Shown: positions 1 through 49,487 of the stretch, one piece after another
How the letters are laid out: every line of letters begins with the position of its first letter
Position numbering within the stretch: the stretch's first letter is position 1
Assembly: GCA_023660015.1 (NCBI GenBank)
Contig: JAGXOG010000004.1
Location: forward strand, 1 to 49,487
Source of the DNA: Elusimicrobia bacterium LH_S2
GTDB lineage: Bacteria > CG03 > SLGR01 > JAGXOG01
Direction of reading: 5' to 3'
DNA length: 49,487 nucleotides
Made by a program: the position numbers and the translations under genes
Notes under the pieces: model-generated
The model's input: only the letters and a program-made list of their open reading frames with translations
Databases searched by the model: none
What the model was told of the DNA's origin: nothing

Positions 1-20
1 CCTCTTATAGTATTAGCATT

Positions 21-1838
21 CTATTTAATCTTATCCCATAATTCCGCCATCTTTTTTGCGGCAGGTGATTTTGGGGCATATTCAGGCAAAGTAAGTCCTT
101 CTATCTGCGCTTCAGTTATATTTCTGTCATATGGAATCTCGCCCAGAATATCCTGTCCGTATTTTTCTGTCAGTTTAAATATCCCTGAAATCTGTGTAGG
201 ATTCAAATCACTTTTATTCACAACAACCCCTGCTTTCAATTTAAAATGTTTAACTAAATCCAAAACTCTCTCAAGATCGTGTATTCCTGCAACTGTGGGT
301 TCGGTTACAATTAAGACATAATCCACTCCTGTAAGAGAGGCTATAACAGGACAACCTATCCCCGGCGAACCATCATAGATGATTCTTAATGCATTATCAT
401 CAGCAGCCAGTTCACCGGCTTTCTTCTTTATGAGGGTTACCAGTTTACCGCTGTTTTCTCCGGCCGGCGAAAGCTTTGCATGCGCCATAGGCCCGAATCT
501 TGTAGAAGAGTTAAACCAGATGCCGCTTCTCACTTCTTTTGAACTTATGGCCTGAAAGGGACAAACTTCAAGGCAAGCGCCGCAACCTTCACAAGCCAGT
601 TCATTAATTTTGTATTTTCCATCACTTTCATGAGAAACAGCATCAAACTTGCAGATTTCTTCACATCGGCCGCAGCCAGTGCATTTACCTGTTTCTATCT
701 CCATTTTTTCACCGCCTATAAAATAGCCGCTATCTTTTATATCAGGTTTCAAAATAAAATGTAAATCAGCGGCGTCAACATCACAATCAGCTATTGCCGC
801 TTCTCCCCGCGAATAAAAGGAAAATGCGGCAGCTATAGATGTCTTGCCCGTCCCTCCTTTTCCGCTTATAACTAAAATCTGCCGGGCAGAAGGCGCAGAA
901 TGAACAGCGTGCGAGACAGGTTTTTCCTTTTCTCCTTTTAGCTCCTGAACCGAAAAAGACTGCGGCATTTGCCGAACAACTTTTGGCGCTTCCTCAATAA
1001 TATTTTGGGCAATGTCAGTAAAAAGTTTATTATATTTTTCGGTTTCAGATGCGATCAGTTTGCCTTCTGAATATATTCGGGCTATTTCTCTTTCGTCAGG
1101 AATCCGCCCTATAATTTTTAGATTATGTTTGGAACAATATTCCTCAAGTTCTTTCGCTCCGGGATAAAGCCTATTTGCAATAACTAACGGTTTTATACCC
1201 ATTAAAGAACAAAGATCAACAGTAAGTTTAAAATCATGCATACCGAAAGGAGTTGGATCGGTAACAAGAAGTGTAATATCCGCATCTTTAATTGCCTCAG
1301 CTGTGGGGCAAGCCGCGCCCGGGGGAGAATCCAAAAGAGTTACTCCTTCCCGAGGAACACTTTTCACCTTATTAATTACTCTTACTGTTATTGCTCCCTC
1401 GCCGGTATTAATCAGTCCCCAGCGACAATTAATTTGACTGCTCTTTCCCCATTTTAACTTTCCAACCGACCGCTTCTTTTCTACAATCGCGCCGGTCGGA
1501 CAGACTAAAGAACAAGCTCCACATGAATTACAAAGTTCGGGGAAAAATAATATCTTTTCCCCCATTTTAATAACGGCGTTAGAACGGCAAACTTCCTCGC
1601 AGCGTCCGCAAAGCGTGCACTTTTCATCCACTTCAGCCGGAGTGGAAACAAGTATCTCTTCATCACCATATATCTCAGGTTTTAAAAACAAGTGACCGTC
1701 AGGAGCTTCAACATCGCAATCCAGATAAGTAGTTTTTTCTTTCATGCTTTCAAATATATAAGCCAGATTTGTGGAAACAAGCGTCTTTCCTGTTCCTCCC
1801 TTGCCGCTTGCTACAGCAATATTAAGTTTTTTAATCAT
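21..1838 (-). CDS. Fused tandem MinD-type ATPase with two ferredoxin inserts
   Basis: This is two complete MinD/ParA-like P-loop ATPases in one 605-residue chain. Each half carries a deviant Walker A motif SGKGGTGKT (residues 11-19 and 325-333). Each half also has an inserted 2[4Fe-4S] ferredoxin domain: Cys 74, 77, 80, 84 with 103, 106, 109, 113 in the first, and Cys 386, 389, 392, 396 with 416, 419, 422, 426 in the second. Switch-like motifs LLDSPPG and IYDGSPG are visible. A linker of about 40 residues (280-320) joins the halves. In most anaerobes these are two adjacent genes of about 290 codons, so the fusion is notable. Family members are soluble Fe-S ATPases; in the Desulfovibrio ORP cluster paired MinD ATPases accompany a NifX-fold metal protein. 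The ATG overlaps the stop of the upstream hydrolase (ATGA), which suggests translational coupling. It is last in the cluster. The exact role is unknown. Confidence 0.93.
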   Translation of the reverse strand: MIKKLNIAVASGKGGTGKTLVSTNLAYIFESMKEKTTYLDCDVEAPDGHLFLKPEIYGDEEILVSTPAEVDEKCTLCGRCEEVCRSNAVIKMGEKILFFPELCNSCGACSLVCPTGAIVEKKRSVGKLKWGKSSQINCRWGLINTGEGAITVRVINKVKSVPREGVTLLDSPPGAACPTAEAIKDADITLLVTDPTPFGMHDFKLTVDLCSLMGIKPLVIANRLYPGAKELEEYCSKHNLKIIGRIPDEREIARIYSEGKLIASETEKYNKLFTDIAQNIIEEAPKVVRQMPQSFSVQELKGEKEKPVSHAVHSAPSARQILVISGKGGTGKTSIAAAFSFYSRGEAAIADCDVDAADLHFILKPDIKDSGYFIGGEKMEIETGKCTGCGRCEEICKFDAVSHESDGKYKINELACEGCGACLEVCPFQAISSKEVRSGIWFNSSTRFGPMAHAKLSPAGENSGKLVTLIKKKAGELAADDNALRIIYDGSPGIGCPVIASLTGVDYVLIVTEPTVAGIHDLERVLDLVKHFKLKAGVVVNKSDLNPTQISGIFKLTEKYGQDILGEIPYDRNITEAQIEGLTLPEYAPKSPAAKKMAELWDKIK

Positions 1839-2543
1839 AAATCCAGCCCCTTACATTCAGAAAATTCTATAAAATCCTCTCCCCATTCTCGGCGAAACAT
1901 ATCCAACGCTCTATCTGACGTGCAGTGACAAAGACCTAATTTTTTCACTCTCTCTGTCCTCAAATCATCCATGCTGTTTTAATTTCGTTCTCCTGCGAAT
2001 TGTAAAAATGAGCGCCGCCGAAAATGGCGTAAATTCTTTCGCCCGTTATTTCCGCCGCATTGCGCGCCATGGCAACTACACCGGGATGCGCGCAACCGCA
2101 AATCAGGACAGGACCTTTCGCCGAAGAAAGAATAAGCCCGATTTCATCAGGCCCTGTAAGACCTTTAAGTTCATCAGTTGTAATAATACTTTCCATAATT
2201 TGCCTTGCTTTTTTCACCCGGCTTACAGAAACATTCTTTACAGAAATATTTTTCTCAAATTCAGCATTAAAAGATGATGGAATAAAAATATTTGCGGAAA
2301 CTTCTTTCATAAGCAAATCATTTAGACCCCCTGTATGGTCCCCATGGTCATGCGATAAAATTATCGTATCTATACTGTCTGGTGTCACCGAAAGCTTCTC
2401 TAAATTGTGTAAAAGTTTCTGCCGGTCATCGCGGTATCAAAAAGAAGACGACGTTCTCTATCTTCTATCAGGCAGGAAAAACCCCACCCGTTTTCAAAAC
2501 CAGGTAAGTTCAACCGATTATCATAAATAACTTTTATTTTCAT
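1835..2543 (-). pseudogene. Metallo-beta-lactamase-fold hydrolase, COG1237-like, two frameshifts
   Basis: Three frame segments together make one MBL-fold protein of about 235 residues. The start ATG at 2541-2543 gives MKIKVIYDN and runs to LLFDT. The middle frame (about 2432-1973) holds the metal-binding motif HDHGDHTGG and the later CGCAHPG motif. The last frame gives the family-typical tail GLCHCTSDRALDMF and ends at 1835. The first shift lies at about 2431, where adding one G on the coding strand restores the usual DTGD motif. The second is at about 1972, where one added G restores TAMDDL. The end overlaps the MinD fusion start by four bases. This family includes the dihydropterin-related metal hydrolases of COG1237. 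Two independent one-base losses could be early decay or consensus errors; all motifs are otherwise preserved. Confidence 0.85.
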
Positions 2544-2564
2544 AGCGTCATCTATTTTTTTAAC

Positions 2565-3914
2565 TCACAGCTTCTTCAATGCATCCTGGGCGGCTATTAC
2601 CAAATGATATTTTGTGGGAGGCGGAGTAAGATAAGGATGGGTTGCCATCTGAAAAGTTTCCATCTCACTGGCTGTAAAATGTTTCTCTATAGCCATGCTT
2701 ATTATGTTTATTATTTCCCCTGCCGAAAAACTGCCCGCGACTTGGCCACCGATAAGAATACCCGAATCTTTTGAAAAAATAAGTTTAATTTTTATTTTAG
2801 AACACCCCGGCATTTTTCCGGGATGCTTATCGGTCACCTCAGATTCACCTGTTACAAAATCAAAATTCTCTGTTTTCGCTGCATTCTCTGTCAAACCCGC
2901 CGACCCCATAACTAAACCATCTATATATGTGGAAAACACTCCTATGGTTCCGTGAATCTGGTGTATAGATTTCAATTCGTAAAGATTGGTTCCTGCAATT
3001 CTGGCTTCTGCTGTTGCTACAGATGCAAGCTTCACGGGAGCATCTTTCCTTGTAAAAAAATCTCGCTTACCTGCGCAATCCCCGACCGCGAAAACAGAAG
3101 AAGCAGAAGTTCTCATATATTCATCTGTCCATATACCTTTACCTCTGCCTATATCTATCCCTGCTTCACGGGCAAGCTCAGTATTTGGAACATCTCCTAT
3201 TCCGCCGACAACCGCATCAATATCCAGAATGCTGCCGTCAGAAAGAGTCGCTTTCTCAACTGTCTGACGACCACTAAACTCCTTTACCTTAATATCCGTC
3301 ATAATCTTCACGCCTTTGCTCTCTAATTTGCCGCGAGCCAGGGAAGCGAACTCATCATCAAAAGAAAAAGACAAAATCTGAGGCATCATTTCTACCAGAT
3401 AAATATTTTTCTTCTCTTCTGAAGAAGCAAGTTCATCGGCAAATTCAACTCCTATGAAACCACCACCGAGAATCAATACATTTTGAGATTTTTTCAGCTT
3501 ATTCATCATATCTGAAAGATAATTGAAATCTTTCTTAATCGGAAAAATATTTTCAAGTTCAATCCCTGCAACAGGCGGGATCATGGGTTTTGAACCTATT
3601 GCCAAAACCAGCTTCTCGTAAAAATATTCATCGTTAGAATGACCTGTCACTTTTTTCTCCATCTTGTCTAAGGATATGGCCTTGTCCACTTTAATCTCAA
3701 TACCTGATTTTTCGAGAGGCGTCAGTGACATTATATTATCCTCTGGCTTTGCTAAACTTGATACCATATACGGAATCCCGCAAGGAATAACACCCGTTTC
3801 TTTTTCTTTGAGAATAAGAATTTTCTTTTCCGGATAATACTTCTTTGCGGTTCCAGCAACAACCGCACCCGCAGGTCCGCCACCTACAATCAAAAGATCT
3901 GTTGAAATTTTCAT
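2565..3914 (-). CDS. CoA-disulfide reductase / NADH oxidase-like flavoprotein
   Basis: A pyridine-nucleotide disulfide oxidoreductase of about 449 residues. It has an N-terminal FAD motif GGGPAG (residues 11-16), a redox Cys45 in the context IPCGIPY (the single-cysteine arrangement of CoA-disulfide reductases and NADH oxidases), an NAD-binding motif GGGFIGVEFADE, and the second FAD motif AVGDC. A C-terminal dimerisation domain follows, with no rhodanese domain. The chosen ATG at 3912-3914 overlaps the upstream stop as ATGA; a longer reading adds 24 residues of unlikely, Cys-rich sequence. It likely reduces CoA-disulfide, persulfide or polysulfide using NAD(P)H. Next to a cysteine desulfidase-like gene, a role in sulfane-sulfur handling is a reasonable inference. 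Confidence 0.85.
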   Translation of the reverse strand: MKISTDLLIVGGGPAGAVVAGTAKKYYPEKKILILKEKETGVIPCGIPYMVSSLAKPEDNIMSLTPLEKSGIEIKVDKAISLDKMEKKVTGHSNDEYFYEKLVLAIGSKPMIPPVAGIELENIFPIKKDFNYLSDMMNKLKKSQNVLILGGGFIGVEFADELASSEEKKNIYLVEMMPQILSFSFDDEFASLARGKLESKGVKIMTDIKVKEFSGRQTVEKATLSDGSILDIDAVVGGIGDVPNTELAREAGIDIGRGKGIWTDEYMRTSASSVFAVGDCAGKRDFFTRKDAPVKLASVATAEARIAGTNLYELKSIHQIHGTIGVFSTYIDGLVMGSAGLTENAAKTENFDFVTGESEVTDKHPGKMPGCSKIKIKLIFSKDSGILIGGQVAGSFSAGEIINIISMAIEKHFTASEMETFQMATHPYLTPPPTKYHLVIAAQDALKKL

Positions 3915-4978
3915 AATAATCCTCTTTCTTTCTGTCCGACAACATTTTTCACAGCCATCAAAGCAAGTTGTGCTTTTATAGCACAAACAGGCTCGGCTCC
4001 TTCACATTTAAGCCCCTTTAAAGACTTAAATATTAATAGCATATTATCCCTGATTTTTTCAAGACTTAGTTCGTTAAATAAAGACAAACCTGCCGCCAGC
4101 GATGGAGCGGCTTTGCTGGCAAGACCGCAATCGCCTGAAATACGACCCTTGCTGTTAGTAAGATAAATTTGTGTGAGGACAGCAAACAAAACGGAAGGTA
4201 AAATCTTTTTACCTAATTTTTTGTAAAGAACATAAAAAGGTATAGCTAAAAATATACCCTGATTACCCGAACCCGTAACTGTAATAACTTTTAATGAAGC
4301 CCCTTCCATTCTCTTTTTCACAAGCCCTTTCACTCCTTCAAAAATATCAGTGTAATAAAACTTTTCATATAATAGACCTTCTGCTTGAATAAACTTTTCT
4401 ACAATATCTTCCAGTTCCCGATTGCGTTGAAAAACAATATCCATAATCTCACCCATACTCTTAATTTTGTAAACAGTATCTTTTTTTTCATCTATAATTT
4501 TACGGTCTCCGAAGTAAATACTTTTAATGTTATCATGGCGGCCTTCAACAATGACACGCGCTGTTTTACCCCCTGATATAACCCTGACATCCACAAAAAT
4601 CCCGTCGATGTCTTTTACAGAAACTTTCAGCCAGTTTTTACGATTCAGTAATGCTTTAATTTTAAGTTTTTCTTTTTTGCCTAATCCGGCAAAAGGATTA
4701 AACTCTGAAGATTTTGTATAAATACCGCTTGCCGCCGCGGCTTCAACACCCTTTATTTTCATAACAGGAATTTTGACCGTGGATATATTTCTGGAAACAT
4801 CCCGCGAAACCAAAACTTTTGCCTTAAAATCCGAAGGAAATTTTTCTCGTTCAGTTTTATTTAGGAAAATTTCTTTAGCATGTGCGAAAGCAAAAGCTAC
4901 GCTTGCAGGTTCCGTACATCCCACTACTTCATTTATTTCACTTTCCAGCAATTCCCGTAAATTTTTAGAAGAGAACAT
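3911..4978 (-). CDS. L-cysteine desulfidase-like protein (CyuA/UPF0597 family)
   Basis: A 355-residue member of the serine dehydratase alpha-like / UPF0597 family. The signature GCTEPASVA near the N-terminus carries Cys21. Further conserved cysteines are Cys284 in SGDCGLASKAAPS and Cys325/Cys332 in KCEGAEPVCAIKA, matching the Fe-S ligand pattern of L-cysteine desulfidases. Known family members release sulfide, ammonia and pyruvate from cysteine using a 4Fe-4S cluster. It is separated from the DUF364 gene by one base and overlaps the flavoprotein start by four, so the three are probably one operon. It could supply sulfide for cluster assembly; that is inference from context. Confidence 0.85.
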   Translation of the reverse strand: MFSSKNLRELLESEINEVVGCTEPASVAFAFAHAKEIFLNKTEREKFPSDFKAKVLVSRDVSRNISTVKIPVMKIKGVEAAAASGIYTKSSEFNPFAGLGKKEKLKIKALLNRKNWLKVSVKDIDGIFVDVRVISGGKTARVIVEGRHDNIKSIYFGDRKIIDEKKDTVYKIKSMGEIMDIVFQRNRELEDIVEKFIQAEGLLYEKFYYTDIFEGVKGLVKKRMEGASLKVITVTGSGNQGIFLAIPFYVLYKKLGKKILPSVLFAVLTQIYLTNSKGRISGDCGLASKAAPSLAAGLSLFNELSLEKIRDNMLLIFKSLKGLKCEGAEPVCAIKAQLALMAVKNVVGQKERGLL

Positions 4979-4979
4979 T

Positions 4980-5714
4980 TTATCTTTCTCCTTTCAACAA
5001 TGTCAGCATTTTTTTCCCTTTCAGCTGTCTATAATTCGCACCCTGTTTCAAATACTGCAGTAAGACCGCGGGCTCAGATACAGAAGTACCGCTAACAGCA
5101 TCCAACCCGAATTCAAAAAGAATATCTGTTAGGGGCGTAGAAGGACCTAAAATCAACTTGTAGGCTTCCGGTTTTAAATAAGACATTACATCAGCAAAGC
5201 TGTGGTTTGTAAGTGTCGTAGCTGATATTGCCGCAACATCAGCCTCACAAAGAAGTTCTGCTTCATCTTCCTGAGGTAAAATTCCCGGAGCAGAATTTGT
5301 GTCAAAAACCATAAGCCTCTCCACATCTTTTTTTAAAGTTGCGGCAAAAGGAAAATTACCTATTACGGCAAGCGTCTTACCTTTCGCATGCGCTCTTAGC
5401 ACATCCACCGCATTAACCTCTATAAAACGATTTTCCGCAGGAAACGGCACAGCCGAATTGATAGCAGCCATACCAACTGACGCTTCAAGAATATTATCTG
5501 AATAGATGTATTCCGCCAGTTGTTTTACATCCATGCCCTCAAGTTTTCCCGACTCAGTAATACCCCTGCAGCGACCGGAACCGCAAGGCTCCCTTAATGC
5601 ACTGGCAAGACCGTAACGAACAGTTGTCACCGCAACATCAAAAGCGCCAACAAAAACTTTACTCACTTTTATTTCGGGCAAAGACGATATCAATCGCTTA
5701 TAAAGTTTTTCCAT
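4980..5714 (-). CDS. DUF4213/DUF364 putative heavy-metal chelation protein
   Basis: A 244-residue protein matching the DUF364 family (N-terminal DUF4213, then the Rossmann-like DUF364 part). Recognisable features are the N-terminal segment ending GSGRCRGI, the motif IGNFPFA, a central [10 protein letters not shown] segment and the ITTxNH-like TTLTNH, then LILGPSTPL towards the C-terminus. Family members are cytosolic, of unknown reaction, and named for a proposed metal-chelating site found by structural genomics. It lies directly upstream of the cysteine desulfidase-like gene and downstream of a permease remnant that looks like a nickel/cobalt exporter, so a link to transition-metal handling is plausible. 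Confidence 0.85.
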
Positions 5715-5720
5715 AATTTT

Positions 5721-6080
5721 TTATAAATTTCCCATAAATAACAGCATGCCGAATAAGAAAATTACTAATGAACCTGTAATATCCATAATTCTTTCTATTT
5801 TTATTCTCTTTGGCATTTTTTCAATAAAAGTTCCGATTCCTTATTTAGATTTAATTGTTACAACAGCAACAATTGAAATAGTAAGCGCCATGCCCAAAGA
5901 GATAAGAAGCGCCGGAAAAATACCCAAATATAAAAAATGCAGGAAACTCAGAAAAATAAATAAACCGGTCATAATTAAAAGAGGAATGTCTGCTATCATC
6001 AACGAACTGCTTATGACGGCGGAATATCTTCTCAGCGGCGCCAGGCAAAATGTCATTCTCTGCGAGAGGGTAGGGCGCAT
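5721..6080 (-). pseudogene. Remnant of NicO-type nickel/cobalt permease (C-terminal part)
   Basis: One minus-strand frame encodes two or three hydrophobic helices ([18 protein letters not shown], then the small-residue helix [18 protein letters not shown]), a TAA stop, then in the same frame a basic loop and a last helix [15 protein letters not shown]. The order of an SLGMALT helix, a short loop and a final hydrophobic helix resembles the C-terminus of NicO/RcnA permeases. The N-terminal half with its metal-binding His motif is absent, and the in-frame TAA follows TIKSK. The neighbouring DUF364 metal-chelation gene supports the call. It could instead be another small membrane protein; confidence is modest. 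Confidence 0.4.
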
Positions 6081-6089
6081 TTCACATAG

Positions 6090-6246
6090 TCAACGCGTTT
6101 TACGCTCGATATAAGCACCGTACCTGCTCTTAAAAAAAATTCCACCTATTGTAATAATAGATCCGTCACATTCTGCCGGTGTGAGAGAGTTTGTGCCGTC
6201 ACTCTGTCTTAGATGGCATCCGGCGCCGACAGAAAATGCCCCCTCC
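6090..6246 (-). other. Short open frame of unknown nature between methyltransferase and permease remnant
   Basis: About 51 codons are open from just after the methyltransferase stop to TGA at 6090. A strong purine stretch (GAGGAGGGGG) precedes it, but there is no clear start codon. The translation contains TPAECDGSIITIGGIFF and [10 protein letters not shown]. It was not recognised. It could be a domain fragment attached to the broken permease, or chance. Confidence 0.25.
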
Positions 6247-6247
6247 T

Positions 6248-6874
6248 CTATGATTTTTGAGCTTTAACAGCCACAAAACTTCCTCTACCATATCCTTTCT
6301 CAATTTTGTCAATATGCTCTAAATTCTTGTAACTTTCAAACAAAGTCTGAAGAACCTCAAAGTTCCCAAAACCGGAAGATGACAGGAGAGAGAGCATCTC
6401 CCCAGATGAAAAAAAGGTGGCGGATTTATAAAAAGGGCTCTCCTTGCTTATATATTCTTTTCCCATTTCACTGTTCTTATCAATGATACCGGCTATCAAA
6501 AATCCGCCGAATTTTAAAATTCTAACTGCTTCCAATAACGATTTTTCCGCATCATCCACAAAACACAATGTCATCATCAGTAAAATATAATCAAAACTTT
6601 CATCGCCGTACGGCAAATCTTCCGCTGGCGCCAAAGTTGTTAAAATACCTCGCTGTGAAGCTAACTTCAGCATTTTTTCGGAGACATCAACTCCTTCCTT
6701 AATCCCGAGTTCCTGAGCAAATTTACCGGTTCCTACTCCCACTTCAAGTCCCCGCCCCTTTTTAGGCAAGAGGCGACGAAGCAGTTCTACTTCTGTCTCA
6801 TATGCAAATTTATGGTTTTCAAACCAATTATCATAACGGCCGGATAATTTATCAAAAACACTGCTTTTTCTCAT
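6248..6874 (-). CDS. Class I SAM-dependent methyltransferase (UbiE-like)
   Basis: A 208-residue Rossmann-fold methyltransferase. The SAM-binding motif I reads LEVGVGTGKFA, followed by GVDVSEKML (motif II acidic turn), APAEDLPYGDESFD (motif III region) and LLEAVRILKFGGFLIAGI (post-motif III). The length is normal for a stand-alone Methyltransf_11 enzyme. The substrate is unknown. Its ATG is weakly served by a distant GAGG. Its position inside the NifX/DUF364 cluster suggests a metal- or metalloid-related substrate, but nothing in the sequence proves this. Confidence 0.85.
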   Translation of the reverse strand: MRKSSVFDKLSGRYDNWFENHKFAYETEVELLRRLLPKKGRGLEVGVGTGKFAQELGIKEGVDVSEKMLKLASQRGILTTLAPAEDLPYGDESFDYILLMMTLCFVDDAEKSLLEAVRILKFGGFLIAGIIDKNSEMGKEYISKESPFYKSATFFSSGEMLSLLSSSGFGNFEVLQTLFESYKNLEHIDKIEKGYGRGSFVAVKAQKS

Positions 6875-6886
6875 CTAAATTAAACC

Positions 6887-7183
6887 TCAACCGTCATAAA
6901 ACCTATTAAAATAATTTTGTTCCGCGTCCCATTCTTTACCTCGCCTGGAAAATTAGGACCGGTAAACGAAATACTATAATTTAAACAGTAATCAAGCATC
7001 TTTTCATAAGAGACAGTTAGTTTTTTAAATTTAGCTCACAGGATTGTTTTTATGACTCAGGAAATCTGTCCGGATGAAATTCCAAAGCAAGTTTTCCATA
7101 CGCGACTTTTAATTCTATCAATAATATACCATCTCCTAAATCTAGGAAATTCGCAACTTTTCTCAATTTATTATTCAGATTTA
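6887..7183 (-). pseudogene. J-domain mini-protein, frameshifted copy A
   Basis: One frame reads ANFLDLGDG...VAYGKLALEFHPDRFPES, a J-domain with its diagnostic HPD tripeptide, and then stops. Another frame continues with SYEKMLDYCLNYSISF, and a third gives KEWDAEQNYFNRFYDG before TGA at 6887. Joined, they form a small (about 95 residue) J-domain protein with the same plan as the copy at 23775-24090 (HPD, then a DYC-x-Y-x-YSF motif, then an acidic/aromatic FYDxW-like end). At least two frameshifts separate the pieces and no good start codon is visible. J-domains stimulate Hsp70 ATPase; in Fe-S clusters they may assist scaffold unloading. Confidence 0.65.
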
Positions 7184-7186
7184 TCT

Positions 7187-7510
7187 TTAAGTCGTTTTTA
7201 GATATTTCTCCACTGCCTCGCGCACCGTCTGATTCTCGGAATATCCGTTCTCAACCTTAATGCCCATAGAAGTCAGAGCGCTCATTGCATTAGGCCCGAC
7301 AGCACCGGTAAGAACAACTTTGGCACCGCGATCAGAAATCTGTCTTGCGGCAGCAGGGCCCGCTCCGCCTGCCATATTTATACCGCTGTTTGACAGAGGT
7401 TCAAATTTCATGGTCTCCGAATCCACAATCAAGAAATACTGGCACCTACCGAATTTTTCACTTACCCTGGCGCTCATTGACCCGCCGGTGGCCGCTACAG
7501 CTATTTTCAT
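7187..7510 (-). CDS. NifX/NifB-family metal-cofactor protein 1
   Basis: A 107-residue single-domain protein of the dinitrogenase iron-molybdenum cofactor family (RNase H-like fold). It starts MKIAVAATGG, has the family hallmark EKFGRCQYFLIVD, then a GGAGPAAARQISD helix segment and GAVGPNAMSALTSMGI. Such proteins bind or carry metal clusters; the ORP protein of sulfate reducers, which holds a Mo-Cu-S cluster, belongs to this fold. No nitrogenase genes are present, so nitrogen fixation is not implied. Its ATG overlaps the stop of the upstream paralogue (ATGA), so the two are co-translated. Confidence 0.9.
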   Translation of the reverse strand: MKIAVAATGGSMSARVSEKFGRCQYFLIVDSETMKFEPLSNSGINMAGGAGPAAARQISDRGAKVVLTGAVGPNAMSALTSMGIKVENGYSENQTVREAVEKYLKTT

Positions 7511-7899
7511 TTTTCCTCCTTATTTCCGTGATTGCTCACGGATTTGTTCTCACCAGAACCTTTCCCGTCTCCCGGATTACATAGATTCTCAGCTCCTTCA
7601 AGCGTACCTTTTTTCAGTTTCTCAATAACTTCGGCAACAGTGCCGGTTATCCCGATAATGGACTTTATTTTTTTTTCGGCAAAAAGCCCTGATGCCCTCT
7701 GCCCCATGCCTCCGGCAATTATAGCTTTCGCTTTCATATTCCCGAAATACTCCGGCAAAAATCCAGGATTATGCCCGGGGTTTTTTATAACTTTAGTTTT
7801 TATTACTTTACCGCCTTCAATATCAACCACCGTAAATTCCGGACATCGCCCGAAGTGCGCCGATACCATTTCTCCGTCCGTTGAAATAACACATCTCAT
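7507..7899 (-). CDS. NifX/NifB-family metal-cofactor protein 2, with hydrophilic tail
   Basis: A 130-residue paralogue beginning MRCVISTDG, with SAHFGRCPEFTVVD (the family metal-site region) and IAGGMGQRASGLF. After about residue 100 it carries the C-terminal tail common in one subgroup, GAENLCNPGDGKGSGE, with one conserved Cys and several charged residues. It has a strong ribosome site (AAGGAG) placed right after a small hairpin (7912-7928). It overlaps NifX 1 by four bases. Two or more paralogues may form hetero-oligomers around a shared cluster; this is an inference from the multi-copy arrangement. Confidence 0.9.
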   Translation of the reverse strand: MRCVISTDGEMVSAHFGRCPEFTVVDIEGGKVIKTKVIKNPGHNPGFLPEYFGNMKAKAIIAGGMGQRASGLFAEKKIKSIIGITGTVAEVIEKLKKGTLEGAENLCNPGDGKGSGENKSVSNHGNKEEK

Positions 7900-7911
7900 T
7901 TTTTTCTCCTT

Positions 7912-7928
7912 GCCAACTACAAGTTGGC
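7912..7928 (-). promoter_or_regulatory. Small hairpin just upstream of the NifX 2 ribosome site
   Basis: Perfect 7-bp inverted repeat GCCAACT / AGTTGGC with a 3-nt loop. On the coding strand it ends directly before AAGGAG of the NifX 2 gene. It could modulate translation or mark a processing site between the DUF89 and NifX 2 genes. No T-run follows, so it is not a classical terminator. Confidence 0.45.
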
Positions 7929-8004
7929 GTATCCGTCTGGCACAGAGAAAATATCATAGAGATTTTCACCGCATGATCGCCGCCGAACATTCTCACATCT
8001 CCGG

Positions 8005-8925
8005 TTAATAATTATCATTTTTTACTATCTTCTCACGCCTCTTTTTCTTTTTCTTATAAAAAAGTATCGCATCCCCTATGTTACAACCGATATCCCGGGC
8101 AATAACACTGCATTTTGTTTTGAGCATAAAAAATAGAGGCCTTGTGACTTTATTCAAAGCTTCAAAATTCCCCTGGCCTTTACTTATTACTATGTCTGCT
8201 TTTTCAAAAATTTCTAAAAATTCGGGAGAGCAAACAGAAAGTAATGTTCCCGGTGCATGTGAGCCGCTGGAGACTATTTCAGCAGATGCATCAATGCCCG
8301 CGCGCAGAGCATCACCTAAAACCGCGTCGTTAATAACAGGTATTTCTTTAACCGCATAGATGATCTTTCCTCTTCCGTAAATCTCATTTATGCTTTCGAT
8401 AAGGATACGGTCAAAAACAGTTTCACCCGCGTTATCCGCGAGATAGAGTATTGTTTCCGATTTTTTAAGAATTCGCTGAAAGACACTAAAATCAAAAACA
8501 GCATAACTTCCGTTGCTGGACTTTGAAAAATTAGTAATAATTTTTTCGATTTCTTCATCAAGAGAAAATGAATGCTGCGCACCGTAATCTATAATATTAC
8601 CCAGAATAGCAAGCCGGACGGCAGTTTTTAACGGTTCTTCCGAATTAATAACCATTTCTTTCATTCGTCCGTATATTTTTAAAGCAAGATCCGTGCTCCT
8701 GTCTTTCAACGCCTTATACGGGTCAGCCGTTTTTGTGAATCGGTTGACGATAGAATATATAATTACAGCTATCTCCGGTGGAGGACGGTTCATCTCTATC
8801 GACGGCAAAACTGAAGCCAATTCGTCCAGAATAAGTTTCTGTTGTTCTTCCGCTACGCAAGCCAATCTTGATGCTTCAAGTGCCTGACGGTAAAAACAAG
8901 GGATGCAGTCAAGAAAAGTTTTCAA
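8005..8925 (-). CDS. DUF89 / ARMT1-like damage-control phosphatase family protein
   Basis: A 306-residue DUF89 protein. The N-terminal CxxC (Cys7 and Cys10 in DCIPC), the motif DNAGE at 164-168, VKEIPVINDA near 191-201, and KGQGNFE at 249-255 are the subfamily I signatures. These proteins are metal-dependent phosphatases thought to remove damaged or overflow sugar-phosphate metabolites; the CxxC subgroup is found in archaea and anaerobes. The start is TTG at 8923-8925, preceded by an AGAGG sequence 12 bases after the NifX 3 stop, so it is probably co-transcribed with NifX 3 and fur. It ends in a Lys/Arg-rich stretch. Confidence 0.88.
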   Translation of the reverse strand: MKTFLDCIPCFYRQALEASRLACVAEEQQKLILDELASVLPSIEMNRPPPEIAVIIYSIVNRFTKTADPYKALKDRSTDLALKIYGRMKEMVINSEEPLKTAVRLAILGNIIDYGAQHSFSLDEEIEKIITNFSKSSNGSYAVFDFSVFQRILKKSETILYLADNAGETVFDRILIESINEIYGRGKIIYAVKEIPVINDAVLGDALRAGIDASAEIVSSGSHAPGTLLSVCSPEFLEIFEKADIVISKGQGNFEALNKVTRPLFFMLKTKCSVIARDIGCNIGDAILFYKKKKKRREKIVKNDNY

Positions 8926-8939
8926 TCTTCTTTTGCCTC

Positions 8940-9302
8940 TTACAGGCCGCTATGCTTGGTGACAGTTGCTGAATCCGAAAAAGAGATATTCCCTTTTTTG
9001 AAATTTTCCACTGCTTCTTTTACAGTACCCTTAAAATCCGTCGCAATTTTAATGCCCGCAGCATTTAACGTCTTATAGGCATTCGGTCCGACGTTGCCTG
9101 TCAAAACCACACCGGCGCCATGCTCAGTGACAAGTTTCCCGGCACTTATACCGGCGCCGCCTGAAACGGAAGCGGCGGAATTTTCCACCGCTTCAAATTC
9201 CATAGTATCAGAATCCACAATAATAAAATAAGCACAGCGTCCGAATTTCGGGTCGACACTGTCAGCCAAAGTCCTTCCTGTAGAAGTAACGCACAATTTC
9301 AT
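8940..9302 (-). CDS. NifX/NifB-family metal-cofactor protein 3
   Basis: A 120-residue paralogue: MKLCVTSTGR, then DPKFGRCAYFIIVD, the GGAGISAGKLVTEHGAGVV segment and GNVGPNAYKTLNAAGI. It is closest in plan to NifX 1 (the same GGAG and NVGPNA elements). Its ATG overlaps the fur stop (ATGA), which makes it the first gene behind the repressor and suggests it responds to the same metal signal. It ends FSDSATVTKHSGL, a short polar tail. Confidence 0.9.
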   Translation of the reverse strand: MKLCVTSTGRTLADSVDPKFGRCAYFIIVDSDTMEFEAVENSAASVSGGAGISAGKLVTEHGAGVVLTGNVGPNAYKTLNAAGIKIATDFKGTVKEAVENFKKGNISFSDSATVTKHSGL

Positions 9303-9763
9303 TTTTTACCTCCCTTTACACATTCCTCACAGAGACCGTGAAAAACAAGACGCTTTCTCTTGATATTAAAACTATAGCGAGACGACACCTCTTTTGAGAT
9401 TTTATCTAACCCAAATTTCTCAATGTCAATATCCGAACAATCCTGCACTTTTCCGCAGCTCATGCAAATAAGATGAGCGTGCTCTTTTATTTTACCGGCC
9501 GTATATTCATAACGGGCGCAGCCTTCTCCAAACTCGTGTTTTATCAAAAGACCTGTCTTTACAAGCAATTTTAAGGTTCTGTAAATAGTAGTAAGCCCGA
9601 TTCCTGGATATTTTTTATGAATTTCCATATATATGTCTTCCGCACTCAAATGTTTTGAAGAATTACTGACGACTTTAAAGATCGCACGTCGCGGCACCGT
9701 CATACGGCGACCCATTCTTTTTATTTGTGCACCCCAACCTTTACCGCGACGAAAATCATTCAT
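9299..9763 (-). CDS. Fur-family metal-responsive repressor
   Basis: A 154-residue Fur protein with a winged helix (RRAIFKVV, SAEDIYMEIHKKYPGIGLTTIYRTLKL split over residues 26-67), metal ligands in EHAHLIC (His95, His97), and structural Zn cysteines CMSC (100, 103) and CEEC (135, 138). The start is taken as ATG 9761-9763; an upstream ATG at 9814 would add 17 residues derived from the TnpB element's right end and is rejected. The ATG directly abuts the element, so the original promoter and ribosome site were displaced to beyond 11108. It probably represses this cluster in response to iron or a related metal. Confidence 0.9.
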   Translation of the reverse strand: MNDFRRGKGWGAQIKRMGRRMTVPRRAIFKVVSNSSKHLSAEDIYMEIHKKYPGIGLTTIYRTLKLLVKTGLLIKHEFGEGCARYEYTAGKIKEHAHLICMSCGKVQDCSDIDIEKFGLDKISKEVSSRYSFNIKRKRLVFHGLCEECVKGGKK

Positions 9764-9930
9764 GTGACGCTCCACAGAGCTTGCTCTGTGGCTTCTGTTC
9801 AGTTTACTGAACATTCTTTTTCCTGCTTCATTGTCGAAGACACTTCTTCAACTCCACAAGCGTTGATTCGGCTTCGCCCAAGCCTACAAATGTTTATACT
9901 GGCGTTAAAATCTCTATCCAGAGAAACTCC
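9764..9930 (-). ncRNA. Predicted omega RNA of TnpB (3' end of tnpB plus right end)
   Basis: In IS200/IS605 elements the guide RNA of TnpB is cut from the transcript covering the 3' end of tnpB and the right end, followed by a guide taken from flanking DNA. Here that places the scaffold over the tnpB stop and the 9-bp hairpin 9772-9791, with the guide starting at 9763, i.e. the first codons of fur. The 5' limit given is approximate. Confidence 0.35.
9772..9791. repeat. Right-end hairpin of the TnpB element
   Basis: Perfect 9-bp inverted repeat CCACAGAGC / GCTCTGTGG with a 2-nt loop, eight bases after the tnpB stop, as expected for the subterminal palindrome recognised by Y1 transposases. Confidence 0.75.
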
Positions 9931-10944
9931 ACAGTCAGGACAATCAAATTGTCTCTTGTTTAAAGGCATATCTTGAATACAACCGCAGTTTGAGCAAGTT
10001 TTACTTGTTGGGGTAAAACGGTCAATTAAAATGAAATGTTTAAAATTCCATTTTGATTTATACTCAAGTTGTCTTTTAAATTCTGACCATGAGACATCAG
10101 CAATAGATTTAGCAAGATAATGGTTTTTCATCATACCGCTAACATTCAAATCCTCCAGAACAACTCCGTCATATTTGACTATCATATGTGAAGTTGTTTT
10201 GTGAAGAAAATCCTGTCTCACATTCTTAATTTTGGTATGAAGTTTTCTTACCTTCATTCTCTGCTTAAATCTATTCTTACTTCCTTTTTGTTTTTTACTT
10301 AACTTTCGTTGTTCCTTTGCTAATTTCTTTTCATTTTTCTTTAAATGTTTTGGATTATTAATTACTGTCCCATCGGATAATACAGCAAACTTCTCTAAAC
10401 CTACGTCTATCCCTATGATATTATCCTTTTTCTTTTCTTGTTTTTCTATTTTACATTTACATAATACAGAACAATACCACTTATCTCCATCTTGAGAAAT
10501 TGTAATTGATTTTGGTTCCCCTTGAAGAGGCCTATGTTTTATCCATTTCACTTCACCAATTTTTGGAATAAATACAAACTCTCTGCCTAACCTCCATTTT
10601 TGTGGACAGGTAAAACTATCGTTTAGCAAATGTTTTTTCTTGAAAGAAGGGAAACCTTTCTCTTTTTTAAATACCTCTTTTAATGCTTTATCAAATTGAC
10701 GAGCAACCATTTGAAGCGACTGTGAAAATGATTCACTTAAAAATGAATATTCTTTTTTTAACTTTGGTAATAATATAGCCAATTCATGATAAAACTTGAA
10801 TTTACCTGTTTCTTTGTAATAGTCTATATTTTGTTTCAGAAAATAATTCCACAAAAAACGACTATTGCCGCCATGCTGTAATAGCATACATTTTTGCTCA
10901 TTTGTTGGTTTTAACCTGTAACGGAATCCCTTTTGAACTAACAT
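9799..10944 (-). CDS. tnpB: TnpB RNA-guided endonuclease (IS605 OrfB family)
   Basis: A 381-residue TnpB of full length. An N-terminal wedge/REC region (starting FRYRLKPTNEQK) precedes the RuvC-like core. The catalytic triad is visible: Asp180 in IGIDVG, Glu264 in VVLEDL and Asp345 in DRDFNA. The zinc ribbon has Cys317, 320, 335 and 338 (CSNC ... CPDC). Nothing is missing, so the nuclease is likely functional. TnpB cuts DNA next to a TAM using an omega RNA and keeps the element in the genome after excision. AGAGGT lies upstream of the ATG. The Lys-rich middle region is normal for the family. Confidence 0.95.
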   Translation of the reverse strand: MLVQKGFRYRLKPTNEQKCMLLQHGGNSRFLWNYFLKQNIDYYKETGKFKFYHELAILLPKLKKEYSFLSESFSQSLQMVARQFDKALKEVFKKEKGFPSFKKKHLLNDSFTCPQKWRLGREFVFIPKIGEVKWIKHRPLQGEPKSITISQDGDKWYCSVLCKCKIEKQEKKKDNIIGIDVGLEKFAVLSDGTVINNPKHLKKNEKKLAKEQRKLSKKQKGSKNRFKQRMKVRKLHTKIKNVRQDFLHKTTSHMIVKYDGVVLEDLNVSGMMKNHYLAKSIADVSWSEFKRQLEYKSKWNFKHFILIDRFTPTSKTCSNCGCIQDMPLNKRQFDCPDCGVSLDRDFNASINICRLGRSRINACGVEEVSSTMKQEKECSVN

Positions 10945-11081
10945 AAATTATCTACCTCTTGTTTAGAAATTGTATATTTATTTGTCTATTCATATTTAGC
11001 CCCCTCTGCTTGAATGATATAATATATTACTATATTTATTAAATATCAACTCTTTTTTCTGAATATATTCTGCTAATTCAT

Positions 11082-11101
11082 CCCCACCGCAAGCAGTGGG
11101 G
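11082..11101. repeat. Left-end hairpin of the TnpB element
   Basis: Inverted repeat CCCCAC / GTGGGG that continues with a mismatch and GC/GC inside (tip AA). On the coding strand it begins eight bases after the TTGAT pentamer, the position expected for the left-end palindrome of this group. Confidence 0.7.
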
Positions 11102-11268
11102 TGTTCTCATCAAGCTTTTATAACTTTTCCTAAAACTACTCCGATAAATACTTTTTAATAAAGATGAAAACTATTTACAAAAGTATTCTAACGTAAAAAA
11201 TGTTTTACGGTCAACATTATTCTCAGTACCCCGAATATATTGCCATAAACAATTATAGCAGCAATTTT

Positions 11269-11469
11269 TTAATCGGAAGCACTATTATCCTGAGTTTTAG
11301 GGGAAGGCGCTCGTTCTTTGCCGGGCGTACTCTTGGATACTTTTTCCTCTGTGCCTCCGGCTCTTCTGCCCTGACCGGCTCCGCGACGCTCACCCTGATC
11401 CGTTCCTCTTTGTCCTCTGCCCGTTCTCGGGCCTTTTCCCTGCGGACCTGTTCCATCTCCTCCTGGCAT
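11269..11469 (-). CDS. DUF5320-like Gly/Arg-rich small protein B
   Basis: A 66-residue protein starting MPGGDGTGPQGKGPRTGRG, the DUF5320 N-terminal signature (MP-x-GDGTGP-x-G-x-GP-x-TGRG), followed by a Gly/Arg/Gln-rich low-complexity tail. It has a strong ribosome site (AAAGGAGG, 5 bases before ATG). Function is unknown; these proteins recur next to NifX, MinD and Fur genes in anaerobes. It lies behind DUF5320 protein A and before the TnpB insertion. An alternative overlapping frame of 78 codons is Arg/Glu-rich only because of the base composition. Confidence 0.75.
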   Translation of the reverse strand: MPGGDGTGPQGKGPRTGRGQRGTDQGERRGAGQGRRAGGTEEKVSKSTPGKERAPSPKTQDNSASD

Positions 11470-11492
11470 AAATCCTCCTTTCTATACAAAGC

Positions 11493-11516
11493 CGACTGTC
11501 CTTTAAAAAACAGTCG
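11493..11516 (-). terminator. Hairpin between the two DUF5320 genes
   Basis: Inverted repeat CGACTGT / ACAGTCG with a 10-nt A/T-rich loop in the 57-base gap between the two genes. It lacks a following T-run, so partial attenuation or RNA processing is as likely as termination. Confidence 0.4.
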
Positions 11517-11526
11517 ACCTATACAA

Positions 11527-11913
11527 TCACTTTTTCTTTTCTTCAGACGCCTGACCTTCTATCTCTTTAATTCTGTTGTTAACCGCCTTCATTTCATTTT
11601 CAAGCGCCTTTGCTTCATTCTTCAGCAATTCCGCTTCTTGATCGGGCGCTGCCGTCGGTGCATATGGCACCGCATAAGGTGTCTGTCCGTAATACGGATT
11701 AACGCCTCCGGCAAACCTTCTACCAACACCAAAGCCTCTTGCGGCTCCGCGGCGGCCAAAGCCCTGGCCTCTTCGGCTTCCAAGGCCAAAACCTCTGCCT
11801 ACTCCAACAGCCGGATTAGCATAACCCGGCCCGTCAAACCCCGCGCAGTAACCAGCGCTTCGTCCTGTCATTGGTCCTAAACTATTCGGACCTGTTCCGT
11901 CTCCTATTGGCAT
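11527..11913 (-). CDS. DUF5320 protein A with C-terminal coiled coil
   Basis: A 128-residue protein starting MPIGDGTGPNSLGPMTGRSA, then CAGFDGPGYANP (conserved YCAG Cys), a Gly/Arg-rich centre, and from about residue 90 a heptad-rich helix (EAELLKNEAKALENEM) ending EEKKK. This is the complete DUF5320 plan: signature, glycine-rich linker, coiled coil. The ribosome site AAAGGAGG is optimal. A Fur-like box lies 31-46 bases upstream of its start codon. It is the first gene of the Region 1 operon. Confidence 0.85.
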   Translation of the reverse strand: MPIGDGTGPNSLGPMTGRSAGYCAGFDGPGYANPAVGVGRGFGLGSRRGQGFGRRGAARGFGVGRRFAGGVNPYYGQTPYAVPYAPTAAPDQEAELLKNEAKALENEMKAVNNRIKEIEGQASEEKKK

Positions 11914-11943
11914 TTTTAGTACCTCCTTTTACATTATTTAAAA

Positions 11944-11959
11944 AATGACAACCATTTTC
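11944..11959 (-). promoter_or_regulatory. Fur-box-like operator upstream of DUF5320 A
   Basis: The 16-mer AATGACAACCATTTTC matches the Fur core AATGATTATCATTATC at 11 or 12 positions, depending on the consensus variant used. It lies 31-46 bases upstream of the DUF5320 A start codon, where a promoter-blocking operator would sit, and a fur gene lies downstream in the same operon. Confidence 0.45.
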
Positions 11960-12240
11960 ATTAATATTATAGCATTGAAAATAAAATCTGTCAAATACTC
12001 GCATTGTCTCACCAAAAATCTAAATGAAATACTATCGTTGCCTCATTTAAAAATCTAAATAAAATAATTTTACCTAATATATACAAAATTTTCTTTACTT
12101 TGTAAAATTATTTCGCCGTAGTTAATTTTTGACGTTGTCCAAAGTTAATGGACTGATGCCAGTATGTTCTTACCGGAATTTTACCTTTCAACCTTTTTAT
12201 TCCCGGTTTTGTCTTTTTCCGGGCTTTTAACTCCATATTT
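11960..12240. other. AT-rich intergenic stretch with a short direct repeat
   Basis: Contains two near-identical copies of AAAAATCTAAATRAAAT about 32 bases apart (near 12014 and 12046). On the minus strand there is a 42-codon open frame (MELKARKKTKPG...) without a ribosome site, which was not recognised. No structured RNA was found. Confidence 0.3.
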
Positions 12241-12336
12241 TTACGTTCTTTTTTTAGTAACCAAAACTCCTATGGCTACCAGAAACCCATAGGTATAAAT
12301 AGTAAAACCGTAGAATGAAAAAAGCTCAGGATACAT
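12241..12336 (-). pseudogene. lgt: N-terminal stub of prolipoprotein diacylglyceryl transferase
   Basis: The minus frame from ATG 12334-12336 reads MYPELFSFYGFTIYTYG followed by FLVAIGVLV, then stops after VTKKRT. This is the first cytoplasmic segment and first membrane helix of Lgt (typical start MxPxLFxxGxxxIYxYGxMVAxG). The remaining more than 200 residues are absent, so only a 5' fragment is left after a deletion. A functional lgt must be elsewhere, since lnt is present in this window. Confidence 0.6.
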
Positions 12337-12350
12337 AAACTATCCTTTTT

Positions 12351-13109
12351 TTACATTGTGCATAAACTGTCGTCTATAGTTCCATCCGGAAGCATTTCGT
12401 CAGGATGAGGCTCGCCCCTTTCTTCTTTCCAGTATCTTATACATTTTTCCCAGTTTCCCTTGCAGTATCTGTCAATCCATTTTTTATCCAGCATTCCGTC
12501 TTCATAAAAATATTTCATCGGACAACACGGATACCATTTACATTCACTTGTGAAAATCCTCAGTTTTTTATAGTTATCTTCCATACTTAACCTTAATGAA
12601 TCGTTATATAATAGAGTCGCGGGGTGGCGTAAAGGATAAATCTTTATATTATTAGTATAGTGAATCTTGCTAATAACATTTGAAAATTCATTTTTTGTTT
12701 TTGGTATGGGTATTTTATATTTTTTAAAAATATATCTGGTAGCATAATATCCGAGTGTTGAAATTATCTCGGGTTTAACGAATTTTATTTCCTCGTCAAG
12801 ATATATGCTACAAGTATCAATTTCATCCTGTTTAGGCTTTCTGTATTTAGGCAACATACATTTAATAAGATTTGTAATATAAAAATTATTCCTGTTAACA
12901 CCAGCTATCAGGAGTAATTCATCCAATATTTTACCTGACGGTCCGATGAACATCCTGTTTTCCCTGTCTTCGTTTTTCCCCGGAGCCTGAGCAATAAGCA
13001 TAAGGTGGGCTCCATAATCACCTTCGCCGCAAAGAGCGTTTTTCCGGGTTTCAGACAGTCGGCATCTTTTACAGTTTGTTATTTCTTTCCTTAAACTTAC
13101 TATATTCAT
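12351..13109 (-). CDS. Family 4 uracil-DNA glycosylase (Fe-S) with C-terminal extension
   Basis: A 252-residue DNA-repair enzyme that removes uracil from DNA. The N-terminal CKRC (Cys13, Cys16) with later Cys in NLIKC and DTCSIYL give the four 4Fe-4S ligands of family 4. The catalytic loop reads APGKNED and the substrate loop includes FIGPSGKILD; the late motif is RHPAT. After about residue 190 there is a Cys/Trp-rich extension (CKWYPCCPMKYF ... CKGNWEKCIRYW), known as a separate small domain of unknown role in some anaerobe and archaeal homologues. The gene is intact between broken neighbours. Confidence 0.88.
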   Translation of the reverse strand: MNIVSLRKEITNCKRCRLSETRKNALCGEGDYGAHLMLIAQAPGKNEDRENRMFIGPSGKILDELLLIAGVNRNNFYITNLIKCMLPKYRKPKQDEIDTCSIYLDEEIKFVKPEIISTLGYYATRYIFKKYKIPIPKTKNEFSNVISKIHYTNNIKIYPLRHPATLLYNDSLRLSMEDNYKKLRIFTSECKWYPCCPMKYFYEDGMLDKKWIDRYCKGNWEKCIRYWKEERGEPHPDEMLPDGTIDDSLCTM

Positions 13110-13319
13110 CTTTGGTAACAGTAGCTCTGCATATTTTACTTCTCAGATAAGAACTATTTTCAATCCGTCCAATTTATTGATTGTTTCATTTGCTATTTTC
13201 CATTTTCAATTTTTTTTCAATTTATCTATATAATTGATTTTTATGATTCTGCCGCGTATTTTTTCAATAACCATGAGAATTCCGCATCCCGTACATATTT
13301 CTTATTAACCCATGGTATT

Positions 13320-13883
13320 TTAACACCTCCTGAAATTTAATATATATCCCTGGTTTAAATTATCATCATGCAAAAGTCCTTTTGATAATTTATGTTCCAG
13401 AGAAAAACCGGATTCCACTATTTCCTTTATAATATCTTCTAACTCTACATCGGCTAATTCATCCGAGGGGTAATCGTTTTTGTAATGTTTTGGATAAACA
13501 GAAAAAAAACCTTTCTCTTTTAATACTCTATAAACTTCCATGTAGATAGCCCTCCTATGCCTTTTATCTTCATAATGTATTACATCATAACACAAAATAA
13601 GATCAACTGTATTATCATTTAAAGGGATTTTTGTATCTTCATTTATAAATTCAATATTTTTTATATTGTACTGCCTCACTGTCGCTTTTAATTTATCCAG
13701 AACACCACTGTCTTTATCTAATGCGTAAACTTTACCGTTCTTCCCTACTCTCTTAGCCACGGGAATTGTATAGTGGCCTTCTCTGCAGCCAAAATCCAGT
13801 ATAGTCCAGCTTTTTTTGACTCCAATCTCCTTAAAAAACTCAACCCCGTCTTTTTCAATCCACCTTCTTACTTCACTATTCAT
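13320..13883 (-). CDS. Class I SAM-dependent methyltransferase
   Basis: A 187-residue enzyme. Motif I is LDFGCREGHYT, motif II YALDKDSGVL, and the motif III region is DTKIPLNDNTVDLILCYDV, followed by YMEVYRVLKEKGFFSVY. The start is set at ATG 13881-13883 (MNSEVRRW); a GTG nine bases upstream is also possible. It overlaps the last codons of the trmO remnant. The DFGCREGHYTIPVA context is like arsenite- or quinone-type methyltransferases but the substrate cannot be told. Homologous small enzymes occur with metal-stress genes. Confidence 0.8.
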   Translation of the reverse strand: MNSEVRRWIEKDGVEFFKEIGVKKSWTILDFGCREGHYTIPVAKRVGKNGKVYALDKDSGVLDKLKATVRQYNIKNIEFINEDTKIPLNDNTVDLILCYDVIHYEDKRHRRAIYMEVYRVLKEKGFFSVYPKHYKNDYPSDELADVELEDIIKEIVESGFSLEHKLSKGLLHDDNLNQGYILNFRRC

Positions 13884-14364
13884 GAGGCACACCTTTAATA
13901 TATAAAAGCAAATGCTCCTTATCGCCCTTTAAACCGTCAATCCATCCGTAGTCGGCATCATCTTTGGAATCTAATTCCTTAACATAAGGTTTAATATCCA
14001 GCAGGTGGGGTATTATCCAACGCATCAATTCCCGAAATAATAATTTCATTATCAATAATATTTTTTATTTGAACAATGCTAATTCCTATAGAGTTCGGCC
14101 GAAGAGGCGACCTGCTGGCAAACAACCCTACTCTTTTGCCTCCGGACCAGGGAGGGGTGACTTTCATAGAGGTTTTTTTCTTCAGACAGTCAATATAGTA
14201 AATCACGTAGATATAACGGAAACTGTCAAGTTTGAGAAGCCCCCGGCATATTTAGTGTCAACTACAATGCGAAATTCGCCTTTATCTCCGTCCACTGGCT
14301 GATAAGGGGCGTTATTAGTATATGGAGTTTTTATTAAACCAATCTGTTTAAATTTAGAATCCAT
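13876..14364 (-). pseudogene. trmO: TrmO/TsaA-type tRNA methyltransferase, two frameshifts
   Basis: Three frame pieces in order make a TrmO-like protein of about 160 residues. The ATG at 14362-14364 gives MDSKFKQIGLIKTPYT and NAPYQP, then VVDTKYAGG. The second piece (14206 frame, extended upstream) gives LKLDSFRYIYVIYYID and the family signature GLFASRSPLRPNSIGIS followed by GIDALDNTP. The third gives LLDIKPYV and ends at 13876. A one-base loss near 14233 and a one-base gain near 14010 explain it. Intact TrmO N6-methylates t6A37 of tRNA-Thr. Both shifts are single bases, so consensus error remains possible. Confidence 0.8.
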
Positions 14365-14382
14365 AATCATACCCGACTTCTG

Positions 14383-15333
14383 TCACTGTACATTTTCTCC
14401 TATAAAATTCTTAATCTGCACTCCCCAATTTTTTCCCAGCGCAGGATGAACAAATCCGCCCCCACCTAAAATGACCAATTTAAATTTTAACTTCTTCTGT
14501 AAATCCGTAATTGTTTTTGAAGCAAAGGAATATGATTTTTCTGTTAATTTCATAGTAGAAATAAAACATTCTTCAGAACCATCCACCCCCATCTGTAAAA
14601 TTAGAATCTCCGGATTAAAATCTTTAATCAAATCGGATAGCTGAGTAAATTTTGAAATAAATTCATCATCATTACATAAAGCAGAAAGAGGAAAATTTTT
14701 ATTAAACCCTTCTCCTTTACCTTCCCCTATTTCTTCTTCGTATCCGCTTCTAAACGGATAGAGCGTAGCCGGATCCTGATGAAAAGAAATAGTATAAACT
14801 CCGGGATTATTATAAAAAGCGCGCTGGGTTCCATCACCATGATGGGCGTCATAATCTACGGTCATTATCTTATTTACATTTTTTTGTGAGAGTAAATAAT
14901 TACACACAACAGCTACGTCGTTAAATATACAGAAACCCCTGCCTCTGTTTTCAAAAGCATGGTGCCATCCCCCGCAGAGATTTATCCCGGTCTTAAAATC
15001 CTTATCTGTAACATATTCTGCCGCTGTAACAGAAGCACTTGTACTCAACAGAGCAATATCATATATACCAGCGAATCCGGGTACCTCCTCGCCAAGAGTT
15101 CCCCACCCTTTATTACTGACTTCCTTGACTTTCATTATATAATCAGAAGTATGAAAAAGACCGATAATATCTTCGGAAATGATTTCAGGTTTTTTAATGA
15201 TAAGTTTATCCAACAAATTAAGTTTTTTAAATTCTTCCATGGCTTTTTCATACCGGTCTCCTCTCATTGGATGTCCGGGGCCAAAATCCAGTTTTTTAAA
15301 ATCATCTTTGTAAATCAGCGCTGTATCATTCAT
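14383..15333 (-). CDS. Histone deacetylase / AcuC-type deacetylase family protein
   Basis: A 316-residue HDAC-fold protein. The active site is visible: tandem His124-His125 in WHHAFENRGRGFC, zinc ligands Asp162 and His164 in DYDAHHGDG and Asp251 in QMGVDG. The last motif, normally GGGGY, reads GGGGF (Phe294), so the transition-state tyrosine is missing. Bacterial homologues deacetylate small amides, polyamines or acetyl-CoA synthetase. Loss of the Tyr predicts low activity or a changed substrate, as in vertebrate class IIa enzymes where it is His. It has a good ribosome site (AGGAG) and follows the small gene at 15346-15606. Confidence 0.88.
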   Translation of the reverse strand: MNDTALIYKDDFKKLDFGPGHPMRGDRYEKAMEEFKKLNLLDKLIIKKPEIISEDIIGLFHTSDYIMKVKEVSNKGWGTLGEEVPGFAGIYDIALLSTSASVTAAEYVTDKDFKTGINLCGGWHHAFENRGRGFCIFNDVAVVCNYLLSQKNVNKIMTVDYDAHHGDGTQRAFYNNPGVYTISFHQDPATLYPFRSGYEEEIGEGKGEGFNKNFPLSALCNDDEFISKFTQLSDLIKDFNPEILILQMGVDGSEECFISTMKLTEKSYSFASKTITDLQKKLKFKLVILGGGGFVHPALGKNWGVQIKNFIGENVQ

Positions 15334-15345
15334 AATATTCTCCTA

Positions 15346-15606
15346 TTATTTCCTTATTTCCTCTTCATATTCAGAAAAATATTTCTTAATAACTTCCAAA
15401 TTGAAACTGGAAAAAATTGATTCTTTTGTCTCTCTTTTAAGTAAAAACTTAAAAGATTTTTTAATCAGTTCTTCCTTGCTTATTTTACCCTGAACCAGTT
15501 TCCGGTAATAATTATCGTTTAAAGTAACCCTGTAGTTTGTTTCCGAATTTTTTTCGTTAAATTTGACATTAAATTCATTCCCAGATATTTTTTTTACTTC
15601 AATCAT
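15346..15606 (-). CDS. Conserved small protein of unknown function
   Basis: An 86-residue acidic/basic protein (MIEVKKISGNEFNVKF ... DNYYRKLVQGKISKEELI ... SFKFLLKRETKESI). It resembles a conserved hypothetical family found in many bacteria, with a beta-rich start and a helical end (FNLEVIKKYFSEYEEE). It has no Cys, signal or membrane segment. Its ribosome site AAGGAG lies within the last codons of map, three bases separate the genes, and it is followed by the deacetylase gene. No function is assigned. Confidence 0.75.
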   Translation of the reverse strand: MIEVKKISGNEFNVKFNEKNSETNYRVTLNDNYYRKLVQGKISKEELIKKSFKFLLKRETKESIFSSFNLEVIKKYFSEYEEEIRK

Positions 15607-15609
15607 ATT

Positions 15610-16359
15610 TTAGCTCCTTGTAATAATTACCGGTTTTCCTTTTGTTATTAAAACAGTATGCTCAAAATGCGCTGTTAATGATTTGTCTTTTGAAATAACA
15701 GCCCATCCATCAGCCGCAACCTCAACATCCGGTTTCCCCATAAATACCATCGGTTCGATTGCAATTGCCATGCCTTCTTTCAGTATCACACCTTCTCCTC
15801 TTCTGCCGTAATTGGGAACCTGCGGTTTCATATGCATTTCTCTGCCTATCCCGTGTCCGCAGTACTTTTGCATAACCGAGAAGCCCTCTTTTTCAATACA
15901 ACTCTGTACTGCATACCCGATATCACCCGTATTGTTACCTAACTGTGCCTCCTCTATACCCTTTGCCAAAGCTTCTCTTGTCGTATTTGTCAGTCGCATC
16001 TCTTCCGGACCAACCTCACCCACCGGATACGTCGCCGCGGCATCCGCATACCACCCCATATAATCTACTACAATATCGACCGTAACCAGATCCCCATTTT
16101 TTAATGCTCTTTCCGAAGGAATACCATGAACGATACATTCATTAATTGAAATGCATGTGGAAGCCGGGAATCCGCTGTAACCCTTGGTCGATAAATTATA
16201 CCCCGGATAATGTTTCTCTAAAAAATTTTCTATAAATGTATTAATTTCCATCCCGGTAATTCCTTCCCGGATATAATTGTTTAATTCAGACAATATTCCG
16301 GCCACAGCCCTGCCGGGTTTTCTCATTTTTTCTTCTTTAATCTTTATTCTTGTTTTCAT
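15610..16359 (-). CDS. map: Methionine aminopeptidase, type I
   Basis: A 249-residue enzyme that removes the initiator methionine from nascent proteins. The metal ligands are visible: Asp in VTVDIVVD, Asp in WYADAAAT, His in YCGHGIGREMH, Glu in AIEPMVF and Glu in FEHTVLI. The substrate-pocket His lies in ECIVHGIPS. The length is right for the type Ia family with no N-terminal extension. It is intact, in a short operon with the small conserved gene and the deacetylase downstream. Confidence 0.95.
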   Translation of the reverse strand: MKTRIKIKEEKMRKPGRAVAGILSELNNYIREGITGMEINTFIENFLEKHYPGYNLSTKGYSGFPASTCISINECIVHGIPSERALKNGDLVTVDIVVDYMGWYADAAATYPVGEVGPEEMRLTNTTREALAKGIEEAQLGNNTGDIGYAVQSCIEKEGFSVMQKYCGHGIGREMHMKPQVPNYGRRGEGVILKEGMAIAIEPMVFMGKPDVEVAADGWAVISKDKSLTAHFEHTVLITKGKPVIITRS

Positions 16360-16422
16360 TTGCTTTTTTTGTACACTCTAAAATAATCCCACTGAATAAA
16401 CATATTTCTAAACAGCCTTGTT

Positions 16423-17110
16423 CTATTCATACTCTTCAATACATATCCGCTTATTTTTTACAACATACACAGTCTTCATAAACAAAAGTAAAATAAGAAA
16501 ATTTAATAAAACAAATATGAACCATGAAACAATTTTAAAGAATCCCAAACCGGTTTCGTGATACATTAAAAAAGTTCCAATGGCTAAAGCAGACATAGGT
16601 AAAGAATATGCCCACCAGGACAGATAAAAATTAATCTGTAAAAATATTTTCAGCTGAAATAACATGAGGACAAACAGGAATAACCCGAAATAATAAAGCA
16701 TATTACCAAAAGGAGTTACACCCACAAATTTTGTTAACGAAATAAATCCGATCACAGGTGGAGCAAATAAAATAAAAAATGTGGGAATCAACTTATCAGC
16801 AATAGGATTATGAAAAATCACCCTGTAGACCTGTAGATAACTATTGTTATCAGAAACATCCACATGAAAAAACCTATACTGAAAAAAACCAGGACAATTC
16901 CGCCGAAAAATGTATAATGCCAGCAATAGGTATGATAATACATCCCACAATAGGAATAAACCAGGTTGGAATTATATGGTGTATTTTGAAATTTTCATGC
17001 CTTAGCCAGGCAAGTGTAAAACCTGTTAGTCCTAAACAGATTGCTAAAAATGATACCAGAAAATTCCGTAACCGGGTAAAACCGTATTTTTCCTCGAGAT
17101 TATTGCTCAT
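16423..17110 (-). pseudogene. TehA/SLAC1-type anion channel, internal deletion and frameshifts
   Basis: The N-terminal piece (ATG 17110) reads SFLAICLGLTGFTLAWL, then jumps directly to RHENFKIHHIIPTWFIPIVG, which in intact TehA-like proteins lies about 100 residues later, so several helices are deleted. The chain passes ELSWFF and breaks; another frame reads SIGFFMWMFLITIVIYR, and the last frame continues VIFHNPIADKLIPTFFIL and SWWAYSLP to the stop at 16423. An 8-bp tandem duplication (16822-16837) causes one of the shifts. Intact members are inner-membrane channels for tellurite, nitrate or C4-dicarboxylate. The copy is clearly non-functional. Confidence 0.8.
16822..16837. repeat. 8-bp tandem duplication in the TehA-like pseudogene
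   Basis: CCTGTAGA occurs twice in direct succession. Removing one copy restores the coding frame VIYRVIFHNP of the TehA-like gene, so the duplication is an inactivating mutation rather than a homopolymer reading error. Confidence 0.85.
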
Positions 17111-17173
17111 TAACTTCCCTCCTATTCATTATCGCTCCATTCCAAATTATAAAATGACTTCCTCCTTTTTAAT

Positions 17174-17866
17174 TTAATTTAAGTCGGAGTTCCTGCTTCC
17201 AAATATAACCGTTCCTAATCTTATCATATTGGAACCTTCCTGAATTGCAACTTTATAAGAATTAGACATTCCCATTGAAAGATATTTTAAATCTGTATTT
17301 GGTGTATTTGGTATATTAGCATTTTTTAACCTATCAAAAATATCTTTTGTCTTTTTAAAATAAGGCCTTATTTTTTCAGGATTGCCTGTTCTCGGGCCCA
17401 TGGTCATCAACCCTTCTAATTTCAGGTTCCAGAACTTTGAAATATTAACTGCTAATTTTTTTACGGCATCATATTCCGGTTTCACTCCTATCTTGGTTAT
17501 TTCGCTTCCTATATTTATTTCGATAAAAACCCGGACAATTTTTTCTGCTCTCTTTGCCCTTTTATTTAAAGCATCTGCCAGTTTTAAAGAATCAACGGTT
17601 TCTACAATATCAAATATTCTTAATGCCTTGTTTATTTTATTTTTCTGGAGGCCACCTATCATATGCCACTTTACACTTTTAGATTTATCCCCTAGGGCCT
17701 GATACATTTTTTCGGCTTCCTGCACATAATTTTCTCCGATAATCCCGGCTCCCGACGAAACTGCTTCTTCCACCTCATTTTTTGTCCTCGTTTTAGCAGC
17801 TAAAACTATTTTTACATGACCGGGAACTTCTTCCCGTATTTTTAAATAATTTTCTTTGATACTCAT
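17174..17866 (-). CDS. PLP homeostasis protein (YggS/PROSC family)
   Basis: A 230-residue single-domain TIM-barrel protein of the YggS family, which binds pyridoxal phosphate and buffers its free level. The PLP lysine lies in VLAAKTRT. Further signatures are GENYVQEAEKM, WHMIGGLQKNK, VFIEINIG, the GLMTMGP segment, YLSMGMSNSY and RLGTVIFGSR. The length is normal. It ends just before the TehA-like pseudogene and starts five bases before the ferredoxin stop. Confidence 0.93.
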   Translation of the reverse strand: MSIKENYLKIREEVPGHVKIVLAAKTRTKNEVEEAVSSGAGIIGENYVQEAEKMYQALGDKSKSVKWHMIGGLQKNKINKALRIFDIVETVDSLKLADALNKRAKRAEKIVRVFIEINIGSEITKIGVKPEYDAVKKLAVNISKFWNLKLEGLMTMGPRTGNPEKIRPYFKKTKDIFDRLKNANIPNTPNTDLKYLSMGMSNSYKVAIQEGSNMIRLGTVIFGSRNSDLN

Positions 17867-17871
17867 TTTTG

Positions 17872-18213
17872 TTATTTCTTTCTACCTCCGCCACCTCTTC
17901 TGCTGCCTCTCCCGTCACGCGGGCCTCTACCAAGCCCTTTTCCCCTACCTTTTCCTATCCCTCTTCCTATACCACTACCCGAACCCATACCAGAGTCGGG
18001 ATAACCCGGGCTCTGCGGAGGGGGAATATTCTGTCCGGGCTGCATTGCAGGATAAATTGCGTCCTGTGGACAAACCTGGGCGCATGCCCCGCAGTCCGTA
18101 CATCTATTCCCGTCGATCACGGCTTTACCGTTAACCATTGCTATCGCTCCTTGAGGACAGACATCTACACACTTCTCACATCCCGTACACTTATTCCCAT
18201 CTATATTAAACAT
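17872..18213 (-). CDS. 2[4Fe-4S] ferredoxin with Gly/Arg-rich tail
   Basis: A 113-residue protein. The first 58 residues carry two 4Fe-4S motifs, CTGCEKCVDVCP and CTDCGACAQVCP. From about residue 60 the chain is Pro-, then Gly/Arg/Lys-rich (GRGIGKGRGKGLGRG), closely like the low-complexity tails of DUF5320 proteins in the same window. It is probably a soluble electron carrier whose tail binds RNA, DNA or a partner; the tail role is inference. A strong GGAGGTAAT ribosome site precedes the ATG. Confidence 0.88.
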   Translation of the reverse strand: MFNIDGNKCTGCEKCVDVCPQGAIAMVNGKAVIDGNRCTDCGACAQVCPQDAIYPAMQPGQNIPPPQSPGYPDSGMGSGSGIGRGIGKGRGKGLGRGPRDGRGSRRGGGGRKK

Positions 18214-18239
18214 GATTACCTCCTTAAATTACTACTTAT

Positions 18240-18779
18240 TTATGTGATATATTTTTCTCCTGCTGGAATTTCTACCTCCAGTATGTTTTCCGGCGGTGTA
18301 AGCGGACAGGCATAATCTTGGCTGTACGCGCACCAGGGATTATATGCGTTATTTAAGTCCAGTATCCACCTTCCGTCAGGCAACTGATCAGTCCCGGATT
18401 CCATATCCAGATACCTTCCTGCCGGATATGTTTCCTTGCCAGTAGTCGCATCCTTAAAAGGAATAAATAATCTTTTTTCCTGTAAATCCGATTTATATGC
18501 CTGCAGCTTGCATTTATTTCCATTTATTTCAAAGGAAAATTCACCGTACCTCATAAAATCCTGTATATTCCCTTTTGTGTCCTCTATCTTTAAAGTTTCT
18601 TTTTCGGAATGCTCTGCCAACTCAATCTCAAACCTGTATTTAATATCCGGGGGGTAATAAGTTAAACCCTTAAAATTTTCTCTCTTTTCAAATGATATGG
18701 GAGACCGGTAGCTGCCGAAAAAAGCGTCTTTCTGCCTCCTTGCTGTTTCAACCTCTGCATTCCACTCTTCAAACTTCAT
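18240..18779 (-). CDS. DUF1684 family protein
   Basis: A 179-residue DUF1684 protein. The family hallmarks are FKGLTYYPPD, the middle LFIPFKDATTGKETYPAGRYL, and the C-terminal LDLNNAYNPWCAY with ACPLTPPENILEVEIPAGEK. Family members are cytosolic, beta-rich, and of unknown function, and the conserved Asn-Cys-Pro residues suggest an enzyme. It has an AAGGAGGAG ribosome site. It is intact; no neighbour reveals its job. Confidence 0.88.
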   Translation of the reverse strand: MKFEEWNAEVETARRQKDAFFGSYRSPISFEKRENFKGLTYYPPDIKYRFEIELAEHSEKETLKIEDTKGNIQDFMRYGEFSFEINGNKCKLQAYKSDLQEKRLFIPFKDATTGKETYPAGRYLDMESGTDQLPDGRWILDLNNAYNPWCAYSQDYACPLTPPENILEVEIPAGEKYIT

Positions 18780-18809
18780 TTAGACTCCTCCTTTTGATTA
18801 CACTCAATA

Positions 18810-20078
18810 CTAACCTGTCCGAGGCTCCTGTAAATAAAAACTCATAATAAAACCTAAAGATAAAATCAACAGAGTTAATATAAAAAGCAAATGCCACCCT
18901 GTATATTGAATCATAAATCCGCCTATTACGGGAAACAGAGCTACCGGCAACCTTAATGTCCCATCCAGGCTGACATATGTGGGCCTGTTCCTGGAAGGAG
19001 CCAGATCAAGTAAAAAAATATTCTTCCCGATTTTACAACCTGACATAAAAAAACCTATCAAAAAAAATAAAACCACAAACAGAAAAGAAAGATGTTCCGG
19101 CGTAAAACAAGCAATTAATTGAATCAGTATGCCCAGAAATATACTTATTTGAATAACCTTCTTGCTACCTAAAAAATCCGACATATGTGCCCAGAAAATA
19201 TTAGAAATCACCATACCCAGCATCTGTGCGGAAATAAATATACCTATCATATCTAATTTGACTTTTAAAACATCTTTAGCGTAAAGCACATAAAACGGTA
19301 AAGACAAGGCAATAGCTCCGGAAAATATCCTAACAATCAGAAACCTCGTATAATTTTTATCCCTTTTTATTATTTTGAGAGCTTTATTTAAAAATTTTCC
19401 AAAAGGCAATCGTTCTTTATGCACTTCGGCTACAGGTTCTTTTACCGAACCCAAAGCAAAATATGAAATACTTATAAGAATAAAAGCAAACAAAAATAAT
19501 AAAGCATAGTTATCGGGAAAAGAAATTTTATCGCTGTTTAAAATAAACTTAACTATAATTCCTGTGCCAATAGCTAAAATTCCTCCGAACAACTGGCGAT
19601 AGCCGAAAAATTTTCCCCTCAACTTTGAAGGAATTGTCTTTCCCCAGATATCCATAAACGGTATCACCGCCACTCCACCCATAAAAGTAAATAAAGCAAG
19701 AAATAAGAACAACCCTAAAACAGTAATTAAAGAATAATTAACTGCAAAGAAGTAAGTAACCAAAGCCAGGGCTGCCCAGCAGAGTGCCCTGACAGTAATT
19801 GCTTTTCTTAAAAGAGGTCGTTTATAAACCTTATGCTCTATTCTGCTGGCTACAAATAACTGGGGCAACACCCCAGCGATATTTCCGCCTTTGCCCATGA
19901 TACTTGAAGACAAACCCACTAAAATTCTGGAACCCGTAAAATGATCCAGAAATACCGGCAGTACAGTATTTGAACTTCCAAAAGCAATTCCGCCAGTATA
20001 AAATATTCCATGCAGTATTCCCATTCGAAAGTTAAATTTTGAATGAGATTTCAGTTTTTTTTCATTATCATCTTTCAT
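18810..20078 (-). CDS. Major facilitator superfamily transporter
   Basis: A 422-residue membrane protein with about 12 predicted helices and a short basic N-terminus. The central loop (residues about 200-235, EPVAEVHKERLPFGKFLNKA) separates two six-helix bundles, and the helix 2-3 loop region carries a basic stretch (EHKVYKRPLLRKA). The subgroup looks like the MFS members found in anaerobic candidate phyla, whose substrate is not known. It is intact. It sits 12 bases downstream of the HdrB remnant. Confidence 0.85.
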   Translation of the reverse strand: MKDDNEKKLKSHSKFNFRMGILHGIFYTGGIAFGSSNTVLPVFLDHFTGSRILVGLSSSIMGKGGNIAGVLPQLFVASRIEHKVYKRPLLRKAITVRALCWAALALVTYFFAVNYSLITVLGLFLFLALFTFMGGVAVIPFMDIWGKTIPSKLRGKFFGYRQLFGGILAIGTGIIVKFILNSDKISFPDNYALLFLFAFILISISYFALGSVKEPVAEVHKERLPFGKFLNKALKIIKRDKNYTRFLIVRIFSGAIALSLPFYVLYAKDVLKVKLDMIGIFISAQMLGMVISNIFWAHMSDFLGSKKVIQISIFLGILIQLIACFTPEHLSFLFVVLFFLIGFFMSGCKIGKNIFLLDLAPSRNRPTYVSLDGTLRLPVALFPVIGGFMIQYTGWHLLFILTLLILSLGFIMSFYLQEPRTG

Positions 20079-20090
20079 AAATCTATTTTC

Positions 20091-20397
20091 TTATTTTACT
20101 TTTGCCGAAATCCTATCTGTTTCAACAGAATGAAAATTTAATCCGAGATCCTTTACCGGTTCCGCCCTCAGCGCCAATCCAAGAATCTGCGGATAAAAGA
20201 TTACAGGCAGATTGTATTTTTTATCATATTTTTTGTTTATCTTTATCTGCTCTTCACTGTACATGAGATAACAGGCCTGACACTGACGAACTATTGCGTC
20301 TGTTTCTTTATTTTTCATTCGTCAAGTTCCTTCTATATTAAATGCGGCAGTTCTGTGGAACAAGAAAGATTTTTCCCCCGCAACAGAGATTAATCGA
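20091..20397 (-). pseudogene. Remnant of HdrB-like CCG-domain protein
   Basis: A 75-codon frame contains QCQACYLMYSEEQIKINKKY and FYPQILGLAL, matching the C-terminal CCG domain of heterodisulfide reductase subunit B-like proteins (C-x2-C, then the Tyr/Gln-Leu-Leu-Gly-Leu segment). Further upstream in another frame INLCCGG remains, the first cysteine cluster of such a domain. The N-terminal two thirds are missing. HdrB carries a non-cubane 4Fe-4S centre for disulfide reduction. No partner subunits (HdrA, HdrC) are nearby. Confidence 0.6.
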
Positions 20398-20482
20398 TTT
20401 CCTTAGTTTTTTTCAAACTAAAAATTACTTTGAAATGTAGGGTGCCTAAATTTCTTGCAAAAATTGTTTCTTATCTTCTGCA

Positions 20483-21145
20483 TTATTTTAAAAGTTCTCC
20501 CGGAACCGAAATATCGACAATAATCAAATCCCCTACATGCGAGGGCCCTTTGTTTTTAATAAAACCTGTTTTCGGTAAGGCAAAAGTAACTGTTTTTGCC
20601 GCTTTTATGCAGCCCCCCGTAACACTGCCTTTTGTGGCATCGAGTCCTGAAGGCAGATCTATGGCTAAAATTTCCTTTCCGGAGTTGTTTAACTTGTTAA
20701 TAACAGACCTGTAAGGATCCTTAACCTTACCGGATAATCCGATTCCGAATATTGCGTCAATTATCAGGCTGTATTTTTTTAATTTTTCTTGAAATAATTT
20801 GAAATCCTGTTCTATTATTATTTTTATTTCAGCATTCATTTTTTTCAGTATGTCATAATTTATTTTAGCATCCCCTTTTAATTCAGAAGGTTCTCCGATT
20901 AAAAAAATATCCGTTTCAACTCCGCTGTTTATGAGATGTCTGACGCATACAAAACCATCCCCTCCGTTATTTCCTTTTCCGCATAAGCAGACCACTTTTC
21001 TATTTTCCTTTCCGGACAGCAAATCAAGGGCAATCTCTGCAGCCCCCCGCCCAGCATTTTCCATCAAAACTATCGAAGGAACGCCGAACTCTTCTATTGT
21101 CCTACGGTCAATCTCCTTCATCTGTTTAGAATCTACGTATCTCAT
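20483..21145 (-). CDS. nnrE: NAD(P)H-hydrate epimerase (YjeF N-domain)
   Basis: A 220-residue stand-alone epimerase that converts R-NAD(P)HX to S-NAD(P)HX. Motifs: MKEIDRRTIEEFGVPS, LMENAGRGA, the nucleotide-binding loop CGKGNNGGDGFV, the catalytic Asp in IDAIFGIGLSG, and DLPSGLDA. The C-terminal kinase (dehydratase, NnrD) domain seen in many fused YjeF proteins is absent here and must be separate. It is intact between the MinD pseudogene and the HdrB remnant. Confidence 0.92.
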   Translation of the reverse strand: MRYVDSKQMKEIDRRTIEEFGVPSIVLMENAGRGAAEIALDLLSGKENRKVVCLCGKGNNGGDGFVCVRHLINSGVETDIFLIGEPSELKGDAKINYDILKKMNAEIKIIIEQDFKLFQEKLKKYSLIIDAIFGIGLSGKVKDPYRSVINKLNNSGKEILAIDLPSGLDATKGSVTGGCIKAAKTVTFALPKTGFIKNKGPSHVGDLIIVDISVPGELLK

Positions 21146-21159
21146 TACTAATCTCTTTT

Positions 21160-21907
21160 TTATTTACTCAGCTTTTTCTCTATATCATTAAATATCCGTG
21201 TAATATCTTTTGATACTTCTGACTCCGGGGCAAACACTGTAACAGAAACTCCCGACATCTGGGCATCCGTAACTATTGTATCATAAGAAATGCTGCCCAA
21301 AATATCCACTCCTTTTTCTTTACACATATTTTCAATTTTTCTACTGTTTTCTATGTTTAAGTCATGCTTGTTTATTATAATACCGGACTCTGCGCCGAAA
21401 TGCGCCGTAACATCAAGTATCCTGTTCATATCATGTATTCCCAAAACTGTGGGCTCGGTTACAATAACTGTGTAACGCGCACCGTTCAAAGAGGAAATAA
21501 CCGGGCAGCCGGTTCCCGGCGCACCATCAATCAGCGACTCTGCGGTATTTACTTTTCCCGCAAGAACTCTTGCTTTATCTTTAACCAGGGTTATAAGCCG
21601 GCCTGAATTTTCTTCCGCAATCCCTAATTTAGCGTGACTAAACGGGCCGTATCGGGTATCGGATATATACCACTCGCCATTTACCGCAGAGGGTGCATTT
21701 CTCGGGATCCATTCTGACCGGAGACATTAAATTTATATCATCCTTTATCTTGATCTCCGGTTTTATGAAAAGTTGTCCGTTGGGTTCTGCTACATCACAA
21801 TCAAGATAAGATACATTTTTGTATTCATCTTTTAAAACATACGCAATGTTTGTGGTAACAAATGTTTTACCTGTTCCCCCTTTTCCGCTTGATACGGCAA
21901 TTTTCAA
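21160..21907 (-). pseudogene. Chimeric MinD/ferredoxin ATPase formed by deletion
   Basis: The N-terminal piece (ATG 21907) reads VSSGKGGTGKTFVTTN, LDCDVAEPNGQLF and RMDPEKCTLCG, like the first half of the 605-residue MinD fusion. Immediately after, in another frame, comes GEWYISDTRYGPFSHAK then ENSGRLITLVKDKA, DGAPGTGCPVISSLNG and VTEPTVLGIHDMNRILD to the stop at 21160, which matches the second half (RFGPMAHAK, GENSGKLVTL, SPGIGCPVIASLTG). The second ferredoxin motif and everything between the two halves is missing. A deletion between two tandem MinD genes therefore made one out-of-frame chimera. The junction is near 21668-21678. Confidence 0.85.
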
Positions 21908-22038
21908 ATCCCTCTGTTTATTCTTTTACTTTTCTTTACCACGTTAGAAAACCTCGTCTTTTCTAACAGGATTTATAACTTGTAACTGTCTTTATATATT
22001 CCAATCTAATACAATCAAACCGGTTTGTTTCTATAATT

Positions 22039-22545
22039 TCATCCGGGTATCTATGCCTGCACCGCAGTGATTGACTTTTTCGGCTTCATTATACCTGTCT
22101 CGCTTACTGAAATACCTATTTTTTTACCATTTAAAGCTTTAAGAATCCTTCACGAAACTTCAACAGGCCAGTCACCATAACCAAAAGAGAACCGCATGCT
22201 CAGGGTACAGTTATCTTCTTCAGCTCTGTTTCCAATAATAGAGGTAACAAAATTGGCGCTTTATCCTGTTACCTCGGAACCCGCAGCATCCAAAATACTG
22301 GCTTTAGTTAAATCTTTTTCTTTTGCTTCTTCTACTTCCTTCTCCAGATGCTCCCCGCCGGTAGCAGCCATAAGGGTAAAAGTGCAGGAATTATTCACCA
22401 ACTTCACAACTCGGGAAGAAGAATTCAAGAGGTCTTTAAAAATTAACCGGCTCCTTTCTGAATCTTTACTGAAAGATCCAAACAGCACAGCAGTAGAAAT
22501 AAGCTGACAGGTCTCTTCTATCTGCTTCTGGATAAGCTCGTTCAT
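22039..22545 (-). pseudogene. Cobalamin-dependent methionine synthase activation-domain protein, three nonsense codons
   Basis: One uninterrupted frame is broken only by stop codons at 22261-22263 (TAA), 22150-22152 (TGA) and 22051-22053 (TAG). It reads TAVLFGSFSKDSERSR, TKASILDAAGSEVTG, then after the first stop MRFSFGYGDWPVE, and after the second KIGISVSETGIMKPKKS and ITAV. The motifs SPGYGDWP-like (here SFGYGDWP), SETGxMxPKKSITA and ILDAxGSE are those of the stand-alone Met_synt_B12 activation domain, which reactivates or binds cobalamin. Because the damage is by substitution to three different stops, true decay is likely. Confidence 0.75.
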
Positions 22546-22675
22546 ATCCCTTTTAATATTTCCGGTTCTGGGACTTTATCCAAGGTATTTCAATATTTTT
22601 ACTTTTCTGAGTCGTATTTTAAATCTACTTATATTTTCTGCTAACATTTACTATCTTGCATATAATTCTCCTATG

Positions 22676-22870
22676 TCACAGATTACAGGTCGGGCATGAA
22701 GGTGCCGAACCTCCTCCGGATGACTTTCCCACACTAAAGGCGGAAAACTATTTCTCCACTTCCTTACTTCCGCATTCGGGGCACTTCAGTTCATCTCCTC
22801 TTGCGGTTACTCCTTCCATCCTGTCAAAAACCTTCTTACATTTACTGCATTTATAAGTAAAAATAGCCAT
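22676..22870 (-). pseudogene. FmdB-type zinc-ribbon protein with an in-frame TAG
   Basis: From ATG 22868-22870 the frame reads MAIFTYKCSKCKKVFDRM, then ELKCPECGSKEVEK, a TAG stop at 22748-22750, and in the same frame FSAFSVGKSSGGGSAPSC ending PTCNL. This is the full FmdB zinc ribbon (two CxxC) plus its usual tail. The tail and ribbon are normally one protein, so a Leu or similar codon has become TAG. The truncated ribbon of 43 residues might still fold. Confidence 0.75.
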
Positions 22871-22883
22871 AATTTACATCCCG

Positions 22884-23207
22884 TTATAAAAACGGATTTC
22901 CCTTGTTTACTATGGCCTCTTTAGATACAGCTCCTATAACATTATTAACAAGCTGCCCGTCTTTGAAAATCTCCAGGAAAGGAATACTCATGATCCCGTA
23001 ATCAGACGCAATCTGCCTTGCATGGTCAACATTTAGACTGCATATCTTTAATTTACCGTTATCTTCTTTGGCAATCTCATCTACTACCGGCTCTATCATT
23101 TTGCAGGACATGCACCACTCTGCCCAGAAATCCACAAGAACCAGTAGGTTGGAATCCAATACTTCCTATTTAAAATTTTTACCATTAACTTCTACTTTAT
23201 CACTCAC
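22884..23207 (-). pseudogene. Thioredoxin with CMSC active site and in-frame TAG near the start
   Basis: The frame from GTG 23205-23207 reads SDKVEVNGKNFK, a TAG at 23166-23168, then EVLDSNLLVLVDFWAEWC and MSCKMIEPVVDEIAKE, DYGIMSIPFLEIFKDGQLV. The active site is WCMSC instead of WCGPC, and the cis-proline sits in SIPF. The stop lies 13 codons after the start, so translation would need reinitiation; 91 residues follow from an internal M or TTG. It starts eight bases after the ferredoxin stop, as in an operon. Confidence 0.7.
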
Positions 23208-23215
23208 TTCTTTTT

Positions 23216-23401
23216 CTACTGCAATTTAATAGCATCTACAGGACAAATAGCAATACATTCGCCGCATCCTGTACATTTTGCTTTATCTACATGCGCCATT
23301 TCATCTACTGTAATCGCATCATTCGGACATACCGAAATACATACACTACATCCAATGCATTCTTCTTCATTTACAACTGCTGTTTTGCCGATTTTGTTCA
23401 T
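23216..23401 (-). CDS. 2[4Fe-4S] ferredoxin
   Basis: A 61-residue ferredoxin with motifs [12 protein letters not shown] and [12 protein letters not shown] and no extension. The ribosome site AAAGGA lies eight bases before the ATG. It is one of the few intact genes in Region 3. Directly upstream is a 15-codon frame [15 protein letters not shown] that resembles a DUF5320 start but is too short to call. Confidence 0.9.
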
Positions 23402-23468
23402 CTTTTCATCCTTTCTCTTTACCTCCTGATCCTGTTGGGTCTCCTAATGACATAATTTTTATCCTCTT

Positions 23469-23778
23469 TTAACCAAATGAATTATCAAGAAGTATCATAA
23501 CAATGAATCCGAAAATAAGACTAATGGTTGCCTGGCGATCATTACCCTTGGAATGTGTCTCAGTAAATATTTCTTCATTTCTGACAAAAAGCATAGCGTC
23601 AACGTCAAAAATAAGTCCATAAGATAGAATAAATCTTCCGGCATATTTTGTGATCCTATACCGATTACCAAAGTTATTCCTGCTTTAATATCTCCTTCGT
23701 CAAATCCACAAAGACCGGAATCTTGCCGGACTTTTCAATCACATTCACATAAAAACCGCTGTCATTAATTTCTATCAT
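23469..23778 (-). pseudogene. Thioredoxin N-terminus joined to fragments of a ZIP metal transporter
   Basis: From ATG 23776-23778 the frame reads MIEINDSGFYVNVIEKSG and KIPVFVDL, the first strand-helix-strand of a thioredoxin. The active site never comes; instead another frame gives AGITLVIGIGSQNMPED (the ZIP helix IV signature GIGxQNxPEG), and a third gives DAMLFVRNEEIFTETHSKG then ATISLIFGFIVMILLD to the stop at 23469 (the ZIP helix V and C-terminus). At least two deletions joined the head of one gene to pieces of the next. Non-functional. Confidence 0.7.
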
Positions 23779-24090
23779 TTTTTCTTATTAACACCGCCGA
23801 ACCACCAGTCATCGTAAAACCTTTCCATCTGTTCCCTCTATTGCCTGCCAGGATGTTTTCTTCGACATCTTCTTCTTTAAAAGAATACCTATACCCTACG
23901 CAGTAATCCATAATTATTTCATGCCATGGTTATATCCTGAAATTTTTCTTTGCATTCTTTCTTTCTGCTTTCCGGGCATCTGTCAGGATGATACTTCAAA
24001 GATAATTGTCTGTAAGAACTTTCTATCTCCTTAAGTGTCGCTTCTTCTTCTTCAAGTTTCAGGGTTTTGCTCGCCCAAACAATCTCTTTA
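23775..24090 (-). pseudogene. J-domain mini-protein, frameshifted copy B
   Basis: The first frame reads KTLKLEEEEATLKEIESSY, RQLSLKYHPDRCPESRKK and ECKEKFQDIT, a J-domain with HPD. A +1 shift leads to HEIIMDYCVGYRYSFKEEDV, and a second shift to EQMERFYDDWWFGGVNKKK ending at 23775. The layout equals copy A (6887-7183). The stop overlaps the ATG of the thioredoxin/ZIP chimera (ATGA), which preserves the ancestral operon arrangement. No standard start codon was found; ATT at 24083 is the nearest in frame. Confidence 0.7.
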
Positions 24091-24099
24091 TTTTTATTA

Positions 24100-24411
24100 T
24101 TAGTATTTATTTATTTTATTCTCCACTGATTTTATCTTGCCATGAATAGACAATGTTTTATCGTTTCTGTCATCAACCTTTATGCTGGTGACAACTCTTG
24201 TGATATTACCTCTCAATACCGCCTTATGCATTTTTTTTGCTACTTTAAAAAGCATGTCCAATGAATTAGATTCTATTACCGTTCCCATGGAATTTAATTC
24301 ATATTTAATCCCTTTCTCTTTCTTTATGACCTCAAGAGTATCTGCCACATATCGGCTTACAGATGCGTCATTGGTACCAACCGGAACAATACTAATCTCC
24401 ATTACAGGCAT
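24100..24411 (-). CDS. MTH1187/UPF0045 family thiamine-binding-like protein
   Basis: A 103-residue ferredoxin-like-fold protein: MEISIVPVGTNDASVSRYV, LNSMGTVIESNSLDMLFKV, and RVVTSIKVDDRNDKTLSIHG followed by SVENK. These are the hallmarks of UPF0045/MTH1187, small cytosolic proteins that bind thiamine-like molecules in some cases. The gene is intact, with no strong ribosome site visible. Its stop is followed closely by the J-domain remnant. Confidence 0.88.
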   Translation of the reverse strand: MPVMEISIVPVGTNDASVSRYVADTLEVIKKEKGIKYELNSMGTVIESNSLDMLFKVAKKMHKAVLRGNITRVVTSIKVDDRNDKTLSIHGKIKSVENKINKY

Positions 24412-24490
24412 ATTATAAAACCATAATTTTCATTTAATTTTTTCATGTTTTTTGCGATTTTTATCTTATCCCGTACTTTTAATCTGAATT

Positions 24491-24755
24491 TCAATTTTTC
24501 AAAAATAGTAAATAGTCGGTATTCAACTTTCCGTTAAAATGATTTATCTCATGTTGCAGGACACTTGCAAAGAGTCCTTTTGCCTTAATTTCAAACTTTT
24601 AGCTTTTTTCATTTAATCTTTTTACAGTTGCTTCATCCGACCTCTCTATATTAACTCCTAAACCAAGTATGCTTAAACACCCTTTCTGCATATTATCGAA
24701 GCCTTTCAAATCAAGGATTTCCGGATTGGCTAATTTAATGATTTCTCCGTTAACC
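24491..24755 (-). pseudogene. def: Peptide deformylase remnant
   Basis: The frame reads NGEIIKLANPEILDLKG, QKGCLSILGLGV (motif II, usually EGCLS), then after an in-frame TAA at 24599-24601 KFEIKAKGLFASVLQHEINH followed by FNGKLNTDY (motif III, HExxH with NG). Motif I (GxGLAA) and the N-terminal third are absent because a deletion fused this piece to a DUF5320 start. Intact deformylase removes formyl from N-terminal Met. Confidence 0.75.
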
Positions 24756-24827
24756 TGCGCAAAATCCGGCTCCTCTACCTGTCAGTGGACCAAAACCTGC
24801 TGGACCTGTTCTGTCTCCTCTTGGCAT
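24750..24827 (-). pseudogene. 5' stub of a DUF5320 gene
   Basis: From ATG 24825-24827: MPRGDRTGPAGFGPLTGRG then AGFCAG and a stop at the junction with the deformylase remnant. The signature and the FCAG cysteine are exactly those of DUF5320, but the Gly-rich linker and coiled coil are lost. The join point lies at about 24752-24757. Confidence 0.75.
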
Positions 24828-24842
24828 TTTAATCACATCCTT

Positions 24843-25132
24843 CTATATAAAATATTTACTACTATCAAAACCATCGCCTATTTCCTCTTCCACCTCCGCG
24901 AACACGGCCAATCCAAACCACCTGCGGCTAATTCTCATTTTAAAACGCGGTCTCCCGTAATACCCAGCCGTCTCATTCTGATAATGCACGGGCATAACTG
25001 AACCGTATCCACTCCGGTAACCATTAGAAATATTACCTGCTTTCTGTTTTGAAAGAGGAATATCGACTTCCCCCTACCCCTCCTTGTCATCGGCCCTGTT
25101 CCGTCCGGGCCTGTACCGTTAAATCCGGGCAT
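24843..25132 (-). pseudogene. DUF5320 gene, frameshifted and diverged
   Basis: The ATG at 25132 gives MPGFNGTGPDGTGPMTRRG (the DUF5320 signature), continuing to RKQVI. The later part is better read in another frame: GYGSVMPVHYQNETAGYYG then RPRFKMRISRRWFG and an acidic end at 24843. The Gly-Arg-rich repeats are mostly lost. Its position after the Fur remnant matches the DUF5320/fur pairing of Region 1. Confidence 0.6.
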
Positions 25133-25159
25133 TTTGTTTGCCTTCTTTAATCTTCTGTC

Positions 25160-25398
25160 CTATAAATAATGAAGATGAATCTTTTCATCATCATTAAGTT
25201 CATACCTTGCGGCGCCTTTTTCGAATTGGTAGTAGCTAAGCAGTCTCTGCTGCCTTAAAAACTCAAGATTGCGATAGGCTGTGGCTAAACTTATTGCTGA
25301 ACGCATTTTTCTAACACGCATATCTATATCTTCAGCAGCTCATCTGCCCCCTGTTTTTTATAAAGGTATCTAAAATAGCCTGCCTGTTAACAGTCCAT
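25160..25398 (-). pseudogene. Truncated Fur-family regulator
   Basis: The ATG at 25396-25398 is out of frame by one base. The frame then reads TVNRQAILDTFIKNRG and MSC, shifts, and continues AEDIDMRVRKMRSAISLATA, YRNLEFLRQQRLL, YYQFEKGAARYELNDDEK and IHLHYL before a stop at 25160. This is the complete winged helix of a Fur/PerR protein up to the first metal His, with the Zn cysteines and dimer domain missing. It stands about 60 bases behind a near-consensus Fur box, as for an autoregulated repressor. Confidence 0.75.
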
Positions 25399-25455
25399 CT
25401 CTCTATTGTGTTATAAGATTTTCTTCTCTTTCTATTATGATTTTTATGTTCCTTT

Positions 25456-25474
25456 AATAATGATAATCATTATC
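25456..25474. promoter_or_regulatory. Near-perfect Fur box
   Basis: AATAATGATAATCATTATC matches the 19-bp consensus GATAATGATAATCATTATC at 18 positions. It overlaps the minus-strand -10 element and spacer described in the next entry, the expected arrangement for an operator of the truncated fur and the degraded genes behind it. Confidence 0.85.
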
Positions 25475-25487
25475 ACCTATTTGTCAA
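25460..25487 (-). promoter_or_regulatory. Predicted promoter of the Region 3 operon
   Basis: TTGACA (25487-25482) is followed after 16 bases by TATCAT (25465-25460), a plausible sigma-70 -35/-10 pair overlapping the Fur box. It reads towards the truncated fur. Confidence 0.55.
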
Positions 25488-25806
25488 ATCGTTAACGAGA
25501 AATATAAAGCGTTTATTGAATCAACACCGCCAGTGATATATAATTGATTTTATAGACACTAACTTTATTTAATAGCCACACTCAATAAGTATGTGTAAGA
25601 AATAGTAGGCTCGGATAGAAACTTGGCGGTAGCCGCATGGGAACTTAATGTGTTACTTCCCGAATTAGACACCTCTCTTAATTGGCTTTTATCCCACAAT
25701 AAAATACCTCAAAACTATAATAAATTCCATAGCAAACACCGGAAAAAATTCCAGAGTTTAAAAATGGATAAAAATGTAATAAAATTTTTCTTTGGTTACA
25801 AAAGAA
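25488..25806. other. Intergenic stretch between the Fur box and the transposase remnant
   Basis: AT-rich, with scattered stops in all frames except a 66-codon plus-strand frame (25623-25823) that has no recognisable motif. It may contain the missing end of the dead insertion sequence, but no terminal repeat was matched. Confidence 0.3.
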
Positions 25807-26420
25807 TCAATGTGGGAACATAGTGTCAAGAGCAGCATAATGCAGCCTGTATAAAAAATCTTTTGCGGATTTTGAGCTTTTATTTTTATACATTCTTGCA
25901 TATCCCATCTTACTTGTGTGATTCACTGCTGTTATTATATATCTTTTGGCATTTTTCCAATATATTATTATTGTATCTAATTGCAGTAAGAACCATAACT
26001 TATTTTCTTTTTTCAACTTGGTTATCCGCTGCTTGGGATTTTGTCTTGCCCGGACTTTTTTCCCGGCTATTTTTTCTGCTTTAAGCTGATCCGGACAGAG
26101 TTCATGTTTCCTTACGACCCGTTCTATTTTCCACGTAAATATTTTTTTTATTATACTTCTTTTTATAGAGCTCTTTAATTTTTTCTTCCCGTAGTAGATA
26201 TGTCTTTTGCGGAGTTTTTTTATTCTTATTTCCTGCTTTCGACTTATTTACCATTTTCTTTTGTTATATGGTTTTCTTGATCGGTCCAATAATTCTTTTA
26301 TATATTCAGTGTGATAAAATATTATCCATTCTAAGCATATTCTGCTTTTTGCCAGAAGTTTCCATCTCCGGGCTATTTCCCGCCATTTCTCATATTTTAT
26401 TTTCGGCTTTACTTGACTTT
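25807..26420 (-). pseudogene. Remnant of an rve-type (IS481/IS3-like) transposase
   Basis: The upstream piece reads KIKYEKWREIARRWKLLAKS and LEWIIFYHT, the helix-turn-helix start of this family. Further down are YGKKKLKSSIKR, WKIERVVRKHELCPDQLKAE, KITKL-like RITKLKKENKLWFLLQLDT (first catalytic Asp of the integrase core), IIIYWKNAKRYIITAVNHTSK and YKNKSSKSAKDFLYRL, ending early with LDTMFPH. The second Asp and the Glu of the DDE triad are missing, and there are internal deletions and stops. A dead insertion sequence. Confidence 0.75.
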
Positions 26421-26556
26421 TATATTGTTATCTCCTTTGGTATTTTTTATAGAATTATTAATTATACCAAAAGTGTTACCTATCTGTTTCAGCCCCCGCA
26501 GTACCATTTAAAACTTCGGTAAGTGAGGCGTCTTTTCTACTATAATTTTCATATTT

Positions 26557-26955
26557 TCATTCGTTTTTTAAAACCAAATGTTTTCTTTGCTCACCTTTAT
26601 TTTTTTCAAGTTCTATCACTCCAAGATTTGATTTAATAATCTCCATCGCAACCCGCAATGTGTCGGTTCTGACGATTACGCAAACAAACTTTTTTTTCAT
26701 CCTAACAATATTCGGCCCGAATCTTTTAGCGACAAGAACATCACTGCCTTTTAGCACAGCACCCACTTTCGCCGCTTTAGCCGGATCGCCATGTATTAAC
26801 GATTCATCCTCATTGAATTTCGGATTTTCCCTTTTTTTGATAAACTTCTCTTTTCCGTCAAAAAATCGGTAAAGAAAATATTGTTTGGCATTTCCGAAAT
26901 GCTCATCGCTTAAATTTTTATCGTCATCTGTTCCAAAAGCAAACTTAAGCCCCAT
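26557..26955 (-). CDS. NifX/NifB-family metal-cofactor protein 4
   Basis: A 132-residue member of the same family as the three in Region 1, but more diverged. It starts MGLKFAFGTDDDKNLSDEHF with the site GNAKQYFLYRF (FGNA replacing FGRC, so the usual Cys is absent), then DPAKAAKVGAVLKGSDVLVA and RFGPNIVRMKKKFVCVIV. It ends KNKGEQRKHL. It has an AGGAGG ribosome site and is intact. It stands alone upstream of the transposase remnant. Confidence 0.8.
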   Translation of the reverse strand: MGLKFAFGTDDDKNLSDEHFGNAKQYFLYRFFDGKEKFIKKRENPKFNEDESLIHGDPAKAAKVGAVLKGSDVLVAKRFGPNIVRMKKKFVCVIVRTDTLRVAMEIIKSNLGVIELEKNKGEQRKHLVLKNE

Positions 26956-27111
26956 ATAATCCTCCTAACACAATTCTTTAAGTATAAAACTCAGATGTAA
27001 AGCCGCGAACATCAAAACCGCAGTCACAAAAACCATCACTTACAATTCAAATTCCGCACAACCAACTACCCGGTCAAAATATAACGGCTATTCTTGCCAT
27101 TTCCGTTCTCC

Positions 27112-27470
27112 CTAATTTTTTATAAAGTTTTGAACAATTCCTTTATTAAATTGTTCCTCGTGATTAATATTTCCGGAAATTTTTTTGTACCGTTTGAAAC
27201 CAGCAGTTTCTATCTTTTTTAAAATCTCAGCAGCATCCATCCCAGTCCCTGCATACAAAACCAAAAACGTAAGGGCACTCAATAAACTTAAATGCCGCGC
27301 TATAATAAAACGGCAATTCTTTGAGAGAAAATCCAAATAATCCAAAATCAAAAATCTGCCACCCGACGAAAAATATTAAAAGCATTACGGATAATATTTA
27401 ATCTGGTTTCTTGAGGAAAACCGTGCAGAATAAAAGAAATAAAAAACCGTATTCTTTTACCATAACAACA
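27112..27470 (-). pseudogene. C-terminal remnant of a SAM-dependent methyltransferase
   Basis: One frame gives FFISFILHGFPQETRLNIIR followed by NAFNIFRRV (the usual FxLHHLPxExRxxIIRE segment of UbiE-like enzymes). It shifts into DYLDFLSKN, GMDAAEILKKIETAGFKRYK and ends KGIVQNFIKN at 27112. Motif I (the glycine-rich SAM loop) is gone. At least one frameshift and a large 5' deletion are present. Confidence 0.55.
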
Positions 27471-27860
27471 ATGTAGCCGCGCAAGTATTTGATTAAATAG
27501 CTCAAAAATTGTAAATTTTAGCAATACCCATTACTTACTCTATAACCCGAAGTATTATATGGGGGCTTTTCTCTTATATAGTATATAAAAGTCATTGGTG
27601 GTAAAGCGCTCCTGTCCACCCAATGATATATATTATATTTCTTTTTTCAATACTTGCTTTAATATACGGTTAAGCCTTTTATATCATCAGTTTCTTCAAA
27701 ACGGCCGAGTTATAAAAAAACCGCTTGGCTTGAAAAACATCAAAAAAAGAGTACTCCGGTTATACCGAAACGGATATAAGAAGAATTCATATCAACATCT
27801 TCGCGCCGTCCGTCAATTACATTACATTATAATATATTATAATTTCAAACCGCTATAATT
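27471..27860. other. Intergenic stretch downstream of prfB
   Basis: Holds the hairpin at 27592-27626. An 87-codon plus-strand frame (27595-27858) is basic and hydrophobic and shows no motif; it was not accepted as a gene. It marks the border between the decayed region and the intact core genes. Confidence 0.35.
27592..27626 (-). terminator. Hairpin that may terminate the secA-lnt-prfB operon
   Basis: Inverted repeat TCATTGGTGG / CCACCCAATGA (one bulged C) with a 14-nt loop. On the minus strand it is followed by CTTTTATATA, a weak T-tract. It lies about 235 bases after the prfB stop, so other 3' ends are possible. Confidence 0.45.
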
Positions 27861-28968
27861 TTACCCTAACTCATCTGCCCGCCAATCAAGATATGCCTGG
27901 ATAAACTCATCTATCTCCCCGTCCATAACCGCTTCCACATTTGATACTTTGGTATCCGTGCGGTGGTCTTTTACCATCTGGTAGGGCATAAAGACATAAG
28001 AGCGTATTTGATTACCCCATCCGATATTACCTTTTTTGTCGTATCTTCTTTGAGTGGCGTCTCGCTGCTTGTCTTTCTCAAATTCATAGAGTTTTGCCTT
28101 AAGCATATTCATCGCTTTTTTCTTGTTGGCATGCTGGGAGGGGGATTCCTGGCACTGGACAACTATGCCCGTGGGTTTATGGGTTATGCGCACAGCCGAG
28201 TCAGTCTTGTTGACATGCTGGCCGCCGTGGCCGGAGGCCCGGTAGGTATCTATCCTAAGTTCGCCTTCGTTAATATCTATCTTAATATCATCTTCTAACC
28301 CGGGTATTACGTCGCAGGAGGCAAACGAGGTGTGCCTTCTTCCTCCGGAATCAAACGGCGATACCCTCACCAGGCGGTGGATACCGGTCTCACCTTTCAG
28401 GTAGCCGTAAGCATAGTCCCCTTCTATTATAAAGGTTACGCTTTTTATACCTGCCTCGTCACCTGGAAGAATATCTGTAATACTTACCCTGTAACTATTT
28501 TTCGCGGCCCACTGGGAATACATCCTGGTTAACATATCCACCCAGTCGCAGGCCTCTGTTCCCCCCGCTCCGGCGTTTAAGGTTACAATTGCGCTGTTTC
28601 TGTCGTGATCGCCGGACATCTTTAGGCGGAAAGTCACCTTCCCGAATTTCGTCTCTAACCCAAATATATTTGATTTTATCTCCTCTTCAAGGGAACTTTC
28701 GTTTTCCTCTTCGGCAAGTTCTATAAGGGTGCGGGTATCGCTTACTCCTTCTAACAGGTCTTTATATAATTCTATATCAGAGCGGGCCCTGTCAAACTCT
28801 TTCATTACCTTGCGGGCTTCTTCGTTGTTATCCCAAAAACCCGGTTTCGTTGTTTTCTGTTTCAGTTCGGCGTACTCTGTTTCCTTTTTCGGGATATCAA
28901 AGATACCCCCTTATGTTTTCTAATTCTTCCTCCAGGCCGCTGATTTTTTCTTTATAGTTTTCAAACAT
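27861..28968 (-). CDS. prfB: Peptide chain release factor 2, with programmed +1 frameshift
   Basis: The full gene starts at ATG 28966-28968 (MFENYKEKISGLEEEL ... RGYL), reaches an in-frame TGA, and continues in the +1 frame as DIPKKETEYAEL. The main part carries the peptidyl-hydrolysis motif GGQHVNKT and an anticodon-mimic SPF (SPFDSGGRRHTSF). This is standard RF2 autoregulation: with little RF2 the ribosome slips at CTTTGA and makes more. The length is about 368 residues, normal. The start overlaps the end of lnt by about 49 bases. Confidence 0.95.
28897..28911 (-). promoter_or_regulatory. RF2 frameshift site
   Basis: Coding strand AGGGGGTATCTTTGA: an internal Shine-Dalgarno-like AGGGGG three bases before the slippery CTTTGA, the classical prfB recoding signal. 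Confidence 0.95.
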
Positions 28969-30431
28969 TTTCTGTCCTTCCATAATACTGCAAATACAGA
29001 TAGTAACAATAAATATATAAATATGTCCCCGAAACGCGCGTAAAATGTATCTTTGCTTTTTAAATAAACTTCCCCGTTTAATATATCTTCGGTTAAAAGC
29101 CCTGTTTTCTTTTCTATTTTCCCGTGCGGGCTTATTATGACCGAGATTCCAGTATTTGCCGCCCGCAGGACATATATCCTGTTTTCAACCGCCCTGAAGA
29201 CCGAATGGACAAAATGCTGGTAGCCGCCGGCTGAATCCAGGAACCATCCGTCATTGGTAATGTTAATATATATATTTGCACCGCTTGAAATAAATTTTCC
29301 GGCTAACCGCGGAAAAATATCCTCAAAACATATACCCGTAGCTATCTTTGCTTTTCCGGCTTCAAGAATCCTGTAATTCTCCCCGGCGCTGAAATCCCCC
29401 ACCTCGTTTACCACGTTTATAAACGGGGAGAGCAGTTCTCTAAAAGGTATATACTCTCCGAAAGGCACAAGATGCAGTTTCCTGTAAGGAGTAAGTATCT
29501 CTCCGTCAGGTTTAATCAGGTAAGCGCAGTTATAATATCTGCCTCTGGAGTTTTCCACCGCCCCTATAAAATTAAAGGTCTCATCTTCTTTCGTCAGTTC
29601 CTTTATGTATTTTTTCATCTTATAGTCGTCATTTAGAGCGGCGGGAAGCGCTGTCTCAGGCCAGATAATAATATCCGGCCGGCCCAAAGAAGCCTTCTTA
29701 TATAATCTCTTATAGGTATCCAGTATCCTTTCTTCATAAGTGTCATCCCATTTTTCGTATTGGGAAATATTCCCCTGGAGTATGGATATATCTACTTTTT
29801 CTTTTTGAGTATAGGGGGTTTTAAGCGCAATATAACCATAAAGAGATAATACGACGACTCCCGACACCGGGGCTATCAGGGGCCTTAATTTCTTTCTTAA
29901 AAAAGCAAACCCAAAACCGGCATTAAGATATAAGAGAATAAAACTGATACCGTATACCCCCGTAACCGAAACGGCCTGTATAAAAAGGGGGATTTGTGCA
30001 ACAGAATAACCGGCAAGAAGCCAACCAAACCCGGTAATAAGATGGGCTCTTACATATTCCAGGATAGTCCAGGCCGCCGCTGTCAAAAATAGTTTACAGC
30101 GAAGATCGAGCCTGAAGATTAAAACCACCGTCAGGGAAAAAAGTCCCCAGTAGATTCCCAAATAAAGAGAGAGCAGAAACCAGCCGGCGACAGAGGCCGT
30201 ATACCCGGCTCCGTTATTTAGAAGAACGCCGTAAATCCAGTAAAGAATAATCAACCAGGATAAAGTTCCTCCCCCCAGGCCGTAAAAGAAAACCCTCTTT
30301 TTGCTACCTCCGAGTGCGGCATAATTTTTCAGATATATTAAGAGCGGTACAGCAAATACCGGGGCAAGAAAACTTAAATTAAATTTAGGGAAAAGCAGCG
30401 CGTATATAACACCGCTTAAAAAAATAGCCAT
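28920..30431 (-). CDS. lnt: Apolipoprotein N-acyltransferase
   Basis: A 503-residue inner-membrane enzyme that adds the third acyl chain to lipoproteins. The N-terminal half has about six membrane helices. The C-terminal nitrilase-like domain shows the triad Glu in IIWPETALP, Lys in YRKLHLVPFGEYIPF and Cys in ATGICFEDIFP. The last helix lies near the C-terminus. The ATG is six bases after the secA stop. Its presence argues for a diderm envelope with lipoproteins. Confidence 0.95.
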   Translation of the reverse strand: MAIFLSGVIYALLFPKFNLSFLAPVFAVPLLIYLKNYAALGGSKKRVFFYGLGGGTLSWLIILYWIYGVLLNNGAGYTASVAGWFLLSLYLGIYWGLFSLTVVLIFRLDLRCKLFLTAAAWTILEYVRAHLITGFGWLLAGYSVAQIPLFIQAVSVTGVYGISFILLYLNAGFGFAFLRKKLRPLIAPVSGVVVLSLYGYIALKTPYTQKEKVDISILQGNISQYEKWDDTYEERILDTYKRLYKKASLGRPDIIIWPETALPAALNDDYKMKKYIKELTKEDETFNFIGAVENSRGRYYNCAYLIKPDGEILTPYRKLHLVPFGEYIPFRELLSPFINVVNEVGDFSAGENYRILEAGKAKIATGICFEDIFPRLAGKFISSGANIYINITNDGWFLDSAGGYQHFVHSVFRAVENRIYVLRAANTGISVIISPHGKIEKKTGLLTEDILNGEVYLKSKDTFYARFGDIFIYLLLLSVFAVLWKDRKCLKTIKKKSAAWRKN

Positions 30432-30437
30432 GGGCCG

Positions 30438-33272
30438 TTATCTGCCGCAGCAGTATTTATATTTTTTTCCGCTGCCGCACGGGCAGGGGTCGTTGCGCCC
30501 CACGTCTTTATCTACAGTATGCCTTTTTATTTTGTTTTTTCCAGACGTTTTCGAATCTCCCTGGGGCGAACCTGCCGGGCGGGAAGCAGGCTCTTTTACC
30601 GGAAGCTGGACTTCCGGTCGACGGGCTTTGCCGGCGCTCTCTTCTATCCTGGAATTAAGAATTTCGCCGGTGGCCCTGAAAATATAGGTTATAACTTCCC
30701 TTTTTATAGTATCCATAAGGCGGGTAAAAGCCTCAAAAGACGCTCTCTTATACTCAACGAGAGGGTCTTTCTGTGCGTATCCGCTGAAGGAGACCGACTC
30801 TTTTATCGAGTCAAGCGCATAAAGATGGTCTTTCCACCTGGAGTCGATAATCTGTATGAGTATCATCTTCTCCATGTTGGCGAATTCTTCCTCGCCGAAA
30901 TTGCTCTTTCTTTTCCTATACTGGGCAAGGATTTGTTCTTCGAGAAATTCCCTCAGCCCTTCCTGGCCGGAATGGTAATAATCATCGGATATTATCTCTG
31001 TTTTAAAACCTATGGAGTTTGAGAGCTCGGATTCAATAGATGCGGTGTTCCACTGCTCGGGGTGCTGCTTGGGAGTTATGTTTTCTTCCAGGACCATATC
31101 AACATAATCATCGATAAACCCTTCTATCTCATCTAAGACGCCCTCCCCTTTAAGTATTCTGCCGCGGTGAGTATATATTGACCGGCGCTGTTTATCCATT
31201 ACATTATCGTAATCTAAGAGCTGTTTTCTTATATCAAAATTCATCCCCTCCACACGCTTCTGGGCCCGGGATATGGACCGGGTAATCAGGGGGTGTTCAA
31301 TATTTTCTCCTTCTTCGAGGCCGCCGAGTTTGTCCATGACCGTTATAATCTTATCCGAGCCGAAAAGCCTCATTAAGTCATCTTCCAGGGATACAAAGAA
31401 TTTGGAAGAACCCGGGTCTCCCTGCCTTCCGGCGCGGCCCCGGAGCTGGTTATCTATTCGTCTTGATTCGTGGCGTTCCGACCCGATGACATAAAGTCCT
31501 CCGGCCTCTACAACTTCCTCGTGCTCCACATCGGTATCATTTCTGAATTTAAGGTAATGTTTTTTAAATTTTTCTTTAAGCTCTTTTTCCTCATCGTTTT
31601 TAGGCTCAATCTTTTCCGAAGCGATAACTATATCTTCATGGGACATATCTTCCCTTTCCATCTCCCTCTTTGCAAGAAACTCGGGATTACCGCCCAATAT
31701 TATATCTGTTCCCCTGCCCGCCATGTTGGTAGAGATAGTAACCGCCCCTTTCCTTCCCGCCTGGGCAACGATCTCGGCTTCTTTTTGGTGGTATTTAGCG
31801 TTTAAAACCGCATGTTTTATTCCCCTATTTTTGAGAAGATTAGCGATTTTTTCGCTGACATCTATGGACCTGGAACCAACAAGCACCGGCCGGCCTTTAT
31901 CCTGAAGTTCTTTTATCTTTTCTATTATTGCGTTATATTTTTCTCTGGGCGTCCTGTATATAGCGTCCGAATAACTATCTCTTTGTAGCTCACGGTTTGG
32001 CGGGATTTCAAATACATTAAGTTCATATATCTCATGAAACTCCGCTTGTTCGGTGATAGCGGTTCCTGTCATGCCCGAAAGTTTATCATAAAGGTTGAAA
32101 AAATTCTGAAAAGTAACAGTCGCCAGCGTCTGGTTCTCCCGTTTAAGGGAGAGATTCTCTTTTGATTCTATTGCCTGGTGGAGGCCGTCTGACCATCTCC
32201 TTCCCGGCATGAGCCGGCCGGTAAATTCATCTACTATTACTATCTCCCCGTTTTTTTTAACGTAATCTATATTTTCTTTAAAAAGATAATGGGCGCGCAT
32301 CGCCTGGTTTATGTGGTGGGCCCACTCCCCGGTTATGTCGTCAAATAGTTTTACTCCCAGCAGCTGTTCGCATTTATACATCCCCCTTTCGGTAAGATGT
32401 GTGTTTTTGCTCTTTTCGTCAATTATGGCGTCATGGTCTTTTTCCAGGACATCCCGGTAATCTCCTTTTCTTTCTTCCTCTTCAAATTTATGTTTTTCTG
32501 CTATCTCTTCTTCTTCGGTAAGGTATTTTATATCCAGTTTCGGTATAATTTTATCTACTGTATAATATTTCTTTGATGATTTTCCGGAGGGTCCGGATAT
32601 TATAAGAGGAGTTCGAGCTTCGTCTATCAGAACGCTGTCCACCTCGTCTATTATGGCGTAAGAAAGCTCTCCTTGCACCTGGTGCTCGGGGGATATAGCC
32701 ATATTATCCCTGAGATAGTCAAAACCTATTTCGTTGTTTGTTATATAAATAACGTCGCGCGCGTAAGCAACTTTCCTCTCTTTAGGGTCCATATCGCTCT
32801 GGATAAATCCTACCGTAAGCCCCAACCCTCTGTAAGCCGGGCTCATCCACTCCGCATCGCGACGGGCGAGATAATCATTTACGGTAACTACATGGGTTGC
32901 AGTTTCTGATATTGACTGAAGATATACGGGAAGGACAGCAACCAGCGTCTTGCCCTCCCCTGTAGCCATCTCGGCGATATTGCCTTCAAAAAGCACCTCC
33001 CCTCCTATGAGCTGAACATCAAAGTGCCGCATATTAACTTTTCTTCTACATACTTCCCGGGCGACGGCAAAAGCTTCGGCCATGAGCTCTCTTAAGGTTT
33101 CGCCATCTTTGTGCCGGTTGATAAACTCTTTTCGTTTTTCTTTAAGTTCTTCATCGGAGAGTTTCTCTGTCTCCGGCTCTAAAGCGTTGACCTTATTAAT
33201 TAATCCCTGGCACTCTTTGATTTTTCTTTCCGAAGGCGTTCCTATTAATTTGTTTATTATCCATTTGAACAT
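30438..33272 (-). CDS. secA: Preprotein translocase ATPase SecA
   Basis: A 944-residue SecA, the motor that pushes preproteins through SecYEG. Visible: Walker A MATGEGKTL, DEVDSVLIDEARTPL (DEAD-like motif), the preprotein crosslinking region, NMAGRGTDIILG, QLRGRAGRQGDPGSS (motif VI), and a C-terminal SEC-C zinc motif DPCPCGSGKKYKYCC. An acidic insertion (residues about 260-290, EEEEIAEKHKFEEEERK) is common in several phyla. It is intact and first in the secA-lnt-prfB operon. Confidence 0.97.
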   Translation of the reverse strand: MFKWIINKLIGTPSERKIKECQGLINKVNALEPETEKLSDEELKEKRKEFINRHKDGETLRELMAEAFAVAREVCRRKVNMRHFDVQLIGGEVLFEGNIAEMATGEGKTLVAVLPVYLQSISETATHVVTVNDYLARRDAEWMSPAYRGLGLTVGFIQSDMDPKERKVAYARDVIYITNNEIGFDYLRDNMAISPEHQVQGELSYAIIDEVDSVLIDEARTPLIISGPSGKSSKKYYTVDKIIPKLDIKYLTEEEEIAEKHKFEEEERKGDYRDVLEKDHDAIIDEKSKNTHLTERGMYKCEQLLGVKLFDDITGEWAHHINQAMRAHYLFKENIDYVKKNGEIVIVDEFTGRLMPGRRWSDGLHQAIESKENLSLKRENQTLATVTFQNFFNLYDKLSGMTGTAITEQAEFHEIYELNVFEIPPNRELQRDSYSDAIYRTPREKYNAIIEKIKELQDKGRPVLVGSRSIDVSEKIANLLKNRGIKHAVLNAKYHQKEAEIVAQAGRKGAVTISTNMAGRGTDIILGGNPEFLAKREMEREDMSHEDIVIASEKIEPKNDEEKELKEKFKKHYLKFRNDTDVEHEEVVEAGGLYVIGSERHESRRIDNQLRGRAGRQGDPGSSKFFVSLEDDLMRLFGSDKIITVMDKLGGLEEGENIEHPLITRSISRAQKRVEGMNFDIRKQLLDYDNVMDKQRRSIYTHRGRILKGEGVLDEIEGFIDDYVDMVLEENITPKQHPEQWNTASIESELSNSIGFKTEIISDDYYHSGQEGLREFLEEQILAQYRKRKSNFGEEEFANMEKMILIQIIDSRWKDHLYALDSIKESVSFSGYAQKDPLVEYKRASFEAFTRLMDTIKREVITYIFRATGEILNSRIEESAGKARRPEVQLPVKEPASRPAGSPQGDSKTSGKNKIKRHTVDKDVGRNDPCPCGSGKKYKYCCGR

Positions 33273-33330
33273 ATTATAGATTTTACTATATATATTTATT
33301 ATTTCAAATTAGGTTTAATAACGCAGTAAG

Positions 33331-33855
33331 TTAATCAGAAATAATCTTAAAGGTAAGATGGGATTTTTCCCCGGATTTATTTGATTTTCTGTATTCCCGG
33401 TAAAACTTCATAACTTTAAAAACGAATTTTTTAGTTTCTAAATACGGGGGTATCGCCCCGTAACGCGAAACGGCAGACGGCCCGGCATTATAAGCGGCCA
33501 CGGCAAGCAGAATATTGTTTTCAAACCGCTTAAGCAAGTGGCTGAGATATTTTATCCCTCCTTTAAGATTCTGGACGGGATTATTTATATCTTTAACTCC
33601 CAGAAGTTCCGCGGTCTCCGGCATAAGCTGCATGAATCCTACCGCCCCTTCGGGAGATACTACATATCTAAAACCTGATTCCGCTTTTATAATACTTCTT
33701 ACCAGTTCCGGGGATACTGAATGCTTTTCAGAAAGGTTCTCAACCCAATGGTCATATTCCCAGTCCCATGAGTCCGCGGCAAGGTTCTTGGGCGCCACGC
33801 TGAGAAGAACAACAAGACAGACTAATTTTAATAATGTATATTTATACAATATCAT
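33331..33855 (-). CDS. Exported lytic transglycosylase (SLT domain)
   Basis: A 174-residue protein with an N-terminal signal peptide (LVCLVVLLSVAPKNLAA, cleavage near residue 27) and one SLT domain. The catalytic Glu59 lies in IIKAESGF, followed by GAVGFMQLMPETA, NLKGGIKYLSHLL and AVAAYNAGPSAV. It cleaves peptidoglycan in the periplasm. Single-domain SLT enzymes of this size often serve secretion systems. It has no clear ribosome site; the predicted promoter puts the transcript start only a few bases before the ATG. Confidence 0.9.
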   Translation of the reverse strand: MILYKYTLLKLVCLVVLLSVAPKNLAADSWDWEYDHWVENLSEKHSVSPELVRSIIKAESGFRYVVSPEGAVGFMQLMPETAELLGVKDINNPVQNLKGGIKYLSHLLKRFENNILLAVAAYNAGPSAVSRYGAIPPYLETKKFVFKVMKFYREYRKSNKSGEKSHLTFKIISD

Positions 33856-33869
33856 ATTCTATAATGATA

Positions 33870-33899
33870 ATATTACAACATTTCTTAACGGTAAGTCAA
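33870..33899 (-). promoter_or_regulatory. Possible promoter of the lytic transglycosylase
   Basis: TTGACT (33899-33894), 18-base spacer, TAATAT (33875-33870), reading to minus. It would give a very short leader. Confidence 0.4.
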
Positions 33900-33950
33900 A
33901 TTTTAATAACCAGATAAATTTTATATAATAATTGCAATTATCGGAAATCC

Positions 33951-33979
33951 TTGACAAACAAAAAAATAATTTCTATAAT
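33951..33979 (+). promoter_or_regulatory. Consensus sigma-70 promoter of the surface-protein operon
   Basis: TTGACA at 33951-33956 and TATAAT at 33974-33979 with exactly 17 bases between: a perfect consensus. The leader of about 75 bases ends in AGGAGGT before ATG 34061, so expression is probably strong and constitutive. Confidence 0.88.
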
Positions 33980-34060
33980 TAAATTTAGAATTTTGTTTTT
34001 GTAAAAAATAATAACAATTGTTTTAAAAGTTTGTAATACCTTTTTAGGAGGTCTTTAAAA

Positions 34061-37000
34061 ATGAAGAAAATAATATCTCTAATTCTTTTGGCAGCCGCTG
34101 TTGTTGTTCCCGCCCATGCATTTAATGTTGAAGTAACAAATATGGTTGGTATCCCAGCCGGTTCTACTTCGAGTATTGTTTTACCTGAAGTAATAAAAGC
34201 AAATTCTAATTGGCGCCCTCTCTTTAAAGTTGTATTTTCAAGTGACGACCTTTCGGAAACTTACGATTTTCAACAAGCGACAATAACATTAGCAGATCAA
34301 AACCCAAATAATTTCGACCCTTCCATAGATTTAAATGATACTCCCATAAAAATTTTTAACGATAATAATTCCGGAGAGTTGGACGATCAAATTTGGGATG
34401 AAGCCAATTCAGAAGACGACACTTCTGCATCCGTAATTTTAAGTATAACCGGATCTACATCCTACTATTTTAGACTAAATTTAGACAATTCTAAGGCAAT
34501 AGATACCAGTGACAGAGATTATACTTTTTATTTTTGTATTAAAACCAGTGACCAAATTGTAAATGATGATGCTTTTAATGTAAAGTGGACTAAAGTCGGT
34601 GACCTTGTTTTCACTCTTGAATCTAAAAGTGACATCCAAAATTTAGATTATTATACCATAACCGGAAATACTGCTGACAACACTGATACCTTAACTGCCG
34701 ACACTGTAGCCCCGGTTATAGATGTAGCTTCCTATAATCCCGATGCCGATGACGGGACAACTTCTTCTGTGGAAAACCAGGATACTAACAATGTTTATAA
34801 AGTAAGTAATACAAGTAATACAATAGATATCTATTTTGATCTCGGTGAACAGACTGCCACATTAGATCCGGGGGATGACTATGTTATAGAGAAACTCGTT
34901 CGGGTTAGCTCCCCGGCAATATTAGGTTCCGCCGGCAGCGCGACCAAAACTTTTACCGACTTGGAAACGAACGAATGGGAGCTTGAGTATACTATAAACA
35001 GCTCAACAATAAACCAGAATACCGACGGGACCAACCCGATAGCTTTCCCAATAAGAGTCAGGGATGCCGCAGGCAACTGGTCATCCGTTGATTCAAGTTT
35101 TGAAATTTACATAGACAGCAAAACTCCCGATGCCACTGTCATAAATTCTCCCGCAACGGACGTCTGGATATCAACGGTATCCCCAAAAGTTGAATGGGCA
35201 GAAACTACGGAAGCTCATTTTACTGAATATGGTTATCGTATGGTTGTAGCTACCAGTTCAGATTTTGCAGGCAACCGGAACCGGAAAAATTTCGCTACAA
35301 CAAAAGTAAAGTCATCTCTTCCTGATAATGGTCCAAGCAACTGGGATCTTTATAATCTAGGAGCGCTTATAAGCGGCAAAAATTACTATATAGGTATTGG
35401 GGTTAAGGATGATGCCGAGCATATAACAGAAACCAACTCACTTATTTCAGAAGCCATAAAGATTAACTATGACCGCCAGGTACCTAATGTTGACTGGGAT
35501 ACATTTGCTGCAGGGACAACAAGCACGGGCACCGCAACGCCTTCGGTCACAGCATACCTGGGCGACTACAAACTGAGCGGAGTTAATATCACCACAATTG
35601 TAATGAAATTAGAAGACAATAACGGAGTTAAAAGGGTCATATCTACAAGCTCATATACATCAAGTTACGATGCCGGTACGGATTCATATACTGTTACCTA
35701 TACCCCTCCGGCAGCACTTGATGACGGGAAATATCGTCTCAGCATAAATGTAGCCGATGAAGTTTCTAACTATTCGGGAGAAACCTCGGGAGGCTGGTTT
35801 CGGATAGATACTGAATCTCCCATTTTAGTTGATTCGGATAACGACGGCACAACCGATTTAAAAGAAAAAGCCGACGGGACCGACTGGCTCGATGCGACAG
35901 ACGGCGCCAGTATGAATAACTGGCCGATTATCGGGCAGAAGGTAAATTACGCTGCCCTGGTTGCGGGCAACAACAGCAAGTTAAATATCTGGACAGACGA
36001 CCCCACCCAGAACGACAGTAGTTCGTCAATTGACCTGGACAAATCTACTGTCACGGTAACCTTAAACGGAACTACCTATATCTACGGAGCAAACGATGCA
36101 CCGTATCCCAAGCAGGACGAGGGTTCCCCATCAGGAACCGGTTATAACTCTTCTTCTTTTACTGTCCAACTTCCCAAAGCTCTTAAAAAAGACGGAAGTG
36201 ACGACGGAACTCTTACTATAACTATTGATGCCGAAGATAATGTCGGCAACAAGAGCGCAACCATAACCAGAACTTTTATCTATGATAATACCGCACCTTC
36301 AATAGTAGCGGTATCCACCCCTGCTTTAGCAACTAATGTTGAGAATGTTACACTATCGGTAGATGCAACAGACGACAACGGTATATCGGCAAAAACAGAT
36401 GCGGTTAAACTTATAGTTGTAAATGAAAGTATTAATTCTCTATCAAAATCCACCTCTACTGATAGCAGGTATTATATGACTATCACCCTCTCGGCCGGAA
36501 CCTATGATTATTATTTCACAGCCGAAGATTATGCTGGCAACATTTCCACTTACCCTGCCGGAGCTGATTCAAGTCCCGACCAGGCACTTTCCATTACGGT
36601 GACAGACGGTAAGGGCCCCTGGGCGGTAATCGGTAACGACACAGGCGGAGCCGGCGATTCGCAGACGGGTGAGCCGGATTCATATATAAAGACACTTGTA
36701 GGAGTAAATACCTCGGGGATAACAACTAAATACAATTATGCCAGCACACCTTCAGTTGATGATATCCCCAACGTATATTCGGCCTCGAATAATATCCTTC
36801 AGGCAACGCTTGAAGACGACGCTGCAAACGCAACATTCCAGTATAAAGCGTCTTCCGATACCTCATGGACAGATTTAACTACATCAGAAAGTAGTCTCAG
36901 CCAGGTATATCAGGCCACCTGGAACACTACCGGGCTTGCCGCAGACGCTACTTATGAGATAAGAATAAAATCTGAAGACAATAAAGAAAATTTATCTACG

Positions 37001-40000
37001 CCTTCCTCGGTTAATTCGCCGGGCTGGGTCCAGGTAAGACTTAAAGCACCCCTCGGTCCCAAAGCAAAGATAGATACTGCACAGAATGACGAGATAGTCG
37101 GAGACGGCCAGTCCGTAAGAAAATACGCCCTGCTTACCGCCTCCGCCCCGGGTGCTACCGGGAATGTCGATGTTTCGTCAGTAACCTTTCAGTACAAGTC
37201 ATCGTCCGGAGGTTCCTGGACGGATATAGTAATTGATAACGATCCTTCGAGTGTCGATAAGACGGAAATAACATTCAGGTTTGACCTTTCAGACCTGCCG
37301 TCATATATCCAGGCCAATACTCTGACGCTGGATACTTCAACTATTGAATCTGTAGAATTTAATTGCACAACTGACAATACTTATGACAGGGAAATGGTTA
37401 AATCAGGCAATGGCTGGGAAGAGACATTATCTTTCCCACCCGGAACTTATGACTATCAGTTCTCAGTAACTTATACCGACGGTTCGTCAGACAGTTTTCG
37501 GGATATAAACGAACAGGATAATGACGGAGGCACCGACTCAAGAATAATCATAGACGAATATACTGCGCTATGGGATGTAACTGGCTTAAACGACGGTTCC
37601 TACCAGGTAAGAGCGGTAGCAAAAGATTCAAGAGGCGTAGCCGACAGCACCCCCGAGCATATAACAATGAAAGTAGATAAAACCGCCCCGGCTTCGGTTG
37701 CAATTACTCAGCCAACGGCGTCTGAAAACAGATTACAGTCCGGTGCAGCGACTACGCTCACCGCTGAAGTCGGAGGTTCAGACACCACAGAAGGCGTCTT
37801 CTTTCTCTATACAAAAGAGAACGGTAAGATATTAAGAAGAATAGCAGCCGAAGATACTTCAAATGCAGACGGATGGAACCAGAGCTGGTCGCCGGGCGAC
37901 TCACTGAAAAACGATGCCAACTGGAAGATAGAGGCATACGCCTATGACGAGAGTGGAAATATAGTTTCTTCCGGGATGCTGGATGTTGTAATAGATGCCA
38001 CCGACCCGGAAATCGCCAGCTTTTCTATCAACAAGACCACAGACACAGAACTTGACCTAAATTACGGAACATCATACAGCTGGACAGTAACTACTCTTGA
38101 TGCGGATATTGAAGAGCTTATATTGGACGATGCGGGCATCGGCGTAGAATACAGCTGGAATCCGGGAGACAATATAAATACCTATACAGGTTCGGGCACT
38201 GCCGGAGACCCGTATAAATTCACCGGAACATTGCGGCCGGGAATTGATCTCAACGAAGATAACCAATCTGATACGATAACGGTGATTTTAACTGACCAAT
38301 CCGGCAGAACCGACGCAAAAAATATAGTTGTTGACCTTAAGGACATAACCCCGTCAGAAGCTACGATAAAAAGCATTGACGGCTTTGACATAAGAGCCGG
38401 AGAAAAGATTACAACTTCCGACAGGTTCATAACAGTTGAAACAAATCTGGATGTAGATGACGACGGTATATTAAAATATCAGTACCGTCCTTCAGGCGGT
38501 TCATGGGCAACCTGGGCAACTGATAGTTCTCCGGATGACGGAGACAGTAAAATATTGCCGCCGGAACCAAATAACGGCATAATTCTTTCCGACGGCGATT
38601 ACGATTTGAGAATACTCTGCATAGACGACGACGGCAATGGGGACCCAACGCCTGCGGAAGTCACCATAACCGTGGACAGCTCCCTGCCGGACATAAAACC
38701 GGCAAGTATTATCTCAACTAACTATAATGTGAATGCCGGAACGCTTGGCGCTGTTGAATATGATGAAATAGTTGACCGGGTATTATTTGAATATCGCTTA
38801 TCCGGCGAAACTACTTGGAATACATTAGATACTGACACCGTTGTAGATACTAATTACGGGAATGCCGGAGCTGAATGGTCGAGGTCTGCCGCGGCGTTCG
38901 CCGCAGGAACTTATGAAGTCCGGGCCATCGCAGAGGATACCGGATATCCGGCAGCGGCTAATGACTCTGATACCCCGGTATCAACGCTTCTGATTAAACA
39001 GGATGCGGCCGGTAAAAAAATTTACCAGTTAAATCCGGAAACCGCTCTCAGCCTTTCGCTTGGTAACCCGTCATTTAGTTCAACCGACGCGGGTACGGAA
39101 AACACATTAACTGCTGTTGTCGGAGTAAATTCTTCACAGAACCTCTCTGACGTATCGGCAAGAATGGTAATGAAAGACGGTGCTGGTAATATTGACAGGT
39201 ATCTGACTATATCCGGTTCCAGCGGGTCTTATTGGGCTTCAGCGGACCTCTCCGACATTGTATTAAGCGGAGGAGCAGGAAGAATAGTTGTAAACGCCAC
39301 AGACGCCTCCGGAGATATCATAACTTCGCAGGTTCCGTTTGCGGTTGCTGCTTCTGGTAATAGCCCGGTGCCAACAGCCGGAAGAGTTACAACCGCATGG
39401 ACTGATACACTTGAACATAACAGCGCTATGGCGCTGTTGCCTTCCGCAAAACCTGTTACACCGGCTTCACAGAGTTCTTTAATATCTGCAGTCGGAGAGC
39501 CCTGGGATTTCATCCTCTCGGACCCAAACGCTTTTGAAGAAAGAGACCCCGACGGTAACGAGATACCTACACTCTGTAATATAACTTTTACATACAGCGA
39601 TAATGAACTTGGCGCTGTAGATGAAAGCAAGCTTGGAATAGCCTACTGGGACGCTGAAAATAGCAAGTGGTCTTCTAAAGGCATAACGAACGTTACCAGG
39701 GACTTGGTAAATAATTCTGTTACCTTTAACACCGACCATTTCTCTGAATTTACGCTTGCGGCGATAAATACTGAACCTGAATCTACTTTTAACTCGCCGG
39801 CTGAAGACGGTACTGCTTCCGGAAACCCGCTTATTGATATAGATATAGATGACGGGTTTTCCGCCATACGTTCGGTAAAGATAGCCGTTGACGGCACCGA
39901 CCAGACGGCATGGTTTAATGCCATCACCTACAGGGACGGCATAGATAATGACGGCAACGGGCTGATTGATGAAGATACTATAAATGCCGGCGGAACAGCA

Positions 40001-40447
40001 GAGACACCGCTTAACCAATCCGGCAAAACCGGGGCTAAATACAAGGTTAAGGCCCCCCTACAGTTATCCGAAGGCGAACATACCATAACTCTTACCGCAA
40101 CAAATGAACAGGGAGTCTCTTGCTCAAAATCAATTACTTTCTCCGCGACGTCGGCGGTGGAGATAAGAAATCCTATAAGTTGTCCTAACCCGTTTAATCC
40201 GAACAACGGCGTAGCCCATATTGAGTGGGAAGGGGCTTCGGATTCCGAATTTACCATAAAAGTATTTGATTTTTCGGGAAGGGAAGTATATTCAGAGAAC
40301 ATTGGTTCAAATATAACATTAACCGAGTGGAACGGCCGGGACGACAGCGGCAACTTGCTTGCCAACGGCGTATATTTTATGAAAATAATAGCCGACGACG
40401 GCGATAAAAAAGATACTGAAACATTGAAAATAGCGATACTCAGGTAA
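34061..40447 (+). CDS. Giant exported surface protein with Ig-like domains and FlgD-like C-terminus
   Basis: 2128 residues. It has an N-terminal signal peptide (MKKIISLILLAAAVVVPAHA). The body is a chain of beta-sandwich repeats of roughly 90-110 residues, each beginning near a VDxTAP/IDxTDP-type linker (for example VDKTAPASV, IDATDPEIA, VDSSLPDIK, DNTAPSIVA). Two Asp-rich calcium-like motifs occur, DSDNDGTTD (about 589) and DNDGNGLIDED (about 1960). The last 90 residues (from NPISCPNPFNPNNG, about 2036) form a FlgD-Ig / type IX-like sorting domain (GREVYS, WNGRDDSGN, ANGVYFMKI). It is probably anchored or secreted at the outer membrane. The PorV-like gene follows in the same operon. Confidence 0.9.
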   Translation: MKKIISLILLAAAVVVPAHAFNVEVTNMVGIPAGSTSSIVLPEVIKANSNWRPLFKVVFSSDDLSETYDFQQATITLADQNPNNFDPSIDLNDTPIKIFNDNNSGELDDQIWDEANSEDDTSASVILSITGSTSYYFRLNLDNSKAIDTSDRDYTFYFCIKTSDQIVNDDAFNVKWTKVGDLVFTLESKSDIQNLDYYTITGNTADNTDTLTADTVAPVIDVASYNPDADDGTTSSVENQDTNNVYKVSNTSNTIDIYFDLGEQTATLDPGDDYVIEKLVRVSSPAILGSAGSATKTFTDLETNEWELEYTINSSTINQNTDGTNPIAFPIRVRDAAGNWSSVDSSFEIYIDSKTPDATVINSPATDVWISTVSPKVEWAETTEAHFTEYGYRMVVATSSDFAGNRNRKNFATTKVKSSLPDNGPSNWDLYNLGALISGKNYYIGIGVKDDAEHITETNSLISEAIKINYDRQVPNVDWDTFAAGTTSTGTATPSVTAYLGDYKLSGVNITTIVMKLEDNNGVKRVISTSSYTSSYDAGTDSYTVTYTPPAALDDGKYRLSINVADEVSNYSGETSGGWFRIDTESPILVDSDNDGTTDLKEKADGTDWLDATDGASMNNWPIIGQKVNYAALVAGNNSKLNIWTDDPTQNDSSSSIDLDKSTVTVTLNGTTYIYGANDAPYPKQDEGSPSGTGYNSSSFTVQLPKALKKDGSDDGTLTITIDAEDNVGNKSATITRTFIYDNTAPSIVAVSTPALATNVENVTLSVDATDDNGISAKTDAVKLIVVNESINSLSKSTSTDSRYYMTITLSAGTYDYYFTAEDYAGNISTYPAGADSSPDQALSITVTDGKGPWAVIGNDTGGAGDSQTGEPDSYIKTLVGVNTSGITTKYNYASTPSVDDIPNVYSASNNILQATLEDDAANATFQYKASSDTSWTDLTTSESSLSQVYQATWNTTGLAADATYEIRIKSEDNKENLSTPSSVNSPGWVQVRLKAPLGPKAKIDTAQNDEIVGDGQSVRKYALLTASAPGATGNVDVSSVTFQYKSSSGGSWTDIVIDNDPSSVDKTEITFRFDLSDLPSYIQANTLTLDTSTIESVEFNCTTDNTYDREMVKSGNGWEETLSFPPGTYDYQFSVTYTDGSSDSFRDINEQDNDGGTDSRIIIDEYTALWDVTGLNDGSYQVRAVAKDSRGVADSTPEHITMKVDKTAPASVAITQPTASENRLQSGAATTLTAEVGGSDTTEGVFFLYTKENGKILRRIAAEDTSNADGWNQSWSPGDSLKNDANWKIEAYAYDESGNIVSSGMLDVVIDATDPEIASFSINKTTDTELDLNYGTSYSWTVTTLDADIEELILDDAGIGVEYSWNPGDNINTYTGSGTAGDPYKFTGTLRPGIDLNEDNQSDTITVILTDQSGRTDAKNIVVDLKDITPSEATIKSIDGFDIRAGEKITTSDRFITVETNLDVDDDGILKYQYRPSGGSWATWATDSSPDDGDSKILPPEPNNGIILSDGDYDLRILCIDDDGNGDPTPAEVTITVDSSLPDIKPASIISTNYNVNAGTLGAVEYDEIVDRVLFEYRLSGETTWNTLDTDTVVDTNYGNAGAEWSRSAAAFAAGTYEVRAIAEDTGYPAAANDSDTPVSTLLIKQDAAGKKIYQLNPETALSLSLGNPSFSSTDAGTENTLTAVVGVNSSQNLSDVSARMVMKDGAGNIDRYLTISGSSGSYWASADLSDIVLSGGAGRIVVNATDASGDIITSQVPFAVAASGNSPVPTAGRVTTAWTDTLEHNSAMALLPSAKPVTPASQSSLISAVGEPWDFILSDPNAFEERDPDGNEIPTLCNITFTYSDNELGAVDESKLGIAYWDAENSKWSSKGITNVTRDLVNNSVTFNTDHFSEFTLAAINTEPESTFNSPAEDGTASGNPLIDIDIDDGFSAIRSVKIAVDGTDQTAWFNAITYRDGIDNDGNGLIDEDTINAGGTAETPLNQSGKTGAKYKVKAPLQLSEGEHTITLTATNEQGVSCSKSITFSATSAVEIRNPISCPNPFNPNNGVAHIEWEGASDSEFTIKVFDFSGREVYSENIGSNITLTEWNGRDDSGNLLANGVYFMKIIADDGDKKDTETLKIAILR

Positions 40448-40463
40448 CCAGGAGGATTTAAAA

Positions 40464-41363
40464 ATGAAGAAAATAATTCTAATTGCAGCAGGTATTTTAG
40501 CTTCGGCACTGCCACTCGCGGCAGCGGACTCGGTTGACGCCCTCTCCTATCTGAGGGTAGGCGCAGGTTCCCGGGCAATGAGCATGGGCAGCGCTTTTAC
40601 CGGGATGTCGGGCGATGTAGCATCGGGGTATTACAACCCTGCGGGCATTGCCTCGGTAAAAACGCTTTCAGTTGATATGATGTACGGTGTAATGTCCAAT
40701 GACAGGTCATATAACTACCTGGGGGTAGTATATCCCTTATCAAATCAGGTATTTGCCCTGACCGTACTTAATGCAGGCGTATCCGGTATCCCTAAAACTG
40801 TAGCCAAAGACGGTAACCCCATCGAAGACGGCACATTCACCTCAGCTAATAACGCAGCTATTATAAGCTGGGCCGGCTCATTTGACGATACTGCCTCGGC
40901 GGGTATAAATACTAAAGTGTTTATGAGCTCTTTAGATAACGCTTCGGCAATAGGGTGCGGAGTGGACGCAGGGGCTAAATTCGGTCTCAGATATAATCTG
41001 GATGCAGGGTTAGCTATACAGGATATATACTCCTTTGTGCAATGGGATACGGCATCAGACGCTAAAGACGTGGTTCCGGCAGTTATAAAGGCCGGCCTTG
41101 CATGGAAGATACTTGAAGAAAAACTTACTCTTGCCGGGGATATCGGTAAAGTAGCTGATTCCAATGACATTAAATATAATTTAGGCGCTGAATATCTCAT
41201 CGGAGAATCGTTTGCCGTAAGAGCCGGAATTGACGAAGGCAACATTGCGGCCGGTTTTGGAGTAAAAAATATAAGTATGATGAATCTTGATTACGCTCTT
41301 AGGTTTGACGATCTTGACAAGAACTCTAACAGGCACTTTATTACCGTCGGGCTTAATTTCTAA
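40464..41363 (+). CDS. PorV/PorQ-like outer-membrane beta-barrel protein
   Basis: A 299-residue protein with a signal peptide (MKKIILIAAGILASALPLAAA) and the family start YLRVGAGSRAMSMGSAFTG then GYYNPAGIAS, the hallmark of PorV/UPF0164 proteins (FadL-like barrels). It ends NRHFITVGLNF with the terminal Phe typical of BAM-inserted barrels. In type IX secretion PorV carries cargo to the cell surface. It lies 16 bases behind the giant surface protein, with AGGAGG before its ATG, so cargo and shuttle are probably made together. No other type IX genes are in this window. Confidence 0.85.
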   Translation: MKKIILIAAGILASALPLAAADSVDALSYLRVGAGSRAMSMGSAFTGMSGDVASGYYNPAGIASVKTLSVDMMYGVMSNDRSYNYLGVVYPLSNQVFALTVLNAGVSGIPKTVAKDGNPIEDGTFTSANNAAIISWAGSFDDTASAGINTKVFMSSLDNASAIGCGVDAGAKFGLRYNLDAGLAIQDIYSFVQWDTASDAKDVVPAVIKAGLAWKILEEKLTLAGDIGKVADSNDIKYNLGAEYLIGESFAVRAGIDEGNIAAGFGVKNISMMNLDYALRFDDLDKNSNRHFITVGLNF

Positions 41364-41390
41364 TTCTTATATTTTAAAAGGCGGGTTAAT

Positions 41391-42647
41391 TTAAATATCG
41401 AGGTCTTTTTTACGGCGCACCCGGTGGTAAGATACGGCAAATCTGTGGGCTTCGTCGTCTATACGCTTGATAAGGTTATGTGCCGGACTTACTTTCTTTA
41501 TATCCAGAAGTTTATTCTTATGGTATATCCGCCCTTTTTCTTTAGCTATGGATATAATCTTTGTTGTCTCAAGAGAGAACTTCCCGGCTATCCGGCAGGC
41601 GGCCTTAAGTTGAGCTTTTCCTCCGTCTATTAAGATAATGTCCGGGGAAAATAAATTATCTTCTTTTATTCTTTTAAGGCGGCGGTAAATTACTTCCTCC
41701 GTCATTTTTATGTCGTCGGCCGTCTCTTCCTGTTTAATCTTATACCGCCGGTAGTTTGATTTATCCGGCCTACCGTTCTTAAAAGTTACCATTGCCCCTA
41801 CGGCCTCTTTTGAAGATATATGTGATATATCAAAAGCTTCGATAGTTTCAGGTTTAAAATCCATATCCAGTTTATCTTTCAGTATATAGAGGGGATCTAT
41901 CTTTTCTAATGCCTTTAGTTTTTTCCCGGTAATGCTTTTATAGGAGACCCGGGGGAAAAGGTTCTCCAGAGCATCTATCCGGTCTCTTACCCGGGCCGCC
42001 TTTTCGTATTCCCGCTTTTGCTTGTATTCTTTCATCTTGGCGCGAAGCTGCTCGAAGAGATTCTCTCCACTGCCGAAGAGAAAGAGTTTAACCTGATTTA
42101 CAATTTCACCGTATTCCTTTTCGGTTACTTTCCCTGTGCAGGGCGAAAGGCATTTATCTATCTGGTAGTTAAGACAGGGCCTCTTGCGGAGCCGAAAATT
42201 TTTGCATTTTCTTAACGGGAATATACTCTCAATAATTTTTTTGGCTTCCCGAATATCCCCAACATTGGGAAAAGGACCGAAATAAAGGGAATCTTTGTTT
42301 TTCTTCTTCCTGGTTATTTTCAGGGCCGGAAATTTTTCTCCGACAATTAATTCCAGCCAAGGATAGCTTTTTCCGTCTTTTAAATCTATATTGTAGCGAG
42401 GCTGTATATTTTTTATAAGCCGGTCTTCTAAAAGAAGCGCCTCTCTTTCGGTCTTTGTCCGTATATAATTAACGGAGCGGACTTTTGTTATCATGGTCAG
42501 CCTTCTGGAGTTAAGGTTGGTCTTTCCGAAATGCTGCCGGACTCTTTTTTTAATTGAGTTGGCTTTGCCGACATATATTACCCGATATGCCGAATCAAGA
42601 AAAATATATACACCGGGCTTATCAGGAAGTTCTTTAAAATCAACCAT
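41391..42647 (-). CDS. uvrC: UvrC nuclease lacking the C-terminal HhH domain
   Basis: A 418-residue UvrC (usual length about 600). Present: the GIY-YIG domain (GVYIF ... VIYVGKANSI), the Cys-rich domain (CKNFRLRKRPCLNYQIDKC with CxxxC), the UVR helix hairpin (EYEKAARVRDRIDALE), and the RNase H-like 5'-cleavage domain (EAFDISHISS, ILIDGGKAQL, DDEAHRFAVSYHR). It stops at KKDLDI, exactly where the family continues with LDxIPGIGxxR, so the (HhH)2 DNA-binding domain is absent. It converges on the PorV-like gene with 27 bases between the two stops. Confidence 0.9.
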   Translation of the reverse strand: MVDFKELPDKPGVYIFLDSAYRVIYVGKANSIKKRVRQHFGKTNLNSRRLTMITKVRSVNYIRTKTEREALLLEDRLIKNIQPRYNIDLKDGKSYPWLELIVGEKFPALKITRKKKNKDSLYFGPFPNVGDIREAKKIIESIFPLRKCKNFRLRKRPCLNYQIDKCLSPCTGKVTEKEYGEIVNQVKLFLFGSGENLFEQLRAKMKEYKQKREYEKAARVRDRIDALENLFPRVSYKSITGKKLKALEKIDPLYILKDKLDMDFKPETIEAFDISHISSKEAVGAMVTFKNGRPDKSNYRRYKIKQEETADDIKMTEEVIYRRLKRIKEDNLFSPDIILIDGGKAQLKAACRIAGKFSLETTKIISIAKEKGRIYHKNKLLDIKKVSPAHNLIKRIDDEAHRFAVSYHRVRRKKDLDI

Positions 42648-42656
42648 AAATTTAAA

Positions 42657-44159
42657 CTAATGTTTTAAAAATATTTCTTTTAAACTTTCCAGCTCAGGGA
42701 CTTTAAGGACTAGGGAGACGGCAAGATAAACAATGCCCGCTATGATTATTGCCGCCGGCACCCGGATATATATCAGCCAGCCGGAGGAAACTGCGGATAA
42801 GCGATAAAGTATTATCCCCATAACAATAGCAGATACAAAATGTTTAATAACCGACCGAGTGACTATTCTGCCCCCAATAAACCCCATCCTCTTTCTGAAT
42901 ATTATAATAAGCAGAAAGAAATTTAACCCCGAGGCTATGGCTGTGGCAAAAGCAAGGCCTCCGGATGAAAATATTACCCGGACTTTTTCAACAAAAACTA
43001 CGGTTAAATTCAGCCCCACGTTTACAAGCATGGCAGCCGAGGCGACTATCACCGGCGTCTTTGTGTCCTGAAGCGAATGGAAGGCGCTGACTGCGACCTT
43101 TACCCCGGCGTAAAATATAAGGCCCGTAGAGTAAAAAAGCAACACCCAGGCGGTAGAGGCCGTATCCCCGGACAGAAACTGCCCCCTTTCAAAGAGCATC
43201 TTAATAATCGGGCCCCCGAAAATTATAAACCCCACCGCGGCAGGCAGTATTAAAAAAGAGATTGCCCGCAGGGAGAATGAAAAAGTATCTTTAAGATGAC
43301 TGTATTCTTTTTTAGCCGCATTTTCCGACATCATGGGAAGTGTCACCGTAGCTACCGCTGTGCCAAACAGCGCCAGGGGCAGCTGCATGAGCCGGTTGCC
43401 GTAGTAAAGATGGGTAACACTGCCTGATTTTAATAAAGTTGCGCAAATAGTATCTACAAAAGAATTTATCTGCACTATGGAAAGCCCTACTATTGCCGGC
43501 AGCATAAGCTTTCCTATAGTTTTTAGTCCCGGGTGCTTGAAATTCACAGATGGTATAAGACGGCCGTATTTTTTAAGTATTGGACCCAGCTGAAAGAGAA
43601 ACTGCAAAAACCCCCCCGCCAGCACACCGTAGGCCAAGCCACTAACGGGAATATCCAGAGACGGTGTAAGCAGCAGAATAAATAATATCTCGCTTATACT
43701 GAGCATGACCGGAGCTACCGCTGGTATAAAAAACATTCTCCAGGAATTCAGTATCCCTAAAGTTATCGCCCCCAACCCTATGGCCATAAGGAAAGGGAAC
43801 ATTATGCGGGTAAGCAAAACCGTAAGCCGGAATTTCTCCGGGTTGTCAGTAAATCCGTAGGCGATAACAGAGACTATTTGAGGCGCAAATATTATCCCTA
43901 AAGCGGTAAGGATTACAAAAAGAATAGTAAAAGCCCCGAAAGTAACCCTGACCAGTTTCTTGGCCTCTTTTTCTGTCCTGTTGGTAAGGTATTCAGTATA
44001 AACCGGAATAAAAGATGTAGAGAGCGCCCCTTCTCCAAGAAGCCGCCTTAAAAGGTTAGGAATCTTGTAGGCAACGAAAAACGCGTCGGCGGCCATAGTG
44101 GCCCCGAAAAAATTCGCTATTACCATATCACGGATAAATCCGAATATTCTTGATATCAT
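42657..44159 (-). CDS. murJ: Lipid II flippase MurJ
   Basis: A 500-residue protein with about 14 membrane helices of the MurJ/MviN family: ISRIFGFIRDMVIANFFGAT, RRLLGEGALSTSFIPVY, LFERGQFL and FYAGVKVAVSAFHSLQDTKTP. It moves lipid II across the inner membrane for peptidoglycan synthesis. Homology extends upstream of the ATG in the same frame (STVVSKASTVSGAT, about 44160-44210), which equals the normal MurJ N-terminus, but no ATG, GTG or TTG is there. The true start may be a rare codon such as ATT near 44224. Confidence 0.92.
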   Translation of the reverse strand: MISRIFGFIRDMVIANFFGATMAADAFFVAYKIPNLLRRLLGEGALSTSFIPVYTEYLTNRTEKEAKKLVRVTFGAFTILFVILTALGIIFAPQIVSVIAYGFTDNPEKFRLTVLLTRIMFPFLMAIGLGAITLGILNSWRMFFIPAVAPVMLSISEILFILLLTPSLDIPVSGLAYGVLAGGFLQFLFQLGPILKKYGRLIPSVNFKHPGLKTIGKLMLPAIVGLSIVQINSFVDTICATLLKSGSVTHLYYGNRLMQLPLALFGTAVATVTLPMMSENAAKKEYSHLKDTFSFSLRAISFLILPAAVGFIIFGGPIIKMLFERGQFLSGDTASTAWVLLFYSTGLIFYAGVKVAVSAFHSLQDTKTPVIVASAAMLVNVGLNLTVVFVEKVRVIFSSGGLAFATAIASGLNFFLLIIIFRKRMGFIGGRIVTRSVIKHFVSAIVMGIILYRLSAVSSGWLIYIRVPAAIIIAGIVYLAVSLVLKVPELESLKEIFLKH

Positions 44160-44217
44160 CGTCGCCCCGGATACGGTCGAGGCTTTAGATACAACAGTAG
44201 AACGGTTTTTTACAACT

Positions 44218-45837
44218 TTATCCGGAATTAGTAGTTTTACCCTTTCTTTCTTTAATAAAATAATTTAAAGTAAGAAAAGCCATATAGAGAGCAAGCAGAA
44301 ATAAAAGCCCGGTAATAAAAGTAAGTATATAGTTTCCGTCTTTTATAAATTTGTTTAGCTGCCACAATAGTGCGCCGCCGGAAGTAAAAAACATTATTAT
44401 TGCCGGTATTACCGTGTAGAGGGTCTTTCTCTTTTTTGAAAGCAGGTAAGCACTCAGTACCAGCAAGGCCAAAGTCGCTACCAACTGGTTTGAAGCCCCG
44501 AAGATAGGCCATATTTTCTTCCAGCTGCCCAGGGCAAGATAAAAGGCAAAACCAATGATTATAGTGGTAGATAAATATTTATTTTTAAGGCTGAAAAGTT
44601 CTTCGGTAAGATATCTTGAAATCCTTGTGGCAGTATCAAGCGTAGTTATTATAAAAGCATTAAGAACGGTAACGGCTATAAGGATACCGTAATTCCCGAA
44701 AAGCGGACGGGTAAGGTTCCCGTAACCTATCGCGAAGGCCTTTATAGGTGCCTCTTCTGCCATCATAATTTCACTGTAAACCCCGACCTTTAAGCCCGCG
44801 GCTACTGCAATAAGGGCAAGTACGGCCAAAGCCCCTTCAGCCAACATCCCCCCGTATCCTATTATCGGGGCGTTTTTTTCCGAAGCGAGCTGTTTAGAGG
44901 TTGTACCCGAAGCAACTACTGAATGGAACCCGCTTATGGCCCCGCAAGCAATAGTCACAAAAAGCATAGGCCACAGCGGCCCTCCGACGGGATGAGAAGC
45001 ACCCGCAAAAGCCGGTGAGCTGAGTGACGGATTAGAGATTACTATACCCAGATACCCGAAAAAGAGGCCGAAAAAAAGCAAGAAAGTAGAGATATAATCC
45101 CTCGGCTGCAGAAGTATATTTACCGGCAGTACGGAAGCAACAAAAGCATAGAGAAGAAGAATTATCATCCACACTGTCTGCGGATTATCTGTCCACCCGG
45201 AAATAGTTATGGGATAGTAATTCCCGCCAATAAGAAGCGCGCCAAGTAAAATTATACCGATAACCGTAGCTATTACCTGAGAGACCCCCGCCCTGTATAT
45301 AAGAAATCCCACCAGAACTGCAACCGGAATTATCCCCAGCGCCGGCAGTACTACTTCCGGTTTTGATACCAGAGTCCCGGCACCGACCGCCGCAAAAACC
45401 GCCACCACAAATACAAGAGCAAGCCATAGAAAAACCGAGAATATTACATTGGCCTTCCTCCCCAGAGTATCCCTGCAGATAGCCGCAACGGACTGCCCTC
45501 CGTTTCTTATAGAAGCTATTAGAGAAGAAAAATCATGTACTGCACCGAGAAATACCGACCCTAAAAGAATCCAGAGGAATCCCCCCGCCCAACCCCAATA
45601 ATATACAGCCAGGACCGGACCTATTATAGGAGCGGCGCCGGCAATGGAAGCAAAATGATGGCCGAAAAGAACCGACCAGTGTTTTGCGGGAATGTAGTCC
45701 GTAGAATCCCTTTTTACGTGTGCCGGAGTCGGCCTGTTCGGATTTAAGTCCCACAAGCGACTAATCAATTTACCGTATATACGGTACCCCGCATATAAAA
45801 AACCAAGACTTATAAGTGCTAATGTTAACGCATTCAT
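44218..45837 (-). CDS. cstA: Carbon starvation protein A family transporter
   Basis: A 539-residue membrane protein with about 15 helices. CstA signatures: PAKHWSVLFGHHFASIAGAA, PIIGPVLAVYYWGW, GAVHDFSSL, GYGGMLAEGALAV and LNAFIITTLDTATRI. Family members take up pyruvate or peptides under carbon limitation. The start ATG 45835-45837 follows AGGAGG, which directly follows a REP hairpin (45855-45877). It is intact. Confidence 0.93.
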   Translation of the reverse strand: MNALTLALISLGFLYAGYRIYGKLISRLWDLNPNRPTPAHVKRDSTDYIPAKHWSVLFGHHFASIAGAAPIIGPVLAVYYWGWAGGFLWILLGSVFLGAVHDFSSLIASIRNGGQSVAAICRDTLGRKANVIFSVFLWLALVFVVAVFAAVGAGTLVSKPEVVLPALGIIPVAVLVGFLIYRAGVSQVIATVIGIILLGALLIGGNYYPITISGWTDNPQTVWMIILLLYAFVASVLPVNILLQPRDYISTFLLFFGLFFGYLGIVISNPSLSSPAFAGASHPVGGPLWPMLFVTIACGAISGFHSVVASGTTSKQLASEKNAPIIGYGGMLAEGALAVLALIAVAAGLKVGVYSEIMMAEEAPIKAFAIGYGNLTRPLFGNYGILIAVTVLNAFIITTLDTATRISRYLTEELFSLKNKYLSTTIIIGFAFYLALGSWKKIWPIFGASNQLVATLALLVLSAYLLSKKRKTLYTVIPAIIMFFTSGGALLWQLNKFIKDGNYILTFITGLLFLLALYMAFLTLNYFIKERKGKTTNSG

Positions 45838-45854
45838 TTTATATATTCCTCCTG

Positions 45855-45877
45855 TGAGAGAGGTTCAACCTCTCTCA
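45855..45877. repeat. REP hairpin 1 upstream of cstA
   Basis: Perfect palindrome TGAGAGAGGTT-C-AACCTCTCTCA (11-bp stems, 1-nt centre). On the minus strand it is followed by CAGGAGG, which is also the cstA ribosome site. It overlaps the 3' end of the transposase gene. Confidence 0.85.
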
Positions 45878-46590
45878 TCTAATAAGATATCATTTATTTT
45901 ATCTTTATCTGCTTTTATATAATTTAACATAAATTTTTCGTATTTATTTTTATCGTTTTTGAAATATTCCAGTATATATTTTGTATGTATATCGTCTGTC
46001 CCTTTAGTATCACCACTCTTTACATAATTATAATAACTAGACCACCTGTATTTTTCAAGGTATTTTTTTAATTTATTTTTATCATTAATCCCTTTATCCT
46101 TCCAGTCCGGGTTTTTAAGACTAACCGGATTTAAATGAATATACCTTGATAAATGCACAAGGTATTCATCATTGGGTATTGCCTTTGCTTTAAATCTTCC
46201 TTCAAATAATGACCCGGACCTTTTATTTTTTTTATTAAAATACATTGTATAGCCGGTACCCAGTTTATGCATATATTTTGAGATACCTTTATCCGCTATC
46301 TGTTTTAATATAATATGATAATGATTGGGCATCAACGCAAAAGCTACTATCTCCACATATTCCTCTTTTTTGAAAGAGGTTGAACCTCTCTCAAGTTTGC
46401 GTTTTAAATTTTGTGCTGTTCTCGAAGTATTTAAATTATTCAGCTCATATAAAAAATATAAACGATCCCGGTTATCCCCATATATAATTCTTTTATCTAC
46501 ACCTCTGTTAAATATATGGTAAAAACTATTATTAATAAATTTTATTCTTTTGATAACAAACCTCCGTGAGAGAGGTTCAACCTCTCTCAT
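45865..46590 (-). CDS. REP-associated tyrosine (Y1) transposase
   Basis: A 241-residue RAYT-type protein of the HUH superfamily: NSFYHIFNRGVDKR start, the HUH motif in LMPNHYHII (His90, His92), the tyrosine region GTGYTMYFNKK, then SGSLFEGRFKA and RYIHLNPV. These enzymes act on REP hairpins in single-stranded DNA. Identical hairpins flank the gene (46567-46589, 45855-45877) and a third, imperfect copy lies inside it. The ATG 46588-46590 is within the flanking hairpin; the first residues MREVEPLS are encoded by the REP itself, and a GGAGG follows at once, so a later non-standard start is possible. Confidence 0.9.
   Translation of the reverse strand: MREVEPLSRRFVIKRIKFINNSFYHIFNRGVDKRIIYGDNRDRLYFLYELNNLNTSRTAQNLKRKLERGSTSFKKEEYVEIVAFALMPNHYHIILKQIADKGISKYMHKLGTGYTMYFNKKNKRSGSLFEGRFKAKAIPNDEYLVHLSRYIHLNPVSLKNPDWKDKGINDKNKLKKYLEKYRWSSYYNYVKSGDTKGTDDIHTKYILEYFKNDKNKYEKFMLNYIKADKDKINDILLDERG
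46371..46393. repeat. REP hairpin 2 inside the transposase gene
   Basis: TGAAAGAGGTT-G-AACCTCTCTCA, one mismatch in the stem relative to the flanking copies. It is in the coding frame and encodes the residues LERGSTSF of the transposase. Confidence 0.8.
46567..46589. repeat. REP hairpin 3 upstream of the transposase gene
   Basis: The same perfect 23-bp palindrome as REP 1, followed on the minus strand by CGGAGG. It contains the predicted start region of the transposase. Confidence 0.85.
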
Positions 46591-46591
46591 T

Positions 46592-49406
46592 TTACCATTT
46601 CAGATATCCCGAGCCACACTCTATGTAAGTCTTCCAGCTGTCCCGGTTATAGGGCCGGGCGAATTCCACATTTAAAAATGCCGGTGCCATCTGCATTAAA
46701 TATATATTGAGTTTCAAACCCAGCCCCCAGGATTTCCCCCACCGGTCAGCAGAGTCAGGATCATTGCCGTCATTCCAGCAAGTTCCCGCGTCGGTAAAAG
46801 CTTTTATAGAAAGACTGTCAAAATTTATATCCGGCCACATAAAATAAATATGCCATTTAATGTCGGGAAAGAGCATATAACGCAATTCGGAAGAAAACGA
46901 GGCGAGGTTATTCCCGATAAAATCCCCCCTTCTGTAACCCCGGAGCCGATAAGGATAATTTGCTCCCGGAGAATATTTATAGTCAAGTTTCAGGCGGCGT
47001 TTATCATTTCCCTCACTTCTTGAATAATAGACCCTGCTGCTTAAATTTAATTTTTTAGTCAGTGGGGTATACCTTCCTGCCGAAGCGGTATAGGTATTGT
47101 ACTGTCGGGAAAATTTTTCCCAAGGCCGGACAGAATATGCCAAAATCCGGAGCGTATGCCCTTTAAGGGGAATAAACGGCTCTATAACCGTGGTATTTCG
47201 TATAAAGGCTATTCCCAGGCCGGTTTCAGTCTCGTGCGCACTGGCTTCTTCCGGCCTGTCGTCTTCGGTTATCGCGATATTATCGCTCAATGCCGAGGCC
47301 CATAAATTTATAGTGTTAAAAATATCCAAAGGATAGCGGAATCCTGTATTTACACAATAGTAATTCTCCGTTACCCGGTAACGGACGTCATCGTTGTCTC
47401 TCCTGGAGTATTTTTCGCCTTCGGAATATCCAGTCAAGTATATATCCGGCCTCCATTTCTTGAGAGTATAGTCAATCCGGGCATTATGCATTCCCGGCCA
47501 GGCCCAACCGTAAAGGCTTAGATTGTGCCTGCCAAGCATATCGGAAATCATCCAGTATCCGCCGCCTATAAAACCTATCTCTGTGGAATAAAGAAAACTG
47601 GGCAGAAAAAAATCCGTTGAAAAAGAGAATTTAGAAACTTTCTTTTTCACCTCGTCATTTCGCAAAGTTATATCGGGATTATCTTTAAGATAAACCATTT
47701 CCGACTCAAGAACCCGCTCCGGGCCGACGGCGGTAAACTCCCCTATCTTATAACTGCCCTTATGGTATACAGAAGCAAGTACTTTGCCGGGGGCGGCTTT
47801 GGCCGGATAAAATATGCCGGTATTTATATTGCTGAGCGCCGTCGGTTCTTTTTCGCCGGGTTTCAAAGAGAAGAGATTATAAACAGAGTTTTTGTCTGCA
47901 CTATAGTATATTCTGCCGGATTCATTGTCAAAGGTTGGCTCTATCTCGTTTTCCGGCGTCTCGGTCAACCATTTGGATTCAAGCGTTCTTAAATCAATAA
48001 CCCTGAAATCAGTATTGTAGTTTCTCTCCGTAACGGTTAATATCTTATCCCCCGAAGGATAAAAGATCGGGCTGTAATCAATACCGCCGGAGCCTTTAAT
48101 TTCCTCAAAAGAAAAGCTACCCCTATCGTAAATAAATATGTTTCGCTTTCCATCTTTTAATCCTGTAAAAAGCACCTTTGAGCCGTCCCCGGAGAGAGAT
48201 ACCGAGCGCGCTTCTTTAATTTCTTCGAGATCTATCTCTTGCAGCCGTCCGGAAACCCTGTTATATATGCCCAGAAAAATATCGTTTATTTTCTTGGCCA
48301 GAAAGACTATATCACCTGTCGCCGGGCAGAAATCTATGACCCTGTCTTGCCTTCGGCCCGTAAAGAGCATCTTAACATTAGAACCAAAATAATTTTTCAG
48401 AACATTTTCCGATTTCTTCCCGTTATAAAAATATATTTCGTTATGCCCCCAACGATTACTGACATAATAAAAATTATCGCCGCCGGCGTAGACCGGATTT
48501 ATGGAGTTATATTCATCGTTAATTATTAATCTGCATGATTCTTCCGGGGTAGAGAGCCCTTTTGAAAATTCCTTAACTCTTTTTTTGAGGTCTTTATGCC
48601 ATCGGTCGCTGAAATCTTTCATTCCCGAAAATTCTTCAACTGCCTCATCAAAAGCTTTAACCGGGTCAAGATTATTTCTCAGTTTTTTAAGGAGTCGGTA
48701 ATTTATGTCTTCCCCCTCCACGCTGACTAAATAATCTATAGCTGAATGAGATTCTTTATAGGCAAGATACGTATCCGGGTAGAGAGCGTTGAAATTATGG
48801 AGTTCCCTTATATTATGAAGCTCACCGTTTAGAACGGCATCCCGTAAAATCATCCTGTCATACGAAGACCAGGGACGGTTAAGTATTTTATGGGATATAT
48901 GTTCGGGCTGCCCTTCCATAATCCACAGGGGAAGAAGGCCGGAAAGCCCTTTGGCCAGTTTCGGCGAACGCCAGAACCCGCCGTAAAGGATATGAAACTG
49001 CATTATATGGGTAAATTCGTGGGCTATAAGATGGTCAAAATCATAATTAGAATAAAGAAGAGGAACCACCAAGCGGTTTTTGAAAAGCTCGGAAAAACCT
49101 TCCGTTCCCTCTCCTACCGGGGAGATTCGGTTCTGAATAAAATCAGAGGGTTTATTAAATAGAAATACTTTAAATTTATCTCCGATGACATCGTTGAGCA
49201 GTTTTTCAATTTCCGGGTAAGTATATTCCAGCCTTTCGGCAGCATATTTCAACCGGCCTTCGAATTTTGGGGTGTCGTAACTGTATATGGAAAATTCAGG
49301 AGTGCTGTATATTTCCCATTTAAATTCTTTTTTCCTTACCTGGAAAGCAAAGACAGGATTTAGGCTACATAAAAAGAAAAAAAATTATAAGAGCGGTCTT
49401 TTTCAT
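46592..49406 (-). CDS. Exported peptidase MA-like / beta-propeller / outer-membrane barrel protein, frameshift in signal peptide
   Basis: Open from TTG 49252 for 886 residues, but homology and frame run further upstream (EFKWEIYSTPEFSIYSYD). The natural start is ATG 49404-49406 (MKKTALIIFF ...), interrupted by a one-base shift at an A8 tract (49377-49384). The layout is signal peptide; zinc-peptidase-like region with AHEFTHIMQF and WIMEGQPEH (gluzincin motif); TolB-like propeller repeats (FYYVSNRWGHNEIYF, LSGDGSKVLFTGLKDG, YPSGDKILTVTERN); and a C-terminal Omp85/BamA-like barrel ending GSGYLKW with terminal Trp. It is probably at the outer membrane. The substrate is unknown. Confidence 0.85.
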
Positions 49407-49434
49407 TCTATTTACCTGAAAAAACCTGAAAAAA

Positions 49435-49487
49435 TTATTCTTCGTCCTCACCGGAAAGTCCGTTGAGTTTATCGCCTACTATATCTC
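49435..49487 (-). CDS. C-terminal end of an upstream gene (partial)
   Basis: The last 16 codons of a minus-strand gene that continues beyond the window: DIVGDKLNGLSGEDEE, stop at 49435-49437. Too short to identify. It ends 28 bases before the signal-peptide ATG of the peptidase-barrel gene; two copies of ACCTGAAAAAA lie between. Confidence 0.4.
   Translation of the reverse strand, partial: DIVGDKLNGLSGEDEE

Follow-up and report, generated by a model that had tools for sequence, protein, structure and literature searches.

A gene block shared among uncultured, largely anaerobic bacteria from several phyla looks like an iron-responsive line for building or delivering a metal-sulfur cluster. 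The case analyzed here is a run of genes near the start of a 49,487-nucleotide stretch of an Elusimicrobia genome (contig JAGXOG010000004.1), hereafter called the window. We interpret this run as a Fur-regulated line, related to the Desulfovibrio orange protein (ORP) system, that assembles and delivers a cluster of the iron-sulfur type and has its own generator of sulfide; we assign this reading a probability of roughly 0.55. We found no description of the cluster as a whole in the open literature. No paper there links cysteine desulfidase to NifX, or ORP to MinD and NifX (subscription papers were outside the scope), and searches on DUF5320 and on DUF364, Fur and NifX gave nothing relevant by title or abstract except papers on a DUF364 structure and on IssA.

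The features of the run, and of the region directly upstream of it, are as follows.

21-1838, minus strand: MinD-MinD fusion, 605 aa (Pfam CbiA/ParA/Fer4; NCBIfam partial MrpORP/MinD; HMM scores MinDb 359 bits, MinDa 320 bits)
1862-2543, minus: frameshifted gene for an MBL-fold hydrolase (tblastn in three frames against the MBL of locus L029; Pfam Lactamase_B on fragment 1960-2388)
2565-3914, minus: flavoprotein resembling CoA-disulfide/persulfide reductases, redox cysteine in PCGIPY (TIGR03385, 253 bits, below the equivalog cut-off; PDB 5l1n, 8a56)
3911-4978, minus: L-cysteine desulfidase (CyuA-like) of a cluster-specific clade (PF03313, SDH_alpha/CyuA-type; PDB 9fsl)
4980-5714, minus: DUF4213+DUF364 protein, putative metal-chelation enzyme (Pfam; PDB 3l5o, 3npg)
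6248-6874, minus: class I SAM methyltransferase (Pfam Methyltransf_11)
6880-7186, minus: decayed stretch with a J-domain-like remnant, ...LEFHPDRF... (DnaJ HMM, 23 bits at about 7.0 kb)
7187-7510, minus: NifX-fold protein 3 (PF02579, 73 bits; clade of 11 rows, SH-aLRT 97)
7507-7899, minus: NifX-fold protein 2 (PF02579, 70 bits; NF041136 MrpORP residues 265-361, E=3.8e-24)
8005-8925, minus: DUF89/ARMT1-like metal-dependent phosphatase (PF01937, 227 bits; PDB 2g8l; N-terminal CIPC, DNAGE and KGQGNFE motifs)
8940-9302, minus: NifX-fold protein 1 (PF02579, 81 bits)
9299-9814, minus: Fur-family regulator (PF01475, 107 bits)
9799-10944, minus: TnpB of an IS200/IS605-type element (open reading frame; hairpins at both flanks)
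11269-11469, minus: second, short DUF5320-like protein (PF17253, 23 bits, below the cut-off of 27)
11527-11913, minus: DUF5320 Gly/Arg-rich protein (PF17253, 87 bits)
11946-11960, plus: weak Fur-box-like palindrome (11/14 match)
12363-12599, minus: small Cys-rich domain, CxWYxxCPMKxF...CxGxxxxC...HPDxMLPDGxID, fused to a UDG-fold protein (12351-13109)
13320-13892, minus: second SAM methyltransferase, MT2 (Pfam; 56% identical over 186 aa in genome G011)

The initial annotation had named the MinD-MinD/ferredoxin fusion, the three NifX-fold proteins, DUF89, DUF364, the CoA-disulfide-reductase-like protein, Fur, DUF5320 and the cysteine desulfidase, and all of these are confirmed on the minus strand. 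It had also described a tight run with ATGA overlaps. Four-base overlaps do occur at Fur/NifX1, NifX2/NifX3 and desulfidase/flavoprotein, but gaps at 5715-6247 and 6875-7186 interrupt the run, and the TnpB element, which is outside the system, is inserted upstream of fur, between fur and the DUF5320 pair. The true start of fur probably lies inside the open reading frame, after this element. The reported MBL hydrolase is present as a gene that keeps its HxHxDH motif, but in the assembly two frameshifts, near 2418 and near 1977, disrupt it. The window copy shows partial decay in other respects as well: only a remnant is left of a DnaJ-domain gene that is intact in relatives, and neither NifU nor Mrp nor a convincing Fur box is found in the run.

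Several cluster-type features had been missed earlier. These are the methyltransferase at 6248-6874, the Cys-rich domain and MT2 upstream of the run, a fourth NifX (26557-26955), and a decayed second copy of the cluster at 21160-25475 that carries a perfect Fur box. The window also encodes a ferredoxin-GRG protein (17872-18213) rich in Gly, Arg and Lys. An Rfam search of the window gave no match.

Both halves of the MinD fusion are ATPase domains of the deviant Walker-A type (GKGGTGKT P-loops), each carrying an inserted 2x[4Fe-4S] ferredoxin, for four Fer4 motifs in all. MinDa and MinDb are separate genes in relatives, and the fused form was seen only in the window. The enlarged ORP-like cluster proposed initially is borne out, because a MinD pair and NifX are found by profile search together with extra families. 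The accompanying genes recur. The methyltransferase at 6248-6874 has counterparts between the two MinD genes in G011 and G001 and, at 46% identity, between MinDa and MinDb in loci L107 and L109. G011 also encodes a flavoprotein 65% identical to that of the window, and its MT2 counterpart lies between the DUF364 and flavoprotein genes. The DUF364 gene adjoins the desulfidase gene in four genomes (G001, G009, G011 and G013). In L029 and L032, the small Cys-rich domain has a gene of its own within the cluster; this stand-alone form matches no Pfam family, and its predicted structure (pLDDT 58) is unusable. A recurring protein with six transmembrane segments gives a fair model (pLDDT 73) that has no PDB match at E<=0.001.

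The desulfidase is a full-length homologue of the solved CyuA of Methanococcus maripaludis (9fsl; E=5.4e-34 over residues 7-336), in which C23 and E25 are catalytic and C287, C329 and C336 are cluster ligands (PMC12647591). The counterparts in the window protein are C21 and E23, and C284, C325 and C332. Of the 22 clade members checked, 21 or 22 retain each of these residues, the sole exception being a truncated, fused gene in L046. A branch with 100/100 support separates the clade from the rest of the tree, and the clade spans six NCBI phylum labels. The dedicated sulfide source suggested previously is therefore upheld as a homologue with all known desulfidase residues, for which sulfide release is predicted.

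Linkage of this clade to the other genes is conserved well above chance, so the condition that would have refuted the initial annotation, the lack of a shared neighborhood in related genomes, does not hold. At least one core partner (NifX, MinD, DUF364, DUF89 or MBL) is nearby in 17/21 clade loci but in 0/58 classical CyuA loci; at least two are present in 13/21 and 0/58, respectively. Single partners give nominal p-values, because clade members are related to each other, of 4e-8 for NifX and for MBL, 8e-6 for MinD, and 4e-5 for DUF364 and for DUF89. The association recurs under six phylum labels with varying gene order, and four of 22 clade loci (L041, L042, L043 and L047) have no core partner in the stretch examined. 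NifU-like scaffold genes with IscU-type cysteine motifs occur in five loci (L029, L033, L036, L039 and L046), and several loci carry Mrp/NBP35 and DnaJ-domain genes. Relatives, and contig G000:C54, have Mrp as a gene of its own; the window has only the NifX domain of MrpORP. The 16 MinD-pair loci outside the clade all lack the desulfidase, which shows that the MinD/NifX core does not depend on the sulfide source.

Iron control is supported at the level of the cluster family. Six phylum genomes contain five exact TGATAATNATTATCA sites, every one of them at a cluster of this kind, and exact consensus sites stand upstream of fur or of the first cluster gene. Clusters in G001, G002 and G013 have an exact box, and that on G000:C54 a near-exact one; one-mismatch sites outside clusters lie mostly within open reading frames. 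The Fur-like box previously assigned to the window run fares differently. It is at chance level (8 sites found versus 6.7 expected; 14% of shuffles score as well), and Fur control is retained as a property of the family. No exact box is present at the promoter of this run, where TnpB occupies the position upstream of fur.

Two general roles were considered and rejected. Nitrogenase cofactor assembly was dropped, because 21 of 22 cluster genomes lack NifDK/NifEN (PF00148). SufBD is missing in 15/18 cluster genomes, which could suggest that the cluster replaces a housekeeping iron-sulfur system, but SufBD is also missing in phylum members without a detected desulfidase. Furthermore, most cluster genomes have NifS/IscS- and NifU-type genes elsewhere, with the NifS-type matches on other contigs; thus, the cluster is not their only iron-sulfur system.

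These observations suggest the following mode of action. When iron is scarce, Fur would leave its box and the operon would be expressed, as the box positions imply. The CyuA-type [4Fe-4S] enzyme, given its complete residue conservation with the M. maripaludis protein, is expected to convert L-cysteine to sulfide, pyruvate and ammonia, and the flavoprotein may keep the sulfur reduced. DUF364/DUF4213 might handle or chelate the metal, to judge from its family. In those relatives that have them, a NifU-like scaffold and a J-protein helper could support the nascent cluster, which NifX-fold proteins and Mrp would then carry. Finally, the two MinD/ferredoxin ATPases may load or place the cluster onto a client protein at the expense of ATP. 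The MinD and NifX roles are proposed by analogy with Orp3, Orp4, Orp8 and MrpORP. A bolder version, possible but rather doubtful, is that anaerobic bacteria have a separate pathway induced by low iron, in which free sulfide from the desulfidase, and not desulfurase persulfide, feeds the NifU-like scaffold and the NifX, Mrp and MinD carriers, perhaps yielding an undescribed type of cluster.

Four other readings deserve consideration. The initial annotation leaned toward the Mo-Cu cluster of ORP, and a true ORP-type system might use the sulfide to form thiomolybdate and so make or position [S2MoS2CuS2MoS2]. The MinD/ferredoxin pair with a NifX fold is as in the ORP complex, molybdate and tungstate genes are reported in DUF364 genomic contexts, and an apparent ABC-type ATPase gene lies downstream of the desulfidase gene in L031. 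However, MoeA is missing in 18/22 cluster genomes, near-complete phylum members included, the exact Fur boxes point to iron, and no regulator of the sigma54 type was seen. We consequently favor iron over Mo-Cu as the metal and regard the Mo-Cu reading as unlikely, while the rest of the earlier proposal, a conserved, enlarged ORP-like unit that would handle a metal-sulfur cluster, is retained. An iron-sulfur store is likewise improbable. Here, NifX-fold and Gly/Arg-rich DUF5320 proteins would hold thioferrate made with the enzyme-derived sulfide, much as IssA does, and both DUF5320 and the ferredoxin-GRG protein have suitable compositions. However, none of the three NifX proteins of the run has an Arg/Gly/aromatic-rich tail when read against the description of the cationic C-terminal tail of IssA, and paired ATPases, Mrp and a NifU-like scaffold are better suited to transfer. 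Fur-box control suggests expression at low iron, which, if so, would argue against simple storage.

It is quite improbable that the desulfidase and flavoprotein act in the breakdown of cysteine or persulfide or in redox balance, beside MinD and NifX neighbors with a separate job. E. coli CyuA ferments imported cysteine, and proteins resembling CoA-disulfide reductase can act on persulfides (8a56 is named Coenzyme A-persulfide reductase). Nevertheless, the recurrent linkage under varying gene order, absent from classical CyuA loci, argues against such independence, and an unsystematic look at cluster loci revealed no cysteine importer. No obvious step in plain iron-sulfur assembly calls for DUF89, DUF364 or the methyltransferases, which could point to a more complex cofactor, a metal-sulfur center with an organic or methylated ligand that they would build. 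From its structure, DUF364 was interpreted as an enzyme for a chelator resembling a pterin or flavin. DUF89 phosphatases recur among clusters, as do two methyltransferases, and three loci (L036, L039 and L045) have a radical SAM gene. The ligand pathway, however, is not traceable and the parts differ between clusters, and we hold this explanation to be quite unlikely. The preferred reading, an iron-sulfur assembly and delivery line, makes testable predictions. ORP-like MinD/NifX clusters occur in many anaerobes, and the present variant adds two clues, namely its own sulfide source and regulation by iron, so that sulfide donation, the metal content and induction at low iron can be tested. If the reading is true, the CyuA family gains a bacterial role in cluster assembly that complements the sulfur supply shown in Methanococcus.

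Compared with classical CyuA, the clade desulfidases share full-length homology, the catalytic Cys and Glu and the three cluster cysteines, but they are shorter (~350 versus ~425 aa), share 22-28% identity with the classical bacterial CyuA loci retrieved, and are set in an entirely different genomic context. IssA of Pyrococcus furiosus, a NifX-fold protein that stores thioferrate and whose cationic Gly-rich tail is proposed to bind it (PMC5524996), shares the NifX fold and the iron-sulfur theme, and the cluster has Gly/Arg-rich partner proteins; it differs in its tail and in the many extra assembly-type genes found here. The ISC and NIF systems resemble the relatives of the run in their NifU-type scaffold, J-domain protein and Mrp-type carrier. 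In place of a cysteine desulfurase, which was not seen in the fetched cluster maps, there is a predicted sulfide-releasing desulfidase, and ISC has no MinD or NifX parts.

The closest resemblance is to the Desulfovibrio vulgaris ORP complex of Orp3, Orp4, Orp5, Orp8 and MrpORP/Orp9, in which MrpORP passes iron-sulfur clusters to Orp3/Orp4 in vitro (PMC6345978). Both have two MinD-type ATPases with ferredoxin motifs and single-domain, Orp8-like NifX proteins. One NifX domain of the run is nearest to that of MrpORP, and in relatives an Mrp gene directly precedes NifX, resembling a split MrpORP. Unlike ORP, the window cluster lacks the Mrp-NifX fusion and instead has fused MinD genes, and most cluster genomes lack MoeA. 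ORP operons are divergent and sigma54-dependent, whereas the window run has one direction, its own fur gene and no visible activator gene, and cluster regulators are Fur or DUF134. Beyond the ORP set, the clusters add desulfidase, DUF364, DUF89, methyltransferase, persulfide-reductase-like flavoprotein, NifU-like and J-domain genes.

The minus-strand run at 21-11913 of the window, on contig C75 of a 1.04-Mb genome that is 67% complete, contains the gene families named in the initial annotation and also a methyltransferase absent from it.

Features within 21-11913, all on the minus strand
two fused MinD-type ATPases carrying ferredoxin inserts, 605 aa
three NifX-fold proteins
DUF89 protein
DUF364/DUF4213 protein
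2565-3914: CoA-disulfide-reductase-like flavoprotein (CoADR)
3911-4978: PF03313 protein (desulfidase)
methyltransferase
Fur and DUF5320 proteins
9799-11120: IS200/IS605-type TnpB element with flanking hairpins on both sides

The genes of the run were presented initially as tightly packed, and they are indeed there, but the TnpB element separates the DUF5320 genes from fur, and the MBL hydrolase gene is broken by two frameshifts. The Fur-like box proposed in front of the run matches no better than chance. NifX2 (7507-7899) matches the NifX domain of MrpORP. A fourth, divergent NifX-fold protein at 26557-26955 (minus; PF02579, 32 bits) is 62% identical to a NifX protein of genome G011 that adjoins MBL and CoADR genes. 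Also in the window, a UDG-superfamily protein (12351-13109, minus) is fused at its C-terminus to the cluster's small Cys-rich domain (CPMK...HPDxMLPDGxID), and a two-cluster ferredoxin (17872-18213, minus) has a Gly/Arg/Lys-rich tail similar in composition to DUF5320; locus L019 encodes a comparable fusion with its parts in the opposite order.

A scan of an 84,980-species collection for desulfidase homologues yielded 80 loci. Of these, 22 fall, at 35-59% identity, into the same subfamily as the window's protein; the other 58 are classical CyuA. In a tree, a branch supported at 100/100 sets the subfamily apart. Members of the subfamily are labeled by NCBI as Elusimicrobiota, Spirochaetota, Caldisericota, Verrucomicrobiota, Lentisphaerota or Kiritimatiellota, or carry no label. 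The initial proposal of an enlarged ORP-like system depended on a conserved neighborhood, and one was found: profile HMMs detect one or more of NifX, MinD, DUF364, DUF89 and MBL at 17/21 subfamily loci versus 0/58 classical loci, and two or more at 13/21 versus 0/58, with p-values that are nominal because the subfamily loci are related to each other. The compared loci average 13.5 kb and 17.6 kb, respectively; L028, on a short contig, is excluded from the 21, though DUF364 is present there too. Gene order varies between loci, so the linkage has been either preserved through rearrangement or rebuilt. In phylum relatives, the missing cluster parts sit on split contigs.

Further recurrent partners are Mrp/NBP35, a J-domain protein, a second DUF364 paralogue, DUF134, a DsrE protein, a NifU-like scaffold with IscU-type cysteine motifs, a radical SAM protein, a small Cys-rich protein without a Pfam family, and a 6-TM protein. 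The last (L044:9328-9963; also L027, L036, L037, L039, L040, L042 and L045) is highly conserved, with conserved Cys/His residues and a Cys/His-rich tail; it has no Pfam family, a PDB fold search returned no match, and it is possibly a metal transporter. A TrmO/TsaA-like gene is frameshifted in the window (13876-14370, minus), and its intact homologue adjoins MinD in L027.

Over its full length, the window's PF03313 protein is homologous to the solved L-cysteine desulfidase of M. maripaludis (9fsl, E=5.4e-34, residues 7-336). The cluster of that enzyme has Cys287, Cys329 and Cys336 as its conserved ligands, and its activity requires Cys23 and Glu25 (PMC12647591). The equivalents C284, C325, C332, C21 and E23 stand at matching positions, and among 22 members of the clade that were checked, 21 or 22 retain them. 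The fourth archaeal ligand, Cys289, is not conserved in the subfamily, nor is it among the strictly conserved ligands of the archaeal study (PMC12647591). The sole exception to retention is the truncated gene at L046:9547-11163, in which the 113 N-terminal residues run in frame into the C-terminal part of a CoADR-like protein, through either a deletion or an assembly join; it adjoins a FeoB-like gene.

Six phylum genomes contain five exact Fur-consensus sites (TGATAATNATTATCA), every one located at one of these clusters. G002 has two, and G001, G013 and the window's genome have one each; that of the window's genome belongs to a decayed second cluster copy within the window. The reversed pattern served as a control: with at most one mismatch allowed, it matched a single site, in one of the six genomes, and was absent from the other five. 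One-mismatch Fur sites away from the clusters are mostly within ORFs. DUF134 takes the place of Fur in clusters of Verrucomicrobiota, Lentisphaerota and soda-lake genomes. MoeA is absent from 18 and nitrogenase from 21 of 22 cluster genomes, several of which are incomplete. MoeA serves molybdopterin; that it is missing speaks only indirectly against a Mo-Cu cluster of the ORP type. Together, the Fur-site positions and these absences favor iron over molybdenum as the cluster metal.

The window's run shows apparent decay in its broken MBL gene, a J-domain remnant, and the TnpB insertion directly upstream of fur, where relatives have their Fur box. The second cluster is of the same kind and more decayed.

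Features of the second cluster (21160-25475, minus)
25461-25475: perfect Fur box
25160-25321, minus: fur fragment
within 21160-25475, minus: DUF5320 start and J-domain piece
23216-23401, minus: ferredoxin
22884-23159, minus: thioredoxin
21638-21907 and 21160-21489, minus: MinD pieces, frames broken

A third copy in this genome, L106 (contig C54, 1-8065), has a 13/14 Fur box and matches Fur, DUF5320, MBL, NifX, Mrp and DnaJ in single pieces, with its DUF89 and MinD genes fragmented over several frames. Because housekeeping-type long ORFs on the window's contig are intact, real decay is favored over assembly error. Copies at L029, L031, L033, L108 and L109 are better experimental material. A short remnant at 12240-12340 (minus), MYPELFSFYGFTIYTYGFLVAIGVLV, is a putative start of a prolipoprotein diacylglyceryl transferase (Lgt).

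The model with the best support is that of a line under Fur control that would make and deliver a cluster of the iron-sulfur type. The desulfidase would release the sulfide for cluster synthesis, and the NifX, Mrp and MinD/ferredoxin proteins would serve as carriers and loaders, by analogy with ORP proteins. The analysis establishes which genes are present, their linkage, the clade, the residues and where the Fur boxes lie; release of sulfide, the metal, the type of cluster, the transfer direction and the client are inferred. IssA-like storage is possible, but it fits less well with low-iron control and with NifX proteins that have no tails. Replacement of the housekeeping Fe-S machinery by the cluster was tested and dropped.

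Among NifX loci sampled from other genomes, 16 without desulfidase have the MinD pair and NifX, often with Mrp and DUF5320, and a few of these also carry DUF89, DUF364, MBL, Fur or methyltransferase genes. Thus, the ORP-like core of MinD pair and NifX is widespread, DUF89, DUF364, MBL and methyltransferase form an optional layer, and the desulfidase marks a specialized version. In another phylum (L021/L145, contig G039:C61), genes for the MinD pair, Mrp, NifX and the two DUF364 paralogues are followed downstream by genes resembling those for the substrate-binding protein and permease of a Zn/Mn-type ABC transporter. MrpORP transfers Fe-S clusters to Orp3/Orp4 in vitro (PMC6345978). At L029, the Mrp gene stands directly before the NifX2 counterpart, an arrangement that resembles a split MrpORP.

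What the first reader, a model, noticed from the sequence alone, without database searches (positions are those of the whole stretch)
9740..9800. TnpB element ends exactly at the fur start codon, so its guide would read fur
The right end hairpin and GTCAC end are followed immediately by ATGAATGATTTT of fur. By the known TnpB mechanism, the guide is copied from the flank next to the right end, here the first codons of fur, and the TAM TTGAT is at the other end. The element has replaced the native fur leader; fur must be read from the tnpB or upstream DUF5320 transcript. TnpB with its omega RNA could also affect fur expression.
Basis: partly seen in the sequence, partly recalled or inferred. Interest (0 to 1): 0.7.

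Follow-up and report, generated by a model that had tools for sequence, protein, structure and literature searches.

The report
Jumping gene inserted before iron regulator
A small mobile element carrying an RNA-guided DNA-cutting enzyme (TnpB) has landed exactly between the ribosome-binding site and the start codon of a Fur-family regulator gene, so the enzyme's guide RNA would copy the first codons of that gene; this is how such elements normally work, in an unusually tight position.

Summary
The right end is confirmed. The element's last base (9764, minus strand, ...GGAGCGTCAC) abuts the ATG of a Fur-family gene (9763). About 17 distinct right ends of relatives share GGAG(C/T)GTCAC with unrelated flanks, and the two terminal stems covary. 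The left end was misread: TTGAT lies inside the element. Eleven independent left ends are preceded by TTATA (10 of 11 by GTTATA), so the inferred target motif/TAM is GTTATA (11124-11119) and the element is 9764-11118, 1355 bp. Removing the element in silico gives TTTTAGGAAAAGTTATA|ATGAATGATTTTCG. The native fur leader, with a Shine-Dalgarno-like AGGA and a promoter-like site, is therefore displaced 1.36 kb upstream, not replaced. The element carries its own conserved promoter-like site and a GGAG six bases before the fur ATG, so fur is probably expressed as the downstream cistron of tnpB. TnpB keeps its RuvC D/E/D residues, and the only perfect guide match in the assembly is the insertion site, which lacks the TAM. 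The guide should therefore cut element-free fur alleles (element retention), not regulate fur. This is an ordinary tnpB-only IS200/IS605-type insertion; the shared tnpB-omega RNA-fur transcript is the only unusual part. No empty site and no RNA data were available.

The parts
9764..11118 (-). tnpB-only IS200/IS605-type element, 1355 bp (left boundary certain to about 1 bp)
   Evidence: Left and right ends set by comparison with independent relatives
9799..10944 (-). tnpB, 381 aa, RuvC D/E/D and zinc-finger cysteines present
   Evidence: Pfam PF12323, PF01385, PF07282; NCBIfam guided_TnpB over cut-off; aligned with ISDra2 TnpB, PDB 8h1j
11119..11124 (-). GTTATA, inferred target motif / TAM (host DNA)
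   Evidence: 10 of 11 independent left flanks GTTATA, one ATTATA; GTT ATA codes V-I in a host gene whose paralogue has V-I there
11109..11113 (-).
   Evidence: Sequence and alignment with relatives
11082..11101 (-). left-end hairpin CCCCACTG-CTTG-CGGTGGGG
   Evidence: Conserved GCTTGCG hairpin at left ends
11021..11049 (-). element promoter-like site TTGATA-17-TATATT
   Evidence: 10/12 match; aligned with TTGACA...TATATT in relatives L034 and L036
10952..10993 (-). vestige MNRQINIQFLNKR* of the small RHH-like ORF of autonomous relatives
   Evidence: L034 ORF begins MNTQINIALPKEW; inference from similarity
9796..9813 (-). omega RNA stem 1, covarying
9772..9791 (-). omega RNA stem 2 (terminal hairpin), covarying
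9770..9773 (-). GGAG of the element end, 6 nt before the fur ATG: possible substitute Shine-Dalgarno, half inside stem 2
9748..9763 (-). predicted 16-nt guide ATGAATGATTTTCGTC = first codons of fur
   Evidence: Right boundary plus the known mechanism (PMC8612924); not shown by RNA data
9299..9763 (-). Fur-family regulator, 154 aa
   Evidence: PF01475; N-terminus agrees with homologues
9299..9814 (-). alternative 171-aa Fur reading frame starting inside the tnpB 3' end, 17 extra residues
   Evidence: the ORF listing; AGGA 6 nt before ATG 9814
11128..11131 (-). AGGA, displaced native Shine-Dalgarno-like site of fur (9 nt from the ATG once flanks are joined)
11185..11214 (-). promoter-like site TTGACC-18-TAGAAT, candidate native fur promoter
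   Evidence: 10/12 match; homologues have TTGAC-type promoters close to fur

Best explanation
A tnpB-only derivative of an IS200/IS605-type element inserted 3' of a GTTATA motif that lay between the Shine-Dalgarno-like site and the ATG of a Fur-family gene (inferred from sequence). The gene stayed intact, but its leader is now split from it by 1355 bp. Fur is probably transcribed as the downstream cistron of tnpB, from the displaced native promoter, the element's own promoter, or both, and probably translated by coupling to the tnpB stop codon 35 nt upstream and/or from the GGAG in the element end (inferred). The 3' part of the same transcript would fold into the omega RNA scaffold (stems supported by covariation) with the first codons of fur as guide. 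The TnpB-omega RNA complex would cut GTTATA+fur alleles that lack the element and so restore the element by repair; it would not cut or repress the occupied fur copy.
For: Exact shared right end in relatives with unrelated flanks. Covarying stems: 6 of 15 pairs change on both sides, 0 of 500 shuffles as high. GTTATA before 10 of 11 independent left ends. In L023, joining after GTTATA rebuilds a gene GLFEVI|KK whose paralogue reads GLYEVI at that place. Joined window flanks read AGGAAAAGTTATA|ATG. Fur homologues start at the equivalent residue with a short promoter/SD leader directly upstream. RuvC residues intact. The only perfect guide match in the assembly is the insertion site; the three 3-mismatch matches have no TTATA before them. 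Autonomous relatives with Y1 TnpA exist in phage contigs. A second copy sits at another site in a genome of the same genus.
Against: No empty fur site was found: the same-genus genome has no close orthologue, and five empty-site pattern searches for relatives gave none (the one match was chance). Insertion L036 fits a cut after GTTAT better than after GTTATA, so the left boundary is certain only to about 1 bp. No RNA, protein or cleavage data. The assembly is 67% complete. The tnpB-only element cannot move without a TnpA from elsewhere.
Confidence: 0.85

Rival explanations
1. One reading: the target motif is TTGAT, the element begins with GAGAACACC, and the fur leader was lost.
For: TTGAT is the ISDra2 motif (PMC8612924), and a TTGAT does stand 7 nt before the left hairpin.
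Against: Relatives have no TTGAT there, while all share GTTATA or ATTATA a short way upstream of the left hairpin. Under this reading the empty site would carry 10 element bases.
Confidence: 0.04
2. TnpB has been recruited as an RNA-guided regulator of fur or of another gene, in the manner of TldR repressors.
For: Single copy in the assembly, no tnpA, directly beside a regulator gene in the same orientation.
Against: RuvC D/E/D intact, whereas TldRs are nuclease-dead (PMC13418256). Transposon ends intact. The pairing with fur is not seen in any relative found, and no TAM-flanked second target exists in the assembly.
Confidence: 0.04
3. Cis conflict, an extension of the best explanation: the tnpB-fur transcript serves either as omega RNA precursor or as fur mRNA, so TnpB levels tune fur expression. 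Cutting at the omega RNA 5' end removes upstream ribosome coupling, and 3' trimming removes fur.
For: The guide and the fur start codon are the same bases. TnpB of another element processes its own mRNA at the omega RNA 5' end and does not need 3' trimming (PMC10278001). Stem 2 covers half of the GGAG.
Against: No RNA data. Processing has not been shown for this TnpB. A passive polar effect would look the same in the sequence.
Confidence: 0.2

Closest known systems
ISDra2 (IS200/IS605 family) with its TnpB and reRNA
   Same: TnpB domain order and RuvC residues; hairpin at each end; right-end RNA with flank-derived guide (predicted here); no target-site duplication inferred
   Different: tnpA absent here; target motif GTTATA instead of TTGAT; element ends in GGAG(C/T)GTCAC; inserted between SD and ATG of fur
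Autonomous relatives in phage contigs L034-L036 (72% identical TnpB)
   Same: Same ends, same GTTATA flank, same promoter-like site in the left end
   Different: They carry a small RHH-like ORF and a Y1 tnpA; the window copy has lost both apart from an RHH-ORF vestige
TldR (TnpB-like nuclease-dead repressors)
   Same: TnpB homologue next to a non-transposon gene
   Different: RuvC residues intact, transposon ends intact, no conserved association, guide reads the neighbour only because of where the element landed

Membership tests
TnpB (RNA-guided nuclease of IS200/IS605) | OrfB/TnpB domains with zinc finger | tested here: met
   Pfam PF12323, PF01385, PF07282 above cut-off; NCBIfam NF040570 336 bits vs cut-off 100
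TnpB (RNA-guided nuclease of IS200/IS605) | RuvC D/E/D catalytic residues | tested here: met
   IDVG, LEDLN and DRDFNA align with the corresponding RuvC motifs of ISDra2 TnpB, PDB 8h1j
TnpB (RNA-guided nuclease of IS200/IS605) | Structured right-end RNA with flank-derived guide | tested here: inconclusive
   Two covarying stems and an exact boundary; RNA itself not observable here
IS200/IS605 element | Subterminal palindromes at both ends, no target-site duplication | tested here: met
   Hairpins at both ends; flanks join without duplication
IS200/IS605 element | Fixed short motif 5' of the left end (TAM) | tested here: met
   TTATA in 11 of 11, GTTATA in 10 of 11 independent left flanks
IS200/IS605 element | Y1 tnpA in the element (autonomy) | tested here: not met
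   No tnpA ORF in 9764-11118; present in relatives L034-L036. tnpB-only elements are a known subgroup (PMC8612924), so this lowers autonomy, not membership
TldR | Loss of RuvC catalytic residues | tested here: not met
   Residues intact
Fur family regulator | FUR domain | tested here: met
   PF01475, 107.6 bits vs cut-off 23.1; iron, peroxide or other specificity not resolved, all NCBIfam equivalogs below cut-off

The most novel reading that the evidence does not exclude
The tnpB-omega RNA-fur transcript is a shared resource: TnpB binding or processing of the omega RNA controls how much fur is translated, and because the displaced fur promoter may be Fur-controlled, TnpB, its guide RNA and Fur form one feedback loop.
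Probability: 0.1. Interest if true: 0.55.

Novelty: new member of a known kind. Interest (0 to 1): 0.27.

Why it matters
It gives a concrete case for a question rarely asked of TnpB: what happens to a host gene when its start codon is the guide, so that one RNA has to serve as mRNA and guide RNA. It also gives a TAM prediction (GTTATA) for a TnpB group only about 40% identical to its nearest matches among named plasmids and phages. The insertion itself is ordinary.

Tried and rejected
Empty sites for five phage insertions by flank patterns: none; the single match L090 shares only short stretches and is chance. Empty fur site in relatives: the same-genus genome G001 has only a 39% homologue; the nearest homologue L003 (48%) has no element but a different upstream gene. 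The first right-end pattern failed through a counting slip and was repeated correctly. Three loci matching that pattern (L040, L051, L062) are not elements. A Fur box in the displaced leader: best match 12 of 19, reached by about 30% of shuffles, so not claimed. Homologue test of insertion L034 and of L041: no informative match. HNH homologues of the L036 target favour keeping the GTTATA codons only slightly. Rfam: no match in the window. TldR-like recruitment rejected on the RuvC residues.

Full report
Right end. On the minus strand the sequence GAACAGAAGCCACAGAGCAAGCTCTGTGGAGCGTCAC ends at 9764 and the ATG of a Fur-family gene begins at 9763. A TnpB of 77% identity in an Actinomycetes MAG (L022), one of 60% in an Omnitrophota MAG (L023), a C-terminal fragment of 80% in a genome of the same genus (L025), and phage contigs with 72% identical TnpB all end in GGAG(C/T)GTCAC and diverge at the next base. 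A right-end pattern scan of viral contigs gave further copies, including tiny copies of 163 and 223 bp. The boundary is thus real and exact. The two stems just before it covary: 97.2% of cells paired, 6 pairs with changes on both sides, 0 of 500 shuffles as high. They fold 4.1 standard deviations below shuffles in the window copy.

Left end. All independent left ends found have TTATA at the same place: GTTATA in the window, L022, L023, L034, L035, L036, L039, L041, L042 and L060, ATTATA in L049. The lists did not require this motif for the ends shown; the list did. Bases before the motif are unrelated, and bases after it differ between element subgroups (AAAGC, AGAAG, AAGGC, GGGAA, GAGAA), as expected of a target motif. 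In L023 the joined gene reads ...TGLFEVI|KK..., and a 60% identical paralogue on the same contig reads GLYEVI, so GTTATA is host DNA. Joined reading frames in L034, L041 and L042 also fit a cut after GTTATA, though other cuts stay open too; L036 fits a cut one base earlier.

What the insertion did. With the element removed in silico the flanks read GTAGTTTTAGGAAAAGTTATA|ATGAATGATTTTCGTCGC: an AGGA 9 nt before the ATG and a promoter-like TTGACC-18-TAGAAT about 65-95 nt upstream. The nearest Fur homologue (48%) starts at the equivalent residue (MRGPGFGWGRMFRGWGRRMTVPRR vs MNDFRRGKGWGAQIKRMGRRMTVPRR), and it and others have a short promoter and SD leader directly upstream. The native leader is therefore displaced, not lost. 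The left end of the element carries a promoter-like TTGATA-17-TATATT aligned with TTGACA...TATATT of the autonomous relatives. Its right end puts GGAG 6 nt before the fur ATG, half of it inside stem 2, and the tnpB stop is 35 nt upstream. A second in-frame start at 9814 with AGGA 6 nt upstream would give a 171-aa Fur with 17 extra residues. Which start and promoter are used is not known.

Function of the TnpB. It aligns with ISDra2 TnpB (PDB 8h1j) over nearly its whole length with the three RuvC acidic residues. By the ISDra2 mechanism (PMC8612924) the guide would be ATGAATGATTTTCGTC. In the 67%-complete assembly the only perfect match is the insertion site, preceded by GTCAC; three matches with 3 mismatches have no TTATA before them. 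The expected action is therefore on element-free fur alleles, which retains the element. A TldR-like role is not supported because TldRs are nuclease-dead (PMC13418256). TnpB of another element cuts its own mRNA at the omega RNA 5' end and works with unprocessed 3' tails (PMC10278001); if the same holds here, a tnpB-fur transcript could be guide RNA precursor and fur mRNA at once. That is inference.

Origin of the element. The relatives L034-L036 carry a 53-aa RHH-like ORF and a Y1 transposase. The window copy has lost tnpA and retains MNRQINIQF resembling the start of the RHH-like ORF (MNTQINIALP in L034), so it probably arose by internal deletion and depends on TnpA from elsewhere. It is single-copy in its genome assembly.

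Verdict. A well-defined, ordinary tnpB-only IS200/IS605-type insertion at a striking position.

Noticed in passing
L034:337-495, also L036: Autonomous relatives in phage contigs carry a 53-aa RHH-like ORF (PF01402 just under cut-off) before the Y1 tnpA, a third gene in this IS200/IS605-type element.
   Followed up: partly
L041 (minus strand 1133-1295) and L042: Very short copies (163 and 223 bp) with both ends but no full genes; the 163-bp copy sits in the 3' end of another tnpB.
   Followed up: partly
window 7187-9302 (-): fur is followed by three dinitrogenase iron-molybdenum cofactor-type proteins and an ARMT1-like phosphatase; a fur, ARMT1-like, NifX-like order is also seen in L003.
   Followed up: partly
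window 11994-11966 (-): A 12/12 sigma-70 promoter match with TG before the -10 stands before two tandem DUF5320-type genes (128 and 66 aa).
   Followed up: no
window 25166-25354 (-): Weak second Fur-like match with a stop inside (E 1e-6), possibly a fragment.
   Followed up: no
L025 (same-genus genome G001): Another copy of the element family sits at a different site, just upstream of a small ORF (MEKKDKINWDYDEEADVLYIS...), at a contig end; so the family has been mobile within the genus.
   Followed up: partly
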